Below are positions 1 to 64,000 of a stretch of 64,000 bases of DNA, piece after piece; positions within the stretch are counted from its first letter, which is position 1; each line of letters starts with the position of its first letter. The notes under the pieces are model-generated. The model saw nothing but the letters and a program-made list of their open reading frames with translations, made no database searches and was not told the origin of the DNA. A program made the position numbers and the translations under genes. Source of the DNA: a bacterium (lineage in GTDB: Bacteria > Elusimicrobiota > Elusimicrobia > UBA1565 > UBA9628); the NCBI GenBank assembly GCA_021822495.1, contig JAKAQO010000004.1:62001-126000 (forward strand), written 5' to 3'.

Positions 1-310
1 CCGCCAAGAGAGGATACTGAATTTCTCCAAGCCCGCCGTCTTTGCGCTCCGTATTGACCCAAGCCAGATGGGTGAACTGGCTGTCAATGGAACAGCCCAA
101 CACCTCGCAACCGAGTTTTTTGAAGTCTTCCATCCGATCGCTAAACGCCGTAATCTCCGTCGGACAGACAAAGGTAAAATCAAGCGGATAAAAGAAGAGA
201 ATCAACCACTTTCCCTTGTAATCCGACAATTTTACTTCCTTAAACAGTTTCCCTGATAAGGCCGTGGCCTTAAAATCAGGAGCCGGCTTTTGAACTAAAG
301 AATCTCCCAT
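1..310 (-). CDS. 2-Cys peroxiredoxin (AhpC/TSA, Prx1 type), 3' end outside window
   Basis: Reading leftwards from ATG at 310, the first 103 codons encode a thioredoxin-fold peroxidase that reduces hydrogen peroxide and organic hydroperoxides in the cytoplasm. The peroxidatic cysteine sits in the signature FTFVCPTE, after the FFYPLDF strand. [12 protein letters not shown] further on is also typical of the Prx1/AhpC group. The resolving cysteine would lie beyond base 1, so the gene is cut by the window edge and not necessarily broken. An AGGAGG ribosome site stands 8 bases before the ATG. The gene is divergent from lptD. Confidence 0.93.
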
Positions 311-453
311 ATTTTCATCCTCCTTTTTCTCATAATACAAAATTTGACTGTTTTAAGGGATGGGCAAAATTTAGTTTAATTGACGAATGGAAAACAGGCC
401 GGAAAGGAGCGGCCTTTTTTGTTGATGGAACCCATTTTTAGTTTCTCCTCTTT
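311..453. promoter_or_regulatory. Divergent intergenic region between peroxiredoxin and lptD
   Basis: This 143-base gap must hold the promoters of both divergent genes. A TTGACT hexamer at 344-349 points towards lptD but has only a weak -10 candidate (AATTTA at 368-373). On the other strand TATTAT lies just upstream of the peroxiredoxin ribosome site, without a good -35. The hairpin at 396-420 lies in the lptD leader. No small ORF stands out. Confidence 0.35.
396..420 (+). terminator. Terminator-like hairpin in the lptD leader
   Basis: AGGCCG (396-401) pairs with CGGCCT (410-415) around an 8-base loop and runs into six T residues (415-420), the form of a rho-independent terminator on the + strand. 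No + strand gene lies upstream inside the window, so it would act on the lptD leader transcript (attenuation) or simply insulate lptD from antisense transcription. The 6-bp stem is short. Confidence 0.45.
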
Positions 454-2748
454 GTGATTTCCTTTATTTTTTCTATTTTTTTAATCGGAAGCCCCAATAT
501 TTCCGCGGCCATACCCGTTTCTTCCTCCACGGTGGCTGTAGCCATCTCAAGCCCAAGCGCGAAAACCACTTTAAAAGTATCTTCTTCCGCGGCGACGATC
601 AAGCCCGACTCCATCCTCGCTGAAGCCGATACCGGCTACGTTCTTCCCAAACCCCCAAAAATTTCAACCGATGAAAGCCTCACGATATTTGAGGCCGATG
701 AAGTGGATTATTCAAGTCCCGTCATCCATATGAAAGGCAACGTGGTTATCCATCAATCTACGCGAACCATTAAAGCCGACCAACTATGGATTAATCAAAA
801 TACCAATATCGGAACATCCAAGGGCTTTTTAATCATTAAAGATTCCGGCTCGGCCATCAGCGGAAATCCCGGAAAATATGATTTCGGAACGGAAACCGGA
901 ACCTTGATTCACGCTTCCGCCGGATATGGGTATTGGCAGGTGCACGGAGAGACTGCGACTGTCAAGCCGGGTCAAAAAGCGGTCTATGAAAACGCGGATT
1001 TTACCAGTTGCAACGTTTACCCTAACCCGGACTATCACTTTCATTCCACCCATCTTCTTGTCGTTCCGAATAAATACTTATTGGGGTACAACACCACGTT
1101 CTGCCTTGGAAAAACCCCGCTTTTCTATATGCCATTCTTCTATAAATCCTTGGTCCCTAAAAACAAGAAGAACGGAACGTTCCACATCACTTCCGACCCG
1201 GGATACGACTATCGAAACGGTTACTTTCTAAAAAACATGGCGGAGGAAGATTGGAGCAAAACCCTCCAGACCAAGGAGTATCTGGACTATTACTCCAACG
1301 AAGGCGTCGGAATGGGCGGTGAAATCGATCACCACGAGAGTAAAAATCAAAGAGGCTCGCTTTATTTTTATACTATCAAGGAAAATCCGCCCAAAACCGT
1401 GGGGGGAAATCTTATTTCGAGCGGGCTCAGGCGATGGGGGGTTTACGGAGATGAATTTGATCAACTGACCAGTTCTCTTTCCTTCCAAGCCCGCATCCAG
1501 GCTCAATCCGATCAAAATTTCAATAATGATTACGCGCGCTCAAACCTCTATCCCGTGGCCAATCAGCTCATTAATAGCAGCGCTCTCGTCTACCGTCAAG
1601 CCAAATACTTTGCGCGCGTGAGCTACTCCCGAGTCGACAACGCCTATAATCCCAACGGAGTCAACGGCGGAGGCTTTCAAACTTATTCCGAAAGCGCCCC
1701 AAGATTTGATTTTCAAACCGTTCCGCTTAAGTTTAAACATGATCCTCTCATCAATACCTTCAGCGCCTTTGAAGACAACACCACGCAACAGGGCCAACCT
1801 TTTTTGCAACATTCCGCCGGCATCAACTGGCAAGGATCGAACGTCTACCGAATGGGTTGCGGAGTCAACTTTACCCCGACCATCCAATATTCTGGAACCT
1901 ATTACAGCAAAACAAATCCCTTAAGCCCTTACGCGACCAACCCAACCGCAATCTCAACCAACGCTTTCATCAACAATTATTCCGCCTCGGGGGACCTTCG
2001 TCTTCCCACCATCGTGGGAGACGTGGATGTCATTCAAAGCATGACCGGACGCAGCCGAATGAACAGCTTCGGTCTTGATTCAAACGCCCCCGATCACGGA
2101 ATTCAAAGCGAAATGGCAACCCTAGAAGACGTCTACACCTTTTCTCCGACTTCTATGTTCCGAATTACTTCTGGGTATAACGAACAACAAGTGACCAACC
2201 AACCCATTCCCTTAAATCAAAGAATACAGCCCATCGCCGAGAACCTTACCTACGTCACTCATTCCGGAATCAATATCACGCAGTCCAACACCTATCAATT
2301 TGACGGGGGAGAACAGTCTTTCCAGCTCAACGCCATGAAAGGCGCCGAGAACGGAACTCATTTCGGAATTTCGGCCGGATATGCGCCCATCGTCCCCGGG
2401 GTCAGCCCTCAAACCTATACCGTCAACACGGACTTTGGCTGGGCTCCGGCTTCCGGAACCTGGCACGTTTTTTTCATCACCCGCTCTCAAGCTGTTTCAA
2501 ACGCGGGAGTCGGACAAATGCAGGCCTTCGCCCTTTATGACAAAGAATTGACGGTGGTCAAACTCTGGCATGATTTTATCGGTACCGGACAATTTCTATT
2601 CCGCCCGGGGAACGTCAAACAAGTTTCTTTTAATATAACGCTGCGTCTGCCAGCGGGCGGACCACCAACCAGCAAGGCCCAACAGCAACAAACCGATTGG
2701 GAATCGGAATGGTATCCGCAAAGGCAACGCCCCATGACCCGGCTCTAA
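454..2748 (+). CDS. lptD: LPS-assembly outer-membrane protein LptD (OstA/Imp)
   Basis: This 764-residue protein is the outer-membrane component that inserts lipopolysaccharide into the outer leaflet. It begins with a hydrophobic signal sequence (about 1-20) and a low-complexity Ser/Thr/Ala linker. An OstA/LptA-like beta-jellyroll follows (about 78-170), recognisable from FEADEVDYSSPVIHMKGNV. The long C-terminal part (about 220-745), rich in aromatic and Asn/Gly residues, fits the LptD barrel. The start is GTG at 454, because a TAG lies in frame 15 bases upstream; no clear ribosome site precedes it. Cysteines are few, so the E. coli disulphide pattern is not obvious. Length is close to E. coli LptD (784). 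The gene stands alone and converges on the ROK kinase gene with a 6-base gap. Confidence 0.85.
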   Translation: MISFIFSIFLIGSPNISAAIPVSSSTVAVAISSPSAKTTLKVSSSAATIKPDSILAEADTGYVLPKPPKISTDESLTIFEADEVDYSSPVIHMKGNVVIHQSTRTIKADQLWINQNTNIGTSKGFLIIKDSGSAISGNPGKYDFGTETGTLIHASAGYGYWQVHGETATVKPGQKAVYENADFTSCNVYPNPDYHFHSTHLLVVPNKYLLGYNTTFCLGKTPLFYMPFFYKSLVPKNKKNGTFHITSDPGYDYRNGYFLKNMAEEDWSKTLQTKEYLDYYSNEGVGMGGEIDHHESKNQRGSLYFYTIKENPPKTVGGNLISSGLRRWGVYGDEFDQLTSSLSFQARIQAQSDQNFNNDYARSNLYPVANQLINSSALVYRQAKYFARVSYSRVDNAYNPNGVNGGGFQTYSESAPRFDFQTVPLKFKHDPLINTFSAFEDNTTQQGQPFLQHSAGINWQGSNVYRMGCGVNFTPTIQYSGTYYSKTNPLSPYATNPTAISTNAFINNYSASGDLRLPTIVGDVDVIQSMTGRSRMNSFGLDSNAPDHGIQSEMATLEDVYTFSPTSMFRITSGYNEQQVTNQPIPLNQRIQPIAENLTYVTHSGINITQSNTYQFDGGEQSFQLNAMKGAENGTHFGISAGYAPIVPGVSPQTYTVNTDFGWAPASGTWHVFFITRSQAVSNAGVGQMQAFALYDKELTVVKLWHDFIGTGQFLFRPGNVKQVSFNITLRLPAGGPPTSKAQQQQTDWESEWYPQRQRPMTRL

Positions 2749-2754
2749 CGCTTA

Positions 2755-3714
2755 TTAATTTTCCAAGGCTAGTAAAGCCGCGCCGATACAACCAAAATCG
2801 GCGTTCTCAGTCATCCGAAGCTTGGCGCGTGAAAAAGGAAGTTTAAAAGGCTCTTGGGCAAGTTCTTTTTTAAGGGGATCCATCAAATGCCGGCCAGCGG
2901 CGGACACTCCGCCTAAAAGAGAAATTCCGTCCGGATTAAAGATCATGACCAAACTCGCGATTCCAGCGGCAAGATAACGCGCGGTCACCGCCCAAACTTC
3001 CTGAGATAAAACGTCTCCCATTTGGGCGGCCTCGCTTAAATGCCGGGGCTCAAGAGCGCTTGGTTCCGCGCACAAAGATAGAAGGATTCGCCCTTTATCC
3101 GGGCTCTCCGCAAGCATTCGCCGCGCCGTATTGATAATCCCATATCCGCCCGCATAGGCCTCAAGACACCCGCGGCTTCCGCAATGGCAGAGCTCTCCCC
3201 CGACCGCGACTCTCATATGCCCAATTTCTCCCGCGCTCCCCGCCGAACCCCGGTAGAGTTTCCCCTGACACACGATGCCGCCGCCCACTCCCGTTCCCAA
3301 TGTCAGTCCCAAAAAGTTCTCGCCTTTTCTTTTAAAGTCCAAGACGTAACAACCCCAAACCGCGGCGTTGGCGTCATTTTCAACGATAAAATTCCGGGAA
3401 CCTATTTCTTTTGAAAAAGCTTTTTTAAAATCAAAATTCGGCCAGCCCTTTAAATTAGGGGCAAACAAAATTTTTCCGGATACGGGATCAACGGCGCCCG
3501 CCAAGGCGAGTCCAAATCCCTCCGCGCGAAGTTTGAGCGACTTTTCCATCTCTAAGATGGTCATCGCGATTCGAGAGACAAAGTCCTTGGGACCCAAGGA
3601 AGACTGAGTGGGAACCTGTTTTTTTTCAAGAATTTTCCCGTTTTTCCCTAGAATCGCGATTTTTGTATAGGTTCCGCCCACATCCACGCCAATCGAAACG
3701 CTATTTTTTCCCAT
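2755..3714 (-). CDS. ROK-family sugar kinase (glucokinase-like)
   Basis: A 319-residue cytoplasmic kinase of the ROK family, most likely phosphorylating glucose or an N-acetylated hexosamine with ATP. The phosphate-binding motif DVGGTYTKIAI lies at the N-terminus. The catalytic aspartate is in NDANAAVWG, and LTLGTGVGGGIV is the adenosine motif. The structural zinc site is formed by the His of GEIGHM and by CHCGSRGCLEA. ATG at 3714 is preferred over an in-frame TTG at 3720 because GAGAGG sits 8 bases before it. It overlaps the end of folC by 14 bases, so the two are translationally coupled at the end of a housekeeping operon. Substrate specificity cannot be read from sequence. Confidence 0.88.
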   Translation of the reverse strand: MGKNSVSIGVDVGGTYTKIAILGKNGKILEKKQVPTQSSLGPKDFVSRIAMTILEMEKSLKLRAEGFGLALAGAVDPVSGKILFAPNLKGWPNFDFKKAFSKEIGSRNFIVENDANAAVWGCYVLDFKRKGENFLGLTLGTGVGGGIVCQGKLYRGSAGSAGEIGHMRVAVGGELCHCGSRGCLEAYAGGYGIINTARRMLAESPDKGRILLSLCAEPSALEPRHLSEAAQMGDVLSQEVWAVTARYLAAGIASLVMIFNPDGISLLGGVSAAGRHLMDPLKKELAQEPFKLPFSRAKLRMTENADFGCIGAALLALEN

Positions 3715-4999
3715 TTTCAAATCCTCTCTTTTTTAAAATTTGTCTCGCCTTCTCAATCAGATAAAGCGAACCGCAAACAATCACAACAGGCGCATCTTCA
3801 TTGTGCCAAATGTTCAAGGCCTCCTCAAGACTTGTCGCCTCCGCAACTTCCGCTTTTGGGAAAACACGGGAAGCAATTTCCGCAATTTTGCCGGCAGAAG
3901 CCGCGCGGGGATTTAAAGAGGATACGGCCATAACCGAACCTTGATTTTGCGGCAAAGACTTAAGAGAAGAAGCGATATCCTTATCCTCCATCATGCCGAT
4001 AACCCATAAAGCGCGTTCTTTGGCCCACGGAGACCTCTCCCACGTTTTAGAAAAATTTCGCAACGCCTCCGGATTATGGCCTCCGTCTAAAATTGCCGTC
4101 CTCTGATGAGGCCCCGTCAATACTTCAAAGCGCCCGGGCCAGGAAACCTGGGCAAGGCCTTTTTCAATATCTCCGTGAGAAACATTCAAAATTCCATTTT
4201 GATCAAGATAAGACAAAACCGCCTCGGCCAAGGCGACATTTTTACCTTGAGAAAAACCAAGGAGAGTTAAAGCCGCTTCCGTTTTCCAAGGAGTCTTAAG
4301 AATTTGCCTATTTCGCTCCCAATCTATTTTTTTTACCGTCCAGGGGTTTTGAACGATGAAAAGAGGCGAACCTTGCGCCTGCGCTCTGTCTTGAATGTCC
4401 CTCATTGCCTCCGGCAAAAGCGCGGAACAAAAAACAGGACAATTTTTCTTAATAATTCCCGCTTTTTCGCGGGCAATCTCTTTAAGCGTATTGCCCAGCC
4501 AATTCATATGATCGAAATCAATCGAGGTGATGATGGACGCTAGCGGCGCATGAACGACATTCGTCGCGTCCAACCGGCCGCCAAGCCCGGTTTCAATGAC
4601 AGCGATCTCAACTTGATTTTGAGCGAAATACTGGAAAGCGATTGAAGTCAAAATCTCAAAATAAGTCAGTTCTTTCCTGGAATCAAGAGAAAGAGTTTTC
4701 TCCAAGAACCGAGCAAAATCTTTCTCGCTAATCCAAACCCCATTGATGCGAATCCGCTCCCGAGGGCTCTCAAGATGCGGGGAAAGATAAAACCCGGTCT
4801 TATATCCCGAAGCGCGCAAAACCGATTCCAAAATGGCGCAACTTGAGCCTTTTCCGTTGGTGCCGGCGACATGAAGAACTCGCAGATGATTCTGCGGATT
4901 TCCCAATAAAGCGAGATGTTCTAAGATGCGGTCAAGGCCCGGAACAATTTTATGTTCCTGACGCGCTTCAAGAATTTGAAGGAATTTTTCGTGAGTCAT
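3701..4999 (-). CDS. folC: Bifunctional folylpolyglutamate synthase / dihydrofolate synthase
   Basis: FolC adds L-glutamate to dihydropteroate or to folates in the cytoplasm, using ATP. The P-loop GTNGKGSSCAILE and the Mur-ligase-like core (ETGLGGRLDATN, then SIDFDHMNWLGNT) are diagnostic. DGGHNPEALRNF marks the C-terminal glutamate-ligase domain. The chosen start (ATG at 4999) gives 432 residues, the usual FolC length, and overlaps the murA 3' end by 32 bases. ATG at 5053, three bases after AGAGG, is an alternative that would lengthen the overlap to 86 bases. One gene probably serves both synthase steps, as in E. coli. Confidence 0.9.
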   Translation of the reverse strand: MTHEKFLQILEARQEHKIVPGLDRILEHLALLGNPQNHLRVLHVAGTNGKGSSCAILESVLRASGYKTGFYLSPHLESPRERIRINGVWISEKDFARFLEKTLSLDSRKELTYFEILTSIAFQYFAQNQVEIAVIETGLGGRLDATNVVHAPLASIITSIDFDHMNWLGNTLKEIAREKAGIIKKNCPVFCSALLPEAMRDIQDRAQAQGSPLFIVQNPWTVKKIDWERNRQILKTPWKTEAALTLLGFSQGKNVALAEAVLSYLDQNGILNVSHGDIEKGLAQVSWPGRFEVLTGPHQRTAILDGGHNPEALRNFSKTWERSPWAKERALWVIGMMEDKDIASSLKSLPQNQGSVMAVSSLNPRAASAGKIAEIASRVFPKAEVAEATSLEEALNIWHNEDAPVVIVCGSLYLIEKARQILKKRGFENGKK

Positions 5000-6251
5000 T
5001 GACGCGCCGGATAGAAGCCCCAAGCTGAGACAATTTGCTTTCAACTTTTTCATAGCCTCTATCGATATGATACACGCGCTGCAAGACGCTTCTCCCCTCG
5101 GCAGCCAAGGCCGCAACTAAAAGCGCCGCGCCGCCGCGAATATCGGAAGCCATAATCGGAGCGCCCGTTAACTTCTTAACACCCGAAATCCGCGCATAAT
5201 TTCCGTGAACAGAAATTGAGGCGCCCATGCGCAGAAGTTCCGCCGCATGGAGAAAGCGATTTTCAAAAATGGTTTCTTCCACATCGCTTTCTCCCTCAGC
5301 CAAACACATGAGGCTCATCCAAACAGCTTGTAAATCCGTCGGAAATTCAGGGTAAGGTCCGGTCTTAATGGAAACAGGCTTAAGCGTATCTTTTCCGGGC
5401 ATCACTGATATTTTCCGAGCTCCGGTTTTGACCGACATTCCGCAAGCGCGCAATTTGACGATGGGGTCTCTCAGATGCCTGGGTTCCACACCCACCAAAT
5501 CAATATGGCCGCGCGTCGCGGCGGCAGCAATCATAAAAGTACCGGCTTCCAGGCGATCGGGAATGACCGAATACCGCGCTCCCTTTAAAACGGCTTTCCC
5601 GCGGATATGAATCACCGAGCGTCCCGCTCCTTTAACCTTGGCGCCAAGAGAGTTTAAGAATCTTCCTAAATCTTCAATTTCCGGTTCTCTCGCCGCATTT
5701 TCAATGATTGTTTCTCCCTCTAAAGCGGCGGCGGCCATCATCAAATTTTCAGTGGCGCCGACGCTGGGAAATTTGAGATGAATTCGTCCAGGGGTTAGTT
5801 CTCGGGATGAGAGGATAATATCTCCCTGATCGACGAGTTCTCGAGCGCCCAAAGCCTTAAAACCGTCTAAATGGATATCAATAGGGCGAAGACCGATGGA
5901 ACAACCTCCCGGAATCGGAACCCGCACCACGCCAAAACGCGCCAAGAGAGGACCCGCAACCAACACCGAAGCGCGCATCTGCTTGACCAAATCATACGGG
6001 GCGTGAGTCTTAAGAGATGACTTCGGTTTGACGGTCACGCGAGAACCTTGAACCACGATTTTTTTCCCAAGGCTTTCAAGGAGTTGAAAGGTTGTCCGAA
6101 TATCCCTCAAAAGAACCGGGACGTTCTCAATGACGCAAGCCTCATCGGTTAGTAGACTCGCAATGAGAATGGGAAGAGCCGCATTCTTAGAACCGCTGAT
6201 TTTAACTTGACCCCTGAGCGGTTTGCCGCCGTCAATCAAAAATTGATCCAT
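4968..6251 (-). CDS. murA: UDP-N-acetylglucosamine 1-carboxyvinyltransferase MurA
   Basis: MurA catalyses the first committed step of peptidoglycan synthesis, transferring enolpyruvate from PEP to UDP-GlcNAc in the cytoplasm. The protein has 427 residues, normal for the family. The active-site cysteine, the one alkylated by fosfomycin, is present in GGCSIGLRPIDIHLDGF. The substrate-binding lysine is in SGSKNAALP. DRLEAGTF and GGAALLVAAL belong to the EPSP-synthase-like fold. It starts two bases after the prmC stop, with AAAAGGA as ribosome site, so it belongs to the prfA-prmC-murA-folC operon. Confidence 0.97.
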   Translation of the reverse strand: MDQFLIDGGKPLRGQVKISGSKNAALPILIASLLTDEACVIENVPVLLRDIRTTFQLLESLGKKIVVQGSRVTVKPKSSLKTHAPYDLVKQMRASVLVAGPLLARFGVVRVPIPGGCSIGLRPIDIHLDGFKALGARELVDQGDIILSSRELTPGRIHLKFPSVGATENLMMAAAALEGETIIENAAREPEIEDLGRFLNSLGAKVKGAGRSVIHIRGKAVLKGARYSVIPDRLEAGTFMIAAAATRGHIDLVGVEPRHLRDPIVKLRACGMSVKTGARKISVMPGKDTLKPVSIKTGPYPEFPTDLQAVWMSLMCLAEGESDVEETIFENRFLHAAELLRMGASISVHGNYARISGVKKLTGAPIMASDIRGGAALLVAALAAEGRSVLQRVYHIDRGYEKVESKLSQLGASIRRVNDSRKIPSNS

Positions 6252-6253
6252 GT

Positions 6254-7105
6254 TTAATCCTTTTGAGCGATGGCCAGACGCTCAATTCCGGCAAAATCGC
6301 GCTGAACTTCCGCGCGCTTAAAACCAGCCTTTTCCATGATTGTCCTGATCTTTTTGCCTTGCCCAAAGCCAATCTCGGCGACTACAAGTCCCTTTGGTTT
6401 CAAATACTTTGCGGCACGAGAGAAAATTCTGCGCAAATATTTGAGCCCATCCGGCCCGCCGTCTAAAGCCAAGCGCGGCTCTTTTAAAACCTCCGGCTCA
6501 AGATTTTTTATTTCGGAACTCGGAATATAAGGCGGGTTTGAAGCGATTAAATCGAATTTAAGATTTTCTAAGTTCCAGTCCTCAAGCATATCTTGATGGA
6601 TAAGAGAAATTCGCCGCGCTTCTTCCGGATAGAAACTCAAATTTTTTTTCATCCAACTCATTGCGCGAAGGCTTTTCTCCATAGCGAGAATGCGCGCTTT
6701 CTCAAAGCGATGCGCTAATGAAATAGAAATCGCGCCCGTGCCCGCCCCAATGTCCAAAAATAAAAATTCTTCTTTCTCCCGGCCCTCAAGAATCTTAAAA
6801 ACTTTAAAAACCAACTCTTCCGTCTCCGGCCTTGGAATCAGCGCTCCCGCGCCGCAAAGAAACGTCAGATCAAGAAAAGGCTGATTTCCCGTCACATAGG
6901 CCAAGGGTTCTCGATGAGCACGGAGACCAATGAGAGCAAAAAATTTATTTTTCTCATCAGGAGAAACGGGGCCTATCCGACCGCCTTGAATTTGAGCGCG
7001 CCCGACGTTCAACACATGGGATAATAAAAACTCGGAGGAGACCTCCGGTTCCGGAACATTGCGCTTCTTTAAATAATCACAGCCTTCTTTCAAGATGGGA
7101 ATCAT
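6254..7105 (-). CDS. prmC: Release-factor glutamine N5-methyltransferase PrmC
   Basis: PrmC methylates the glutamine of the GGQ motif in RF1 and RF2 using S-adenosylmethionine. The 283-residue protein has the alpha-helical N-terminal domain and a Rossmann methyltransferase domain with [16 protein letters not shown] (SAM loop). The hallmark [10 protein letters not shown] binds the glutamine side chain. Its ATG overlaps the prfA stop as ATGA, so enzyme and substrate are translationally coupled, a very common arrangement. Confidence 0.96.
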
Positions 7106-8172
7106 TGGGAAGCGACATCCCCGCGAGCGGCTTCTTCTCTTAGAGCCTCAATCACCGGTTCAATAGCGCCCTCCATGAGAGCGGGCAAATTGTGCCAGGA
7201 ACGCTCCAAACGGTGATCCGTGAGCCGATTTTGAGGGAAATTATAAGTCCTAATTTTTTCCGAACGGTCTCCGGTCCCCACCTGAAGTTTTCTGGTTTGA
7301 GAAACTTTTTCTTCATGCTTTTGGCGTTCCGCGTCATAGAGCTTGGAGCGAAGCATGGCCATCGCCTTCATTTTATTTTTAAGTTGAGATCGCTCGTCTT
7401 GACATTGAACGACCACCCCCGTGGGAATATGCGTAATACGAATCGCGGTTTCCACTTTATTGACGTTTTGCCCTCCCGCGCCGCCCGCGCGATAGGTATC
7501 TACTTTTAAATCCTCGGGGCGGATATCAACGTCCACCTCTTCCACTTCCGGCATCACGGCGACCGTGACCGTCGAGGTATGAATGCGTCCGGAAGCCTCC
7601 GTCTGGGGAACGCGCTGAACGCGGTGAACCCCGCCCTCGTATTTTAGCCAACCATAAACAGGCCCCCCGGAGATATAGAGCGCCCCAGACTTAAGTCCTT
7701 TAAGCCCCGTAGAGTTGGCCTCCATGGTTTCGACTCTAAAGCCTTGGTTTTGAGCAAAACGCCCATACATACGCAAAAGCTCCGCCGCAAACAAGGCCGA
7801 TTCATCCCCGCCCGCGCCCGCGCGAACTTCAAGAAAAACGTTTTTAGAATCGTTTGGATCCTTGGGTTTTAAAGCCTCTAAAAGTTCCGCCTGAATTTTC
7901 CGGGCCTTGTAAGACCAAGCGTCTTTTTCACGAATGGCTAATTCCACCAACTCTTTATCCGTCCCCGCTCCTTGAATGATTTCTTCTAAATCATTTATCT
8001 CTTTATAAGTTTTTTTGATTTCCTGAATCTTCAAAACCAGGGGGCGCAATTCATTATAACGAGCGGAAATACTTTTCAAGACATCGGAAGAAAGACCCGG
8101 CTGGGAAAGGCGAGACTCAAGGGATAAAAATTCCTCTTCCAATTTCAAAACGGAAGCGGGCAACATCTCCAT
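7102..8172 (-). CDS. prfA: Peptide chain release factor 1
   Basis: RF1 releases the completed peptide at UAA and UAG codons. The 356-residue protein carries the catalytic GGQ in [17 protein letters not shown]. The stop-codon tripeptide reads P-Q-T in [14 protein letters not shown], matching the P-x-T anticodon motif of RF1 and excluding RF2 (SPF). A coiled N-terminal domain and the [13 protein letters not shown] segment are typical. It is the upstream member of the prfA-prmC pair and starts 28 bases after rpmE ends. Confidence 0.97.
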
Positions 8173-8199
8173 CAGGGAAGAATATCCCTTGGCAACGCC

Positions 8200-8538
8200 T
8201 TATTTCTTGGCAGGCGCTTTAGACGCAGCTTTTTTTTCCGTCGTTTTAGGAGCGGAGGTTAAGGTCTTTTTCGCCCGCGGGACCGCAGCCAGTTTCTTAA
8301 TCGGAGCCTTCGCCGATTTTCGAGCGATTGTTTTCCCCGCCGTAGCTTCAAAACGCTTCTTAAAGCGCTCGACCCGACCAGCGGCATCCACAAATTTCTG
8401 TTGTCCGGTAAAGAAAGGATGACAAGCGGAACAAATTTCCAATTTCACGTCTTTTCTTGTCGAACGAGTCTCAAAGGAGGCGCCGCAAGCGCAAGTGACC
8501 TTCGTCGTCATATATTGTGGATGAATTCCTGGTTTCAT
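8200..8538 (-). CDS. rpmE: 50S ribosomal protein L31, zinc type, with a Lys/Ala-rich tail
   Basis: Residues 1-66 align with the zinc-binding (C+) form of L31: GIHPQY, then CACGASF, then [12 protein letters not shown] and [10 protein letters not shown]. The four expected cysteines are present. The protein continues for about 45 residues of Ala, Lys, Pro and Thr, giving 112 residues where E. coli L31 has 70. The tail is basic and low-complexity, so it probably contacts rRNA or is disordered. A GAGGAA ribosome site precedes the ATG. It starts the run rpmE-prfA-prmC-murA-folC. Confidence 0.93.
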
Positions 8539-8570
8539 GATTTCCTCTGCCGGATATGTAAAAATTTTCT

Positions 8571-8605
8571 TTTAGGTTTAACCTATTTTTAGTATTTTAC
8601 TAAAA
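8571..8605. promoter_or_regulatory. Two adjacent palindromes between rpmE and the HAD-like gene
   Basis: TAGGTTTAACCTA (8571-8583) is a palindrome around a central T. It is followed after three bases by TTTTAGTA-TTT-TACTAAAA (8587-8605), which reaches the A of the rightward ATG. Both lie in the 66-base divergent gap, so they are candidate operators or overlapping AT-rich promoter elements. No textbook -35/-10 pair is visible in either direction. Function is inferred from position only. Confidence 0.35.
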
Positions 8606-9702
8606 TGAGGGCCAAAAGAGAAGCGAAAAAAAATTTTATTTTACCTTTCATTGTTTTATCTCTGGGCTTTTTGAGAGAACAAAGCCACGCGCGGCCTCTC
8701 AATCCTCATTGGAAACATCAAAGGCCTGTTCAAAAACCTCTTAAAAAACTCGCTCCGGCGCCGATTTTTTTTTCTGGTAAGGGATGGTCGCCTCAAATCG
8801 CAGAAGCCATCAAAAAGCTCATTCTTGAAAAAGGAAAGACTTCTCCTCACTATAATCTGAAAAAGCCCCCGATTGTGACCCTTCCCTGGGAAGGAGTTGT
8901 CGCCGATGGAGACGCCGACGAACTTGTTTTTTGGCGTCTCATTCGCAGAGCGGATTTTAAATTTTCCAATCCGTTCTGGAATCTTATTCCCATCGCCTAC
9001 GGAAGACAAAAGCTGAGAGCCGCCTATGAACAATTTTCTCCTCTGCCAAAAACGATTTGGAACACACAGCCGACGTATCATCAATACCTCAAATATTTCG
9101 TGAAAACCTATCAAGACCAATGCCGAGAAACAGGAATAAAATCCTGCCGCATCTACCTTTCCCGCCTCTGGTTTGGATTTACCCCCCAAGAAGCCGAGAA
9201 CTACTCCCAAATCACGCTCAACCAGGAAAAATTTCAGGTTCCCAAAAAAGAAATAATTGCCGAACCTCCCGAAGACCGGGCCCCGGTTTATATCCGAAGA
9301 GGAATCCGCGTTCGCCCCCAAGTTCTTGAACTCATCCAAACCCTTCACGATGCCGGCTTTGACCTTTGGATTATCTCAGATAACGCCGAGCCGACTTTAA
9401 AAGCGGCCTTGAATTGGGCCCAAATTTCCTACGCGCATCCCGCTGGAATCAAGATGAAGCTCGACAAAAAGGGAGTTTTTAACGGAAAAATCTCGCAACC
9501 TCTTCCTTTTTGGGGTGGAGAAATAGAGACCATCATCTTTCATACAGGAACAATCCCCGCCCTCTCACTGGGGTTTTGGCCGCAGGATCAGGAAATTCTA
9601 AGCTACGGAAACGGGCTTAAGATATTACTGGCCGGAAAAGACAAGGCTCTTTTAAAAACCGCGCAAAAAAAGGGTTGGTTTATTCAGCCGCCGTTTAAAT
9701 AA
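8605..9702 (+). CDS. Exported HAD-superfamily-like protein with degenerate active site
   Basis: A 365-residue protein with a hydrophobic N-terminus (about 10-29) resembling a signal peptide. The fold assignment rests on the HAD cap-and-core pattern: a motif I region reading TLPWEGVVADGDADELVFW, and a motif II region IRVRPQVLELIQTLHDAGFDLWIISDN with the motif II Ser. A late GFWPQDQEILSYG sits where GD(x)nD is expected. Aligned to phosphoserine-phosphatase-like HADs, the nucleophile Asp is Pro and the second catalytic Asp is Glu; the motif IV GD is GF. It is therefore probably not a phosphatase and may bind a ligand or protein. It converges on mltA. Assignment to the superfamily is moderate, the loss of residues follows from it. 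Confidence 0.6.
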   Translation: MRAKREAKKNFILPFIVLSLGFLREQSHARPLNPHWKHQRPVQKPLKKLAPAPIFFSGKGWSPQIAEAIKKLILEKGKTSPHYNLKKPPIVTLPWEGVVADGDADELVFWRLIRRADFKFSNPFWNLIPIAYGRQKLRAAYEQFSPLPKTIWNTQPTYHQYLKYFVKTYQDQCRETGIKSCRIYLSRLWFGFTPQEAENYSQITLNQEKFQVPKKEIIAEPPEDRAPVYIRRGIRVRPQVLELIQTLHDAGFDLWIISDNAEPTLKAALNWAQISYAHPAGIKMKLDKKGVFNGKISQPLPFWGGEIETIIFHTGTIPALSLGFWPQDQEILSYGNGLKILLAGKDKALLKTAQKKGWFIQPPFK

Positions 9703-9706
9703 CTCC

Positions 9707-10822
9707 TCACTCATCGGCTTTTTTAATCAAAATAAAAAGTTTTCCGGGATTCCATTGATTGGAAGACTCCGTTTGAGCTTCTGCCCCGTGCCCCACATAC
9801 ATATCCACTCGTCCGGGACCCTTGATGGCGCCGCCCGTGTCCAAACAAAACGCAAAACTGCGCCGTCTAAACCGCCCCAAAAAACGTCCCCTGACATCCG
9901 CCTTGGGCGAAGTCGTCTCAATATAGGCCAAGGCTCCAAGAGGGATATATGCCGGATCGATGGCGATGGAAGCCCCGGGAACCAAGGGTTCATGCGCGGT
10001 CCCCTGGGGCTCTTCCCCAGGCTCAAAGGGATTCAACTTAAAAAAAACATACCGCGGATCTTGGGCTAAAATTTCCCCTTCTTTTTGGGGATGTTGTTCC
10101 AAATAGGCGCGAAGAGCATCTTTCGATATTTTTCCTTTTTTAAAAACTCCCTGACGAATTAACATCGGGCCTATCGGGCGATAGGGAAGTCCGTTGGTCG
10201 CCGCGTACTGCGCCAAAATCTCGCTTCCATCCGGAAACTGAAGGATGCCGGAACCTTGGACCTGTAGATCAAAAACGTCAAACGGATCCTTAAACCAGGC
10301 CAAGGCCAGGCCTTTCCCGGCTAAGGCATGGTCAAGATCGATTTCTTTGCGGCTTAAAGACGACAGGGCTTTACTCTCCGGCAAGCGATAAATCGGGTAG
10401 CGATAGACCGAATCTTTTTGAAAGCGGGCTCTTAAGACCGGCTCATAATAGTCGGAGAAAACCACCCGCCCCTTCCCGTCAATTCCAACGGACTGAAGCA
10501 ACTGAAATTTTTTTTTAACCGCCGCCACAAACTCTTCCCGAGTTCGGCTTTCCTGATTGATTTTTAAAAACTCTTGAGCGGAATCAACCAAAACTTGAGG
10601 CTTCCAAGAACGCCCGCCCGCATTAATCGCCACGCCCGGCGGAAGTTGGGATAAATAATCCAAAGCGCGTTTTGCCGCAAGCTCCAAGGTTCTCTTATCC
10701 CATTGAATATTCTCAAAGAGAGAGACCTTCTCACTTTTCAATGGTTTTAAAGCCGAAACCTGCCCGCCTTGAACCGGAATGGAGAAAAAAAAGAGAAGAA
10801 ACAGCGCATTAAAAAATTTCAC
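9707..10822 (-). CDS. mltA: Membrane-bound-type lytic murein transglycosylase A, exported
   Basis: MltA cleaves the MurNAc-GlcNAc bond of peptidoglycan and makes 1,6-anhydroMurNAc ends in the periplasm. This 371-residue protein has a signal peptide (1-19), an MltA barrel domain (about 110-260) and a C-terminal 3D domain. The 3D domain contains CLDTGGAIKGPGRVDMYVG, including the catalytic Asp of the family. There is no lipobox cysteine after the signal peptide, unlike E. coli MltA, so it is predicted soluble in the periplasm. The start is GTG overlapping the upstream stop as GTGA. It closes the Tad pilus operon, where a wall-opening enzyme would help the pilus cross the murein. Confidence 0.9.
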   Translation of the reverse strand: MKFFNALFLLFFFSIPVQGGQVSALKPLKSEKVSLFENIQWDKRTLELAAKRALDYLSQLPPGVAINAGGRSWKPQVLVDSAQEFLKINQESRTREEFVAAVKKKFQLLQSVGIDGKGRVVFSDYYEPVLRARFQKDSVYRYPIYRLPESKALSSLSRKEIDLDHALAGKGLALAWFKDPFDVFDLQVQGSGILQFPDGSEILAQYAATNGLPYRPIGPMLIRQGVFKKGKISKDALRAYLEQHPQKEGEILAQDPRYVFFKLNPFEPGEEPQGTAHEPLVPGASIAIDPAYIPLGALAYIETTSPKADVRGRFLGRFRRRSFAFCLDTGGAIKGPGRVDMYVGHGAEAQTESSNQWNPGKLFILIKKADE

Positions 10823-11976
10823 TGATTAAGAGCAATTCTAGGATTTTTTGGCTCAAACAGAACGAGCGTCCGTCGCAGTTCCCCTTCTTCTTCCAAGTGA
10901 ATTGCCTTGACGTGACAGGGTTCGGACCTGAAAACAGTATCGGCTTCCACGACTTGGTTTGGGCGATCAAGAGCAATACCAATAAGCCTGAGCACTTCCT
11001 GCTGCTGAGTATCAATGACATCCAGCAGATGGGGCTTTGAAGCGGATTTACTGGACTTGTCTTCAATTCCTGGAATCCCCGAGACCACTGGAATCTGAAA
11101 ATTGGTATAGAGAACGCTGTTGTCTTCGTCAACCACAATCGCGCGATAGGATTTCGGAACCACCGCGACAAGAATTGACTGCCACCAACGCGCCTCGGAC
11201 AAGCCGCGCTGGGATTCCCGCACCCTGACGGTCGACATTTCGCCTTTCACTTTAAAAAGAAATTGCTTTAAGGCTTCCGCGACATCTCCAATCTCATCGG
11301 CACGAGCGGGAAATTTAAGCTCGAAATTTTTAAACGAAACGCTCTCAACCGCTTCCCTTAAATTAAAAAGAGGAATCAATACCCAACGGTGAAGGAAGAA
11401 ATAGAGCGGAACTCCCAAAAGTAAAAGAACGCCCACCGCTCCAACGGCATATTTCGTCATCGCGCTATTAATGACGTTAAGCGCCGTCTCGCGGCTGACT
11501 TGAAGGTCTAAAATTCCAAGAGCGCGGCCTTCATAGGAAAGCGGAATTGCAATGTCATACAAAGGAAGATTGGGAACCGGGAGAATGACGGGAGATTTTG
11601 TCTGCCAGGCCTTGGCGATCGCGTCGGTGGGAAGCGTCACCTCTTTTGAAAATTCGTCAAAACTCTCCGTAATTTTTGAAGGGTCTTTAAACCAGCGAAC
11701 TTCGCCGTATTTATTGAGATAAACCAGGGCTGCCACGCGCCGATCGTTGGCAATGCGGGTAATCGTATCCAGTTCATTAATTGAGATAACGCTCTGATCG
11801 CGATTAAGGCCCCTGACCAAGGTGGGAGCGTAGAGATGAACCATGTCGAGGGTTTCCTGCTTAAGTTTTTGGTCAAAGGTCCATTTAAAAAGGTTGTAAT
11901 AGAAAATCCCCCCCAAAAACATAACATAGATTCCGATCCCGGTAAACCAAAGAAACCATTTTGACGAAATGCTCAT
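10819..11976 (-). CDS. Two-TM sensor-like membrane protein with HAMP domain, no kinase
   Basis: The 385 residues read as TM1 (about 8-30), an extracytoplasmic sensor region of about 140 residues, TM2 (about 172-193) and a HAMP-like linker (about 194-245). A cytoplasmic PAS-like region (about 265-385) follows, with AIVVDEDNSVLYTN typical of a PAS first strand. No histidine-kinase, GGDEF, cyclase or methyl-accepting domain follows. It may pass a signal through protein contact or regulate the pilus machinery encoded upstream. It overlaps mltA by GTGA. The exact pathway is unknown. Confidence 0.65.
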   Translation of the reverse strand: MSISSKWFLWFTGIGIYVMFLGGIFYYNLFKWTFDQKLKQETLDMVHLYAPTLVRGLNRDQSVISINELDTITRIANDRRVAALVYLNKYGEVRWFKDPSKITESFDEFSKEVTLPTDAIAKAWQTKSPVILPVPNLPLYDIAIPLSYEGRALGILDLQVSRETALNVINSAMTKYAVGAVGVLLLLGVPLYFFLHRWVLIPLFNLREAVESVSFKNFELKFPARADEIGDVAEALKQFLFKVKGEMSTVRVRESQRGLSEARWWQSILVAVVPKSYRAIVVDEDNSVLYTNFQIPVVSGIPGIEDKSSKSASKPHLLDVIDTQQQEVLRLIGIALDRPNQVVEADTVFRSEPCHVKAIHLEEEGELRRTLVLFEPKNPRIALNQ

Positions 11977-11999
11977 TTTAGGTGGCTTCCTTGTTTATT

Positions 12000-13331
12000 T
12001 TAGAGTCCGCCTTTGTTATAAATCTGATCTATTTTTTCAAGACCGGCAGCGGCATCCGAATTCTCGGGATTGTATTTCTTAGCCAAAATCCATTCATTCT
12101 TGGCTTGTTCGTAATTGTGGTTCATATAATATTCAATGCCCAACAAATAATGCTGTTTGGAAGCCTTTTTATCCTCTTCGGAAACCTGCGCCGTTTGAAG
12201 GGGCGGAGCGGAAGTATTTTGAGCGGTCTGCGTGCTTGAGGAAACGGAGCTGGTCTGGGCGGTTTGTTTTTGTTTCTTTTTTTCCTCCGCTTTCTTTTTT
12301 GCCGCGACAATTTCTTCTTCTTTTCTCTTTCGCGCGGCCTCTTCTTCCGCCTTCAAGGCCTTGCGCCGATTAACAATCGCGTCCTTGGCTTGAGCAATCA
12401 ACTGATCAGCGGATTCCGTATCGTATCCATAATCAGTCGCGCGCTTCCATTGGGCAATAGCTTGATTAAAATGCCCTTGACGGTAAAGATCTCGTCCGGC
12501 AACCACATGCTGATTAGCCACCTCCGAGCGAATTTGTCCCATCAAACTCCGAACTTTGTTATTAGACGGCTCATAAGCCAGGATTTGGTCTAAAATCTTA
12601 AGGGCTTCATCGGTTTGGCCTTCACCGTAAAGACTCAAGGCCGCCTCGAGTTTTTTGTTCATATCCCTATTTTTCTGCTGCATCTCCACTCTTTGAATCG
12701 CTTCCTGGAGATGCGGGTACCGGGGATTTAAGACAAGAGCGGAATACCATTGATCCAAGGCTTCTTTATATTCGCGTTTTTGGTAAAAAATCCGGCCGCG
12801 AACAAAATGTTCATGAGCGAGTTTAAACCTGCATTTCTTCAGCCAAAACTTGGCCTTGAGATTATAAGGCGACAACTGAACGACTTCCTTAAACCGGCTT
12901 TCCGCATCAACCAAGCGGCCTTCCCGGTAAAACTCCATCCCCTCATCAAACTTATCGACGGCCAGCTTATGCTCGGCAAAAAGCGGCTTGGGAGAGCCCT
13001 TTAAATCAATGGAGGCATTTTGGAGAATCTGCGCGTCCTGGTAATCCGGGTCAATGGCCAATATTTGGGAAGTCAGTCTTTTGGCTCCGACAAAATCGCC
13101 TTTCTTATACAAATCATAGGCATTGTGATAAACATCCTTAAGCATGGAGCGCGTAATCTGGGATTGTTCCAAATCTACGGTGTCAATCGCTTTTTTCTCC
13201 TCGCCAGAATTAACAGGACCCAGGGTCACCTGCGAGAGATTTAAAAACAAATCCTTCATCTTCTGATCGTCGCTTTGCCCGTAAAGCGCCGAGGAAAGAA
13301 AAAGGCAAAGAGTCACGAGATGGACCCTCAT
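12000..13331 (-). CDS. Exported TPR protein of the Tad pilus operon
   Basis: A 443-residue protein with a signal peptide (1-18, ending near LYGQS) and several tetratricopeptide repeats: about 65-100, 125-160, 170-205, 220-255, 270-300 and 395-430. The last ones are separated by a charged Lys/Glu/Ala helix (about 310-350) and a Gln/Ser/Thr linker. TPR proteins such as TadD assist secretin or pilus assembly in Tad systems, and its place after tadC suggests the same role, though sequence alone does not prove orthology. Its ATG shares one base with the tadC stop (TAATG). Confidence 0.75.
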   Translation of the reverse strand: MRVHLVTLCLFLSSALYGQSDDQKMKDLFLNLSQVTLGPVNSGEEKKAIDTVDLEQSQITRSMLKDVYHNAYDLYKKGDFVGAKRLTSQILAIDPDYQDAQILQNASIDLKGSPKPLFAEHKLAVDKFDEGMEFYREGRLVDAESRFKEVVQLSPYNLKAKFWLKKCRFKLAHEHFVRGRIFYQKREYKEALDQWYSALVLNPRYPHLQEAIQRVEMQQKNRDMNKKLEAALSLYGEGQTDEALKILDQILAYEPSNNKVRSLMGQIRSEVANQHVVAGRDLYRQGHFNQAIAQWKRATDYGYDTESADQLIAQAKDAIVNRRKALKAEEEAARKRKEEEIVAAKKKAEEKKKQKQTAQTSSVSSSTQTAQNTSAPPLQTAQVSEEDKKASKQHYLLGIEYYMNHNYEQAKNEWILAKKYNPENSDAAAGLEKIDQIYNKGGL

Positions 13332-14227
13332 TAAAATCCTAGGCCTCCCTTGAGAAGCGACTTAATCATCGGGGACAACATCATGATAAACACCGTCGGG
13401 AAAATAAAGACAAAAAGCGGGATAAGCATTTTTGTAGAAGCCTGGGCGGCCAACTTTTCAGCTTTATTAAGGCGCCGGAAACGCATATCGGCGGCATAAT
13501 TGCGCAGGAGTTCGACAAGGGATGTTCCCAATTCGTCCGATTGAATAATCAACCCGACAAAGGAGCGAATTTCTTGAAGTCCGGTTCTTAAGGCCATCCG
13601 TTCCAATGCGTCGCGACGCGAATACCCCAACTGCACCTCGGTCAAGGTTTTTTCGATCTCGGTTTCAAGATCGGTCTTTACCTTGGCATTTTTAACGATG
13701 CGCTCAAAAGCCGATAAGTAATCAAGACCCGACTCGATGGTCAAAGCCGCCAAGTCGACGAAAGTCGGAAAACTCCTTAAAATGGAAAGTTGACGGGCTT
13801 CAACTTGTTTTTTAAAAAGGCTGTCCGGCAAAATAAAACCGACGACGAGTCCAAAAATCCCGAAGATAATATTTCCCGTCAGAAACCCAAACAAAGCCCC
13901 GAAAGCGCCCGCCAGGAGTTCTTTTTGGTGGAGAATGTCCAGAGGCGTCGGCTTATCGGGTTTTCCCATCATCATGTGCAAATTCTCGATAGGCTTATTG
14001 ATTTTCAGCGTCTTAATCAGCCACAAATCTAAGCGATCAAGTAAAGAACCTTTGGGATTAAGCGTGGAAAAAGCGGTTTCGAGAGATTTTTCCGATTTCG
14101 CAATCTTAGCGACATCAGTCTCATCTTGAGAGGCCGGAGTAAAAGCCCGCTGAACCAAGGTGTAGGTCGCCATGGAACCTAAAAAGCCCAAAATTAAGAG
14201 CACATAATGCGTCATGGTCAAACTCAT
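13331..14227 (-). CDS. tadC: Tad/Flp pilus inner-membrane platform protein TadC
   Basis: Type II secretion F-domain protein, 298 residues from the ATG at 14227, chosen because GGGAGG lies 8 bases upstream; an ORF reading 10 codons further has no ribosome site. It has an N-terminal membrane segment, a central hydrophobic pair (LLAGAFGALFGFLTGNIIFG) and the T2SSF helical domain. That domain contains FVDLAALTIESGLDYLSAFE and SDELGTSLVELLRNYA. The C-terminal TM is LIPLFVFIFPTVFIMMLSP. Paired with TadB it forms the platform driven by the TadA ATPase. Confidence 0.88.
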   Translation of the reverse strand: MSLTMTHYVLLILGFLGSMATYTLVQRAFTPASQDETDVAKIAKSEKSLETAFSTLNPKGSLLDRLDLWLIKTLKINKPIENLHMMMGKPDKPTPLDILHQKELLAGAFGALFGFLTGNIIFGIFGLVVGFILPDSLFKKQVEARQLSILRSFPTFVDLAALTIESGLDYLSAFERIVKNAKVKTDLETEIEKTLTEVQLGYSRRDALERMALRTGLQEIRSFVGLIIQSDELGTSLVELLRNYAADMRFRRLNKAEKLAAQASTKMLIPLFVFIFPTVFIMMLSPMIKSLLKGGLGF

Positions 14228-14279
14228 GGTTTCCTCCCGTGCGGAATTCGGAGCCAACCATTTCCTCGCTTAAACTCGG

Positions 14280-15833
14280 TCATACCTGGACATCTCCCAA
14301 TTTATTGACGACTTTCATGCCAATACTGATCCAGATTGTGCAGAAAAGAAGGGTGATGAGGCCGATGGGACTGAAATAAAAAGCCGACATCTGCTGGGGC
14401 TGAAAGAGAAACATCACAAGCAGCATGATCCACGGCATAATCCCGACCACAATCGCCTGAATTCTCTGCTGCGCCGTCATCGCGGCGGTCTTCTCCGCCA
14501 ATTTAGTTTCCTCGCGGATATTATCAACGATGCGGTCAAAAAGCTTGGTCAGGTTACCTCCGGCGGTCCTTTGAATGACGACGGCCTTGATAAAATAAGA
14601 CAAAAGCCGACTCTGAACCCTATCTTCCATTCCCTCCAAAGCTTTCTCAAGGCTGGTTCCCAGCTGATAATTTTTAAGGCAAAGCCCGAACTCCTCGGAA
14701 ATAGGCGGCTGCAAATCCTTCTGGACCATGCCCAAGCATTGAACTAAATCAACCCCAGCTTTAAGGCCGTTGGACATTAAAATCAAGGCGTCCATCAATT
14801 GTTTTTCACATTTCATGCCGCGGCGGAAACGAATATTGCGCAAAAGCCAGCCCGGCAAAATAAGCCCGGCATAGGCGCCTAGTCCGAAGAAAATAATAAA
14901 ACCGAAAATGTTAAAAGTCAGAAGACCGACTAGAAACCCCAGGGCGATAGGGGCACCGACCAAATAATTAATCTTGATGTTTAAAAACTGCCGCTGGTAT
15001 TCATAAGCCCACGCCGCCGCCTTGGCTTTATAATTTTCCGTCGCTTCCTGGATTTTCATCTTGTTGAGACTGCCTAAAAGCCAACCCCCAACAATCATGA
15101 CGGCAACGCCGATGAGCGTCAAAAAGGTCGCTAAAGCCGGGGACGCGGGGCCCGGGACATTGGGAGGCGCATAACCGGCGGGAGGCTGATTGAGCCTTTC
15201 AAAAGCCTGTTCAGACAACATCGCGATCGCCATGACCCCTTGCCGATATTCCGTGAGATTCCCATTAGTCAAGCCGGTAATGAGGCTCTCCATTTCCTTA
15301 TCAATAAGCGAGAAAACCGCCATTTCTTCCCGCCCGCGCCCGGCCAAGGAATTTTCAAGCCGCGCGCGGTAGAGACGATCCAAGGCCATCTCAAAACGAA
15401 TGCGCTCAGTCTCATAATCCCCAGCCAAACTTTTGGGATTCTGCAATTGCCCCCCGTCTTTGGCGGACAATGTTTTCCGCGTCAATTCAAAAACTTCATA
15501 GAGAACCGCCGGAGGCCCCTGCCAGATTTGCGCTTCGTTAAGCATTCCCTGCTCCGGATCCTGCCAAACCGGATGGGCCAGCATCGCCGGCATGATTTGA
15601 TCCACCCATGCCGGCACAATCAGAGCGGGATCGCGGTCTTTTTTAAAGTAATGATAATAACGCTGGACGTCTGATTCCGCTCCAGTTTGGGGGTTAAAGA
15701 TGTAATTGACCTGGGCCGGATTGAAATAATCGGCGAAAGCGGAAACGGAGGCGAAAAGAAAGAATAAAAAGAAAAAAGATATGATTTTCTTGCCGCGATT
15801 TTCCATTTTTTCTTTTGCTTTCCGTTTTTTCAT
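14280..15833 (-). CDS. tadB: TadB-like platform protein with long exported N-terminal domain
   Basis: The C-terminal two thirds (about 234-517) are a classic TadB: two membrane regions, the T2SSF domain with DALILMSNGLKAGVDLVQCL and FGLCLKNYQLGTSLEKALEG, and two terminal TMs. The N-terminal third is unusual: a signal-like hydrophobic stretch (about 17-35) and roughly 200 residues with no TM. By topology these lie outside the inner membrane before the TM at about 234-257. TadB proteins are usually near 300 residues. The start overlaps the tadZ-tadA stop as ATGA; Met at codon 10 is a possible alternative. Confidence 0.85.
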   Translation of the reverse strand: MKKRKAKEKMENRGKKIISFFFLFFLFASVSAFADYFNPAQVNYIFNPQTGAESDVQRYYHYFKKDRDPALIVPAWVDQIMPAMLAHPVWQDPEQGMLNEAQIWQGPPAVLYEVFELTRKTLSAKDGGQLQNPKSLAGDYETERIRFEMALDRLYRARLENSLAGRGREEMAVFSLIDKEMESLITGLTNGNLTEYRQGVMAIAMLSEQAFERLNQPPAGYAPPNVPGPASPALATFLTLIGVAVMIVGGWLLGSLNKMKIQEATENYKAKAAAWAYEYQRQFLNIKINYLVGAPIALGFLVGLLTFNIFGFIIFFGLGAYAGLILPGWLLRNIRFRRGMKCEKQLMDALILMSNGLKAGVDLVQCLGMVQKDLQPPISEEFGLCLKNYQLGTSLEKALEGMEDRVQSRLLSYFIKAVVIQRTAGGNLTKLFDRIVDNIREETKLAEKTAAMTAQQRIQAIVVGIMPWIMLLVMFLFQPQQMSAFYFSPIGLITLLFCTIWISIGMKVVNKLGDVQV

Positions 15834-18130
15834 TTTGGTTTCACCGGTTGCGCCGGATTTGCGGTTCCGCCACCCAAGGAAAGAGCTTGTTTTTCCGGAG
15901 AGGGAAGTCCCTGTTTCTTAGCCTTGGACTCCTCGCTTTCAAAAATTGATTTTGGAACATTAAGCCCCTTGAAATGAAACTCATCATGAAACGTAGGCAC
16001 GTAATCGCAGGCGGAGAAATATCCAATGCTTTGTCCTTTTTCATTGACAGACACCTGATGATATCTGTAAATATCCCGCATTGAGATTTTGAGCCCTTCT
16101 TTTCCCGTCACTTCCGTAACATAAGTCACGCGCCTTTTTCCATCCGAGAACCGGGTCAACTGGATAATCACATGAACCGCGCTTGAAATCATATCCACCA
16201 ACACCGACATTGGGAGCTCCGTTCCCGCCATCAAACACATCGCCGACAAGCGCGAAATCGCGTCGTTGGGGGAATTGGCGTGCAAGGTCGCAAGCGACCC
16301 TTCGTGACCCGTGTTCATCGCTTGGAGCATATCCAAGGCTTCCCCGCCGCGACACTCGCCGACTACGATGCGATCCGGCCTCATGCGCAAGCAGTTCTTA
16401 ATGAGGTCGCGAATGGCGATCTCTCCTTTTCCTTCGATATTGGGCGGACGCGATTCCAAACGCACCCAGTGTTCCTGCATTAAATTAAGTTCCGCGGTAT
16501 CTTCAACAGTGATGATGCGCTCGTCTTCTGGAATAAAATTAGACAACATATTCAGAAAGGTGGTTTTTCCAGTTCCAGTTCCTCCCGAGATAATGACATT
16601 CTTGCGCAAAATCACGCAGTTTTTAACAAACTCTATCATCTCCGGAGTGCAGGCGCCAAACCCAATCAACTGCTTGTAGGTGAAGGGTTTCGCCGAAAAA
16701 CGCCGAATCGTCAAGGTCGGGCCGGACACCGCCAAGGGAGCGATAATGGCGTTCACGCGGGAACCGTCCTTAAGGCGCGCGTCCACGAGCGGAACCGACT
16801 CATCAATTCTGCGCCCGACGGGCGCGACGATGCGCTTAATGACTTGAACCACCTGATCGTCGTCTCGAAAACGTATCGGAAGAAGCACCAATTTTCCCTG
16901 GCGCTCGATGTAGATGCGGTTAAAGGCGTTCACCATGATTTCGTTGATGCCGGGATCTCTCAAAAGAGACTGAAGCGGGCCCAGTCCCAAGATTTCATCG
17001 ATGAGTTCGGTGGTAAAAACCTCGCGCTGCTGACGAGAAAGTTTTAAATCGGGTTCCCGCTGCAAAAGACTTTCAATGATCGCCGAAACGCGAGTTCTAT
17101 TCTCTTCATTTTGCTCGGTTTCTTCCGAAATGCGGATTCTCTCGGTTTCCATCGCGGTCACGACTAGTTTGTGCATTTTCCCCTTGAGTTCGTCCCAAAA
17201 AGGCGGAACATCTCCCTCGGGCAATCGCGCGGGCTCCGGTTTTTTTTTGGCTGCGGCTCCTTCGGAGGAATCTCCCCCAAGAGCGGATTTCCATAAAAGC
17301 TCCGAACCCTGCTGGAATTCATTGGTCTCAAGGTTCGATTCCCATGATTTTGCCGCCGGAATCGCGCTCCCCAAACGAGCGAGCAAAACCTTGAGGGTTT
17401 TCGCCCACTCGTTCTGCATGTTTTCCGCGACCAAAATTTTTTGGGTGTTGGCGCACTCAGGAACCAATTCCTCCCACGGCATATAAGCGAGTATTTTTTT
17501 TTGAAGCGTTTGGAAAAATTTTTCAATTTCCTGGGGAGCCAAGGAACCGGGGAGGTTCGCTTGGTTGATCACCACCTCAAAACGCTCAAGCGGGAAATGG
17601 AGAGCCTTGAGCTCCGAAAAAATATTGTAGCTTGCCTCGCAATGGCTCCTCTGCGGCAAACACACCCAATAGACAAGATCGGCAAAGTCCAAGGAAAAAA
17701 TCTGCATGGGGAAATAAGGGTCGACATCGATAAAAATATCGTAAGTTTCAGACAAGGCTCCCAAGACCTTGGCCACGATTTGGGGCTGAATCATCATGAT
17801 TTCTTTTCTGTTATTTCCCAAAGGCAAAACTCCGACCCCCCATTGACTCATGGGAATTCGCCCGCGCAAAAGTTTTCCCAGTCCCGAAGGGTTCGGCGCG
17901 ACCAAGGATGAAAGTTGAGCCAAGGTCGGCGAATTAAGACGCAATTGAAAAGAAAGATCATTTCGCCCCAAAGGATCCATGGAAACGATTAGAACGTTGC
18001 GGTTTTGGGTTCCCGCCCACACCAAAGCCAAATTAAGGCAGATCGCGCTTTTACCGACGCCTTCTTTGGGGCCGGTAAAAATCGCGACTCTTCCCGGCAA
18101 ACTGACTGTTTTGGTTTCTGGACTCGCCAT
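15830..18130 (-). CDS. TadZ-TadA (CpaE-CpaF) fusion: MinD/ParA-like domain plus secretion ATPase
   Basis: Residues 1-270 form a MinD/ParA-like domain with a deviant Walker A, GPKEGVGKSAICLNLAL, as in TadZ/CpaE, which places the pilus machine in the cell. After a charged linker (about 275-330), residues 335-700 are a full CpaF/TadA type II/IV secretion ATPase. That part has the N-terminal domain with INEIMVNAFNRIYIERQG, Walker A GGTGTGKTTFLN (about 512-524), the Asp box TVEDTAELNL and the His box GHEGSLATLHANSP. These two proteins are normally separate genes. Walker motifs in both halves look intact except that the MinD-type KGG reads KEG. It starts one base after the secretin gene ends. Confidence 0.93.
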   Translation of the reverse strand: MASPETKTVSLPGRVAIFTGPKEGVGKSAICLNLALVWAGTQNRNVLIVSMDPLGRNDLSFQLRLNSPTLAQLSSLVAPNPSGLGKLLRGRIPMSQWGVGVLPLGNNRKEIMMIQPQIVAKVLGALSETYDIFIDVDPYFPMQIFSLDFADLVYWVCLPQRSHCEASYNIFSELKALHFPLERFEVVINQANLPGSLAPQEIEKFFQTLQKKILAYMPWEELVPECANTQKILVAENMQNEWAKTLKVLLARLGSAIPAAKSWESNLETNEFQQGSELLWKSALGGDSSEGAAAKKKPEPARLPEGDVPPFWDELKGKMHKLVVTAMETERIRISEETEQNEENRTRVSAIIESLLQREPDLKLSRQQREVFTTELIDEILGLGPLQSLLRDPGINEIMVNAFNRIYIERQGKLVLLPIRFRDDDQVVQVIKRIVAPVGRRIDESVPLVDARLKDGSRVNAIIAPLAVSGPTLTIRRFSAKPFTYKQLIGFGACTPEMIEFVKNCVILRKNVIISGGTGTGKTTFLNMLSNFIPEDERIITVEDTAELNLMQEHWVRLESRPPNIEGKGEIAIRDLIKNCLRMRPDRIVVGECRGGEALDMLQAMNTGHEGSLATLHANSPNDAISRLSAMCLMAGTELPMSVLVDMISSAVHVIIQLTRFSDGKRRVTYVTEVTGKEGLKISMRDIYRYHQVSVNEKGQSIGYFSACDYVPTFHDEFHFKGLNVPKSIFESEESKAKKQGLPSPEKQALSLGGGTANPAQPVKPK

Positions 18131-18131
18131 T

Positions 18132-18875
18132 TTATTTCACGATATCAAGAGTGATGAACAAAAACAAGGTGGATTCCTGTTCTTGGATGCTGGTCTGCGT
18201 AAAGAGAAGCCCCAAAAGTGGAATCCGGCCCAAATATGGAACGCGCGTTTTAGTGACGTTTTTGGAGCTGGTTTTAAGTCCGCCAATGACCAAAGTTTCT
18301 CCGCTTCTAACCTCAACCGAGGTTTGTATTTGCCGTGTCGTAATAGAAGGGACCACGCTACCCCCGACCTGAACGGTCTGGGAATAGTTGGGGTTGGAAA
18401 CCTCAAGCTGAAACTGCGCCATGATATGATCTTTTTTGTTGGGGTCCACCGAGACCGCCGCGTTTAAAATTGTCGCTATCTTTTTAAAACTCACGCCCAC
18501 TCCTTGAACGTTCACGACAGGGTAAGGCTGCTCGCCCCCCACGACAAAATTGGCCTGTTGTCCCGATTGAACGATGACCTTGGGGTTTGACAAGGTCTGC
18601 GCTTTTCCGTCTGTCTCCATCATCTGAAGAGAAGTCTGCAATGCCGTTTTCCTCGCGAAGTCCCCGATATGAATAAGTCCGGGAATGGAGTTCTCGGCAA
18701 AAGTAATTCCCGTTTGAAACGGCCCCCAGTTAAAGCCCTCAGCTCTGTTCACGGAACCTGAAATCTCAACGATATCCGCCGATATTGAAATAAGGGGAAC
18801 CTGATCCGCGGCCCGCGCGTTTGAGCGCGCGGCCAGCAGAACAAGAATAATTCCCCACCACTGTCGCATAATCAT
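18132..18875 (-). CDS. Short secretin-domain protein of the Tad pilus (CpaC/RcpA-like)
   Basis: A 247-residue exported protein (signal 1-22) consisting almost only of the secretin domain. VEISGSVNRAEGFNWG opens the domain, NPKVIVQSGQQANFVVGGE lies in the middle, and SVEVRSGETLVIGGLKTS with VPYLGRIPLLGLLF closes it. Secretins of Tad systems usually have 400-500 residues with a pilus/BON N-domain before this part, which is missing here. It should form or contribute to the outer-membrane pore. No clear ribosome site precedes ATG 18875 (an internal ATG lies 6 bases on). A GGGGC-AAA-GCCCC hairpin lies in the gap to cpaB. Confidence 0.85.
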   Translation of the reverse strand: MIMRQWWGIILVLLAARSNARAADQVPLISISADIVEISGSVNRAEGFNWGPFQTGITFAENSIPGLIHIGDFARKTALQTSLQMMETDGKAQTLSNPKVIVQSGQQANFVVGGEQPYPVVNVQGVGVSFKKIATILNAAVSVDPNKKDHIMAQFQLEVSNPNYSQTVQVGGSVVPSITTRQIQTSVEVRSGETLVIGGLKTSSKNVTKTRVPYLGRIPLLGLLFTQTSIQEQESTLFLFITLDIVK

Positions 18876-18897
18876 GTTGTCGTACTGTTGTTCAAAC

Positions 18898-18910
18898 GGG
18901 GCAAAGCCCC
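18898..18910. other. Small GC hairpin between cpaB and the secretin gene
   Basis: GGGGC and GCCCC (18898-18902, 18906-18910) form a five-pair stem with a three-base loop in the 43-base gap between cpaB and the secretin gene. There is no T-tract, so it is not a terminator. It could stabilise a processed mRNA end or tune expression of the downstream genes. Confidence 0.35.
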
Positions 18911-18918
18911 AAATCTAT

Positions 18919-19674
18919 TTACTTAAAGAGTTTTCTGAAACTCGCCATTTCCATCGGATGCATTTCCAAATCGCCTAAACCTCTCAAAATGACGGTGACC
19001 TCCCCTTCTTTCATGGAAAGGGCAAGATACTGAGCCTCATCTGGATTTAAAGCGACGGAAACAGAAGCCTTATCCGAAAGAGACGAAAGCTGACTTTGTT
19101 GGGAATTAAGAGCTTTTGCCTGCTTGGCATTGAGCCCTTGGCCCATATTGTCTCCCACGGCTAGAACCATTAAATTTTGGAGAATGGTCGCCGTCACTTT
19201 TTCCTTGTGCCCATCGGCCATTTTCGCGTTAAAAGTCACAAGAACATCCACATGGTCTCCGGGTTTAATGAGGTCTTTCATCGCCGGATTAATCGGCAAA
19301 ATCGCGCCGCGATATCCCGGAGGAATTTTAACGGAAAGCCCGGCTTTCGCCGACATGGAAACCAAGGCCGATTGAGTGATCTGATCGCCTTGGGGAATAC
19401 GAATGCGCGTCACTAAATTAGAAATCATGCTAATATCCGAAGGCGAGCGAATCTCAAAAGCGTCTTGTTGCATGAATTTTCTGGGCATGGAGAGAGGCTC
19501 AACCATGTTCTCTTTAAGCACCGTGCGTTCCGGAATATCGAGTCTCGCGACCAAAACGTGCGTCGTCTCATAAGCGCTCATCAAGGAGCGCTCTTTAGCG
19601 GTTAAAATCATCAGATAAATCGTCGCCGCCGCGATCGCCAGAACCGCCGGAATCAAGATGTTCTTTTTGTCCAT
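18919..19674 (-). CDS. cpaB: Tad pilus assembly protein CpaB/RcpC
   Basis: A 251-residue protein with one N-terminal TM (about 7-24) and an SAF domain (about 38-100) starting VLVARLDIPERTVLKENMV. The RcpC/CpaB region after it contains IPPGYRGAILPINPAMKDLIKPGDHVDVLV, given here only as the segment around residues 117-146. CpaB is an exported part of Flp pilus systems linked to the secretin. A GAGGAG ribosome site lies about 11 bases before the ATG. Order TadE-CpaB-secretin-TadZ/A-TadB-TadC is conserved in Tad loci. Confidence 0.9.
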   Translation of the reverse strand: MDKKNILIPAVLAIAAATIYLMILTAKERSLMSAYETTHVLVARLDIPERTVLKENMVEPLSMPRKFMQQDAFEIRSPSDISMISNLVTRIRIPQGDQITQSALVSMSAKAGLSVKIPPGYRGAILPINPAMKDLIKPGDHVDVLVTFNAKMADGHKEKVTATILQNLMVLAVGDNMGQGLNAKQAKALNSQQSQLSSLSDKASVSVALNPDEAQYLALSMKEGEVTVILRGLGDLEMHPMEMASFRKLFK

Positions 19675-19699
19675 AAATACTCAAACTCCTCATTTATAT

Positions 19700-20284
19700 T
19701 TATTGCACAGAATACGGCAACGGAATTTCAATCGGCATATCCACCACTGACTGAATCTGCCGCACATTCTGGCCTGGAACATTCGACAAAATCAAACCGC
19801 TGAGCGGAAAAACCAAGGGAACGTTAAAGGTCGCGGTCACCTCTAAATCTTCGTTTTGAAGCCCTCCTGATTGGGGATCTGGGAGAGTCGGGATAAGCGT
19901 GGAAGTCAAGGTCGCCCCGTGAATATGCTGACTGAGAAGAGCCTGCATCGTCCCGGTGGGGTTTCCAACGCTTCCTGTTTGTCCCGCCGCCGTCATGGCT
20001 CCAATTCTAGCGCATTCGAATGTCGCATGATTGAGAACAATCACCCAGAAAGCGACATAACCCATTTCCATAATAGTAAACACAATCGTCAAAAAAACCG
20101 GCAAAATGAGAAGCGTTTCAACCATCACCTGCCCGCCTTTCGAGCGAAGCGGGGGCGTGCACGATTGCCTATCGGAAAGACGTTGCAATCGGGCCTGCCC
20201 GGATGAAAAAAATATCGGGCAAGGGGTTTGAACCCTCGGGGTTTTCTGAAACCCAAACGTCCCGATATCTGAAACACTCTTCAT
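19700..20284 (-). CDS. TadE-like minor pseudopilin
   Basis: The 194-residue protein has the TadE/TadG signature: GGQVMVETLLILPVFLTIVF, in which the Gly before Gln and the Glu at +5 mark a prepilin-type helix. NHATFECARIGAM follows, as in TadE proteins. About 50 residues precede the helix, longer than usual. ATG 20284 has AGGA upstream and is kept, but a later start cannot be excluded. The C-terminal part is a small exported beta-rich domain. Confidence 0.8.
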   Translation of the reverse strand: MKSVSDIGTFGFQKTPRVQTPCPIFFSSGQARLQRLSDRQSCTPPLRSKGGQVMVETLLILPVFLTIVFTIMEMGYVAFWVIVLNHATFECARIGAMTAAGQTGSVGNPTGTMQALLSQHIHGATLTSTLIPTLPDPQSGGLQNEDLEVTATFNVPLVFPLSGLILSNVPGQNVRQIQSVVDMPIEIPLPYSVQ

Positions 20285-20314
20285 AACTCTGTCCTGTTTG
20301 GAATCCTCTCCAGT

Positions 20315-20500
20315 TTATTGCCCCGATGTGGAAGCCGCGCCGGAAATCTCGCCTTGAATCTGTTGGAAAAGGGTCGGCATATATTTCTTAAGCGCAAACC
20401 CCGCCGCCAAAACGACCCCGACCACGACCGTCAGCATTAACAAATACTCAACCGTATTTTGACCGCGCTCGGACTTAAGCCGCTGATTCATTTTTTTCAT
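20315..20500 (-). CDS. flp: Flp/Fap-type major pilin
   Basis: A 61-residue type IVb pilin precursor: basic leader MKKMNQRLKSERG, then QNTVEYLLMLTVVVGVV. Prepilin peptidase should cut between Gly13 and Gln14, leaving the Glu needed for assembly at +5. The Ser/Gly/Thr-rich C-terminus is typical of Flp. AGGAGA stands 7 bases before the ATG. No prepilin peptidase gene is in the window. Confidence 0.93.
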   Translation of the reverse strand: MKKMNQRLKSERGQNTVEYLLMLTVVVGVVLAAGFALKKYMPTLFQQIQGEISGAASTSGQ

Positions 20501-20530
20501 TTTTCTCTCCTGTGTTTTTATTTACCGCAA

Positions 20531-20689
20531 TCATATCCACGTCGACAAAATCATTTTCGCCATGCTGGTAAAAAGCAGCTTCAACTGTTGCTGCATAAAC
20601 CCGTAAAATCCGGCGAAAGCCGTGACCAAAACCAAGGTCGTGAGGAGATACTCCACCGTTGTCTGTCCCCTGACTTTCCATTTCTTCAT
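20531..20689 (-). CDS. Second Flp-type pilin (52 aa)
   Basis: From ATG 20689 the product is MKKWKVRG followed by QTTVEYLLTTLVLVTAFAGF, again the Gly/Gln prepilin cut with Glu at +5. The short tail QQQLKLLFTSMAKMILSTWI ends hydrophobic, unlike the first pilin, so it may be a minor or tip pilin. The start is set by the leader and by the consensus promoter whose -10 box ends 6 bases before this ATG. A longer in-frame ORF upstream would run through the promoter. Confidence 0.85.
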   Translation of the reverse strand: MKKWKVRGQTTVEYLLTTLVLVTAFAGFYGFMQQQLKLLFTSMAKMILSTWI

Positions 20690-20695
20690 ATCCCC

Positions 20696-20724
20696 AGTGT
20701 AACAGTCAACTCCTAAGCTGTCAA
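20696..20724 (-). promoter_or_regulatory. Consensus sigma-70-type promoter of the pilin genes
   Basis: On the reverse strand TTGACA (20724-20719), a 17-base spacer and TACACT (20701-20696) form a near-perfect promoter. The pilin ATG starts 7 bases after the -10 box, where transcription itself should begin, so the mRNA is predicted to be leaderless or nearly so. It explains high expression of pilins compared with downstream tad genes. Confidence 0.8.
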
Positions 20725-20771
20725 GTCGCTGACGATTACAAAAATTTAACACCGTTTAAATTGAACTTCAT

Positions 20772-21785
20772 CTAAAATTTAGTGGTCAAAGTAAATTGAT
20801 TAACAGTTCCCAAGGCGCCCATGGGAACAAAAGCGTAATCCACTCCCAAACCATATCCAAAAGCGGCGGAAGTGTAAAATCCAAGCCCCAAGCTGATGCC
20901 GCTAACGGCGTTAAGGTTGATGGCCGGCGAACTCGGGGTCGTTATCGCGGTATAGTTATCGGCTTCAAAATATCCGGCCCGAAAAGCCAATTGCCCTATT
21001 TCCAAATATTCCTCGGGAACAGTGAATTGAGCTCCCACTCCCGGACGAGGAATGTCTCCAGCGAATTGATGAACTTCAAAGCTCAACTTAAAAAAATCAT
21101 TCGGAATAATCGCAAAACCCGCTCGCGCGGTCGAACCGACGATGTATTGGCTGGCGCCAAAATTTTGATAGGAAGCGCCAAGACTCAACCAATCATTGGG
21201 TTTGACGATAATCCCGGCATCTCCAACGAGACTGTCCGAGATAGCTCCATTGTAGTCCTGATGGACCACGCGCAAGGTTCCTCCTAAAAAAATGCGCTCA
21301 TACCAAAAGGAACGGGCCACCGACACAGCCCCGTATCCGTTATTGACCTGAACGTTAAAATTAGAAAGAGGAACTCCGTTTTGATCCCGCACATCAAAAT
21401 TACTGTCCGACATATAGGAACCGCTAAAGCCAATAACGGTTTGCCCAATAGGCTGGGCATACGCCATATAGACGGGAGCCTGAACGCCTTGAATATAATT
21501 AAGGTACGAATAAGAAAATTCACGCTCATCGGTCATGGCAAGTCCCGCCGGATTCCAGGTGATGGCATCCACCCCTGAAGCCAAGGCGACAAAGGATTGC
21601 CCCAAGGCCATGGCCTGCGCGGACCCCTGCGAAATATCCAGAAAGGCCGCGCCTCCGGTTCCCGCGCCCGCGCTAATAGCCCATGCCCGGCCTGAAATAG
21701 CCAAAAAAATCAGGCAAAAAAAGGGGACAGTCCCCTTTTTCGCGATTTCTGAACTAAAAGGGGACTGTCCCCTTTTTTTATTCAT
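20772..21785 (-). CDS. PorV/PorQ-type outer-membrane beta-barrel protein
   Basis: A 337-residue exported barrel of the UPF0164/PorV group. The first mature segment GGAAFLDISQGSAQAMALGQ and the motif DAITWNPAGLAMTDEREFS are diagnostic, and the chain ends in Phe like many outer-membrane barrels. The n-region of the signal peptide (residues 2-23) is encoded by a pair of GGGGAC(A/T)GTCCCC palindromes. The ATG overlaps the stop of the giant FlgD-repeat gene (ATGA), so the barrel may anchor or export that protein. Role inferred from pairing. Confidence 0.82.
   Translation of the reverse strand: MNKKRGQSPFSSEIAKKGTVPFFCLIFLAISGRAWAISAGAGTGGAAFLDISQGSAQAMALGQSFVALASGVDAITWNPAGLAMTDEREFSYSYLNYIQGVQAPVYMAYAQPIGQTVIGFSGSYMSDSNFDVRDQNGVPLSNFNVQVNNGYGAVSVARSFWYERIFLGGTLRVVHQDYNGAISDSLVGDAGIIVKPNDWLSLGASYQNFGASQYIVGSTARAGFAIIPNDFFKLSFEVHQFAGDIPRPGVGAQFTVPEEYLEIGQLAFRAGYFEADNYTAITTPSSPAINLNAVSGISLGLGFYTSAAFGYGLGVDYAFVPMGALGTVNQFTLTTKF
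21716..21779. repeat. Paired palindromic repeat, copy pair 1
   Basis: Two imperfectly mirrored elements, A-tract GGGGAC-A-GTCCCC T-tract (21716-21740) and A-tract GGGGAC-T-GTCCCC T-tract (21756-21779), are separated by 15 bases. The central base is opposite, so they face each other. They lie inside the first codons of the PorV-type gene and keep its frame. The same unit recurs near 25.98 and 26.39 kb. The layout recalls REP/BIME elements moved by RAYT (REP-associated tyrosine) transposases, none of which is in the window. Confidence 0.85.
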
Positions 21786-24700
21786 GGAATCAATACCTTT
21801 TTGACGGTTTGGGCGAAATTTTTATTTCCGTAAGTTTCCTGGGCCTGGAAAACCACATAGTAAATGCCTTTAGCCACCGGCCGCCCGGCCTCATTGTCTT
21901 TATTCCAGACATAGGTCAAGGGAGACGGCGAATCATAAGCCGGAGGAACATTGCCAAAATCGTGTTCATAAACCAATTCCCCGGCCATGGTGTAGATTCG
22001 CATAAATACATCGCCCTGGAAGGGAACCCAAACCGAGAAAGTAACTGTCGGCCCATAAGCGGGGTTTGGATAAGCATAGGTGTTTTGATCGAAATCTGCC
22101 TGCGGATTTAAAGAACCGTTTCGGTCAACCGGGAGATTCTCGATATACTGGTCAATCGACAATTCGCAAATATCCCCCGGAGTCAACTGTCCCGTAATCG
22201 TGTCAATCGCCGTATCATCGGTCGATCCTATGACCGTAAAAGTATAATCTCCATCGGGAACCTTGGTAAAACTGAGGTCCGTCCCATCCCAGTCAGTCTC
22301 GACTGGTTGCCGCGGCGGTTGATTGGAGACCAAGACCTTAACCAAGGAACCAATACCCCCGTTTGTCGTGTAAGCAGGCGGACTGGGACTTCCGATCTGC
22401 GGACAATAAGACTCATTGATGTTGGAATTAGGAAATTGCGTGTTCGGGCGATAAACCAAAATGGCAACCTTCATCGGCTCCGACACTTGGTAGAAGATAC
22501 GCGCCGTTTGGTTTTGAAGATTGATGGGGCTCACCGCTAAGTCGTAAATCTGGATTGGGAAATAGCTAATCGTCGCCGCTGAAGTCGACAAGGACAACAG
22601 AGAGTTCTCGGACGCCACGTCTTGAGCGGTCATAATAATCGTATAAAAATTTGGCGGCGGGAAATTTCCATAATTATCCCGTCCATCCCATACAGCATTC
22701 ACGGGAACCCCGCCATCATAGGATTGTCCGAAAACTAAGTTTCGAATCACCTGCGGAGGATTATTATCGTTAATGACATTAATCGTGACCGAGGACGGAC
22801 GCGTGAGCTCAAAATTAATGGTAAAGGGATCCAACTCCACCGTTTGGCTTGAGTAATAAGTTTTGGCGATGGTGGGCTGAACGTTAAAGATCGGCACTCC
22901 GATAATTCCCCGTGAAACTGGAATAAATCCTACAATGCGGTCCGTTGAATAGATGCTTCCCCCCTCCACCGGCACCGTCGCTTGAGCGATCAAGGTAAAA
23001 GGATAGTCTCCGTCCGGGACCATGATTCCATCGGAGTTGATTCCCGGCCAATTATCCGAAACCAACAGGCGCCCTGAACGCATTCCATAAATTTGATAGA
23101 AAGGCGTTTCGGGAACCCCGTTAGAGGCCACGACATCATTGCAAGGGGTATTTTGAACGACTTGGCCACAGGGAGGCCAGGAGGTATTGACATTGTGAAT
23201 AATGGTCCCGGGTTGATAGATATTGATTCCCGTCCACATGGCGTTGGACTCCTCGTAATTAATAAAGGCCGTGGCCGTAGTTCCGGAAAGAAGAGGCGAA
23301 ACCGATAAATTGGTCGTTCGAAACATATCCACGGGGAAAATGGCGGTCGTCGTAGAAACAAAACTGGGGAAAGCCGGGTCCCAGGCTTCAAGCTGAACCA
23401 GATAGGTCCCGGAAGAAACGTAATAGCCATTGTCGTCGGTTCCATCCCAAATTTCGGTATTGGGAATGCTGGCCGACCGGGCTTCGCCAAGCACCAGATG
23501 GCGCACGACCGCACTGGAGTTAGCCTCATTAAAAATATCCACTTTCACGTCGGCATCACGGGTTAAAGTATAGGTGAAATCAAACGGGTTAATACCCGCC
23601 ACCGGAGGACTGGATCCGACAACTGTTGAAGTCGGAGTAATTTGGCTGATTCCCACCAGTCCCCGAACAATGGGGATAAATCCATTTTTAGCCACCGATG
23701 TCCAAATACGGGAATCATTGGCATTGCCGTTAAAGGGATAGCCATTTTGAGAGGCAAGTTCTCCGTAAAGAACATAGACGTAGTTTCCGTCTGGCAAAAG
23801 ATTGCCGGAACTGTCGCGACCGTCCCACCAGTCAATGACCGGGGTGCGGGAAGGCTGGGCCTGAACGATATGGGCAATGGGAGAGACATTAGGAACAATG
23901 GTCCCCGAAGTCGGGCAAGGCCCCATGTAGGGATAAAATTGTTTAGGAGGCGAAATCGCCTGATTAACCCCCGAAATATCCAAAACCGGATTATTGACGC
24001 TGGAAAGTGGAACGACTTCTTGACTGCTACCTTGCGGCACTACAGGAGAACAAAATTGAACGCCGGGGGGATAAATGTCTAAAAAAGTCGTCGCCGCTTC
24101 GGTCAGGGTGTATCCAATGACAGCTAAAGACGTAGATCCTCCTTCCAATGGGGTCACCGCGATATCGGTAATTTGGAGCGGATCAATGGACATGGGATAG
24201 GTATAGGGCGCGGAAATATCCAAGCCATATTGGTCCGCATTTTGAGCTTGGAGATACGCCAAATAGTTTCCCGGTGGCGCCAAATCGCCGTTATCATAGC
24301 GCCCGTCCCAAGCGTCGCCATTGGTCAAGGTGCCTCCGGGATAACCCTCGCCCACCCTCGGAAGACCATTGACCAGGTGTCGGACGATGGTTCCTGTCGA
24401 ATTGGTCGCGCTGATGTGCTCAATATCGATATACATCGTCGCGTCCTCGGACAAGCGATAGGTCAGGTTGTAAGGCTCTGCCGCCACCGGCGTTAATACG
24501 CCGACCAAGGTCGGAGAAGAACGCACCACATGGACGTCCACCACGTTGACCGTAATCGGCTGTTGCAAAACATTGCACCCGGCGGTAAAAGAGCCTGCGG
24601 ATTCATATTGAAAGTTACTGGGACTAACGTTTGCCGTCCCCCCGCCGCTAGCGACGCTAAAATTAATCGTTCCAGAAATAATCGCACCTGCCACCCCTGT

Positions 24701-26047
24701 CCCACTGGCAAAAGTCCCTTGACTGAGGCTAAGGCTTCCTGTTCCACTCAACAAAAGCCCATTTGCAGACCCTATACAATTACTAGTACTAGTACAAGAA
24801 AGCACTCCTCCAATTTCCGCCCCAGAAACGCTTGTTGATTGGGCTGAGAAAGCAACACCTGTCACCCCTGTCGAGATAATACTCCCGTCATAGGTCCCCC
24901 CAGAAATATAAGTAGTCCCACTACTACTTGAACTTAGATATAAATTAAAACTTACAGAATCACCAGGAGCCAAATAACCGCTACTTGAAGTACTGGAATT
25001 GAGAACCATAGAACCGCCGCTAATTTGGCCGGTCCCAGGTACCGCAGAAACAGGTTGTTTGAGAGGGCAATTTTGGAAATCGGCATCATTAGTAGATCCA
25101 GAGGGATAGGCTTGGACATTGGAGAGTTGAATATTTCCGGTCAAGGATTGAGTTTCATTGGTCGTCACCGTCGCCCGAAAACCAAATTGACCATTGGTTT
25201 TCCCAAAAACCCCTTGGAGATTAATGGAACCGTCCCAGGGAACGCAATAAGGCCCCAAATCCGGGCACCCTGGTTCCCCGCTAATTCCACTTATACATCC
25301 TTGAAACCCGTCAGGAGGAATATATCCAACATTATTAATAAAAAAAGTTCTCAAAGGCGGGGTCGAAGCAGGGTCCAGGGGATTAGAACCATTGGCGTAC
25401 TGAAACACCTCGAATTCCAGGCTGTCAATGGCCATGGGCGCCAGCGGAACGCCGCTTCCGGGCAAAAGCGCTTCGCTTAAATCGTAGCCAATAGAGGCGC
25501 AGAGATAAATCTCATTATTGCAGATGTTCGAGGCCTCATCAGACGGCCACGGAATGAGGGGAATTGACGGGGGAGGGCCACTCGTTTGCGTGGTACCGGA
25601 CATATAACTTTTATCGGCTAGATTTGTGCATTGCGCCGCGCCATACCCCACGCCAGGAGCCCCCGGCTGCCCCGCCTGATCAAACTCAATATGAGGGTCA
25701 TTGGAGATATTTCCAAACCCTGTGTAATAATCTGGGTTGATCGTTGGAGCCCCCGCATAAGTGCCACAAGAGGGAGGCGGGGTGCCAACAATACCGCTAC
25801 AGAGATCCGTTGGAGAAATGGGAATCGGGGGACAAATAAAGTTTGGAACCCCGCCCACGGAATTTTGGACGATGCAGTTTTGATTAACCTGCTGGGTAAA
25901 AATCGCGTCAATAAAAATCTGCTGGGCAAAGGAGAGTTTGCTCCAGAACAACAAGGACGCCGCTAAAATAAAAAGGGGACAGTCCCTTTTTTTCAGAGAA
26001 GGGGACTGTCCCCTTTTTTCACGCGGATGCGGTATTGGAATGCTCAT
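21782..26047 (-). CDS. Giant secreted protein with FlgD-like Ig repeats
   Basis: 1421 residues, signal peptide with hydrophobic core about 27-41. After an N-terminal globular region and a Ser/Gly/Thr-rich stretch (about 330-500) come six repeats of the FlgD Ig type, each ending in a version of WDGxDxxGxxxxxGxY: WDGRYDNG, WDGRDSSG, WDGTDDNG, WPGINSDG, WDGRDNYG, WDGTDLSF. A seventh, C-terminal FlgD-like domain starts at YPNPA and holds VWNKDNEAGRPVAKGIYYVV. It is probably a surface adhesin or exported structural protein. The stop overlaps the PorV gene. The Ser/Gly region has a more AT-rich, repetitive base pattern than the rest. Confidence 0.8.
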   Translation of the reverse strand: MSIPIPHPREKRGQSPSLKKRDCPLFILAASLLFWSKLSFAQQIFIDAIFTQQVNQNCIVQNSVGGVPNFICPPIPISPTDLCSGIVGTPPPSCGTYAGAPTINPDYYTGFGNISNDPHIEFDQAGQPGAPGVGYGAAQCTNLADKSYMSGTTQTSGPPPSIPLIPWPSDEASNICNNEIYLCASIGYDLSEALLPGSGVPLAPMAIDSLEFEVFQYANGSNPLDPASTPPLRTFFINNVGYIPPDGFQGCISGISGEPGCPDLGPYCVPWDGSINLQGVFGKTNGQFGFRATVTTNETQSLTGNIQLSNVQAYPSGSTNDADFQNCPLKQPVSAVPGTGQISGGSMVLNSSTSSSGYLAPGDSVSFNLYLSSSSSGTTYISGGTYDGSIISTGVTGVAFSAQSTSVSGAEIGGVLSCTSTSNCIGSANGLLLSGTGSLSLSQGTFASGTGVAGAIISGTINFSVASGGGTANVSPSNFQYESAGSFTAGCNVLQQPITVNVVDVHVVRSSPTLVGVLTPVAAEPYNLTYRLSEDATMYIDIEHISATNSTGTIVRHLVNGLPRVGEGYPGGTLTNGDAWDGRYDNGDLAPPGNYLAYLQAQNADQYGLDISAPYTYPMSIDPLQITDIAVTPLEGGSTSLAVIGYTLTEAATTFLDIYPPGVQFCSPVVPQGSSQEVVPLSSVNNPVLDISGVNQAISPPKQFYPYMGPCPTSGTIVPNVSPIAHIVQAQPSRTPVIDWWDGRDSSGNLLPDGNYVYVLYGELASQNGYPFNGNANDSRIWTSVAKNGFIPIVRGLVGISQITPTSTVVGSSPPVAGINPFDFTYTLTRDADVKVDIFNEANSSAVVRHLVLGEARSASIPNTEIWDGTDDNGYYVSSGTYLVQLEAWDPAFPSFVSTTTAIFPVDMFRTTNLSVSPLLSGTTATAFINYEESNAMWTGINIYQPGTIIHNVNTSWPPCGQVVQNTPCNDVVASNGVPETPFYQIYGMRSGRLLVSDNWPGINSDGIMVPDGDYPFTLIAQATVPVEGGSIYSTDRIVGFIPVSRGIIGVPIFNVQPTIAKTYYSSQTVELDPFTINFELTRPSSVTINVINDNNPPQVIRNLVFGQSYDGGVPVNAVWDGRDNYGNFPPPNFYTIIMTAQDVASENSLLSLSTSAATISYFPIQIYDLAVSPINLQNQTARIFYQVSEPMKVAILVYRPNTQFPNSNINESYCPQIGSPSPPAYTTNGGIGSLVKVLVSNQPPRQPVETDWDGTDLSFTKVPDGDYTFTVIGSTDDTAIDTITGQLTPGDICELSIDQYIENLPVDRNGSLNPQADFDQNTYAYPNPAYGPTVTFSVWVPFQGDVFMRIYTMAGELVYEHDFGNVPPAYDSPSPLTYVWNKDNEAGRPVAKGIYYVVFQAQETYGNKNFAQTVKKVLIP
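25971..26019. repeat. Paired palindromic repeat, copy pair 2
   Basis: Elements at 25971-25993 (central A, one C lost from the right arm) and 25998-26019 (central T) lie only 4 bases apart. They are read as codons about 10-26 of the giant FlgD-repeat protein, giving KRGQSPSLKKRDCPLF just before its signal-peptide core. Like pair 1 they face each other. Confidence 0.85.
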
Positions 26048-26104
26048 AGCTTTGGCGCAAAGACAGAATAAGATTTTTGTGTTACGAATTTGTGGCGGGA
26101 GGAC

Positions 26105-27730
26105 TCACATTCTCTCCGGAGCGGAAACGCTAATGAGACCTAACCCCTCCTGAATCACCGCGCGAACGCCGGCGCAGAGTCTAAGCCGTGATCGAGAAAG
26201 ATCCAAATTTTTGGGGTCGATGACCCGGCATTTTTCATAAAATGGGTGGAAAAGTCCGGCGAGTTCCAAAATATAGTTGGCCAGAGGATGAGGCGAGAGC
26301 TCTTTTTGAGCATTTTTGAGAATTTCCGGAAACCAGGCCATCTTGACAAGAAGCGCGCGCTCTTCCGGAAAAAGGGACTGTCCCTTTTTTTCAAAAAAGG
26401 GGACTGTCCCCTTTTTAATTCCTTGGCGCTCGGCCTCGTCAAAAATCGAGGAAATCCGCGCATGAACGTATTGGCAATAATAAACCGGGTTTTCTGAAGT
26501 TTGCTTTTTGGCGAGCTCCAAATCAAAATTGAGATGAGAATGAGGGGTTCTTTGAGCGAAAAAAAACCGGCAGGCGTCTTTACCCACCTCATCAATGACT
26601 TCTTTAAGCCGAACAAATTCTCCCGCGCGCTTGGACATTTTAACCGGTTCCTTCCCCCGAAAAAGAAGAATCAACTGATGGACAATGGCTTCAAAAGATT
26701 CTTCTGGATGTCCAAGCGCTTTAATTGCCGCCTTCATCCGCGGAACATATCCGTGATGATCGGCGCCTAAAATATCAATGAGCCTTTCAAACCCGCGGGA
26801 ATATTTATTTTCGTGATAGGCGATATCGGCCAAAAAATAACTGGGTCTTCCGTCTTGCCGAATAAGCACTCGGTCCTTGTCGTCTTCGGAAGAGGCGGAA
26901 GTCCCCAGCCAGGTCGCGCCGTCTTTTTGATAGACCATCCCGCGCTTTTTGAGAAGCTCCAAAGTTTTTTCCAGGGCTTTTGACTCATGAAGTTCGGACT
27001 CCCGAAACCAGCGGTCGAAAGAAACCCCGAAGGCCTTCATATCGTCTTGGTGACTTTTGAGAAGAACCGCGATTCCTTCCGCCGCGAGCTTTTCCTCCGT
27101 CCAGGAATCCGCCTCCGATGGAAAAGATTTCGCCAATTCCGCCACGTAATCCCCATGATATCCGTCTTCCGAAACTTCTTGGCCATGCCGCCTGGCCCAG
27201 AGAGATTTACCGAATTTTTGAATCTGATTTCCCGCGTCGTTGACGTAATATTCAGCGCTCGCCTCATGCCCCAAACGCCGGAGAATGCGAACCAAGGAAT
27301 CTCCCAAGGCTCCGCCCCGGCCGGAAGCCAAATGAAGAGGCCCGGTGGGATTGGCGGAAACAAATTCAATTAAAATTTTTTGCGGGATTAAATTTTCATC
27401 CCGGCCATAAGAACTCGGAGATTGAACGATTGTCCCCAGATTCTCCCACAAAATTTCTTCTGAAAGAGTCAGATTGACAAAGCCTGGCAAGGCGGCTTCG
27501 GCCCGCTCAATTTCATCCAAACCAGAAAGAACTTTTGCCAATTCTTCCGCCAAAGACAGAGGATTTTTTTTATTTATTTTCGCAATCTGAAGCGGACAAA
27601 CAAGACTCAAATCGGCTTTCACATGGGGAGGCGCCAAGGTCAAGGTCAACTCCTCGGGAAGGGTCAAGGACTGAGCCTTGGCCCAAGAGCGAATTTTTTG
27701 TTCGAGTTTTATTCGAAAAGAATTGATCAC
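26105..27730 (-). CDS. argS: Arginyl-tRNA synthetase
   Basis: Class I synthetase charging tRNA-Arg. SANPTGPLHLASGRGGALGD contains the HIGH-equivalent (HLAS), PVKMSKRAGEFV the KMSKR loop, and YCQYVHARISSIFDEAE opens the DALR anticodon-binding domain. GTG at 27730 overlaps the rsfS stop (GTGA) and gives 541 residues with a normal N-terminus; an ATG 39 bases upstream has no better support. Residues about 438-455 (KKGTVPFFEKKGQSLF) are encoded by a palindromic repeat pair in the loop before the conserved EERALL helix. Confidence 0.95.
   Translation of the reverse strand: MINSFRIKLEQKIRSWAKAQSLTLPEELTLTLAPPHVKADLSLVCPLQIAKINKKNPLSLAEELAKVLSGLDEIERAEAALPGFVNLTLSEEILWENLGTIVQSPSSYGRDENLIPQKILIEFVSANPTGPLHLASGRGGALGDSLVRILRRLGHEASAEYYVNDAGNQIQKFGKSLWARRHGQEVSEDGYHGDYVAELAKSFPSEADSWTEEKLAAEGIAVLLKSHQDDMKAFGVSFDRWFRESELHESKALEKTLELLKKRGMVYQKDGATWLGTSASSEDDKDRVLIRQDGRPSYFLADIAYHENKYSRGFERLIDILGADHHGYVPRMKAAIKALGHPEESFEAIVHQLILLFRGKEPVKMSKRAGEFVRLKEVIDEVGKDACRFFFAQRTPHSHLNFDLELAKKQTSENPVYYCQYVHARISSIFDEAERQGIKKGTVPFFEKKGQSLFPEERALLVKMAWFPEILKNAQKELSPHPLANYILELAGLFHPFYEKCRVIDPKNLDLSRSRLRLCAGVRAVIQEGLGLISVSAPERM
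26369..26416. repeat. Paired palindromic repeat, copy pair 3, inside argS
   Basis: Elements at 26369-26391 (GGGAC-T-GTCCC) and 26393-26416 (GGGGAC-T-GTCCCC) are separated by one base. Here both central bases are T, so unlike pairs 1 and 2 they point the same way. They sit in frame in the anticodon-binding domain of argS. Confidence 0.85.
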
Positions 27731-28107
27731 CGAAGCGCCTTGGACGCGCGGGAATTTTCCGTTTCCCAATCAACGACCGGAGAACCGGAATAAAGTTTTT
27801 CCAGCATATAAAAAGAACGCGTTTCCGCCGTCATGATATGGACCATGAGACCGCCAAAGTCTAGGACCCGCCAATGATCGGAAGCGGGTTTGGCCCGGTG
27901 AAGACAAAGAACTCCCTCGGCTTTAAGTTTTTCTTTAATTTCCCATTCCAAAAGTTCAAGATGTGGCCGGGAAGTGGCGGTCACAAACAGCCAATAATCA
28001 GCCAAGGAATTTTTTTTACCGGGACGCAAGAGAACAATGTCTTCCCCTTTTTTTTCCGAGACCACTTGAGCCGCCAATACGGCCAGTTCCTTAAATCGCT
28101 TAGCCAT
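27727..28107 (-). CDS. rsfS: Ribosomal silencing factor RsfS
   Basis: A 126-residue RsfS/YbeB protein that binds L14 and blocks joining of ribosomal subunits when nutrients are scarce. DYWLFVTATSRPHLELLE, then SDHWRVLDFGGLMVHIM, are the family signatures. Its ATG shares a base with the pilT stop (TAATG), and its stop overlaps argS. The nadD-yqeK-rsfS neighbourhood is common in bacteria and is kept here with pilT and a LytR_C gene inserted. Confidence 0.95.
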   Translation of the reverse strand: MAKRFKELAVLAAQVVSEKKGEDIVLLRPGKKNSLADYWLFVTATSRPHLELLEWEIKEKLKAEGVLCLHRAKPASDHWRVLDFGGLMVHIMTAETRSFYMLEKLYSGSPVVDWETENSRASKALR

Positions 28108-29183
28108 TATTCGTTCGTCCTCGGCGGGAGGCCCGCCAACTGCCGGAAAGAATCCGGGGTTCGCGCTTTTTCAAGAGCCGCCTCCGCGGAAACGATTCCT
28201 TTTTTAACTAATTCTGCCAGGGACTTATCCATCGAAATCATTCCGGTTTTTGCCCCGGTCTCAATGGAACCGTAAATCAAATGCGTTTTTCCCTCGCGAA
28301 TTAAATTCGAGATCGCGGGATTAACGACCATAATCTCCCGCGCCGCGGCGCGACCCTGCTTGTCTTTCGTGGGAACCAGGGTTTGGGCGACGACGCCGCG
28401 CAAGACGGTAGAGAGTTGCACCCGAATCTGGGCTTGTTGATGGGGCGGAAAAACGTCAATCATGCGGTCAATGGTCGAGGCGCAGTCCTGGGTGTGAAGA
28501 GTCGCGAAACACAAATGTCCGGTTTCAGCCACGGTCACCGCCAGTTGAATGGTCTCCAAATCCCGAAGTTCGCCGACCAAAATCACATCCGGGTCTTCCC
28601 GCAGAGCCGATTTTAAAGCCGAGGCAAAAGATTTCGTATTTTGCCCCACTTCCCGTTGACGAAAAATTGCCTGTTTCGGCTCATAGACAAATTCGATGGG
28701 GTCTTCGACCGTCAAAATATGCACCGGAGATTTTTGATTGATAAGTTCAATCAAACACGCAAGGGTGGTTGATTTTCCAGACCCCGTCGGGCCCGTGACG
28801 AGCACCAGCCCCCGGTCCAGACTCGCGAAACGCGCGACTGACTCCGGGAGATTAATCTCTTCTGGCTTCGGTATTTTAGAAGAAATCACGCGCATCACCG
28901 CCTCGACCCCATTTTTCTGGACAAAAGCGTTCACGCGAAAACGAGACAAACCCGAAGCGCTAAAAGAACAGTCCAATTCCCAGTTGGCTTCAAATTTGGC
29001 CCGCTGTTCATCATAAAGAATTGAATAGACAAGCCTTTTTGATTCTTCCGCGCTCAAAACCGGAAAGCCGGGAACTTCTTTCATTTCTCCATGCAAACGC
29101 ATCATCGGCGGCTTTCCAATCACCAAATGAGCGTCGGAAGCCCCGGCGGCGACGACGACTTTGAGTATTTCAATGAGTTCCAT
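28107..29183 (-). CDS. pilT: Type IV pilus retraction ATPase PilT
   Basis: A 358-residue hexameric ATPase. The N-terminal PAS-like domain starts GASDAHLVIGKPPMMRLHG. Walker A GPTGSGKSTTLACLIE, Asp box TVEDPIEFVYEPKQ, Walker B DVILVGELRDLETIQLA and His box ETGHLCFATLHTQD are all intact. PilT-type proteins pull type IVa pili back, which drives twitching. The Tad locus nearby has its own ATPase, so a separate type IVa system probably exists outside the window. Confidence 0.95.
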   Translation of the reverse strand: MELIEILKVVVAAGASDAHLVIGKPPMMRLHGEMKEVPGFPVLSAEESKRLVYSILYDEQRAKFEANWELDCSFSASGLSRFRVNAFVQKNGVEAVMRVISSKIPKPEEINLPESVARFASLDRGLVLVTGPTGSGKSTTLACLIELINQKSPVHILTVEDPIEFVYEPKQAIFRQREVGQNTKSFASALKSALREDPDVILVGELRDLETIQLAVTVAETGHLCFATLHTQDCASTIDRMIDVFPPHQQAQIRVQLSTVLRGVVAQTLVPTKDKQGRAAAREIMVVNPAISNLIREGKTHLIYGSIETGAKTGMISMDKSLAELVKKGIVSAEAALEKARTPDSFRQLAGLPPRTNE

Positions 29184-29960
29184 TTAACCTCTTCTCCCAA
29201 AAAATAAATCCCGCCAAATGCGCTTGATACTCAAAGAGCGATTTCCCTCGCTCAATGAACAATCTGCGGCTAAAAACACGCTGACATCAACTAAATCCTT
29301 TGAATCAACCAAGGTTTCTTCCCGGGCCCGAGAACACCCCAAGGCTTTCCAAACCTGCCAGGCCGCCGCCGGGTTTCCTGTCCGGTCATAGACGACGGTC
29401 TGGGCAAAAGTTTCCGCAGAATTACCCACGCCCACCACATCCACGCCGTTTAATCTTAGAACTTTCTCGGCCTTGAATGCGAGTCCGGGGGTTTGAGATG
29501 CGTTCATGATTTCGGTCGCCACCGCGCGGCTTAAGTCGTTTGGAGGCGGATAAAGAAGCCTGGCTGCGAGTTCCTGATCGGTTTTTGGATTTCCGGAAAG
29601 AGAAACCAAGTCCACGCGGTCCGCTCTTAAAGCCCGCGTTTTCATTTGCCACAAAAAACGGTCCAGGGCGCCGTTCAAGGATCGCGGAGAGTTTCTCCAG
29701 TCATGGACCTCGACGCCAAGACCTTTCAAAATATCTTCCATTTCCCGTCTTTGAGGCGCGGAGGCGGGAATCTTCTCAAGCCTTGATTCTCCGCGCAAAA
29801 TGCGAAATCCCTTTGCGGTTTCAACCACCCAAGGCCTTCCAGCGCGCAAACTTTGAGACATGGGAGAAAAAAATTCAATCAGGGCCATGGACGCTAAAAC
29901 CACGACACAGATAACCGCCAAGACTCTCTCGGTCAAAATTAAAGAATCATTGAATTCCAT
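29184..29960 (-). CDS. Membrane-anchored protein with LytR C-terminal (LytR_C) domain
   Basis: 258 residues with one N-terminal TM (about 10-32) and a C-terminal LytR_C-like domain (about 150-240): EIMNASQTPGLAFKAEKVLR, then VVGVGNSAETFAQTVVYDR and AAAWQVWKALGC. The catalytic LytR-CpsA-Psr domain is absent. Its role is unknown; family members are linked to the cell envelope. It overlaps nadD by 22 bases and abuts pilT, so it is co-expressed with both. Confidence 0.7.
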   Translation of the reverse strand: MEFNDSLILTERVLAVICVVVLASMALIEFFSPMSQSLRAGRPWVVETAKGFRILRGESRLEKIPASAPQRREMEDILKGLGVEVHDWRNSPRSLNGALDRFLWQMKTRALRADRVDLVSLSGNPKTDQELAARLLYPPPNDLSRAVATEIMNASQTPGLAFKAEKVLRLNGVDVVGVGNSAETFAQTVVYDRTGNPAAAWQVWKALGCSRAREETLVDSKDLVDVSVFLAADCSLSEGNRSLSIKRIWRDLFFGRRG

Positions 29961-31051
29961 ATTTTAATAGAAAGCGGGTGAATCCAGCCTTTAAGAGACA
30001 CGGCATATCGGATTTTTGCGTTCACGCATTCCAAGAAAGCTTGTTCGGGGTTTTCCGCCGCCAAACTCCTTAAACGCGCGGCCTCGGAATAATTCCGGTC
30101 TTCCGAGCAAGCGTCCGATACATAAATCAAACGCTCAAGAGCGCCCATCTTCAAAGCCCCCAGGGTGTGATTACGGATTGCGCTAAGAACCCGTGCGTTT
30201 TGAACTTTAAACCTTTGTCTCGCCAAATCTTCGCTGATATAGGCGTGAAGAAGAACCGGCTGAAGACTCGCCATTTCCTGAAAGAGCGGAATTTTCAAGC
30301 GCCGTTTCTGACAATAGGATTTCATTTCCGAGACAGAAACGCTTCGTCCCGCATCATGCAAAAGCCCGGCCAAAGCCGCCTCGAAAGAATGAGCCTTCCA
30401 GACAGGAGCAAGTCTGCGCGCAAGACGAGCGACAGATAAAGTGTGAAGAAAACGTTCGGGTTTTAAAATTTTTCTAAGCGTCGGGATAATCGAAGTTCCG
30501 TAAAGCCCGCGTTTAAAAATAAAACTAAGAACCTTTGAGTCTACTTTTGAAGAGACGTCTTCCCCCATCAATAAACTTTCCCGCAATTCTGTCGAGGAAA
30601 CTTCCGGCATCGGTTTTTTAAGCCCGTTAAAAAACGGCGGGATTTTTCCCTGACGCGGAGGGCGCATCGCCGTCCACCAATGGGCCAATTCCCGAAGCCG
30701 AGGAGGGTTTTTCCAATCGTTAAAACGCGCGGCCAAATCCGAGCCGATCACGAAATGGATTTCTGAACCTGGATTTTCCTTTTTTAGGCGGCTTAAAATA
30801 TCCACCGTATAAACCCGACGCCGCGCGCGCATTTCAATTCGGCTAATCTCAGAACCGAGAAAAGCGAGTTTCGCCATCAGAAACCGATCACCAGGCAAAG
30901 CCCAGGAATTTTCTTTCCACGGCGAATGGTAAGCTGGAATCACGAGAACCCGCGCCGGACTGATTTTTTCTCTCGCGGCATCCAAAAGCGCTTGGTGGCC
31001 GCGATGCGGCGGGTCAAAACTTCCGCCAAAGACGAGAATTCTTTCCTTCAT
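29939..31051 (-). CDS. nadD: NadD-YqeK fusion: nicotinate-nucleotide adenylyltransferase plus HD phosphohydrolase
   Basis: Residues 1-185 are NadD, which adenylates nicotinate mononucleotide in NAD synthesis: GGSFDPPHRGHQALL is the nucleotidyltransferase HxGH region and EVSSTELRESL the C-terminal ISSTxIR-like motif. Residues 195-370 are a YqeK-like HD domain with RFLHTLSVARLARRLA and AGLLHDAGR giving the metal His and HD residues. YqeK proteins hydrolyse diadenosine tetraphosphate and usually follow nadD as a separate gene. The 370 residues are without frameshift. It heads the run nadD-lytR_C-pilT-rsfS-argS. Confidence 0.93.
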   Translation of the reverse strand: MKERILVFGGSFDPPHRGHQALLDAAREKISPARVLVIPAYHSPWKENSWALPGDRFLMAKLAFLGSEISRIEMRARRRVYTVDILSRLKKENPGSEIHFVIGSDLAARFNDWKNPPRLRELAHWWTAMRPPRQGKIPPFFNGLKKPMPEVSSTELRESLLMGEDVSSKVDSKVLSFIFKRGLYGTSIIPTLRKILKPERFLHTLSVARLARRLAPVWKAHSFEAALAGLLHDAGRSVSVSEMKSYCQKRRLKIPLFQEMASLQPVLLHAYISEDLARQRFKVQNARVLSAIRNHTLGALKMGALERLIYVSDACSEDRNYSEAARLRSLAAENPEQAFLECVNAKIRYAVSLKGWIHPLSIKIWNSMIL

Positions 31052-31077
31052 TTTTCAAATGATACAATTATTGTCTA

Positions 31078-31124
31078 AGGGCTGGTGACGACCCAAATGT
31101 CCATATTATTTCGTCACCAGCCCT
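31078..31124. repeat. 14-bp perfect inverted repeat between nadD and the GT4 gene
   Basis: AGGGCTGGTGACGA (31078-31091) and TCGTCACCAGCCCT (31111-31124) are perfect inverted copies around a 19-base AT-rich loop, in the 82-base divergent gap. The right arm ends just before the AAGG ribosome site of the rightward gene. There is no T-tract. It may be a protein-binding operator or an mRNA hairpin masking the start of translation. Confidence 0.7.
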
Positions 31125-31133
31125 AAGGCCTTC

Positions 31134-32516
31134 ATGAGGAAAAAAATTATCTTCGTCGCCGCGCATTTGGGATACCCTATGGATAAAACTCCCTTGGGCG
31201 GCGGCGCCATGGTCGGAGTTCATCTCTCCAGGCTTTTAGGCGCGCAAAAAAATCGCGATTTTGATTTTGTTTGCCTTGGTTCCGGGCCCGAATCTCCGCA
31301 CGAAGAAGTTTCCTATGTGGCGCTCAAACCCCCGCTTTTTCCGGGAGAACATATTTCGCTCCTTTCTGAATTCCGCTACGCCCGGTTTTCTCGTTGGTTT
31401 GAGAAAAAAACCACGCGCTGGATATTAGACCGGATGTCGGAGTTTGACCCCCAAAATACCTGCGTCATCATCAATGACATCTCCGAATCTCCCGAGGTTC
31501 AGGCTCTGGCGCGAAAAGGATATCCCATTTTGTCTCTTTGGCATGTGGACGTGGTCGATTATTTTAATCGCCTTTATCTCAAGGAAGCGATTCCGGGGCG
31601 CTGGCTCACCACGGGATACGAAAAATTTAGAACGGCTAGGGCTGGACGCTTTTTTCCCGATATTCTCAAACTCGTTTTTGAAAAAGAGCGGGAAGTAACG
31701 GCCTGGTCAAGAAAACTTATCTTTCCATCCCGGATCATGAAAGAAAGAGCCGAGGTCCTTTACCGCGATATTTTTTCCACCGGAGAATTGTCCGCCAAAA
31801 GCGTGGTTCTTCCCTGGGGAACGTGGCCCGAGGAAATCAATCTAGACGAGATGCTTGAGGAAATACAAAAAACATCTCAAAAATATCAACTCTCAAAAGA
31901 AAACTATGTCCTTTTAACCGTCAGCCGCATCTCTCCTGAAAAGGGTTTGGATATTTTGCTTGAGTCTCTTCAAATTCTTGAAAAAAAGCGCCCGGAACTG
32001 GCGCGGGAAATTCGTCTATTTATCTGCGGAGAAGCGGCTTTTATGCGCGGGCATGCTTACGCCGAAAAGGTGCGCCGCTTGGCGCGCGGCCTTAAGCTTG
32101 CGCGCGTCTTTTTCCCGGGATATTTGACGCCGCTTCAAAAAAAAGCGTTTTTTAGCGTTTCCGATCTTTTCATCTCGCCCTCAACCCATGAAAGCTATGG
32201 GCTCACCATTGTCGAGGCCATGGCCGGGGGATGCCCTATTTTAGCCAGCGATCATTACGGGGCCAGGGATTTGATTTCGCCGGAATTTGGAAGAATCGCG
32301 CCTTACTCCGGAGAGAAAACGCCAAAAGCCTCTCTCGCTTTCGCTTTAGAAGATCTTCTTATGGATAAGCCCGCGCTAAAAAAAATGCGCGTTCGTTCAC
32401 AAAAGGCGGCTTCCCAAATGCGTTTTGAAAACGCCGCTCAAAAAATCGCTGAACTCGCGCTCATTGAATTAAGTCAAGCCGATCAGAATGAAGATCAATT
32501 GGAGACTCCCTTATGA
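31134..32516 (+). CDS. GT4-type glycosyltransferase
   Basis: A 460-residue GT-B glycosyltransferase, probably building surface polysaccharide on the cytoplasmic face of the membrane. The N-terminal domain has the [14 protein letters not shown] loop. The C-terminal glycosyltransferase group 1 domain runs from about 250, with [27 protein letters not shown] and [19 protein letters not shown], the E(x)7E region binding the nucleotide sugar. It is first in a + strand operon whose next gene overlaps it by ATGA. Donor and acceptor are unknown. Confidence 0.88.
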
Positions 32517-33727
32517 AAAACCCGGAAGTAGCCGCCGTTTCAGCCTTGAGAACTCCGATTGGAAAAATCGGCGGAGTTTTGGCCTCGGTCCGGCCTGATG
32601 ATCTGGCAGCGGAAACAATCAAAGCCCTGATTCAAAAAATTCCGGAAGTAGCCCCCCATGAAATTGAAGACGTCTATTTCGGCTGCGCCAATCAAGCTGG
32701 AGAGGATAACCGCAATGTCGCGAGAATGGCGCTACTCTTGGCCGGGCTTCCGCAAAGCGTTCCCGGTTGCACGGTCAACCGCCTCTGCGCCTCGGGGCTT
32801 GAGGCCATTAATTGCGCCTCCCGCGCCATTTTATCAAACGAAGGCTCAATTTACGTTGCCGGAGGCGTTGAAAGCATGAGCCGCGCGCCTTGGGCTCTTC
32901 CAAAGGCCGAATCGGCTTATCCCTTCGGCAATCTCACGGCCTATGACACGGCCTTGGGCTGGAGATTTCCCAATCCCAAGATGAAGGAAATGTTTCCCCT
33001 CTACAGCATGGGAGAAACGGCGGAAAACGTGGCGGAAAAATATCAAGTCTCAAGAAAAGATCAGGATGAATTTGCTCTTCTCAGCCACCAAAGGGCGGTC
33101 AAGGCCGTAGAATCAGTTTTTAAAGACGAGATTCTCCCCATTACGACGACCGTCAAAAAAAATTCCGTCACCATTGATCTGGACGAAGGCCCCCGCGCGG
33201 ACACCAATTTAGAAAAACTTTCTTCCCTTAAACCCGCTTTTAGAGCCGGCGGCAGCGTGACCGCTGGAAACAGCTCTACGCTTAACGACGGGGCCGCGGC
33301 CCTTTTAATAATGGAGGCCTCTCTCGCCAAAGAGCGGGGTCTTAAGCCGCTCGCTTATTGGCGCGCCTCAGCCGCCGCCGGGGTTGATCCTTCTTATATG
33401 GGAATCGCCCCCATTGAGGCCATCCAAAAGCTTCTCAAGCGAAGCAACTTAAAAATCGCCGATATCGATCTCTTTGAAATCAATGAGGCCTTTGCCGCCC
33501 AGGCGCTCGCCTGTCAAAGAGAACTTAAAATTCCTCTTGAACGCTTAAACGTCAACGGCGGCGCCATCGCCCTGGGGCACCCCTTGGGTTCGAGCGGAGC
33601 GAGAATTTCGACCACCCTTCTTTATGAAATGAAAAGACGCAAAGCTCGTTTTGGGATTTCCGCTCTCTGCGTCGGAGTCGGGCAAGGCCTGGCGACCCTC
33701 TGGGAGCGAACTGATGAGCTTTCATGA
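32513..33727 (+). CDS. Thiolase (acetyl-CoA acyltransferase family)
   Basis: A 404-residue thiolase that condenses or cleaves acyl-CoA. All catalytic motifs are intact: nucleophile Cys in [12 protein letters not shown], His in [25 protein letters not shown], and second Cys in CVGVGQG. Similarity is to degradative 3-ketoacyl-CoA/acetyl-CoA acetyltransferases. It overlaps the GT4 gene before it and wecB after it by ATGA junctions, an unexpected place, because no other fatty-acid or CoA gene is near. Confidence 0.93.
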
Positions 33728-34920
33728 AAATTCTCGCCGTTTTGGGAACTCGGCCTGAAATCATCAAAACCGCTCCGGTTTTTGAGACTTTGTCTTTTTA
33801 TCCCTCGATAGAAACCAGGCTTTGCCTGAGTTCCCAACACACAAACCTCATCACCCCTTTTTTAAATTTTTTTAAGCTCAAGGCCCTTTACGATCTTAAA
33901 ATCCGCAACCAAAATTTATCCCCTCAACAAATCGCTCATTGGGTATCGAGGCGACTTGAAAAAGTAATGACCATCTGGAAACCCGATTTAGTTCTCGTTC
34001 AAGGCGATACCAGCACCGCTTTGGGAGCGTCTTTAGGAGCCGCGCGCGCCAAAATTCCGCTGGCTCACATCGAAGCGGGACTCAGAAGCCCCGATCAAAA
34101 TTCCCCCTGGCCGGAGGAAAAAAATCGCAGAATCATTGATTCTCTCGCTCAAATTCATTTTGCCCCCACGCCTTTATCCGCGCAAAACCTGATTCAGGAA
34201 GGAATTTTAAAATCCCAAATTTTCGTCACTGGAAATAGCGGCATTGATTCTTTTTTAAAAGCCCTCAAACAAATTGACGAGAATCCGCGCCTCAAGCGCA
34301 AGCTTAATCAAAAATGGAATTTTTTCGACCCCTCCAGAAAGCTTATTTTTTCAACTTTTCATCGTCAGGAAAATTTAGGAATTCAAATGAAAGAAATTTT
34401 TAACGCACTCATCGAACTTGCGCAAAACGAAAAGGTTCAAATTATCTATCCCGTCCACCCACGCCCATTGATCCGCGCTCTCGCCGAAAAAAAGCTAAAA
34501 GGCCTGTCCAATATTTTTCTCATCCCGCCCCTAAATTATCTTTCCTGCGTCCATTTAATGCGGAAATCTCATTTGATTATCACCGATTCCGGCGGCATAC
34601 AGGAAGAAGCCCCCATTTTGGGAAAGCCCGTCATTCTTGCGCGCAAAAACACCGAACGCCCGGAGGGAATTCTCAAAGGCGCGGCTATAATCGCCCAAAC
34701 GCCTCAAGACATCGGCCTTCACGTCAAAGAATTAATCCAAAATTCTTCTCTTTACGCGCGAATGGCCCGCCCGAGATTTCTTTATGGAGACGGAAATGCG
34801 GGGCCTCGAATCGCCCGAGTTCTGGCGAATTTTAAGCCGTCTCTAAAACCCGCAGAAGGTAAGCCCCGTAATCATTTTTTGAATGGAGCCGCGCCAGTTT
34901 CTCTAGTTGCCCGCGACTGA
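33724..34920 (+). CDS. wecB: UDP-N-acetylglucosamine 2-epimerase
   Basis: Interconverts UDP-GlcNAc and UDP-ManNAc for surface polysaccharide. [16 protein letters not shown] at the start, [36 protein letters not shown] and [18 protein letters not shown] are signature motifs including the catalytic Asp/Glu region. 398 residues is about 20 longer than usual: the extra tail is read from sequence complementary to the rmlA 3' end, with an 89-base convergent overlap. An ATGA overlap joins it to the thiolase. Confidence 0.95.
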
Positions 34921-35701
34921 TAAAGCCTTTTCTAAAAGCAATTTCTTCGATACAGGCGACCTTAAGCCCTTGACGCGCTTCCAAGGTTTGAACAAATTGC
35001 GCCGAAGATAAAAGCGAATCCCAGGTTCCCGTATCCAGCCACGCGGTCCCGCGCCCCAGCTTTTGAACGCGCAAACTTTTGCGAGCTAAGTACTCCAGGT
35101 TGACGTCCGTAATCTCCAACTCTCCCCGGGCGGAGGGCTTGAGTTTTTCCGCGATTTGAACGACTCTTGAATCGTAAAAATAAATTCCAGTCACCGCCCA
35201 GCTTGATTTTGGTTTTTTCGGTTTCTCTTCCAGGCTTTTAACCCGACCGTTTTTATCGAATTCGACGACGCCGTATCTTTCGGGGTCCTGCACCTGATAG
35301 GCGATGATTTCGCCTCCCGTTTTGAGTTGCGCCGCCTTTTCAAGGCTTGGCGCGAGTTCATGTCCATAAAAAATATTGTCTCCCAAGACTAAACAGACGG
35401 GAGATTTCCCGATAAAATCTTTTCCAATAATAAAGGCCTGGGCGATGCCCTGGGGCTTTGGCTGTTCCAAGTAGCTAAAACGAAGGCCCAAGTCTTCCCC
35501 GCTCCCAAATAAATTTTGAATGAGCGGCAAATCCCGGGAGGTACTGATGATGAGAATGTCTTGAATCCCCGCCAGCATTAAAACCGAGAGCGGATAATAA
35601 ATCGTCGGTTTGTCATAGACCGGCAAAAGCTGTTTGGACACCGCCTTGGTCAAAGGATAAAGCCGCGTTCCACTGCCGCCCGCCAAAATGATTCCTTTCA
35701 T
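34832..35701 (-). CDS. rmlA: Glucose-1-phosphate thymidylyltransferase RmlA
   Basis: Makes dTDP-glucose from glucose 1-phosphate and dTTP, the first step to dTDP-rhamnose. [17 protein letters not shown] and [17 protein letters not shown] are the nucleotide-binding loops, LGDNIFYGH and VTGIYFYDS the metal and sugar sites. ATG 35701 (AAGGAG upstream) gives 289 residues, the normal length; an ORF of 13 more codons is a track artefact of an earlier ATG. rmlB, C and D are not in the window. It overlaps the ligase gene by ATGA. Confidence 0.95.
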
Positions 35702-36903
35702 TTCTTTTCTCCTTGGCCGCGCGCTTCGCTTTCCATCCAAGCGTAGAGAGCGATCGTCGGCATCCAGATCATGGCCACTCCAAAAGCGCTTTCAGTTAAG
35801 TTCATAAAAAGAAGAGAGATAATCCAGGATAGAAACCAAAGACTTAAAAAAGAGCGGTCTCTTCTGTAAATTTTAAAAGCCCGAAAAACCATCGTTCCCA
35901 AAAGAAACAAAAGGGCGAAAAAACCAATTATCCCGCGTTCCGCGAGCGTCTGAAGATAAAGGTTATGAGCATTTCCCCAAGTGGGCTGCCCCCCAAACGG
36001 AAGAGAATGGTAATTCCCAAAAAACGCGCCAAACCTCCCGGGGCCGACGCCCAAAAGGGGATGGTCGAGAAACATCCTCCAAGCCGCTTTCCACAAGGCC
36101 AGATGAATTTTCAAACTGCCCTCCTTTGCGCTGAGGGCTCCGGTCGCTCGGGAAAAACGCGGACTTAAGAAAAACTGGGAAAAAATGACGCCCAGAGCCG
36201 CAAAAGACTCCACCAGCGCCTCACGAAAGTTTATTCCCGCCAAAACCAAAAGCCCAATCGCAAAACCCATCCAAGCGCCCCGGGTTCCGCTTAAAGCCAG
36301 AGCGGCAATAATCAAGATTCCAACCGAGATCGTCCAGGGCTTTTTCTTTTCGCTTTTAAGACGGTTTGTCATTCTATAAGCTAAAACTCCAAGCCCCGCC
36401 ATAACCATCAGTTCCCCAAAAGTGACGGGGTGAATGGTTCCGTGGGCTCGGTTAGTCGCATAGAAAGCCGACCAAAAATGAGAACTTGAAATTTTTTCAT
36501 CAAAACTGGCCGCGGACATTGGGAAAAATCTCCAAAAACCAAATTCCATAAGCCCCAAAAACGCGGCGAGGGAGAAACCCAATGTCCAAAAATAAAAGGG
36601 CGAAAACCCGTTTGAAAATTCGAATGCGATTGAAAAAATATAGAAATCCGCCAAAAGCTGAAAATTCCGCCCTAGAGGTCCCAGGCCATTCTTAAATCCG
36701 CTCATAACCGCGCTTGAAACGATCCCCGCGAAAATATAAATCCAAAGCGGCTTTTCTAAAGCTAGGCCCTTAAGCGAAAACCTTCTTCCGTCCAACAAGC
36801 GCACTTTCAGAATCACAGCCAGAATCAAGGAAATCGCGATGTTAGCCCCGGCAATGGAAAGAGGCTGAAAAATTCCCCACAAAGCCAAGGCCTGGGAGAT
36901 CAA
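35698..36903 (-). CDS. O-antigen ligase/polymerase (Wzy_C family)
   Basis: A 401-residue inner-membrane protein with about 11 predicted TMs. The conserved Wzy_C region reads [17 protein letters not shown] and later [19 protein letters not shown], including the periplasmic His needed by WaaL-type ligases. It either attaches O-antigen to lipid A-core or polymerises repeat units. The start is TTG immediately after the previous stop, supported by AAAGGAG 8 bases upstream; no ATG lies near the N-terminus. Confidence 0.88.
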
Positions 36904-38352
36904 TTAATACGCTCCTTTGCCGATCAAGACGACGGGAATGGTTCGCAAAATAATCCGGAGATCAAGCCCCAGGGACCAATGTTCGATATAAAAAGTATCC
37001 AAGGCGAAACTCTGTTCATTGGACAAATCTGAGCGCCCGGAAACCTGCCAAAGCCCGGTCACCCCCGGAACAACGCTTAAACGTTTTTTGTAAGCGGGTC
37101 CAAAATCTTTTTTGAGCCTATCTAAATCCCTCAGGGCCAAGGGTCTCGGACCGACCACGCTCATATCCCCCATCAAAACATTTAAAAATTGGGGGAATTC
37201 ATCCACTGAAAACCGGCGCAGAAACTTTCCAACGCGCGTAATTCTGGGATCATTTTTAATTTTAAAGAATGCGCCTGCGGGGTTAGCTTCTTGGACCTGT
37301 TCCACTTTAGATTCGGCGTCTTGGACCATAGTCCTAAACTTAAACGCATAAAAAAATTGCCCGTGAAGACCGTAGCGTTTTTGGCGAAAGAAAATCGGCC
37401 CCCGCGAATCGAGTTTAATCAAGAAAGCGATAATCATAAACGGAACAAAGCCCAAGACGCAAATCGAGAGCGAAAAGATAATATCGAAAATTCGCTTTGT
37501 AACAAAATTCTCGCCCGAAAGAGACCCATGCTTAAAATAAAACGTAGGGACGCCTAAGGATTCTGAAACTTGAAGTTCCCCCATTTTGATTTCCAGAAGA
37601 CTGGGAACAAGATGGAGGCGAATGCCGTTTAATTCCAGACTCTCGGCCAAATTCGTCAACTCTTCCTGGCTGAGAGAAGCTTGGGTCCAAAGGACTTGGC
37701 GAATTTCTTTCTCCTTGGCCAAGTTTAGAATTTTATCCCGGGATAACTCTTTGCCTTGAATCACAAGAAAGCGCCTCAGTCTTTCAATTCTCTTAATCAA
37801 AGAATCCGTGAGAACGCCGTCTCCAATCACCAAAATTTTCTCTTGTCCGCCAAAAAGCATCAGAGCCTTAAACCATAATTCATTGAGAAGCCAGGATTCT
37901 AGCGTCAAATAGCCGGCCGCGACGGGAGCCGTCATGAGGAGAAGAAGCCGAGAGTCGGAATATCTTTTTGAGAGAAAGCTCAAAGCCAAGACCATCACCG
38001 TCGCCTTAAAGGTTCCCGACAAAATCAAGACGATATTATCCTCGGTAGGGATGGGGGGGTCCTGGTGGATTTTGACCCCAAAAATGAGAATGGCCATCCA
38101 AATGAGAATGACGGTCGGTAAAAGAGCCGCATAATCCGACCAGGGAGAAATGAGCCCTTTAGGCGGCGGAATTAAACGCAGAAGAGGATAAAAATGAAAT
38201 CTGAGCCAATAAGCGGAATAAAAAGCGGCCGCAACAACCAAGACATCCGCAAAAAAACCAAGAAATAAAAACAAATACCCATGCCCGGACGCCCAAACAG
38301 AGGCGCGCGAATCCTCCGTTGATTGCCTCAAAGCTAAATTGGAATTCTCCAT
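36904..38352 (-). CDS. Polyprenyl-phosphate sugar-1-phosphate transferase (WbaP/WcaJ type)
   Basis: A 482-residue initiating enzyme of polysaccharide synthesis that loads a sugar phosphate on undecaprenyl phosphate. Four N-terminal TMs (about 24-135) precede a cytoplasmic nucleotide-fold domain (about 165-265). A fifth membrane helix (IIFSLSICVLGFVPFM) leads into the catalytic bacterial-transferase domain with YAFKFRTMVQDAES, VDEFPQFLNVLMGDMSVVGP and PGVTGLWQVSGRSD. The next gene starts directly at its stop. Confidence 0.93.
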   Translation of the reverse strand: MENSNLALRQSTEDSRASVWASGHGYLFLFLGFFADVLVVAAAFYSAYWLRFHFYPLLRLIPPPKGLISPWSDYAALLPTVILIWMAILIFGVKIHQDPPIPTEDNIVLILSGTFKATVMVLALSFLSKRYSDSRLLLLMTAPVAAGYLTLESWLLNELWFKALMLFGGQEKILVIGDGVLTDSLIKRIERLRRFLVIQGKELSRDKILNLAKEKEIRQVLWTQASLSQEELTNLAESLELNGIRLHLVPSLLEIKMGELQVSESLGVPTFYFKHGSLSGENFVTKRIFDIIFSLSICVLGFVPFMIIAFLIKLDSRGPIFFRQKRYGLHGQFFYAFKFRTMVQDAESKVEQVQEANPAGAFFKIKNDPRITRVGKFLRRFSVDEFPQFLNVLMGDMSVVGPRPLALRDLDRLKKDFGPAYKKRLSVVPGVTGLWQVSGRSDLSNEQSFALDTFYIEHWSLGLDLRIILRTIPVVLIGKGAY

Positions 38353-38436
38353 GGGTTTCTCTCGATTTTACCACATTGCCGTTAAGACCCAACTGAAGGG
38401 AAAGGGGAAAATGATAATATTTTAGAGACAAAGGCC

Positions 38437-38520
38437 GGGCAGGTGGCGAAACTGGCAGACGCAAGGGACTTAAAATCCCTCGGCCGCAAGGCCATGCGGG
38501 TTCGATTCCCGCCCTGCCCA
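38437..38520 (+). tRNA. tRNA-Leu (anticodon UAA)
   Basis: The 84-base sequence folds into a class II tRNA: acceptor GGGCAGG/CCTGCCC with discriminator A, D-stem GCG/CGC, anticodon stem AGGGA/TCCCT around CTTAAAA (anticodon TAA) and a long variable arm GGCC-GCAA-GGCC. The T-arm is GCGGG-TTCGATT-CCCGC. The 3' CCA is not fully encoded (ACCA absent). It lies between the divergent wbaP-type gene and psd. Confidence 0.96.
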
Positions 38521-38560
38521 AACTTAGATTCTTGGGAATCGAAGCCAAACGCCTTAAATT

Positions 38561-39202
38561 ATGCGAATCGCTATTCAAGGACTTAAATTCATCATTATCG
38601 CGATCCTCATCGCGGCGTTAGGAATTTGGACCTCTTTTCATTTTTCCCAGGCGCGCGTATTTGGGGAAGTAATAGGGACTCTCGGGATTTTAGCCGCTCT
38701 TTTCTGCCTTTATTTTTTTCGCGATCCTCATCGCCCAACGCCCGCCGATGACTCTAAAATTTATTCCCCGGGAGACGGAACGGTGTTAAGCGTTTCCCAA
38801 GAAACTCCTGGTTCGACCACGATCCGGATTTTCCTTTCTCTCTTAAACGTTCATATTCAGCGCGTTCCCTCAACAGGCAGAGTCAAAAAAATAGAGTACC
38901 AGAAAGGCAGTTTCAAAGCCGCGATGCTTGCTTCCGCTCTTGGAAATGAGAAATGCTCCATGACTCTCGAGTGCGGGCAGCCCCAAAGACAGATCACGGT
39001 CGATCAAATCGCGGGGCTTCTAGCCCGAAGAATTACCTGGTGGGTCAAGGAAGGCGATCTTCTCAAGACCGGAGAACGCTACGGCCTTATTTCCTTTGGT
39101 TCCCAAGTCGCCGTCCATCTTCCTCCCTCAGCCCAAGCCTTGGTCAAACCGGGAGACAAGGTTTTCGCAAGCCTCACTCCCATCGCTCAATGGATAAACT
39201 GA
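38561..39202 (+). CDS. psd: Phosphatidylserine decarboxylase (short form)
   Basis: Converts phosphatidylserine to phosphatidylethanolamine at the inner membrane. The 213-residue proenzyme has N-terminal hydrophobic segments, FFRDPHR, YSPGDGTV and FLSLLNVHIQRVPSTG. The self-cleavage site lies in SFGS before QVAVHLP, where the Ser becomes the pyruvoyl group. Length and FGS site match the short, archaetidyl-type class. It overlaps pssA by 13 bases, so consecutive steps of one pathway are coupled. Confidence 0.93.
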   Translation: MRIAIQGLKFIIIAILIAALGIWTSFHFSQARVFGEVIGTLGILAALFCLYFFRDPHRPTPADDSKIYSPGDGTVLSVSQETPGSTTIRIFLSLLNVHIQRVPSTGRVKKIEYQKGSFKAAMLASALGNEKCSMTLECGQPQRQITVDQIAGLLARRITWWVKEGDLLKTGERYGLISFGSQVAVHLPPSAQALVKPGDKVFASLTPIAQWIN

Positions 39203-39975
39203 GCCTTAAGCGCGGCGGGCGGGTGCTCGCGCCGTCTCTTTTAACCGTCGGTAACATGGCCTGCGGTTTTTACGCTCTTTTGTCGGTCCATGAGCGCGAT
39301 TTTCCCACTGCCGCGACCGCGATCTTAGCCGGCATGGTTTTTGATTCCTTAGATGGGCGCGTCGCCCGGCTATTTCATGGAGAATCGGTCTTCGGCATCG
39401 AGTTTGATTCGCTTTCGGATTTTCTCACCTTCGGCATCGCGCCGGGCATCATGATGTATGGTTTTATTCTCAAGGACTACGGCTCCTGGGGATATCCCTT
39501 GGCCTTTCTCTACGCCCTTTGCGGAGCGTTAAGACTGGCGCGCTTTAATATTTCCGCTCAAGGTTCAGCCCCGCCCAAAAACCATTTCACCGGACTCCCT
39601 ATTCCCGCTGGCGCGGGGTTTTTGGCGTCTTTTGTCCTTCTTTATCAGATTATCGAGGAAGGCCGCCCCGCCAGAACCTGGAAATTTTTGATGGATCAAA
39701 TCCCACTTTTATATCCCCTGGTTCCACTCTTGGTTTTTATCTTGGCTTTTCTCATGATTTCAACTATTCCCTATCCGACTTTTAAAAACATCTCTCCGAC
39801 TCGGCCCCACTCTCCCCGGACTTTAGTGACGCTGGTTTTGGCCGGTTTTGCGATTTTTCTCTATCCGCAAAACGCAATTTTTCTCTTATTTTCCATCTAT
39901 GTTTTACTGGGGCCCGTGGGACTATTGCTGAGAGGCTTTAAACGCCTTTTTAGAATCGCCCCAAAAACGCCTTAA
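39190..39975 (+). CDS. pssA: CDP-diacylglycerol-serine O-phosphatidyltransferase
   Basis: Makes phosphatidylserine, the substrate of Psd. The CDP-alcohol phosphatidyltransferase motif D-G-x2-A-R-x8-G-x3-D-x3-D is complete in DGRVARLFHG...GIEFDSLSD. About eight hydrophobic helices follow. ATG 39190, inside the end of psd, gives 261 residues and is chosen because the homologous region begins there; the open frame extends 79 codons further into psd antisense to nothing known. The stop shares the palindrome TTAA with the metG stop. Confidence 0.93.
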   Translation: MDKLSLKRGGRVLAPSLLTVGNMACGFYALLSVHERDFPTAATAILAGMVFDSLDGRVARLFHGESVFGIEFDSLSDFLTFGIAPGIMMYGFILKDYGSWGYPLAFLYALCGALRLARFNISAQGSAPPKNHFTGLPIPAGAGFLASFVLLYQIIEEGRPARTWKFLMDQIPLLYPLVPLLVFILAFLMISTIPYPTFKNISPTRPHSPRTLVTLVLAGFAIFLYPQNAIFLLFSIYVLLGPVGLLLRGFKRLFRIAPKTP

Positions 39976-41510
39976 GCCTTGATTTTTCTGGGAAAAAGCG
40001 GCGGGGCCTTGTGGATTTCAAGAGCGGCCTCCAGTTTTCCGGACAAGACCTCTTCAGCGGTGACCATCCGCGGAAGTCTTCGGATTCCGATCTGAGCCTG
40101 CACCTTGGCGGCAGTTTGCGGCATGAAGGGCTCAAGCCAGCCCATCACAATTCGGATGGACCAGACCAAATTAAAGAGAACAGGTTCGACTTTCTCAGGA
40201 CTGGTCTTTTGAAGCTTCCATGGGGCTTGTTCATTGACGTATTGATTAAGACTTGAAATGACCGACCAAATAATGGAAAGGGCTTCCGAAAAATTGAGGT
40301 TTTCCATCGCGGCATGAATCGCCGGAGTTTTTTCGGCCCAGCGCTTGGGATATTCGTGTTTTTCCGGATCGCTCTGAGAAGGAAGCTTGCCCCCTAAAAA
40401 GCGGTCCGTCATCTCGACCACGCGGGAGATGAGATTTCCCAAATCGTTGGCTAAATCCGAATTATACCTTCGCCGCAGAGCTTCAATGGAAAAATCTCCG
40501 TCTTGCCCAAAAGGCATTTCGCGAAGCAAAAAATACCGAAACGCATCCACGCCAAATTCTCGGGTCATCTCATAGGGATCGACAAAGTTCCCTTTTGATT
40601 TGGACATTTTTTGTCCTTCCACCGTCCACCAGCCGTGCGCGAAGACTTTCTTGGGAAGCGGTAAATTCAAGGCCAGAAGCATCGCCGGCCAAATGACCGT
40701 ATGAAAGCGGTAAATTTCCTTGCCTACAATATGAACATCCGCGGGCCAAAAATCCGCGGAAGGGTTCTGTGTTTGGCCGTCTAAAACCGCGGAGACGTAA
40801 TTAAGAAGGGCGTCAAACCAGACATACACCGTTTGAGACGAATCTCCCGGAACCGCGATTCCCCATTTCACCTTGGCCCTGGAAACCGAAATATCCTGAA
40901 GCCCGGATTTGACGAAATTGACGATCTCCAAAGCGCGGTGGGATGGAGAAAGAAAATCCGGATTCTTTTGGTAGTGGGAAAGAAGGGCGTCTTGATATTT
41001 GGAAAGCTTAAAAAAATAAGTTTCTTCTTTAACTCTTTCCAAAGGCTTTTTACACTCGGCATTCGGACAAAGTTTTAGATTCTTTTCATTGGGAAGAATT
41101 TCTTTTTCAGTCCAATAAGTCTCGCAAGACAGGCAGTAATACCCCTCATAAAAACCTTTATAAATGTCTCCGGATTTTAAAAGCCGTCCAAAAACATTTT
41201 CAACGCAACGAATATGACGCTCCTCGATCGTCCGGATAAAATCATCGTAGCGAATATCGAGATGCTTCCACAGCTCCCTGAATTTTTCCGAAATCTTATC
41301 CGCATAGTCTTTGGGGGCGAGGTTTAAAGCGCGCGCCGCTTCTTCTATCTTAAGCCCGTGCTCATCGGTACCGGTCAGAAAATGAATTTCCCGGTTTTGG
41401 CTCCGGTGAAACCTGGCTAAAACATCGGCGGCAATGGTCGTGTAGGCATGGCCGATATGCGGAGCGGCATTGATATAGTAAATGGGCGTTGTGATATAGA
41501 TTTTTTTCAT
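39972..41510 (-). CDS. metG: Methionyl-tRNA synthetase
   Basis: Class I synthetase for initiator and elongator tRNA-Met. HIGH motif in NAAPHIGHAYTTIAADV, KMSKS in GQKMSKSKGNFVDP, and a zinc knuckle with cysteines in CLSCETYW and LCPNAECKKPLE. From ATG 41510, which overlaps the holB stop as ATGA, it has 512 residues. It therefore lacks the C-terminal tRNA-binding (EMAP/Arc1p-like) dimerisation domain that many bacterial MetRS carry. Confidence 0.95.
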   Translation of the reverse strand: MKKIYITTPIYYINAAPHIGHAYTTIAADVLARFHRSQNREIHFLTGTDEHGLKIEEAARALNLAPKDYADKISEKFRELWKHLDIRYDDFIRTIEERHIRCVENVFGRLLKSGDIYKGFYEGYYCLSCETYWTEKEILPNEKNLKLCPNAECKKPLERVKEETYFFKLSKYQDALLSHYQKNPDFLSPSHRALEIVNFVKSGLQDISVSRAKVKWGIAVPGDSSQTVYVWFDALLNYVSAVLDGQTQNPSADFWPADVHIVGKEIYRFHTVIWPAMLLALNLPLPKKVFAHGWWTVEGQKMSKSKGNFVDPYEMTREFGVDAFRYFLLREMPFGQDGDFSIEALRRRYNSDLANDLGNLISRVVEMTDRFLGGKLPSQSDPEKHEYPKRWAEKTPAIHAAMENLNFSEALSIIWSVISSLNQYVNEQAPWKLQKTSPEKVEPVLFNLVWSIRIVMGWLEPFMPQTAAKVQAQIGIRRLPRMVTAEEVLSGKLEAALEIHKAPPLFPRKIKA

Positions 41511-42445
41511 AAATTTATAAGACCTGCTTTTTGGGCTTCCGCGCAAGCCAGCAAGACTGAACTCCGCGGATCCGCGTTTGAACGCACAGCGTTTTTAAGC
41601 CAGGCGATGGTCTTGGCCGCTTTTTCAAAATTTGAAAATGAAATCCTCCCGCGATGATAGAAGCTTCTTAAATTTTCCGACAAGGAAAAGAAAATCAAAT
41701 CCGCTTCCCTGCGGGCGGAAGGAAGGTCCTTGGGCAAACTCTCGGAGGCCTCAATAGCCGAAAGAGGGCTTTCCGTCAAAACCCCGGGCCAGTTTTCCCG
41801 CTTTGAAAACTCCAAAGCCCTTCCCGCTGATCCCGCGCAAAGTTCCAAAGCCTCCTCCGCCCCAATCCCCTTTTCCGCCAGTATTTCCCGAACCTGTTTC
41901 TTTGCGATAGGCGCGAAATCAATTCTCAGCGCGCGGGATAAAATGGTTTTAGGCAAGGCCTGAAACCGAGAGCTCAATAAAATCCAAAATGTTTTTCTGG
42001 GAGGCTCTTCCAAAATTTTAAGAAGAGCATTGGAAGACTCTATCTCCAAAGTTTCCGCGTCCACAATCAAGGCCGTTTTCCAGCCTCCCATCAGAGGCTC
42101 CATGGACATTTCCGAACGCAAATGACGGATGGTGTCAACCCTTAAACTCCGCTGTTTTGAAATTTCCTCATCCCGCAAATTCGCCTGGTAGGCCGCGTCA
42201 ACCATTTTAAAATCTGGATGCACTCCTTGTTGGGCGGCTAAACAACTGGAACAAACTCCGCAAAAACCGCGCTCTTTATCCTTGGCCTCGCACAAAACGG
42301 TTTTCACAAAAATATCAGCGACCAGTCTTTTCCCAACTCCATCAGGACCGCTGAAGAGAAAAACAGAAGGGATTTTAGCTGATTTTAAGATTTGGCGGAG
42401 CGCATGGACGGCTTTCTCTTGCCCTTTAACCGCTTCAAAATTCAT
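41507..42445 (-). CDS. holB: DNA polymerase III delta-prime subunit
   Basis: Part of the clamp loader that places the beta clamp on DNA. The AAA+ domain has a Walker A SGPDGVGKRLVADI and the zinc module CGVCSSC, with a fourth Cys just upstream. ESSNALLKILEEPPRKT and the SRALRIDF sensor region are typical. 312 residues. ATGA overlaps connect it to tmk before and metG after; tmk-holB is a common gene pair. Confidence 0.92.
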   Translation of the reverse strand: MNFEAVKGQEKAVHALRQILKSAKIPSVFLFSGPDGVGKRLVADIFVKTVLCEAKDKERGFCGVCSSCLAAQQGVHPDFKMVDAAYQANLRDEEISKQRSLRVDTIRHLRSEMSMEPLMGGWKTALIVDAETLEIESSNALLKILEEPPRKTFWILLSSRFQALPKTILSRALRIDFAPIAKKQVREILAEKGIGAEEALELCAGSAGRALEFSKRENWPGVLTESPLSAIEASESLPKDLPSARREADLIFFSLSENLRSFYHRGRISFSNFEKAAKTIAWLKNAVRSNADPRSSVLLACAEAQKAGLINL

Positions 42446-43077
42446 ATTTTATGGCCGGAAGTTCGAATAAGCTTTTCGATTCGATTCAGTATCTTTTGGC
42501 GAATGTCCTCGATTTTACCCCGCCCGCTCACGACAAAAATATTTGGCTCGGTTTTGGAAAGCCGAAGATAGCCCTCCCGCACGCGCCGGCGAAAGTCGCT
42601 CCCTTCTTTTTCTAGGCGATCCGGAGAAAAACCCTTCATTCGTTTGGAAAAAGAGCCCACGGGAACATCAATAAGAATCGTCAGATCGGGTTTTAAATTT
42701 CCAGAAGCCGCGGAATTGAGAGTTCGCACGAGTTTTAGCGGAAGACCCCGACCATAACCCTGATAAGCAAGACTCGCCAGAACATATCTTTCTGAAATGA
42801 CGATTTTTCCAGCTTCAAGGGCGGGCAAAAGAGTTTCCTGCGTGTGTTGGGCGCGCGCCGCTTCATAAAGAAAAAGCTCGCTTAAAGGCGTCAAATCATA
42901 GGAACTGTCAAGCAAAATGCGGCGAATGTCTTCCGCAAACGGCGTTCCGCCGGGCTCTCGCGTGTGAAGAACCGAAAGGCCGCGTTTTTCCAACTCGCGG
43001 GCTAAAATTTTAGCCTGGGTTGATTTCCCGGATTTATCGGGCCCCTCAAAGACAATCAAAACGCCTTTTTTCCCCAC
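42442..43077 (-). CDS. tmk: Thymidylate kinase
   Basis: Phosphorylates dTMP to dTDP. The P-loop is FEGPDKSGKSTQAKIL, the DR(Y/X)-like motif is ISERYVLASLAYQGYGRGL, and REPGGTPFAEDIR lies after the second strand. 211 residues, standard length. The start is GTG at 43077 without a clear ribosome site. It leads the tmk-holB-metG operon. Confidence 0.94.
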   Translation of the reverse strand: MGKKGVLIVFEGPDKSGKSTQAKILARELEKRGLSVLHTREPGGTPFAEDIRRILLDSSYDLTPLSELFLYEAARAQHTQETLLPALEAGKIVISERYVLASLAYQGYGRGLPLKLVRTLNSAASGNLKPDLTILIDVPVGSFSKRMKGFSPDRLEKEGSDFRRRVREGYLRLSKTEPNIFVVSGRGKIEDIRQKILNRIEKLIRTSGHKI

Positions 43078-43106
43078 GAGCTATTTTACTAAATGGAGAA
43101 CGTTCC

Positions 43107-44723
43107 CTAATTCTTTGACTTTAATTCCGCTATCCATTTCAAGGCTTGGGAAGACAAAGGATTGCGGGGATTCAGCGAAACCGCCCGCTTAAATTCCAGG
43201 ACCGCTTTCTTTTTTTGCCCCTCCAGCATCGCAATCTCACCCGCAAGAATATGAGTATCGGAATCGTTGGGGTTAAGCCTAAGAGCCTTGTTAATAAAGA
43301 GTTGAGCGCGAGGAAAATCTTTTTTATCAAAATTAAGCCGCGCCAAATCATACCAGATGTCTCCGTATCGGGGATTCAGAGTGATAGCGCGCCTCATATA
43401 AACTAATCCCTGCGCATCCAAACCTTTTTCAAAAAACCGAACCCCTAGCGAATATTGCGCCGCGGCGGAAACGGGATTGCATTGGGCCGCGGCGGAATAA
43501 AAGCCAATCGGAGTCGTCCAATTCAAACTTTGAGAAAAAGATTGCGTGGCCTGCCAGAGAATGAGACTTGCGGCCAAAAGCCGAACCCCGGCCTTCTGCG
43601 AATAGCGACTGACCCAAAAACCAAATCCGACGGCCAGGGCCGCGGAAGGAAGATAAAGAAATCTCTGCGCGCCGATAGTATCCAAGGCGATAATCAAGTG
43701 GCTGGTCGGCAATAAAAACCAAAAGGGAAAGAGAATCCAGAAGGCGCCGCGAGAACGTCTGGCCGCTAAGAAATAAAAAGAGGCTCCAAGGCCCAAAACC
43801 AGCGCCCCAAAAGCGCCCCAAGCCGTCCAAGAAACAAGAGAAGCGTTTGGAATGAGAGGTTTTGAAAAATCCGAACAAATGCCTAATGCGGAGACGCCCG
43901 GCCAGGCGTAGCGCTTCCAGAAAAAAACGCTCAGGGTCAAAAGCTTCACCAGAAAAAACCCCGTAAAATAAGGATTCCCCCCGTGGAATGGACGGCTGAG
44001 AATCAAAAATCGAAGCCCTAAATAAGCGGAGCTTAAAAGGGAAAGAAAAACGTAAATGATTTTTCGGAATTTAAAATCAGAAATTCTCTGTAGCGACACC
44101 CAATCATCCAAGAAAAGAACCGGCATAAACATAATGGAAGACTCTTTCGTTAAAAGGGCGGAAACATAGAAGAAAATCCCCCAGAAAATATGTTTTTTTT
44201 GAGCTAAGGAATCAAGACAAAGCCAGGAAGCGAGAACAAACACCGCTGAAAGAAGTTCGGAGCGCCCCACCAACAGAAAAACGCTTTCCAAGTGAACCGT
44301 AAAAACCACAAACAGAAGAGAGGCTATTTTAGCCGCAAGCGCGCCGTAACGACGCCGGAGCAAAATAAAAAGAAGAACCCCCGCCAAGAAATTGAGACCT
44401 AAGTTTAGCGCGTGCATCTCCATTAGATTCTTGCCGAACGAGTGTTCTTCCAAGAAGAAAGTGGCCATCAAAAAAGGGCGATATTCGGAGACGGAAGCCG
44501 TGCGGCCTTTGACCGCCTCCCAATACCCCGTTTCAAAGAGTTGTGAAAAAGAACTCCATCCCCCATTCAGAACAGGATTGTGTCCGACCAGGGGCTGATC
44601 GTCATAGAAAAAATCTTTCGTCGCCAGTGACGGAAGAAAAGCGGAGAAAGACAACAAGAACAAAAGCGTCCAAAAAAAATTATCGGACCCGATAAATCGC
44701 CGAATCTTCTCTTCCATTTTCAT
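43107..44723 (-). CDS. TMTC-like membrane glycosyltransferase with C-terminal TPRs
   Basis: A 538-residue protein with about 10-11 TMs in the first 400 residues, then three TPRs (about 410-520). FFYDDQPLVGHNPVL, EYRPFLMATFF, HALNLGLNF, VGRSELLSAVFVLAS and LLTKESSI match the GT-C layout seen in TMTC and related bacterial proteins. Asp-Asp in the first periplasmic loop is the usual catalytic site. It likely transfers a lipid-linked sugar to protein or glycan in the periplasm. Its start overlaps the next gene upstream by 44 bases. Confidence 0.8.
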   Translation of the reverse strand: MKMEEKIRRFIGSDNFFWTLLFLLSFSAFLPSLATKDFFYDDQPLVGHNPVLNGGWSSFSQLFETGYWEAVKGRTASVSEYRPFLMATFFLEEHSFGKNLMEMHALNLGLNFLAGVLLFILLRRRYGALAAKIASLLFVVFTVHLESVFLLVGRSELLSAVFVLASWLCLDSLAQKKHIFWGIFFYVSALLTKESSIMFMPVLFLDDWVSLQRISDFKFRKIIYVFLSLLSSAYLGLRFLILSRPFHGGNPYFTGFFLVKLLTLSVFFWKRYAWPGVSALGICSDFSKPLIPNASLVSWTAWGAFGALVLGLGASFYFLAARRSRGAFWILFPFWFLLPTSHLIIALDTIGAQRFLYLPSAALAVGFGFWVSRYSQKAGVRLLAASLILWQATQSFSQSLNWTTPIGFYSAAAQCNPVSAAAQYSLGVRFFEKGLDAQGLVYMRRAITLNPRYGDIWYDLARLNFDKKDFPRAQLFINKALRLNPNDSDTHILAGEIAMLEGQKKKAVLEFKRAVSLNPRNPLSSQALKWIAELKSKN

Positions 44724-46134
44724 AAACCAGTTTAAAAAATCGGGGGGCTTTAAGCTCCCCGTCTATTTTTTGAAGCGTCACATGAATGGGCGATGAACGA
44801 GCGTCGCTAAGCCCCAAATCCAAATTTCCAGCCCAGAGAACGTAGCGCACCTGGTGCGCCTTAAAAAAATGGTTGAGAGCTTGAGCGTCCGGTTTTGAGA
44901 CCAGCGGAACGCTGGGCCTGGCTGAGTAAAAACCGTCTCGAACATACAAGGCGCTTGACAAAATATCCTGGGGTTGGGTATGAGTTCTTAGCCAGGCATA
45001 GCTTTCCCGCAATTCCACTTGGTTGAACCCGTTTTTAGCCGACAAGTATTGCGGCAGATAAAAAGCCGCTTGGAGAGCTAAAAGAGCCGAGAGAGCTGAA
45101 AGCTTCAGGCGAGGGATTCCCTCATAAAACGCAAGCAAAATCAAAGGAAGAGGCATCATGAGGTAGCGATCGTAATGCCAGGGCCAGAAAAGATGCAGAC
45201 CCAAGGTTAAACATAACGCCCAAAACGCCGGATCAGACCAATCCCTTTTAAACCACCCTCCCATTCCGGAAAAGCAAACGCCAAACAATATTCCCCCAAG
45301 CAGAAGACCGATATTCCCACCCGCCAACGCTCGCGGTAAAAAAGAAGAGCCGAGGCTTGTTAAATAGTAAAGCGCGTTATTTAAGGCTACAGTTAAAATA
45401 GAACCCAGCCCCATGCCGTAAAAATCTAGGCCCTCTTTCACCTTCTGAATTTGTCCTGAAAAATGGAGGGAATCATACATCCAAACCGAAAGCGGAGCAA
45501 GCGTCAAAGCCAAAATCCAAAAAAGTTCTTTCCATCTTCTTTCCCGAAAGAAGCGCGGGATAAAAGCGGGAATTAAGAAAATTCCAGCCAGGCGGGTTTG
45601 AACCATCGCCATGAGGCTGAAACCCTCGCCCCAGGTTCGAACCGAAGAAGACGCGCTTTCCGCGAAAAGAAGAAAAATCAGGGTTAAAAAAACGAATAAA
45701 CCTTCCGACATCACGGTTCCCGACTGGGAAAGGATGATGGGGCTAACCGCAAAAATTAAAACGAGAAGAATATCGGCAGGAAAAGTTATTTTTCTTTTTT
45801 TAAGCCACAGCCAAAAAATCCATGGGCAGAGCGAAAGAATTAAGGCGGAAGCCAGTTCAAACAGCCCAAAATGGCCGGGAAAAAAATAAGCAAGCGGAAA
45901 AAGGAGAATTGGGAGCCCTGGGCTCACCACATTCATCCAGGGAAGACCGGGACTGGTGATCAGGCGAAACCCTTCTCCATAGGCGAGAGATTGAGCCGCC
46001 AAGGCGTACATCAAATCGTCTTGTTGACGGCCTAAATATTGAGCTGGAGCGGAGCCTAAAATAATGATGGAGGCGGCGAAAAGCGCGGCATAAGTCCACA
46101 GTCTTTCACGGTTAACAAGCGATAAGGAGGGCAT
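44680..46134 (-). CDS. GT-C family membrane glycosyltransferase (GT39/ArnT-like)
   Basis: A 484-residue polytopic protein with about 11 TMs. The first loop after TM1 has RQQDDLMYALAAQSLAYGEG, where the acidic pair is the expected catalytic site of dolichyl/undecaprenyl-phosphate sugar transferases, and SPGLPILLFPLAYFFPG follows. The last 110 residues are a periplasmic domain. It probably adds a sugar from a polyprenyl carrier; target unknown. The pair with the TMTC-like gene suggests a shared glycosylation pathway. Confidence 0.75.
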   Translation of the reverse strand: MPSLSLVNRERLWTYAALFAASIIILGSAPAQYLGRQQDDLMYALAAQSLAYGEGFRLITSPGLPWMNVVSPGLPILLFPLAYFFPGHFGLFELASALILSLCPWIFWLWLKKRKITFPADILLVLIFAVSPIILSQSGTVMSEGLFVFLTLIFLLFAESASSSVRTWGEGFSLMAMVQTRLAGIFLIPAFIPRFFRERRWKELFWILALTLAPLSVWMYDSLHFSGQIQKVKEGLDFYGMGLGSILTVALNNALYYLTSLGSSFLPRALAGGNIGLLLGGILFGVCFSGMGGWFKRDWSDPAFWALCLTLGLHLFWPWHYDRYLMMPLPLILLAFYEGIPRLKLSALSALLALQAAFYLPQYLSAKNGFNQVELRESYAWLRTHTQPQDILSSALYVRDGFYSARPSVPLVSKPDAQALNHFFKAHQVRYVLWAGNLDLGLSDARSSPIHVTLQKIDGELKAPRFFKLVYENGREDSAIYRVR

Positions 46135-46175
46135 TAGAACGAATAACTCTCGGTTTCGAAAGGTGTCAAACCCGG

Positions 46176-46262
46176 CGGAAGGGGGGGGATTCGAACCCCC
46201 GAGGGCGGTTAGACCCTACACGCTTTCCAGGCGAGCCGTTTAAACCACTCACGCACCCTTCC
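46176..46262 (-). tRNA. tRNA-Ser (anticodon GGA)
   Basis: 87 bases on the reverse strand with acceptor GGAAGGG/CCCTTCC and discriminator G, a D-arm, and an anticodon loop CTGGAAA (anticodon GGA). A long variable arm and T-arm GGGGG-TTCGAAT-CCCCC complete the class II tRNA. The anticodon stem has one T-T mismatch (CTCGC/GCGTG). CCA is not encoded. It lies upstream of, and on the same strand as, the GT-C gene. Confidence 0.94.
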
Positions 46263-46309
46263 AACAAATTAGATTATAGCGAAAAAGGGAGTCTGGTCTT
46301 AAGAAATAA

Positions 46310-47239
46310 CTAAATTTCGCCCTTAAAATACTCAATCGTTCGCCGCAAACCCTCTTCAGCCGACACCCTCGGGCCCCATTTTAATTCTTTCCGAGCTATA
46401 GTGATGTCAGGACGCCTTTGCTTGGGATCATCAATCGGGAGAGGCTTATAAATGATTTTGGACTTAGAGCCCGTCAAGCGTTTAATCATTTCGGCGATTT
46501 CCCGAATCGTCATTTCATGGGGATTGCCGATGTTGACCGGGGAATTGATTTTAGATTTGAGGAGCCGCACTAAACCTTCCACCAAATCCGAAACATAACA
46601 CAAACTGCGAGTTTGAGAGCCGTCTCCATAAACCGTAATCGACTTTCCCTTGAGAGCCTGCATGGTAAAATTAGGCACTGCGCGCCCGTCTTCCGTCCGC
46701 ATCCGCTCGCCAAAAGTGTTAAAAATACGGACGATTCGCACTTGAAGACCGTGATAGCGGTGATAAGCCATCGTCATCGCCTCGGCAAAACGCTTGGCCT
46801 CATCATAAACCCCCCGGGGGCCGATGGGATTGACTCGTCCCCAATAGCTTTCCGGCTGAGGACTGACATCAGGGTCTCCATAAACCTCGGAAGTGGAGGC
46901 AAGCATAAAAACGGCCTTTTTTTCCTTAGCTAACCCCAAAGCCTTATGCGTTCCCAACGCCCCAACCTTTAAAGTTGGAATCGGATACTTCGCGTAATCA
47001 ACCGGACTCGCGGGACTAGCGAAATGCAAAATCGCGTCCACTTTTCCGGGGACATGGATAAAATTAGTCACATCCTGCTTAATAAAGGTGAAATTTGGAT
47101 TTTTAAAAAGCGGTTCGATATTCGACAGGCGCCCTGTTAAAAGGTTATCAATGGCGGTGACGGAATGCCCCTCCTTCAAAAACCGTTCGCAAAGGTGACT
47201 GCCGATAAATCCCGCTCCACCCGTAATCAATATGCGCAT
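46310..47239 (-). CDS. UDP-glucuronate decarboxylase (UDP-xylose synthase)
   Basis: An extended short-chain dehydrogenase of 309 residues. Rossmann motif [16 protein letters not shown], catalytic Ser-Thr in [10 protein letters not shown] and the Tyr-Lys pair as YDEAK in [33 protein letters not shown] and [11 protein letters not shown] are characteristic of UXS enzymes, which make UDP-xylose from UDP-glucuronate. A GGGAG ribosome site precedes the ATG. It would supply xylose for the polysaccharide genes around it. Confidence 0.92.
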
Positions 47240-47271
47240 AAAATTTTCTCCCGGGAGTTATGCTACTAAAT

Positions 47272-48459
47272 TTACGAGGCTACGTCCTTCGCGGTTTTCG
47301 CGCGAGATTTTCCAAAAAAGAAAAAATAAAGCCCGATATTGACGGCCATGACGGCGCCGTAGAGATAAAAGGGAAGGCCAATCTCATCTAAATTAAACAT
47401 CGCGCCGGTAAACACGGTCCCCGCCGAGGAAGAACCAAGGCGCGCTACTTGATTTAAGGCCAAGGCCCGCCCGCGCTCTTCTCCGGGGACAAATTCCGTC
47501 ATCGCCGTCTGTTGCGCCGGAAGAGCGGCCACTCTTAACGCCGGGGTCAGGAAATAAATAGCCAAGGCTAAGACGAAACTTCTTTGGGCCGGCAAGAGAA
47601 TGAGAAGAAAAGCTCCAAGGCCTCGCGTAACCGCGATGCTGTGAACAAATCCAAGTTTTCTTTCCAAATAAGGAGCGGTCAACATGGCCATGGCGCCCAA
47701 AATCCCGCTGACAAATCCATAAACCGCCATCTGGGGCCTGGGGACATGGTAAACAATCACAAAAAAAGGGACGAGAAATGGAGTCACAAGCCCTTGAGAA
47801 AATCCGTTGAGAAGGCCGGTTATGGCAAATTGGCCTATGGATTTTTTCCCTTGGAGTTTTTTAACGCTGCCAATATGATCTTTTAACCGAAGCGGAATAA
47901 GCCCAAAAAGCCCGATGAGTGAAATAATCGTCGCCGCGAGGAAATCCTCCTTGGCCGTTAAAAACTTAGCTAAGAGAATTCCCAAGGCCGCGAGAGCCCC
48001 TGAGATAAAAGTAAAAACCGAGAAATAAAACGTGCGTTCTTCCGGAGAAGTCAAATCAGCGATTAAGGCGCTTTGAATAGGTTGAGCCGCCCCTCCCACG
48101 CCGCCGCCGGCCAAGGCGCCGGTCGCTGAAAACCCGCCCAGCATCGCGGCCGCGTAAATCCAGAGCAGATGATGCGAAAAATACGCCATACCGCATCCAA
48201 GGGGCAAAAGAACGCTGATAAAAATTAAAGTCTTTTTTCTTCCCCAAACGTCCGCCAAAAACCCGCAAAGCAAACCCAGGCCGGCAGTCGCGAGAGTGGC
48301 CGCGGTATAAATAAATCCTAGTGTCAGAGAACTAAAATGCAAATTTTTTAAAATCAGATACGGGAAAGCCAAGGTCACCATTCCGGCCGCGATGCTGCGA
48401 AAAGAACGAAAAAAAGTGAGCAAAAAAATCTGTCGCTTCCGGGTTTTTGAAACTTTCAT
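47272..48459 (-). CDS. MFS transporter
   Basis: A 395-residue 12-TM major facilitator. The loop 2-3 motif appears as GFLADVWGRKKTLIF, and GERGRALALNQVARLGSS is the symmetric later loop region. ATG 48459 is preferred over a TTG two codons before. Substrate is unknown; the overall pattern is like drug or sugar exporters. Only 57 bases separate it from the divergent glycosylase gene. Confidence 0.87.
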   Translation of the reverse strand: MKVSKTRKRQIFLLTFFRSFRSIAAGMVTLAFPYLILKNLHFSSLTLGFIYTAATLATAGLGLLCGFLADVWGRKKTLIFISVLLPLGCGMAYFSHHLLWIYAAAMLGGFSATGALAGGGVGGAAQPIQSALIADLTSPEERTFYFSVFTFISGALAALGILLAKFLTAKEDFLAATIISLIGLFGLIPLRLKDHIGSVKKLQGKKSIGQFAITGLLNGFSQGLVTPFLVPFFVIVYHVPRPQMAVYGFVSGILGAMAMLTAPYLERKLGFVHSIAVTRGLGAFLLILLPAQRSFVLALAIYFLTPALRVAALPAQQTAMTEFVPGEERGRALALNQVARLGSSSAGTVFTGAMFNLDEIGLPFYLYGAVMAVNIGLYFFFFGKSRAKTAKDVAS

Positions 48460-48516
48460 TTTCAAATTTTATCAAATACCTAAACCAAGGCATGTTAAAA
48501 TAGAAAGGTCATCCAA

Positions 48517-48846
48517 ATGAGAATATGGGATTTGCCGCCGAAGGTATTATGCCGCAATCATCTCCTGGGAGAACACCGGGAATTGCACGCAATCTGGACG
48601 GTCTTAACTGAAAATAAAAAAGGGTATTCTCTTCATCCGGAAACCCTGCGCTGGAAAGGCCGCCTTAGAGCCTTGTTTCTACGCCACGAGCGATTGGTCC
48701 AGGAAATGAATCGGCGCGAATACCGGCATCAAAGCCCGCTTGATAAAAATCTTGCAAAAGGAAGCGCCGTCCAAAAGCAATACGTTGACATTCCGGCTAA
48801 GCAAAAAGAAATCTTAAGAAAGAAAGGATGCCTTTGCGCCGTTTAA
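48517..48846 (+). CDS. Pyrimidine-dimer DNA glycosylase-like protein (endonuclease V/Pyr_excise family)
   Basis: A 109-residue protein beginning MRIWDLPPKVLCRNHLLGEH and continuing RELHAIW, with HPETLRWKGRLRALFLRHE. This matches the T4 endonuclease V-like family that nicks UV-damaged DNA. The LLGEHRELHAIW helix and the Arg/His-rich region agree with the family; activity itself is inferred. An AAGG ribosome site lies 8 bases before ATG. The 3' end overlaps the convergent rnhA by 33 bases. Confidence 0.8.
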   Translation: MRIWDLPPKVLCRNHLLGEHRELHAIWTVLTENKKGYSLHPETLRWKGRLRALFLRHERLVQEMNRREYRHQSPLDKNLAKGSAVQKQYVDIPAKQKEILRKKGCLCAV

Positions 48847-49371
48847 ATTAAGATGAAACTCCTCCAAAGTCAGCGCTTTTCCCTTGGAAAAAGCCACGGC
48901 AATTTCATCGGCCCGGGTATTTCCAAATAGGCCTGAATGCCCTGGAATATAACTCCAGGATAATCGTTTTTCAAAAGAACTCATGAGAGCGTCCAACGAT
49001 TCCCACAAATCACGGTTCAAAACGGAAGAACCTTGCGCCGTCTTCCAACCTTTTCTTTTCCAATTTTTAATCCAAGACTCGGCGCCGCCCAGAAGATACT
49101 TGGAGTCAGTCAAAATCTGAATCGAACCCTGAGGAAGTTTTTGAAGGATTCTCAAGGCTTCAATAGCGGCTCGAATCTCCATCCGGTTATTAGTCGTCTG
49201 TGGCTCAAAACCGCCAATTTCGCCGCAAACCGTGTCTCCGACCGTGATAACGGCAGCCCAACCTCCGGGACCAGGGTTTCCGGAACAGGCTCCGTCGGTA
49301 TAAACCCGAAAGGAAACCGAAGCGTTAATGGGCGTAAATGAAGTAGGGCTCGGCGTCATCAGTCCAGTCAT
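48814..49371 (-). CDS. rnhA: Ribonuclease HI
   Basis: Degrades RNA in RNA-DNA hybrids. The four catalytic acids are present: Asp in YTDGACSGNPGPGGW, Glu in NNRMEIRAAIEAL, Asp in ILTDSKYL, and Asp in TRADEIA, with the His of GHSG. 185 residues, with a 20-residue N-terminal extension and a 25-residue tail beyond E. coli RNase HI (155). It overlaps the DUF4384 gene by 47 bases, so the start could be one of two ATGs (49371, 49359) or a non-standard codon nearer the core. Confidence 0.93.
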   Translation of the reverse strand: MTGLMTPSPTSFTPINASVSFRVYTDGACSGNPGPGGWAAVITVGDTVCGEIGGFEPQTTNNRMEIRAAIEALRILQKLPQGSIQILTDSKYLLGGAESWIKNWKRKGWKTAQGSSVLNRDLWESLDALMSSFEKRLSWSYIPGHSGLFGNTRADEIAVAFSKGKALTLEEFHLNLNGAKASFLS

Positions 49372-50302
49372 AGTTTGAAGCGTTCAAGCGTTTAAGAAGC
49401 GAGAAATAATCGTCTGTCTTTCGCACTTGATAGAGGGTTGAGGGCAAGGGTTCTTTAGAGGCGATGACGGAGATGGTTTCAGCCGACATCGTTTCTCCCG
49501 CGGGAATTTCAGCGACCAAGGAGAGTCCTTCTTCAGCCGGATTATTTGGATCCGGATAAATCAACGGATGAGTCGGCCTTGCCTTAAGGCGAGAAACGTA
49601 TTCATTGGGGACAATCAGGGAAAGAGAACCATCCATGGCCTGATCATATAAGTAGAGATAACAGCGCGTGCTGACAGAAACCTGAACTTCTTCCGAGGCG
49701 CCGTTAACGAGATGTTGTTTCGAGAGATTGAGCCGCGCCCAGAAATTTCGATCGGAATGATGCGGGAAAGGCTTGACGCAATCCGAAACCTCGGCCTGAT
49801 AGCGGCAGTATGGGCACTGGCTAGACGAAACATAGCCGTTTGAGCCAACTTTCTCATCGATGATTCTTCCTTGTCTCATGGTCTGAACCAGGCTTTGAAT
49901 CATGCTGTCTCGTCCTTGAAGTCCCGATTGCTGAAAAACTAGATCCCGCGAACGAATGCGCACCCCCAAGACTTTTTCCAAGGCCATTCGACGGGCTTCG
50001 GAAATCGCCATCGCTTTCGCCTGCTCTGGACTCATGGAACTGGTCACATCCGCGACCCCCAAGGACTGAACCCAGGTGCATTTCATTTTTGCGCTGCGGC
50101 CCGTGACCTTCGCATTAAGAGAGCTGTCGACAAATTGATTTTCACCTTGGCTCGAAGAAACCGTCTGGGAAGAACCCGGAACGCTTAGTTCTGATTCCGC
50201 TTTCGCCGCATCGGCTTTAATCGCGGCATAATTTGGGGTCTTTGCGACATGGCACCCTGAAACCAAGACTAAGACAGAGGCAAAACACAAAAATTGTTTC
50301 AT
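49325..50302 (-). CDS. DUF4384-type lipoprotein
   Basis: 325 residues with a lipoprotein signal (VLVLVSGC, Cys17). The middle has an Ala-rich helix (MSPEQAKAMAISEARRMALE) resembling LPP20/FlgT-like proteins. A two-cysteine cluster CPYCRYQ follows. The C-terminal DUF4384-like domain contains VQVSVSTRCYLYLYDQAMDG and SLIVPNEYVSRLKA. DUF4384 is often found next to caspase-like and serine/threonine-kinase domains. It is the third lipoprotein of the caspase module at the end of the motor operon. Confidence 0.75.
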   Translation of the reverse strand: MKQFLCFASVLVLVSGCHVAKTPNYAAIKADAAKAESELSVPGSSQTVSSSQGENQFVDSSLNAKVTGRSAKMKCTWVQSLGVADVTSSMSPEQAKAMAISEARRMALEKVLGVRIRSRDLVFQQSGLQGRDSMIQSLVQTMRQGRIIDEKVGSNGYVSSSQCPYCRYQAEVSDCVKPFPHHSDRNFWARLNLSKQHLVNGASEEVQVSVSTRCYLYLYDQAMDGSLSLIVPNEYVSRLKARPTHPLIYPDPNNPAEEGLSLVAEIPAGETMSAETISVIASKEPLPSTLYQVRKTDDYFSLLKRLNASNYDWTDDAEPYFIYAH

Positions 50303-50318
50303 CTTTTTAAAAAGCCTC

Positions 50319-50477
50319 TCACTGCATCGGGTGATTTAAAATCGCCTGATTGAGATCTTTTTGAGCGTTTTGAGAATCCGAATGAACCGTATGGTAATTG
50401 CCAGTTTTAGGAGCGCATCCAAAAATAAAAACGCTTACGCTTGCGGCTCCCACCAATGTCAGAATACATTTTTTCAT
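50319..50477 (-). CDS. Small lipoprotein (52 aa) of the caspase module
   Basis: A short gene from ATG 50477 to TGA 50319. The product has a signal with lipobox FIFGC (Cys21) and a polar mature part of 32 residues (APKTGNYHTVHSDSQNAQKD). Its ATG overlaps the caspase stop as ATGA and the DUF4384 gene starts 16 bases after it, so it is translationally coupled. It may be an anchor or inhibitor peptide for its neighbours; no family is recognised. Confidence 0.75.
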   Translation of the reverse strand: MKKCILTLVGAASVSVFIFGCAPKTGNYHTVHSDSQNAQKDLNQAILNHPMQ

Positions 50478-52063
50478 TTAAAAACGCCTCCCAAAGTAAT
50501 CAGAGTATTTTTTCCCATTAACTGCGGAGTCTGAACTCTTCCCTCGCTGCGCGCCACATCCTCGACTCTTGGCTCTATATAATGATAAATATCGTAAAGC
50601 TTGCCAACCCCTTGGGATCGGTTCAGCCCTTTTAAGAGATAATACGTCAAGATTCCATGTCCTTCCTCGGGAATCACGCCTTCAATCTGTTCCGGCCCGG
50701 CGGCGGCAAGCCCCGCGATTTTTCCCAAGGAGGCCGGGCCCATATCCACTTTTTCAACCAGCGGACGCAACCCCTTGGCCATCACCGAACGCGGCCCTTC
50801 GCCTGAAAAGCAGGAATCCAAAACCACAATCAAGCGCCCAGCCCGAATTCTATTGAGCTGGCGATATAAATGCGAAATCGAATAGCCAGTCGCGCTTAAG
50901 AAAGAAGGGTCGCCATCCCAAGGAACTAGGTATGCCTGATGGGACACGGGGTCATTGGCTCCGTGTCCGGAGAAATAGAAAAATATTTTTGACTTTTTGG
51001 AGGCGTGATCAGGAAGCCACCCAGCCACATATTTATCAATCCCGCTTTTGGTCGCTTCGCTATCGGTTAAAAAGACGATATTCTGATTGGGAAAGCCCAG
51101 AGCCAAGAGATGCCGCCGCATTGCCCGAGCGTCGTTGGCGGCAAATTCTGCGTCCGCCACATTTTCATACTTTTGGATGCCGACAACAACCGCGTAATTG
51201 TCTTTGGCGGCGCCCAAGGCATAGGTTGGAGAATCCACATCCGATTTAAGAGAAGAGGCAGAAGAAGTCGGAGGAGATTTTGTGGATTCTCCTGCATTCT
51301 GAGAATTAAAAATATTCTTGGGAATCGGCGTCTGGGCGGCCTCATGCCCCGTTAATTGTGATTGATAAAGGCCTAGGGCTTTTGAATGAATTAATGAGGA
51401 TTCCAAGCGTCCTAAAAGATCGCTTAACGCGACTAAAAAACCGCGCTCGAAACATTGGGTCTGAGAAGCGGGAAAGCCCTCTTCATGAGCAAGGCTGACG
51501 TAGCGTGAACAATCTTTTGCGCCCATGGATTCAGAAGAATGAACCTTGATTTTCTCAATTTGTTTTCCTTCTGGAGTTATAAAGGCGATGGCGAGACTCT
51601 GTTGAATCTCATTTTGCTCATATCGCCCTTCCAAAATAGGCACCTTCACATTCCAGTCAATCTCGGCTTGGACGTCCGCGCCTTCTAGTCCTAGAGAAGC
51701 CGCTTCAAAATTATCCTTAAATAGTTCTTGAATCTGGGAAAACGCCGTCTTCGGCGCCATTTCGCCGCTTAAGGACCCTTCATGTTTGGACAACCACTTC
51801 AGAATCTGGGCGATATAAATTTCCGAATTCCGGGAATTTTGCGTAGGAAGCATCGTCAGCCTCAAATGCGGAAAAGGCGCGCGTCCCACGGGAGCTTTCC
51901 AAGAGAAGCCGTTAAGCTCAGAGCGGCTAAATAAAAGCGGAGCCTGAAAAGCCACTGGAAGAGGCTGACTTGGCAAAGGAACCGGAACATCCTTGGGAAG
52001 AGTCGCACAGGCGGAGAAAAAACTAAGCGCTAAAATCGCCGCTACTTCATTGAGCTCAGCCAT
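50474..52063 (-). CDS. Caspase-like (peptidase C14) lipoprotein
   Basis: 529 residues. A short signal with a lipobox-like SFFSAC (Cys19) suggests attachment to the envelope. The N-terminal 270 residues are unassigned. The C-terminal half (about 290-520) is a caspase-fold protease: YAVVVGIQKYENV, the catalytic His in FFYFSGHGAND, and the catalytic Cys in LIVVLDSCFSGEG. GHGILTYYLLKGLNR closes the domain. The His-Cys dyad is intact. It starts 8 bases after motB, so protease and motor genes share a transcript. Bacterial caspases usually cut after Arg/Lys or Asp; target is unknown. Confidence 0.88.
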   Translation of the reverse strand: MAELNEVAAILALSFFSACATLPKDVPVPLPSQPLPVAFQAPLLFSRSELNGFSWKAPVGRAPFPHLRLTMLPTQNSRNSEIYIAQILKWLSKHEGSLSGEMAPKTAFSQIQELFKDNFEAASLGLEGADVQAEIDWNVKVPILEGRYEQNEIQQSLAIAFITPEGKQIEKIKVHSSESMGAKDCSRYVSLAHEEGFPASQTQCFERGFLVALSDLLGRLESSLIHSKALGLYQSQLTGHEAAQTPIPKNIFNSQNAGESTKSPPTSSASSLKSDVDSPTYALGAAKDNYAVVVGIQKYENVADAEFAANDARAMRRHLLALGFPNQNIVFLTDSEATKSGIDKYVAGWLPDHASKKSKIFFYFSGHGANDPVSHQAYLVPWDGDPSFLSATGYSISHLYRQLNRIRAGRLIVVLDSCFSGEGPRSVMAKGLRPLVEKVDMGPASLGKIAGLAAAGPEQIEGVIPEEGHGILTYYLLKGLNRSQGVGKLYDIYHYIEPRVEDVARSEGRVQTPQLMGKNTLITLGGVFK

Positions 52064-52071
52064 AAAATTTA

Positions 52072-52812
52072 TTATAACCCTTTTATATCCGGCGAACTCG
52101 CTTTTTTAACGGGAATAAGAGAATTCGGCTTCCGAACCCCAGAAATTTTGGCTCCAACACTCTTGAGAGGAGAATTGGTTTTTTGTTCCGAGGGAGAAAG
52201 ATTCTTAACCCAGAAAACAACGCGACGGTTCTCGGCCCGACCTTGAGGAGTTTGATTAGAGGCAATCGGGCGATATTGACCGTAGCCTAAAGCGCCTAAA
52301 TGATTAGGCGGAAGGCCGTATTTGTTCTTTAGAAGTCTAACGACCGCGGTAGCTCTGGCCGTTGAAAGTTCCCAGTTGGAATCAAAATACTGGTTTGAAA
52401 TTTTTCTATTATCGGTGTGTCCTTCAACGATAATATCATGATCCACAGCCAATTTTTTCAGGGTGGGAACGAGTTTTGCGATCATCGCATCCATCGCGGG
52501 AGTGGTATCAGCCTCTCCGCTTTTGAAGAAGGAGACGTGACCTTCCTCATTAATCGTGATTTTCAATCCTTCGCGGTCGACTTCAACCCCTCCGCTGATT
52601 TGTTTTGAATTCACCATTTTCTGAACGTTTTCGACCGCCTGTTGAACTTGTTTGTTAAGAGAAGTGGAAAGAGCGTAAAGAATGATAAAAAAACAGGCAA
52701 TCTCGGTCATCAGATCCGCATAGTTGACCAGCCACGGAGGAGCTGGGTGGCCGATCTGCGCGACCTTGGGGTCGCTTTCGTCAATAAAACCCTTCGGAGG
52801 TTTAAGAGGCAT
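52072..52812 (-). CDS. motB: MotB-type stator protein with OmpA peptidoglycan-binding domain
   Basis: 246 residues. PAPPWLVNYADLMTEIACFF opens the single TM and contains the conserved Asp of the ion channel (YADLMT). A plug-like linker follows, then an OmpA/MotB domain (about 95-205) with VEGHTDNRK, SNWELSTARATAVVRLL and GYGQYRPIASN, which holds peptidoglycan. It pairs with MotA to form a proton- or sodium-driven stator. Five bases separate it from motA. Confidence 0.92.
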   Translation of the reverse strand: MPLKPPKGFIDESDPKVAQIGHPAPPWLVNYADLMTEIACFFIILYALSTSLNKQVQQAVENVQKMVNSKQISGGVEVDREGLKITINEEGHVSFFKSGEADTTPAMDAMIAKLVPTLKKLAVDHDIIVEGHTDNRKISNQYFDSNWELSTARATAVVRLLKNKYGLPPNHLGALGYGQYRPIASNQTPQGRAENRRVVFWVKNLSPSEQKTNSPLKSVGAKISGVRKPNSLIPVKKASSPDIKGL

Positions 52813-52817
52813 AAAAT

Positions 52818-53600
52818 TTAAGCCGTTTGCGTTTTAATCGCCCCGCGCTTGGCCGGCTCAAGATAAGCTTTTAAATTGGCCTCCACCACGCTCGGAGTCG
52901 CTCCGCTTTGGAGGAGAAGAACTCCTCGGATGATGATTTCTTTCACCAAAAGCTCTTCCTCTGACCTTCGGCGCAACTTGCCGCCCATAGGGAGGAAGAT
53001 AAGATATCCCGACCCTAAGCCAAAATACGCCGAGGCCAGGGCCACCGCCATTCTCCTTGGAACTTGGGTAACATCCTCGATCGTAGACAACATCAAAATC
53101 ATTCCCAAGACTGTCCCGATAATTCCGAAGGCCGGGGCGTAGGTTCCCATCGCGTTAAAAATTTCCTGTCCCACCTTATGCCTTTCCCGAATAAAACCAA
53201 TTTCCGTCTCCAACATATTGCGGATGAACTCTTGGTCTGCCCCGTCAATAACCAATTGAATCGCTCTTCTCAGAAAATCGTTCTGAATGGCTTTCACATC
53301 GCCCTGGAGGGCCAAGAATCCTTCTTTTTTGGCCTTTTGAGACAAGCTGACGAAGGTCGCGACGATATCGGGCGTATCTTCCGGCGCGGAAAACAAAACT
53401 TTTCTAACGATACGACCAAGCCCCACGACTTGGTTCAACGGATAATTGACGAGAGTCGCGCAGAAAGTGCCTCCCATAACCATCAAAAAGGCTTCCATGT
53501 TAAAGAAAGGCTTAAACCCAACCCATCCTTCCGACAAAAAGATCGTGATGACCGCCAACCCCAAGAAAACCAGTATTCCCAATACCGTCGCTATATCCAT
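52818..53600 (-). CDS. motA: MotA-type stator ion-channel protein
   Basis: 260 residues with four TMs and a cytoplasmic loop between TM2 and TM3 (about 65-160) that touches the rotor. The functionally conserved prolines appear in YAPAFGIIGTVLGMI (TM3) and YLIFLPMGGKLRRR (TM4). The sequence is of the PomA/MotA flagellar type, unlike ExbB/TolQ. A strong AAGGAG ribosome site precedes it and flbD lies 12 bases before. Confidence 0.95.
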   Translation of the reverse strand: MDIATVLGILVFLGLAVITIFLSEGWVGFKPFFNMEAFLMVMGGTFCATLVNYPLNQVVGLGRIVRKVLFSAPEDTPDIVATFVSLSQKAKKEGFLALQGDVKAIQNDFLRRAIQLVIDGADQEFIRNMLETEIGFIRERHKVGQEIFNAMGTYAPAFGIIGTVLGMILMLSTIEDVTQVPRRMAVALASAYFGLGSGYLIFLPMGGKLRRRSEEELLVKEIIIRGVLLLQSGATPSVVEANLKAYLEPAKRGAIKTQTA

Positions 53601-53612
53601 CGATCTCTCTCC

Positions 53613-53843
53613 TTAAGGATTCTGCCTCTCAAAACCCGCAATCGGGTTGACGACTCTGGTGTCCGAATTGACCTTCTTGCGATAGTCAATCACTTTTTGA
53701 ACGACTTCCTCCACATTTTCTTTAATGAGAAAGCGATTGCCCGTCGCAAGACAAACAATCGTTTCTTGTCCGCATTCAAGGCATTCGATTAGTTCCGCGT
53801 TAATAAAGACCTCTTGGCCGTTCAGTTTGTGAACTAAAATCAT
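53613..53843 (-). CDS. flbD: FlbD-family small protein
   Basis: 76 residues. MILVHKLNGQEVFINAELIE followed by CLATGNRFLIKENVEEVVQK matches the short FlbD family, which sits beside motA-motB in many flagellar operons. Role is not established. Its stop lies 12 bases before motA and its start overlaps the coiled-coil gene by 4 bases. Order flbD-motA-motB is an ancestral flagellar arrangement kept here. Confidence 0.9.
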   Translation of the reverse strand: MILVHKLNGQEVFINAELIECLECGQETIVCLATGNRFLIKENVEEVVQKVIDYRKKVNSDTRVVNPIAGFERQNP

Positions 53844-56800
53844 GAATTGCCTTCTTTGTTTTTCGCTAATTTTTTACGCATCTGCTCTTGGATGTTTTCC
53901 ACCTCTTTTCTAACAAGAGAGAGCTGCGCTCCCTGGGCCGAGGAAAGACGCTCCGCTTCTTCCTTTTCTTGCTTCATTTTCAGATAAGACGCCAGAGTTA
54001 TTTCCAAATCCTTTTGTTGTTTTTGAAACTCCTCTTTCAGTCTAGCAATTTCGTTTTCCACCTTTTCACGCTCATCCCGAGATATTTTTTCTCTCTCCGC
54101 ATCAATTTCCTCATCCATCTTTTTCCGCCTAATCCGAATTATCTCCTCCACTTTCCGTTCAACCTCTTGCTTAAATTGAGACTGAAGACGAGTTCTTTCC
54201 CTCTCAAAGAGTTCTTCTGATTTTTTAAGCGCCCGTTCGTCAATTTCTTGTTCCCATTTGTGATGAATGACCCCCAGAGCGGCACGCAAACGCTCTTCTC
54301 TTTTTTCCGAACTTACTTTCTGGGCCTGAGCGGAAGCCAACTGCATTTTAAGATCGCCCATCTGTCTTCCCACATTTTCAACCAACTCCTTGTTCTTTTT
54401 CTCCATTTCAGACAGTTGATTTTCCCGTCTGTCTATCTCGTCTTGATATTCTTTTTCTCTCTCTTGATGATTTTTCTGTTCGGACGCCGCCGCAAGCCTT
54501 AATTTCCCAAGTTCTTCCTCCATTCGCTTTTTAGCGTTTTCCCTTATGTAATTTACAAGAGAAAGGGCCTTAGCTTCCGCTTTTTTCTCAACTTTTTCAT
54601 CCATTTCGGAATCTAATTTCTTTACATAAAGTTGGGTTTCAGCCTCGACCTTCGCGCGCCGATCGCGCAACTCCAATTCAAGCCGCGCCTCGTATTCTTT
54701 AATCATTTCCTCTTTTTCTTTCCTGAGCGCAGATAAATCCGTTTCCAGCTGTTCCTTTTTTAACCGCGCATCTTTCCGGAGTTCATCCATTTGGAGTTTG
54801 AACTCCGACTGGAGACGCGCCCGCTCATTCTCAAACCTAGCCTCCGTCTTCTCCGGCAGCCGAGCGAATTCATTTTTAAGTTTAGACAGCTCATCTGACA
54901 TCCTCACCACGGCCAACTCGCTAGCAGATAGATTTGATTTTAAGAGTGAATTTTCAGAAGACAGTTTGGCCTCTCTTAGAGAACTCTCCGATTGAACAGA
55001 GTATAATTCCGCCTGAAAAGCGGCTTTAAGCCTCTGAATCTTAGTCTCGTATTCAGTCTCAATCTGAAGGACTGGTTTTTTCGCTTGTTCTAGTTCGCTT
55101 TGCAACCGCTGAATTTCGGAGTTAAGCAAAGCCTCTTTATTTTTTAACTGATCCTCTAAATTGAGAATTTGGCCCTGGAACCGCATTCGGACTTCACTCA
55201 AAGCCTTCTCTTTCTCTTGAGTAGCCCTTTCATCAGCCTGACGAAGCTGCGCTCTGAGATGGGAGATTACCTCATTCATTTGCCTTTCTTTTTCTTCTTT
55301 GTCCTTTATGGAAGCCTTCCATTCTTTCTGGAAATTGTCCTGAATATCCTGGATTTCGACTTTCTTCTCCAACCGCAGTCCTTCAAGGCTAGCCGCGTGT
55401 TTTTCCTCGGCTTCTTTTAACGAAGTCTTTAGAAGAGAAATTTGCGTTTCATGAGAAGCTTGAAGGCGCTCAATAGTTTCTTCTTTCTCACGAACGACCG
55501 CCTCGACTTTCAATGAAAGTTCTTTTCTAAGAATTTCCATTTCATCCATCAACCGTCTTTCTTTCTCTTCATGATTCTTTAAGGAGTCTTTCCATTCTTT
55601 CTGAAAACCGTCTTGAAGAGCCTGAATTTCCGTTTTCTTCTCCAGACGTAACTTCTCAAAGCTGGCCGCGTGTTTTTCCTCGGCTTCTTTTAACGAAGTC
55701 TTTAGAAGAGAAATTTGCGTTTCATGAGAAGCTTGAAGGCGCTCAATAGTTTCTTCTTTCTCACGAACGACCGCCTCGACTTTCAATGAAAGTTCTTTTC
55801 TAAGAATTTCCATTTCATCCATCAACCGTCTTTCTTTCTCTTCATGATTCTTTAAGGAGTCTTTCCATTCTTTCTGAAAACCGTCTTGAAGAGCCTGAAT
55901 TTCCGTTTTCTTCTCCAGACGCAACTTCTCAAAGCTGGCCGCGTGTTTTTCCTCGGCTTCTTTTAACGAAGATTTAAGCATCGCGATCTGTTTCTCATAA
56001 GAAGCTTGAAGACGCTCGATGCCTCCGTCTTTCTCGCGGACAATTTCTTTTATCTTTTCGTCTCTCTCGCGAACAACCGCCTCAATTTTCAATGAGAGTT
56101 CTTTTCTCAGAATTTCCATTTCACCCATCAACCGTCTTTCTTTCTCTTCCTGATCTTTGAGAATTCTCCCTAGATTTTCAATTTCCCGTTTGGACACTTC
56201 CCGCGCGAGATTAAGTTCAGATTTAACTTGAGCCAACTCTTTTTCACGCTCAATAAGATTGCCGGTGGAAACGGTTTGTTTACTTTCCAATTCTAAATTT
56301 CTTTTTTCAATTTCCTTAATTTTATCTTCAATCGCTTTTTTCTCGATTACGATCTTTCCGAGCTCGATTTCAGAGACTCTCAGCTTTTCTGCCACCATGC
56401 GCCAGTTGCGCGCCTCCTCCTCCTTGGCGGACAAAGTCTTTTGCCATTGCATCTTTTCTTCCAGCCATCGTCTCTCCATTTCCTGGATGCGGCCGACAAA
56501 CTGGGTTTCAATATCCTTATCCTGGGCCTCGCGCGACTGCATCTGGGATTTCAGAGTCGCAACCCAGGTTTCCCGCTCTTGCGCCAATCGCCCCTCCATT
56601 TCGCGGAGTTTGTTTTCAAGACGCAAACGAGACTCCTCGGTCTCTTGATCTCGCCTCTCTCGCCTAATTTTTTCTTGAAGTTCTTTAAGAGAAGATTCAA
56701 CCTTGGCAGAAGTGACGGCCTCCTGCTGATTTTTAAGCTGGGCCATGAGAACTTTTTCCCGCTCATCTTGAAGTTTCTTTTCCAATTCCGATATTTTTTT

Positions 56801-57082
56801 ATCGATATTGCCTTGTTCCGAATTCGAAGATAGAGCTTGAGCGCTCGGACTAGGCTTGGCTCCTGGTAAAGGCGGAAGGGACGGAAGTCCCGGCAAGGAC
56901 ACGTTTTTAGCGGGAGGTAGCCCGGGAAGGGACGGCAAAGACTTAGAAGGCATCAGCGCATCCGGCGGAAGAAACGGAGGCAACCCAGGAAAAGAAGCGT
57001 CTTTTTGAGCCGCGGAAGGATCCATCGGCGCGCCCGGCAAGGGCGGCGGGAAATTCTTAAAATCTTTATTTTCTTCAGCCAT
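53840..57082 (-). CDS. 1080-residue coiled-coil protein of the motor operon
   Basis: The first 100 residues are Pro-rich (repeated PGLPP/LPSLPG-like groups), followed by almost unbroken coiled coil from about 110 to 1075, rich in Glu, Lys and Leu with heptad spacing. No enzymatic motif or TM is visible, so it is likely cytoplasmic. Residues about 321-604 are three tandem near-identical units (102, 91 and 91 residues), two of them almost identical in DNA. Such a rod could link the FliG-like rotor to another part of the cell, as track or scaffold. A strong GGAGGA ribosome site is present; 8-base overlap with the upstream gene. Confidence 0.8.
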   Translation of the reverse strand: MAEENKDFKNFPPPLPGAPMDPSAAQKDASFPGLPPFLPPDALMPSKSLPSLPGLPPAKNVSLPGLPSLPPLPGAKPSPSAQALSSNSEQGNIDKKISELEKKLQDEREKVLMAQLKNQQEAVTSAKVESSLKELQEKIRRERRDQETEESRLRLENKLREMEGRLAQERETWVATLKSQMQSREAQDKDIETQFVGRIQEMERRWLEEKMQWQKTLSAKEEEARNWRMVAEKLRVSEIELGKIVIEKKAIEDKIKEIEKRNLELESKQTVSTGNLIEREKELAQVKSELNLAREVSKREIENLGRILKDQEEKERRLMGEMEILRKELSLKIEAVVRERDEKIKEIVREKDGGIERLQASYEKQIAMLKSSLKEAEEKHAASFEKLRLEKKTEIQALQDGFQKEWKDSLKNHEEKERRLMDEMEILRKELSLKVEAVVREKEETIERLQASHETQISLLKTSLKEAEEKHAASFEKLRLEKKTEIQALQDGFQKEWKDSLKNHEEKERRLMDEMEILRKELSLKVEAVVREKEETIERLQASHETQISLLKTSLKEAEEKHAASLEGLRLEKKVEIQDIQDNFQKEWKASIKDKEEKERQMNEVISHLRAQLRQADERATQEKEKALSEVRMRFQGQILNLEDQLKNKEALLNSEIQRLQSELEQAKKPVLQIETEYETKIQRLKAAFQAELYSVQSESSLREAKLSSENSLLKSNLSASELAVVRMSDELSKLKNEFARLPEKTEARFENERARLQSEFKLQMDELRKDARLKKEQLETDLSALRKEKEEMIKEYEARLELELRDRRAKVEAETQLYVKKLDSEMDEKVEKKAEAKALSLVNYIRENAKKRMEEELGKLRLAAASEQKNHQEREKEYQDEIDRRENQLSEMEKKNKELVENVGRQMGDLKMQLASAQAQKVSSEKREERLRAALGVIHHKWEQEIDERALKKSEELFERERTRLQSQFKQEVERKVEEIIRIRRKKMDEEIDAEREKISRDEREKVENEIARLKEEFQKQQKDLEITLASYLKMKQEKEEAERLSSAQGAQLSLVRKEVENIQEQMRKKLAKNKEGNS
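55272..56122 (-). repeat. Tandem 273-bp coding repeat in the coiled-coil gene
   Basis: Three units in tandem code for 102, 91 and 91 residues. The landmark GCCGCGTGTTTTTCCTCGGC recurs at 55392, 55665 and 55938, exactly 273 bases apart. 91 residues equal 13 heptads, so each added unit keeps the coil in register. The middle copies are nearly identical in DNA, so the expansion is recent or maintained by recombination. Confidence 0.9.
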
Positions 57083-59123
57083 TGAGGTTTCCTCCTACCT
57101 GTGATTTAAAACTTTCCACCCAGGCTTTCAGTTGCGGGTCCGGGTTGATTTCCAAAACTTTTTCATAATGAGAAAGGGCCGATTGAACATCTCCTTTCTG
57201 GTAAAGCAAGGTTCCCAAATATTGATGGGCCTGCCAAAGAAGGGGATTAAGAGTCAGCGCGGCATCAAAGTAAGAGATGGCCGCATCCATCTGTCCAGCC
57301 TGATACTGCGAAACGGCCGCATCAAAATAAGCCTGGGCCTTGGCCGGATCGGTGGCAGTCGGCGAGACATCCGCCTGAGCTTTTCGGGCGCTTTGAAACC
57401 TTTTCTGGCGTCTTTCCATCGCGCCGAGTTCTTCCTGCATTCCCTCAACCATGTCATAACCCTGTTGTCCTTGTTTGCGAACCGAAATTTTTCCCTCTTT
57501 CTCAAGGGCCTTGATTAGATCCATGACCTTGCTGCGCTCATCTTCAATTTGATTCGGGTTCAACCCTTGAGAGTATTCCATCGTTTCCTTGAGCAAACTA
57601 GCCGCCCCGGTCGACATACTGCTTAAGAATTTATTGAGAACCTCGGGCGGCGCCCCCGTCAAAGCGCGCGCCATCAAATCGGTCTTAAGTTCGCGAACAA
57701 TGGTCTGCATATCGCGATCCGGGAAAGAAGCGATATCCTCAAAGACGAGAATATGTTTCCGTACCGCTTCGTAGACCAAAGGCTTCTCATTTTTTAGATA
57801 GTTCAAAATATTGGCGCGCGTCGCGGAATCAGACTCATCCAGTAAAACAACCAGGCGCTCAATTCCACCGACGACAAAATCCACGTTTTCCTTGACGTCT
57901 CCGTCAATGGCAATCACCTGATCCCGGGTCACTTGCCGAACCGTCAAAGCCTCAAGCGCGACCTTGGCCTGAAGATCCACCGGAAGAGAGGTCAAAAGTT
58001 GCCGCGCCAAATCCGGCTTAAGATAGCTGGCGACAACCGCCACCACCCACGGTTCTTCTTTTCTCAAGATAAACATATACGCCAAACGCTTGATGTTTTC
58101 CTCATTAATATAGGCAAACGGCTCGAATTTTTTCATTTCATCCTCCTCATCCGGCGGCGGGGGCGGCGGCTCATCTGGTTTTCTGGTAAAATTAATGTCC
58201 AGTTTCCCCTCTTGGGTTAAAGCGTCGTCTCCCTCGCCTTCCCCTTCTTCTCCTTCTTTCCCAGTGACGTCATTCATGTTGACATCGGAACTGCGTTTTT
58301 CCAGCATCGCGCGGATATAGGCGCTTAAGAATTTGCGCAACGGCCCAAATAGAAACAGGAGAAGCAAAAGCAAAAGAAAAGCGTAGAGAAGCGGCAAATA
58401 GACGGAGGGTTTTTTTAGATCTTCCTTCCAGTCGTTTTTGATATGGGCAAAAGGAGTCGCTCGAAAGAAAACATTGTCCGGCGCTAAATGATACTCCCCC
58501 ATTGCGTCGACAATGCGGCTTCTGACCATGTCAACCTGATTTTTATCTTTCAATATGTTTTGATCATGGATGACGGTGACGGTCAATTTCTTAAACACCG
58601 GGTCAACCGCATAGGTTTCCTGCTGAACTCCCTTGGACTCTTTCGCGGCTTGGGCGGCGGCGGAAGCTGGAGGCGTTTTCGGCCCGCCCGCGGTAATGGC
58701 GGTCGGTTTTGGGATCCCCGGCATGACGAAATTGGTGTTCATGTTCGCCCCGTCATTGGGGCCTTTTTTTTGATGATATTTCTGCGCTTCTCCCACGCCT
58801 TGCCTGGTTGAGCGTTCGCTTTCAACTTTCACCGACATCTCCACGTCCACAAAAGCGACGGCTTCCCCCGGCCCCAAAATGGGATCCAAAATTTCATCTT
58901 GTATTTTTTTCTCTGACTCCGTTTTGATGCGGTTTTGTTCCTTAAGAAGATCAATATCCGGAGCGACGAGCGGAGCGGCATGAAGGCTCTTGAACGCTCC
59001 AGAGAAAAAAATGAGAAGAACCGCGATTTTTTTCATCGGATTTTTAAAAACAAATCGTCTTGAGGCATTTGACATAAGTGTAGATGCTGGTGATGACATT
59101 TTCAAGTCTTTAAAATGTTTCAT
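57075..59123 (-). CDS. FliF(C-terminal ring domain)-FliG-TPR fusion protein
   Basis: 682 residues combining parts of the flagellar rotor. After a basic N-terminus, TM1 (about 31-50) leads to a periplasmic FliF C-terminal domain: EILDPILGPGEAVAFVDVEM, then KKLTVTVIHDQN and FFRATPF. FliF ring-building motifs 1 and 2 are missing. TM2 (LLYAFLLLLLLLFLFGPLRK) is followed by an acidic/Pro linker and a FliG-like region (about 335-570). There KEEPWVVAVVASYLKPDLAR resembles the EHPQ helix and FEDIASFPDRDMQTIVREL the torque domain; the FliG KRAA segment reads TGAA. Two TPRs end the chain (about 610-675). ATG 59123 lies 3 bases after the previous stop; ATG 59036 would begin directly at a signal-like MKKIAVLLIFFSG. 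Confidence 0.85.
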   Translation of the reverse strand: MKHFKDLKMSSPASTLMSNASRRFVFKNPMKKIAVLLIFFSGAFKSLHAAPLVAPDIDLLKEQNRIKTESEKKIQDEILDPILGPGEAVAFVDVEMSVKVESERSTRQGVGEAQKYHQKKGPNDGANMNTNFVMPGIPKPTAITAGGPKTPPASAAAQAAKESKGVQQETYAVDPVFKKLTVTVIHDQNILKDKNQVDMVRSRIVDAMGEYHLAPDNVFFRATPFAHIKNDWKEDLKKPSVYLPLLYAFLLLLLLLFLFGPLRKFLSAYIRAMLEKRSSDVNMNDVTGKEGEEGEGEGDDALTQEGKLDINFTRKPDEPPPPPPDEEDEMKKFEPFAYINEENIKRLAYMFILRKEEPWVVAVVASYLKPDLARQLLTSLPVDLQAKVALEALTVRQVTRDQVIAIDGDVKENVDFVVGGIERLVVLLDESDSATRANILNYLKNEKPLVYEAVRKHILVFEDIASFPDRDMQTIVRELKTDLMARALTGAPPEVLNKFLSSMSTGAASLLKETMEYSQGLNPNQIEDERSKVMDLIKALEKEGKISVRKQGQQGYDMVEGMQEELGAMERRQKRFQSARKAQADVSPTATDPAKAQAYFDAAVSQYQAGQMDAAISYFDAALTLNPLLWQAHQYLGTLLYQKGDVQSALSHYEKVLEINPDPQLKAWVESFKSQVGGNLNG

Positions 59124-59126
59124 TTT

Positions 59127-60740
59127 TTATTGCGCCTGCATGAACTGGCGAACCTCTTTATTGTGCGGGTCAAGCTCCAAAACCCGCTTCCAAACAGCAA
59201 TCGCTTTTTGCTTTTGATCCATCAGATAAAAAGCGCTACCCAAAATCTCAAGAGCGGTCACGTTATTGGGCTCTAGGTCCAAAACGTCTTGCGCGCGCCG
59301 AATTGCCGCGTCATAGTGCCCCTCATAGACCGACTGCCGGGCGTCATAGACTTTTTGATCGACCCAGGTAAACTGCTCCGGCCCGCCGACTCGGCGCGTC
59401 AGTTCGGTGACATGGGCCGCTTTCTCAACGGCGTTCAGAAGAAGAAGAAGCTTTTCATCCTTCGGATTTTTGTTGTAGGCGTATCTTAAGGCGTTGACCG
59501 ATCCTCTTAAGTCATTTCCATCCACGAACAAAACCGCTCCCTTCCGCAAGAAGGTCTGAAATTCTTCCCCACCGGTCGCTTGCGGAACATGGTCGGTGAC
59601 CGTTTTAAGCCGGTCAATCATCTGCTGAACGCGCCTATTTCCCGGCTGGATATAAAGCGCTTCTTTAAAACGCGCCTGGGCCAGGGTAAAGTTTCCTTCC
59701 TGCAAGGCCTCAAAGGCGGATCTCAAAACCGCTTTAACCTTGGCGTTGGTGTTGGCGGTTTTGCTTTCCCCGAATTTAAACCCTAATGAAATTTTGGTGC
59801 TGCTTCCAAGATTCCCAATCCCTTCCGCCACGTCCACTTGGAAGGTTTGGAAATCAAGGCCAAATCCGAAATCGGTCTCCTGAATTTGTGGAATTCCCAT
59901 CAAACCGAAGCGAAATGCGAACCATTGGGACAAATGATATTCTCCTCCGAAATTAACATCCAAACCCGGAGTTAAAGGCTTATTGAGGTCCATGTCTAAA
60001 ATCAAGCGATCATGAAAAAGTTCGACGGCATTTCCCATTCTGACGATCACCGGATATTGATCGCTGGTCGCGCCCGAGGTCCTTGAAAACGCATTCTGAA
60101 CCCCGAGGCCCAAGTGATAAAACCCAAAAGTCTTAAGCATTCCGATGTTGAGGGCTTGGGTCGTGCTTCCATAGCCGGCCAAGCTGTTTGAAATTTCCTG
60201 GACCGTCGCGCCGAAAGAAGTGGTCTTGGTCAGACTCTTCGCCCAGGAGAAACTAATGGCTTGTTGCGCGCTGGTAAAAGAACCCTGGGAGGTTAGTCCC
60301 GTCAAGGTTCCCTGCTGATTATAGGTCGCGGCCTCATTTTGAAATCCGCCAGCCGAAAGCTTCGTAAACGATCCCGCGAAGGTGCTTCCGCCTTTGAGGG
60401 GTTGAGCATAGGCCAAATAATCCAAACTGGTCTGTTGCGGCAAAGCCCCGTCCATCATGGTCATCTGTTTTCTTTGAAGTTGCGCGAGTCCCGCCGGATT
60501 CCAGTTTCCAGCCGAAGCGTCGTTGGACAAGCCGTAAAAAGCGCCGCCCATGGCCAAGGCTCTAGCGCCCACGCCGTAGAGAAGAAAATTGCCCGGAAGG
60601 CCTCCAATGGCGCTTTGAGCGAGAAGTTGGGAAAAGGCAGGCAGGGAAAGAAAAACAAAAAACCCCGCAGAGAGAATTCTCCCTGCGGCAATACGCGCCC
60701 GTCTATAACAAGACAGGCCTCTCGCCTTAGCTTGGGCCAT
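59127..60740 (-). CDS. PorV-like outer-membrane barrel with C-terminal TPRs
   Basis: 537 residues. A signal-like segment (about 22-38) leads to a PorV/UPF0164-type barrel (about 50-330) with GVGARALAMGGAFYGLSNDA and GNWNPAGLAQLQ. TPRs follow (about 345-380, 405-440, 470-535). It is the first gene after the c-di-GMP riboswitch and could be the outer-membrane part that couples the inner-membrane rotor to the surface. ATG 60740 lies 6 bases after the riboswitch without a separate ribosome site. The terminator hairpin falls within codons 18-30, and no start codon exists between the hairpin and the barrel that would save the signal peptide. Confidence 0.8.
   Translation of the reverse strand: MAQAKARGLSCYRRARIAAGRILSAGFFVFLSLPAFSQLLAQSAIGGLPGNFLLYGVGARALAMGGAFYGLSNDASAGNWNPAGLAQLQRKQMTMMDGALPQQTSLDYLAYAQPLKGGSTFAGSFTKLSAGGFQNEAATYNQQGTLTGLTSQGSFTSAQQAISFSWAKSLTKTTSFGATVQEISNSLAGYGSTTQALNIGMLKTFGFYHLGLGVQNAFSRTSGATSDQYPVIVRMGNAVELFHDRLILDMDLNKPLTPGLDVNFGGEYHLSQWFAFRFGLMGIPQIQETDFGFGLDFQTFQVDVAEGIGNLGSSTKISLGFKFGESKTANTNAKVKAVLRSAFEALQEGNFTLAQARFKEALYIQPGNRRVQQMIDRLKTVTDHVPQATGGEEFQTFLRKGAVLFVDGNDLRGSVNALRYAYNKNPKDEKLLLLLNAVEKAAHVTELTRRVGGPEQFTWVDQKVYDARQSVYEGHYDAAIRRAQDVLDLEPNNVTALEILGSAFYLMDQKQKAIAVWKRVLELDPHNKEVRQFMQAQ
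60651..60688 (-). terminator. Intrinsic terminator inside the first codons of the motor operon
   Basis: On the reverse strand CCGCAGGGAGAA pairs with TTCTCTCTGCGG (60688-60665; one G-T pair) and is followed by GG, six T, G and five T (60664-60651). It stands about 58 bases after the riboswitch, the right place for transcriptional control by the ligand, yet it lies in the coding frame of the PorV-TPR gene (codons about 18-30). Confidence 0.8.
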
Positions 60741-60745
60741 TCATT

Positions 60746-60869
60746 TCGGTAGCCTGACGCTCCTCGAAAGGAGTCACGGCTTTGCGCCCCCGCCTTACGG
60801 CGCGACGTCTTGATCCTAAAAAAAGACCAAGAAGCCGCGCGCCTTTCGGCACGGGTTTGCCTTTATCGC
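60746..60869 (-). promoter_or_regulatory. Cyclic-di-GMP-I (GEMM) riboswitch
   Basis: Read on the reverse strand, the conserved blocks of the GEMM-I aptamer appear in order. GATAAAGGCAAACC covers 60867-60854, GGCGCAAAGCC 60788-60778. A closing helix GACTCC/GGAG-CGTC with loop TTTCGA leads to AGGCTACCGA ending near 60746. The P1b stem CCCGTGCC/GGCGGGGG carries a 45-base extra hairpin (60799-60843) where a short GNRA loop is usual. The aptamer lies between a consensus promoter and a terminator, upstream of motor genes, as expected for a second messenger of motility. Confidence 0.85.
60799..60843 (-). other. Extra hairpin inserted in the riboswitch P1b loop
   Basis: GGCGCG and CGCGCC close a hairpin; an inner helix CTTGGTC/GATCAAG (one G-T pair) is capped by TTTTTTTAG. 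The insertion splits the loop between GAAA and GTAA, the two places where the usual GNRA tetraloop residues could come from. It is unusual compared with the compact aptamers known from Vibrio. Confidence 0.65.
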
Positions 60870-60941
60870 CCGCATGAGAAAAATTCCCGCGGCTTTTTTG
60901 CCCCCTCGTCCGCGGACGCCCATACGGGATGCGTCCTTAGA

Positions 60942-60969
60942 AGTGTAACAGAAATTCAGATTTTGTCAA
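60942..60969 (-). promoter_or_regulatory. Consensus promoter of the riboswitch-controlled motor operon
   Basis: TTGACA (60969-60964), 16-base spacer and TACACT (60947-60942) with an upstream TG giving an extended -10. Transcription should start near 60935, about 195 bases before the first ATG, leaving room for a 5' hairpin (GGACGC...GCGTCC), the riboswitch and the start. The -35 box lies just after the stop codon of the preceding gene. Confidence 0.8.
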
Positions 60970-60974
60970 TACCC

Positions 60975-62462
60975 TTACGGAATTCCACCCATTCCGCCAC
61001 CACCGTATCCGCCGTATCCCCCATAGGAAGGATAGGCATAAGGGTTAGGATTAACCTGGGCATTGGGATTGGTCCAGTCCGGAGGGTTTCCATAAAACAT
61101 CGTCGCGGGATATTGCTGACCAGGCATTAAATATCCCGCCATGGCGCTTAAAAGGCCCATCGCTCCGCAGGCCATGAAGATCATACTCGTTGTTCCACCG
61201 AATCCACTCCCAACCTGAAAATCCCCAAAACTCCCAGCAGCGATGGTCGCCCCAGCCATCGCAATAAATGTCCCGGCTAAGGTAAAAGCTCCGCCCTGAA
61301 AGCTTTGACCGAATTGACCTCCGGCAATTTGACTTCCGAGATAAGCGATAAAACCGCCAACTGCGGCAATCACAGCTCCAAGAACCATTAAGATCGCCTG
61401 TGCGGTGCCCAAAGTAAGAGTCTTGGACATTGACACCTTATAAGCCGCAAACATGAGCCCCCCGGCCAAGAGGGAGAGCATGGTCGCCATGTTAATCGCG
61501 CCCTGCCAGGGAGTCACATTGTTTCCGTTTCCACTGTAGGGCATTTGGTTCCCACCTTGAGGAGAAGATTGACCTCCGTAACTCGAGGCATTAGGAAATT
61601 GACTAGCGGCCCCATTTCCCAGTCCGCCCGCTCCGCTGCCGCTGGGAAGCCCAAGTCCCGAGGCACGCGATCCATCAAAAAGACCGTTGCCGGGAACGTT
61701 GTTGGGGCCGAGACCTCCGCTATATCCCGTTCCCGCGCCGTTCATGGCCCGAGGACTTCCACCGCCAGAGCTGCCCGAGCCAAACCCTCTTCCCGCCACG
61801 GCTCCATGAGACGCTCCGCCGATAGGACCGCCAGCCAGGGTTGAGGCCAGCGCATGAACCGGACCGGCTTTTTTTGCGGCAGCGGCAGGGCCCGCCGCAT
61901 TCAAATTTGAAAGTTGTCCAATTTTACTGGCTCCGGCCAGTTTTGGCATCACCTTAGGCCCCTTGCCGCCGAAAGCTTTGCCAAGATTAGGAGATTTCGG
62001 AGTAGCCCCTATAGCCGCGGACGCAACTGGAGAAGCGCTTGCGGGCGCCGCCGAACTTCCCATGGAGCCTTGATTAGCCTGGCTGAGATACCCCAATGAA
62101 GATTGTCCGGAATTTTTAGAATTTCCATTTCCGCCTTGAGATGACCCGGAAGCCGGTTGCGCCGGCTTTGGCTGGAAGACCTGAAAATGCGCATTCGCTT
62201 TGTCCCCTGGACCAGGACCCAAAACCTTGTATCCCAGCCAACCGACGCCTCCGGCAATGGTTGTGCCAGCCAAGGCAAGACCGACAATGCCAGCCTTGGT
62301 CGCCAGGATTCCGCCGGAAGTCGCCGCGTCAATCAAACCGCCCAGACCTCCGGACACGGCTTCCCCCTCCGCCGCGTTCCAACCCAAGGCGCTGAGAATT
62401 CCGGCAATACCGGTTTTCTCTCCTTTGTTAATTTTAGGACCGGAATTCTGTTTAGTTTCCAT
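60975..62462 (-). CDS. Gly/Ser-rich membrane protein, function unknown
   Basis: 495 residues. One hydrophobic segment near the N-terminus (about 58-82) is followed by about 200 residues of Gly, Ser, Ala and Asn-rich low complexity. Four TMs follow (about 318-455), spaced as two hairpins, and a C-terminal Pro/Tyr/Gly tail ends GGYGGYGGGGMGGIP. I do not recognise a family. The preceding gene encodes a similarly Gly/Ala/Ser-rich protein, and both sit directly upstream of the motor operon promoter. An AGAGG ribosome site supports the ATG. Confidence 0.7.
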   Translation of the reverse strand: METKQNSGPKINKGEKTGIAGILSALGWNAAEGEAVSGGLGGLIDAATSGGILATKAGIVGLALAGTTIAGGVGWLGYKVLGPGPGDKANAHFQVFQPKPAQPASGSSQGGNGNSKNSGQSSLGYLSQANQGSMGSSAAPASASPVASAAIGATPKSPNLGKAFGGKGPKVMPKLAGASKIGQLSNLNAAGPAAAAKKAGPVHALASTLAGGPIGGASHGAVAGRGFGSGSSGGGSPRAMNGAGTGYSGGLGPNNVPGNGLFDGSRASGLGLPSGSGAGGLGNGAASQFPNASSYGGQSSPQGGNQMPYSGNGNNVTPWQGAINMATMLSLLAGGLMFAAYKVSMSKTLTLGTAQAILMVLGAVIAAVGGFIAYLGSQIAGGQFGQSFQGGAFTLAGTFIAMAGATIAAGSFGDFQVGSGFGGTTSMIFMACGAMGLLSAMAGYLMPGQQYPATMFYGNPPDWTNPNAQVNPNPYAYPSYGGYGGYGGGGMGGIP

Positions 62463-62478
62463 AGAGACCTCTCTTAAA

Positions 62479-63459
62479 TTAGGCGGCTAACCCAATGCCT
62501 CCTAAAATTGCCTTGACCACCCCGCCCGTAACACCCCCCACCACCGCCATCATCAACATCTGCATGATCTGTTGCATCATACTGGGTTGTTGCATATTGG
62601 GAGGAGGCGTAGCGGGGACCGCATTGGGTTTTGACTGATTTAAGTTGGGATTATTCGCCTTGAGATTCATCGGAGTTCCCTGGCCGATTCCCACGGCATT
62701 AGACATTCCTTTGGGATTTTTAATCAGACCCGTCCCTATCGCGCCTCCATCAAAAACTTGAGAGGACAAAGCCCCGGACTGTGTTCCATTTAAAGCCAAA
62801 GCCGCCGTTTTCATTTGCGCCGCCGCATTTTTTAAAGCCCCCATCGCGCCTCCACCGTTGGATTGAGAGGAACCCGCATTGGAAGTCCCATGAGCGTAAC
62901 TGATCCCGATTTTGGGCGTAGAAGCGCCAAACCCACTTAAACCTCCACCCGAGGAAGCGCCGGACGGAGCAATGGACCCCTCGCTTCCCCCAAGGCCCGA
63001 GAGGCTGGAAAAATTTCCTCTAGGAAATGCAACCGATAAAGCCGGGGGAGCCGCCGCAACCGCCTGACCCGCTTGCCCCTGGGAAGCCAGACTCGCCAAG
63101 GCATTCGCCCATCGAGAAGATTTTTTTCCTGTTTTTTTAGAAGCCACCGCCGATTTATTCGCGGATGGCGGCGGAGAGAAAAGCAAGGAGGCGAAAGGGT
63201 CGATCAAGGCCTTTTTTCCATAGGCCTCAAAAGATTTCATGGATAAATCCACAGGCCCCCCGGGCGCGCCGTTGGGGTTCTGAGTTGAATCAAGGCTTTG
63301 ATTCATGGGATGGAGCCCTTGTTCGGCGGAAGCCACCGAAGCCTCGGAAGAATTAAAAGCGGGATAACACACCCAAAGCCCCACGAGTCCAAAAGCGATT
63401 AAGATAAGCCACCAATATTTCTTAAAGGGGTCGGATTGTTTTTTGATTACAAGGGCCAT
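62479..63459 (-). CDS. Single-TM Ala/Gly/Ser-rich protein, function unknown
   Basis: 326 residues with one TM (YWWLILIAFGLVGLWVCYP, about 15-33) after a basic N-terminus, then a long low-complexity region rich in Ala, Gly, Ser and Asn. A Met/Pro-rich segment (MQQPSMMQQIMQMLMM) and a hydrophobic Gly-rich C-terminus follow. It resembles no family I know. The consensus promoter at 63466-63494 places its ATG at about +1, so the mRNA is predicted to be leaderless. It is probably co-transcribed with the next gene. Confidence 0.7.
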   Translation of the reverse strand: MALVIKKQSDPFKKYWWLILIAFGLVGLWVCYPAFNSSEASVASAEQGLHPMNQSLDSTQNPNGAPGGPVDLSMKSFEAYGKKALIDPFASLLFSPPPSANKSAVASKKTGKKSSRWANALASLASQGQAGQAVAAAPPALSVAFPRGNFSSLSGLGGSEGSIAPSGASSGGGLSGFGASTPKIGISYAHGTSNAGSSQSNGGGAMGALKNAAAQMKTAALALNGTQSGALSSQVFDGGAIGTGLIKNPKGMSNAVGIGQGTPMNLKANNPNLNQSKPNAVPATPPPNMQQPSMMQQIMQMLMMAVVGGVTGGVVKAILGGIGLAA

Positions 63460-63465
63460 ACTCTG

Positions 63466-63494
63466 AGTGTAGCCCCTCTTCTTTTTTTTGTCAA
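63466..63494 (-). promoter_or_regulatory. Consensus promoter with start codon at the predicted +1
   Basis: TTGACA (63494-63489), 17-base spacer and TACACT (63471-63466). The ATG of the leftward gene begins 7 bases downstream of the -10 box, the normal position of +1. No ribosome site could then be present on the mRNA. The same layout is seen for the second pilin gene at 20689. Confidence 0.85.
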
Positions 63495-63507
63495 GACAAC
63501 GCGCGCT

Positions 63508-63544
63508 TTTTTACCATATTTTTACCAATCGAAAATAATGGTAA
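63508..63544 (+). promoter_or_regulatory. Repeated TTACCA/TGGTAA boxes before the CBM48 gene
   Basis: TTTTTACCA occurs twice, at 63508-63516 and 63519-63527, one helical turn (11 bases) apart, and TGGTAA (63539-63544) is the inverse of the core. They lie in the 94-base divergent gap just before the rightward start codon, so they may be an operator. No clear -35/-10 pair is visible for the rightward gene, although the stretch is AT-rich. Confidence 0.4.
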
Positions 63545-63553
63545 CATGAAAGC

Positions 63554-64000
63554 ATGGAAGAGGGAAAACGAAATAAAATCATTGTGTTTCTGATGCTTCT
63601 CATCGGCCTTCTTCTCATTGTTCCCTCGACTTTTTTCCTTGAGAAAATCCGGGAATACCGCGATTTCTTCGCCGGAATCAACCCCAGCGTCCTCAAGCAA
63701 ACCGGGGACAACACAATTCCCGATGACTTCCATAAAAACCCATCCTTCAAACCTCGGCTCTCTTTTGTCGAGTTTACGCTTAAAGCTCCGAAAGCCAAGG
63801 AAGTCTATTTAATAGGAAATTTCAATAATTGGACCCCTCAAGCGATTAAAATGTTGGAAAAAGGATCCGGAGAGTGGAGCGTGTTTTTGCCGCTTCCCAA
63901 AGGGCCCTGCCAATACCTTTTCGTGGTGGACGGAAAAAAGATGCTCGATCCCAAGAACCCGAAATCAGAGAAATTAAACGGAGAGATCGTTTCCGTCAAG
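63554..64000 (+). CDS. Membrane-anchored protein with CBM48/AMPK-type glycogen-binding module, 3' end outside window
   Basis: 149 codons without stop to the window end. One N-terminal TM (about 9-27, IIVFLMLLIGLLLIVPSTFF) is followed by about 50 linker residues and then a CBM48-like domain: VEFTLKAPKAKEVYLIGNFN, NWTP, WSVFLPLPKGPCQYLFVVDG and DPKNPKSE. The Trp of NWTP and the KGPCQYLFVVDGK strand are the expected carbohydrate-binding positions. Such domains sit in glycogen enzymes or AMPK beta subunits; here the membrane anchor suggests sensing or envelope function. Gene continues beyond 64000. Confidence 0.8.
   Translation, partial: MEEGKRNKIIVFLMLLIGLLLIVPSTFFLEKIREYRDFFAGINPSVLKQTGDNTIPDDFHKNPSFKPRLSFVEFTLKAPKAKEVYLIGNFNNWTPQAIKMLEKGSGEWSVFLPLPKGPCQYLFVVDGKKMLDPKNPKSEKLNGEIVSVK

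Follow-up and report, generated by a model that had tools for sequence, protein, structure and literature searches.

The closest described machines are the flagellar motor, the type IX secretion and gliding apparatus of Bacteroidota, and the Agl-Glt system of Myxococcus. In flagellar FliG, the EHPQ motif is the site at which FliM binds. Agl-Glt produces surface movement by combining a stator of the MotAB/TolQR type with periplasmic and outer-membrane proteins and TPR proteins. In Flavobacterium, secretion and gliding both draw their power from the GldL-GldM motor (PMC8986121). There, PorV sits docked on SprA, and the proposal is that an input of energy, acting through a periplasmic arm, dislodges PorV and draws out the substrate (PMC10994853). 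Engineered FliF-FliG fusions, such as FliFG of Vibrio, form MS-rings (PMC11481574; structure 8z4d), FlbD increases the power of the flagellar motor in Bacillus (PMC9195833), and Elusimicrobia have been described as devoid of flagellar genes (PMC7031533).

We analyzed a 64,000-nt stretch of DNA (the window) from a 2.2 Mb, 94.7% complete genome of the phylum Elusimicrobiota, containing an operon that resembles each of these machines in part. With the flagellar motor it shares the stator, the FliG middle and C-terminal domains, the FliF RBM3/collar, and FlbD, but FliF is shortened to its collar region and naturally fused with a TPR segment, the FliM-binding motif is altered, an outer-membrane PorV barrel lies within the operon, and FliM/FliN, rod, hook, and export gate were not found in the genome. 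With type IX secretion and Bacteroidota gliding it has in common a PorV-family barrel, a SprA homologue, CHU_C domains, a giant surface protein, and a stator of the proton type; it differs in relying on MotAB and FliF/FliG rather than GldLM, in a PorV that bears its own TPR, in a SprA that stays under the equivalog cut-off, in control by c-di-GMP riboswitches, and in belonging to Elusimicrobiota. The proposed linkage of stator to outer membrane with TPR proteins recalls Agl-Glt, which in contrast is not known to have a FliF/FliG rotor or PorV. We read the operon, with moderate confidence, as encoding a flagellum-derived, envelope-spanning rotary motor that acts at the cell surface.

All features of the operon lie on the minus strand. 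A sigma-70-like promoter (TTGACA-16-TACACT, 60942–60969; consensus scan, 10 of 12 matches) and a GEMM-I c-di-GMP riboswitch aptamer (60745–60871; Rfam RF01051 at 41.8 bits, where the cut-off is 35) are followed by ten genes that overlap or are spaced by at most 16 nt, in the order PorV-TPR, FliF/FliG/TPR fusion, coiled coil, FlbD, MotA, MotB, caspase, small lipoprotein, DUF4384 lipoprotein, and RNase HI. Rfam, Pfam, NCBIfam, and the consensus scan thus bear out the promoter, the aptamer, and the tightly packed reverse-strand genes with their domains, as named in the initial annotation. That annotation had placed a terminator upstream of the first gene; the hairpin with its T-run (60665–60688; consensus scan, −17.3 kcal/mol), a putative expression platform, in fact lies inside the first open reading frame, among the signal-peptide codons.

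Comparison across relatives divides the ten-gene set. The first six genes alone form the conserved unit: their complete order, from PorV-TPR to MotB, is present in 17 of 18 relatives' loci, the remaining locus being broken by a contig end, and it is the same in most of about 75–80 Elusimicrobiota loci, with exceptions that are mainly contig-end cuts. Relatives that have these genes keep their order, so the loss of synteny that would have spoken against a functional unit was not observed. In distant lineages PorV-TPR and the fusion are still adjacent, and FlbD and MotAB are nearby in only some. The last four genes were found at the operon end only in the window's own genus among the relatives' loci compared. 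They encode a caspase-domain (C14) lipoprotein (50474–52063; PF00656, 5.8e-13, with SGHG and DSCFSG motifs), a 52-aa lipoprotein known as an open reading frame (50319–50477), a DUF4384 lipoprotein with weak FlgT_N similarity (49325–50302; PF14326, 1.4e-8), and an RNase HI (48814–49371; PF00075, 5.9e-39), probably a passenger gene, whose place is not kept in other genera. The caspase was rejected as a core part on this ground, and the caspase-lipoprotein module, initially taken to belong to the motor system, is an addition seen in one genus only.

The rotor candidate is the fusion protein (57075–59123), in which Pfam detects FliG_M, FliG_C (5.6e-25), and TPR, and whose profile matches the FliG structure 1lkv at 2.5e-48. 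By sequence its FliF part is under the Pfam cut-off (E 0.078). We assign it a FliF collar because its AlphaFold model (mean pLDDT 71.9) matches the FliF RBM3/collar in Foldseek (6scn, 6sd1, and 7cg7), as well as FliG, and because a paralogue in the same genome clears the YscJ_FliF_C cut-off. The protein is accordingly predicted to consist of a signal peptide, a FliF collar, one membrane helix, the FliG middle and C-terminal domains, and TPR. Alignment with Thermotoga FliG indicates that the charged residues of the torque helix are kept, R477 and K498 being invariant across the fusion family, and that the EHPQ position reads EEPW, with P358-W359 invariant. Retained torque residues together with an altered EHPQ motif fit a motor that is not a flagellum.

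The stator genes encode MotA of the flagellar type (52818–53600; PF01618, 3.1e-26) and MotB with a peptidoglycan-binding OmpA domain (52072–52812; PF13677, MotB_plug, and PF00691). The best NCBIfam models for MotA are MotP/MotA/PomA, at about 1e-61 to 1e-63, its channel prolines P156 and P204 are conserved, and the channel aspartate D33 of MotB is conserved in at least 95% of 76 sequences. MotA and MotB retain the residues expected of a functional channel, and the nearest named models are flagellar stators. FlbD/SwrD (53613–53843; PF06289, 1.1e-19) precedes them, and between FlbD and the fusion lies a 1080-aa coiled coil (53840–57082), recognized by sequence and conserved in position, with a proline-rich N-terminus and probably cytoplasmic.

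A MotA-MotB stator and a FliG torque domain are thus the flagellar hallmarks that the operon carries. Searches for other flagellar parts gave no match to the export gate FlhA (PF00771) in the window's genome and 36 of 37 relatives, and none in 38 genomes to the C-ring proteins FliM/FliN (PF01052) or to the rod/hook domain (PF00460); in every search, four flagellated controls were positive. A flagellin filament would itself depend on the missing export gate. The whole-genome search for flhA, fliM/fliN, and rod/hook genes therefore returned nothing in the window's genome, and instead of a complete flagellar set elsewhere, the only further FliF/FliG copies lie in two sister clusters. A bare split flagellum was rejected, since these domains are absent from that genome. 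Together with the widely kept gene order, these absences support the original proposal of a flagellum-derived motor with another purpose.

The first gene of the operon (59127–60740) encodes a PorV-like outer-membrane barrel with a C-terminal TPR. It passes the PorV/PorQ family model NF033709 (93.9 bits, cut-off 90), the best PDB fold match of its model is 6h3i_F, PorV of the SprA complex (E 1.5e-11), and its profile matches the same Flavobacterium translocon chain at 1.9e-6. Its presence tracks that of the fusion: among 199 genomes of the phylum, from about 30 genera and with kinship ignored, PorV-TPR occurred in 43 of 43 with a strong fusion match (below 1e-90), against one of 156 others, that one weak. 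The window's genome contains two further clusters, three in total, each with PorV-TPR, FliF/FliG, MotA, and MotB. On contig C11 a histidine kinase shares a single frame with FliF/FliG, and the other neighbors are a CHASE2-cyclase and a giant protein with an FlgD-like end; on contig C15 the neighbors are response regulators, histidine kinases, and type B sorting-domain proteins. Sister clusters in distant genomes show similar neighbors. Because the sister clusters repeat the pairing, the association of a PorV-type barrel with the rotor rests on more than one operon.

SprA homologues are more widespread, being found in 162 of the 199 genomes. The homologue in the window's genome matches TIGR04189 at 2.2e-27 and 94.8 bits, below the equivalog cut-off of 200, which was exceeded in none of the 199 genomes; it gave no match to PF14349 (SprA_N), nor did phmmer find one among PDB sequences. 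All 51 genomes with any fusion match have a SprA homologue (Fisher p about 6e-6 for the association, kinship ignored), but so do 111 of the 148 sampled genomes without the motor, and thus SprA needs no such motor. As a strict motor partner it was rejected, its spread being wider than that of the motor. CHU_C sorting domains of type IX occur in 35 of 38 genomes, over the cut-off in 30, with seven matches in the window's genome. GldM/PorM gave no match in the 38 genomes, in a search run without a positive control. Because parts that define a flagellum were not found and the SprA equivalog cut-off is not reached, we file the system neither as a flagellum nor as type IX; it may still work like either.

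The aptamer ends 4 nt upstream of the PorV-TPR start codon, and at the base that determines specificity for c-di-GMP it carries a G. Rfam places GEMM-I directly before PorV-TPR in 16 genomes, counting that of the window, and likewise in seven of seven distant loci; by motif, all 51 leaders examined have the aptamer, and its end lies −1 to 6 nt before the start codon. A hairpin of −10 kcal/mol or below with a T-run falls within the signal-peptide codons in 42 of these leaders. When the codons were resampled at local usage without changing the peptide, the hairpin appeared in a mean of 10.3 leaders and a maximum of 16 (60 draws). Given this excess over synonymous-codon shuffles, a transcription switch seems to be built into the coding start of PorV-TPR. 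The hairpin sequence varies among genera, and we rejected the view that the hairpin is unconserved, as its structure with the T-run is conserved in the synonymous-codon test. While the aptamer passes the Rfam gathering score like other GEMM-I riboswitches, it differs from them in touching the start codon and in having the terminator-like hairpin within signal-peptide codons, an unusual arrangement.

Two GEMM-I aptamers other than that of the motor operon were found in the window's genome. One precedes the SprA homologue (1916 aa), with a classical terminator between them, an arrangement seen only in the window's genus and a second genus of the same family. The other precedes genes for a HEAT-repeat protein and a giant surface protein, which runs for more than 3,800 aa up to the contig end, its C-terminal sorting region lying beyond the available sequence; relatives of the surface protein stand behind GEMM-I in two other genera. 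The initial annotation had connected the motor to the surface. That connection is both supported and sharpened by the PorV-like nature of the barrel and by the placement of the other c-di-GMP riboswitches ahead of the SprA homologue and the giant surface protein.

In the mechanism that we propose, the fusion would form a ring in the inner membrane, and MotAB, anchored to peptidoglycan, would turn this ring through FliG. The TPR arm of PorV-TPR would then receive the force from the periplasmic FliF collar, a contact that is a guess on our part, and the barrel would move or release surface proteins exported by the SprA-like translocon. The outcome could be gliding over surfaces, the powering of SprA-like secretion, or, as in Flavobacterium, a coupling of both. 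c-di-GMP would set the level of the machine jointly with SprA and the giant surface protein. More tentatively, the system could be a third kind of power source for gliding or for type IX-like secretion, in which a flagellar stator and a FliF-FliG rotor are coupled directly to a PorV-type outer-membrane carrier, without C-ring, rod, hook, or export, and c-di-GMP riboswitches govern motor, translocon, and adhesin together.

Of these outcomes we consider surface gliding the likeliest and the powering of secretion its main rival. The motor might mainly energize secretion in the manner of GldL-GldM, so that PorV is drawn away from the SprA-like channel together with its cargo and the cell itself does not move, a reading that we consider unlikely. 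It agrees with the Flavobacterium model in which energy forces PorV from SprA and draws out the substrate (PMC10994853), with the dual role of GldLM (PMC8986121), with the co-occurrence that ties PorV-TPR to the motor, with the common c-di-GMP control of SprA and motor in the window's genus, and with the lack of a GldM match in the 38 genomes. However, SprA homologues persist in motor-less lineages, and since GldM was searched for without a positive control, a GldLM motor may exist. A static or slow envelope device, in which MotAB tethers or pulls the outer membrane as in Tol-Pal and the FliFG ring is a coiled-coil scaffold for shape or division, is improbable: the OmpA peptidoglycan domain of MotB and the long coiled coil in the operon would suit it, but the conserved FliG torque and MotA/MotB channel residues count against it, as does the effect of FlbD on flagellar motor power in Bacillus (PMC9195833), and patchy presence and c-di-GMP control are unlike a housekeeping role.

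Although all motor parts are flagellar by origin, we find it very improbable that they are the remains of a degenerate flagellum, given that the reading frames are open and intact, that co-occurrence and gene order hold strictly across many families, that PorV and TPR have joined as new partners, and that a single genome carries three such clusters in parallel. Least probable of all is a phage defense motor like Zorya. There are matches of MotB to ZorB models (2.4e-19) and of the caspase to a PADLOC model (8.8e-18), but MotA has no ZorA or PADLOC match and prefers the flagellar MotA/MotP/PomA models, the core stays constant from lineage to lineage in the company of FliFG and PorV, and the caspase is limited to one genus. 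Zorya was rejected despite the ZorB matches, for want of a ZorA-type stator.

Our literature search, for which subscription journals and preprints were out of scope, returned no description joining FliG, MotA, PorV, SprA or type IX, and Elusimicrobia, and no motor described for free-living Elusimicrobiota; an earlier account is possible. If the surface-motor reading is true, the rotary core is separable from the filament and can be connected to the outer membrane, which would bear on flagellar evolution and give type IX-like machines a second type of motor. The compact set of six genes would also lend itself to rebuilding.

The main motor has been lost in some members of the window's own family and also in two small-genome families of the phylum, which are probably Elusimicrobiaceae and Endomicrobiaceae, both host-associated. 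When genome contigs were searched with MotA, several of the matching titles said only "bacterium", and all titles naming a phylum named Elusimicrobia or Elusimicrobiota.

Besides the main six-gene motor unit, the window's own genome carries two further motor clusters. The second, on contig C11 (L032, 7566-17265), comprises PorV-TPR, a histidine kinase-FliF/FliG frame, a coiled-coil protein, MotA, MotB, a HEAT protein and a CHASE2-cyclase, with a 2224-aa protein that has a FlgD-like C-terminus encoded upstream. The histidine kinase and then FliF/FliG lie within a single 944-aa frame, possibly a natural fusion of the two; its counterpart open frames span 841 aa in relative G001 and 856 aa in relative G002. 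The third, on contig C15 (L033, 3079-16429), occupies both strands: response regulators, MotA and MotB on one, and on the other three histidine kinases together with FliF/FliG, PorV-TPR and a pair of proteins whose sorting domains are of the ITPNGDGKND type (type B). One relative (G034, contig C59; L211, 2889-5881) encodes a solitary 690-aa FlhA with a MotB-like gene, and its genome gave no FliM/FliN match and no rod match.

The motor is absent from the small-genome families f7 and f12, taken to be gut-associated lineages. An SprA homologue is kept throughout f7 and in many f12 genomes, and therefore must run there on another energy source or on none.

In the window's genome, the gene for the SprA homologue is preceded by a GEMM-I riboswitch (L168, 741-1049; contig C4, 400741-401049); aptamer and gene are separated by a clear terminator, GCCGCCCC-AAACA-GGGGGACGGC-TCTTTTTT. 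For the aptamer at L117, 3479-3557, the match is to the Rfam subfamily c-di-GMP-I-GGC (RF03167). A GEMM-I riboswitch also lies close to a gene encoding a FliF-collar-like periplasmic protein without FliG in relative G013 (contig C104; L163, 4060-4782).

Within the window, 20772-26047 encodes a PorV-like barrel together with a protein of 1421 aa whose C-terminus is FlgD-like; the two adjoin a Tad/Flp pilus gene cluster and may constitute a separate surface-protein pair.
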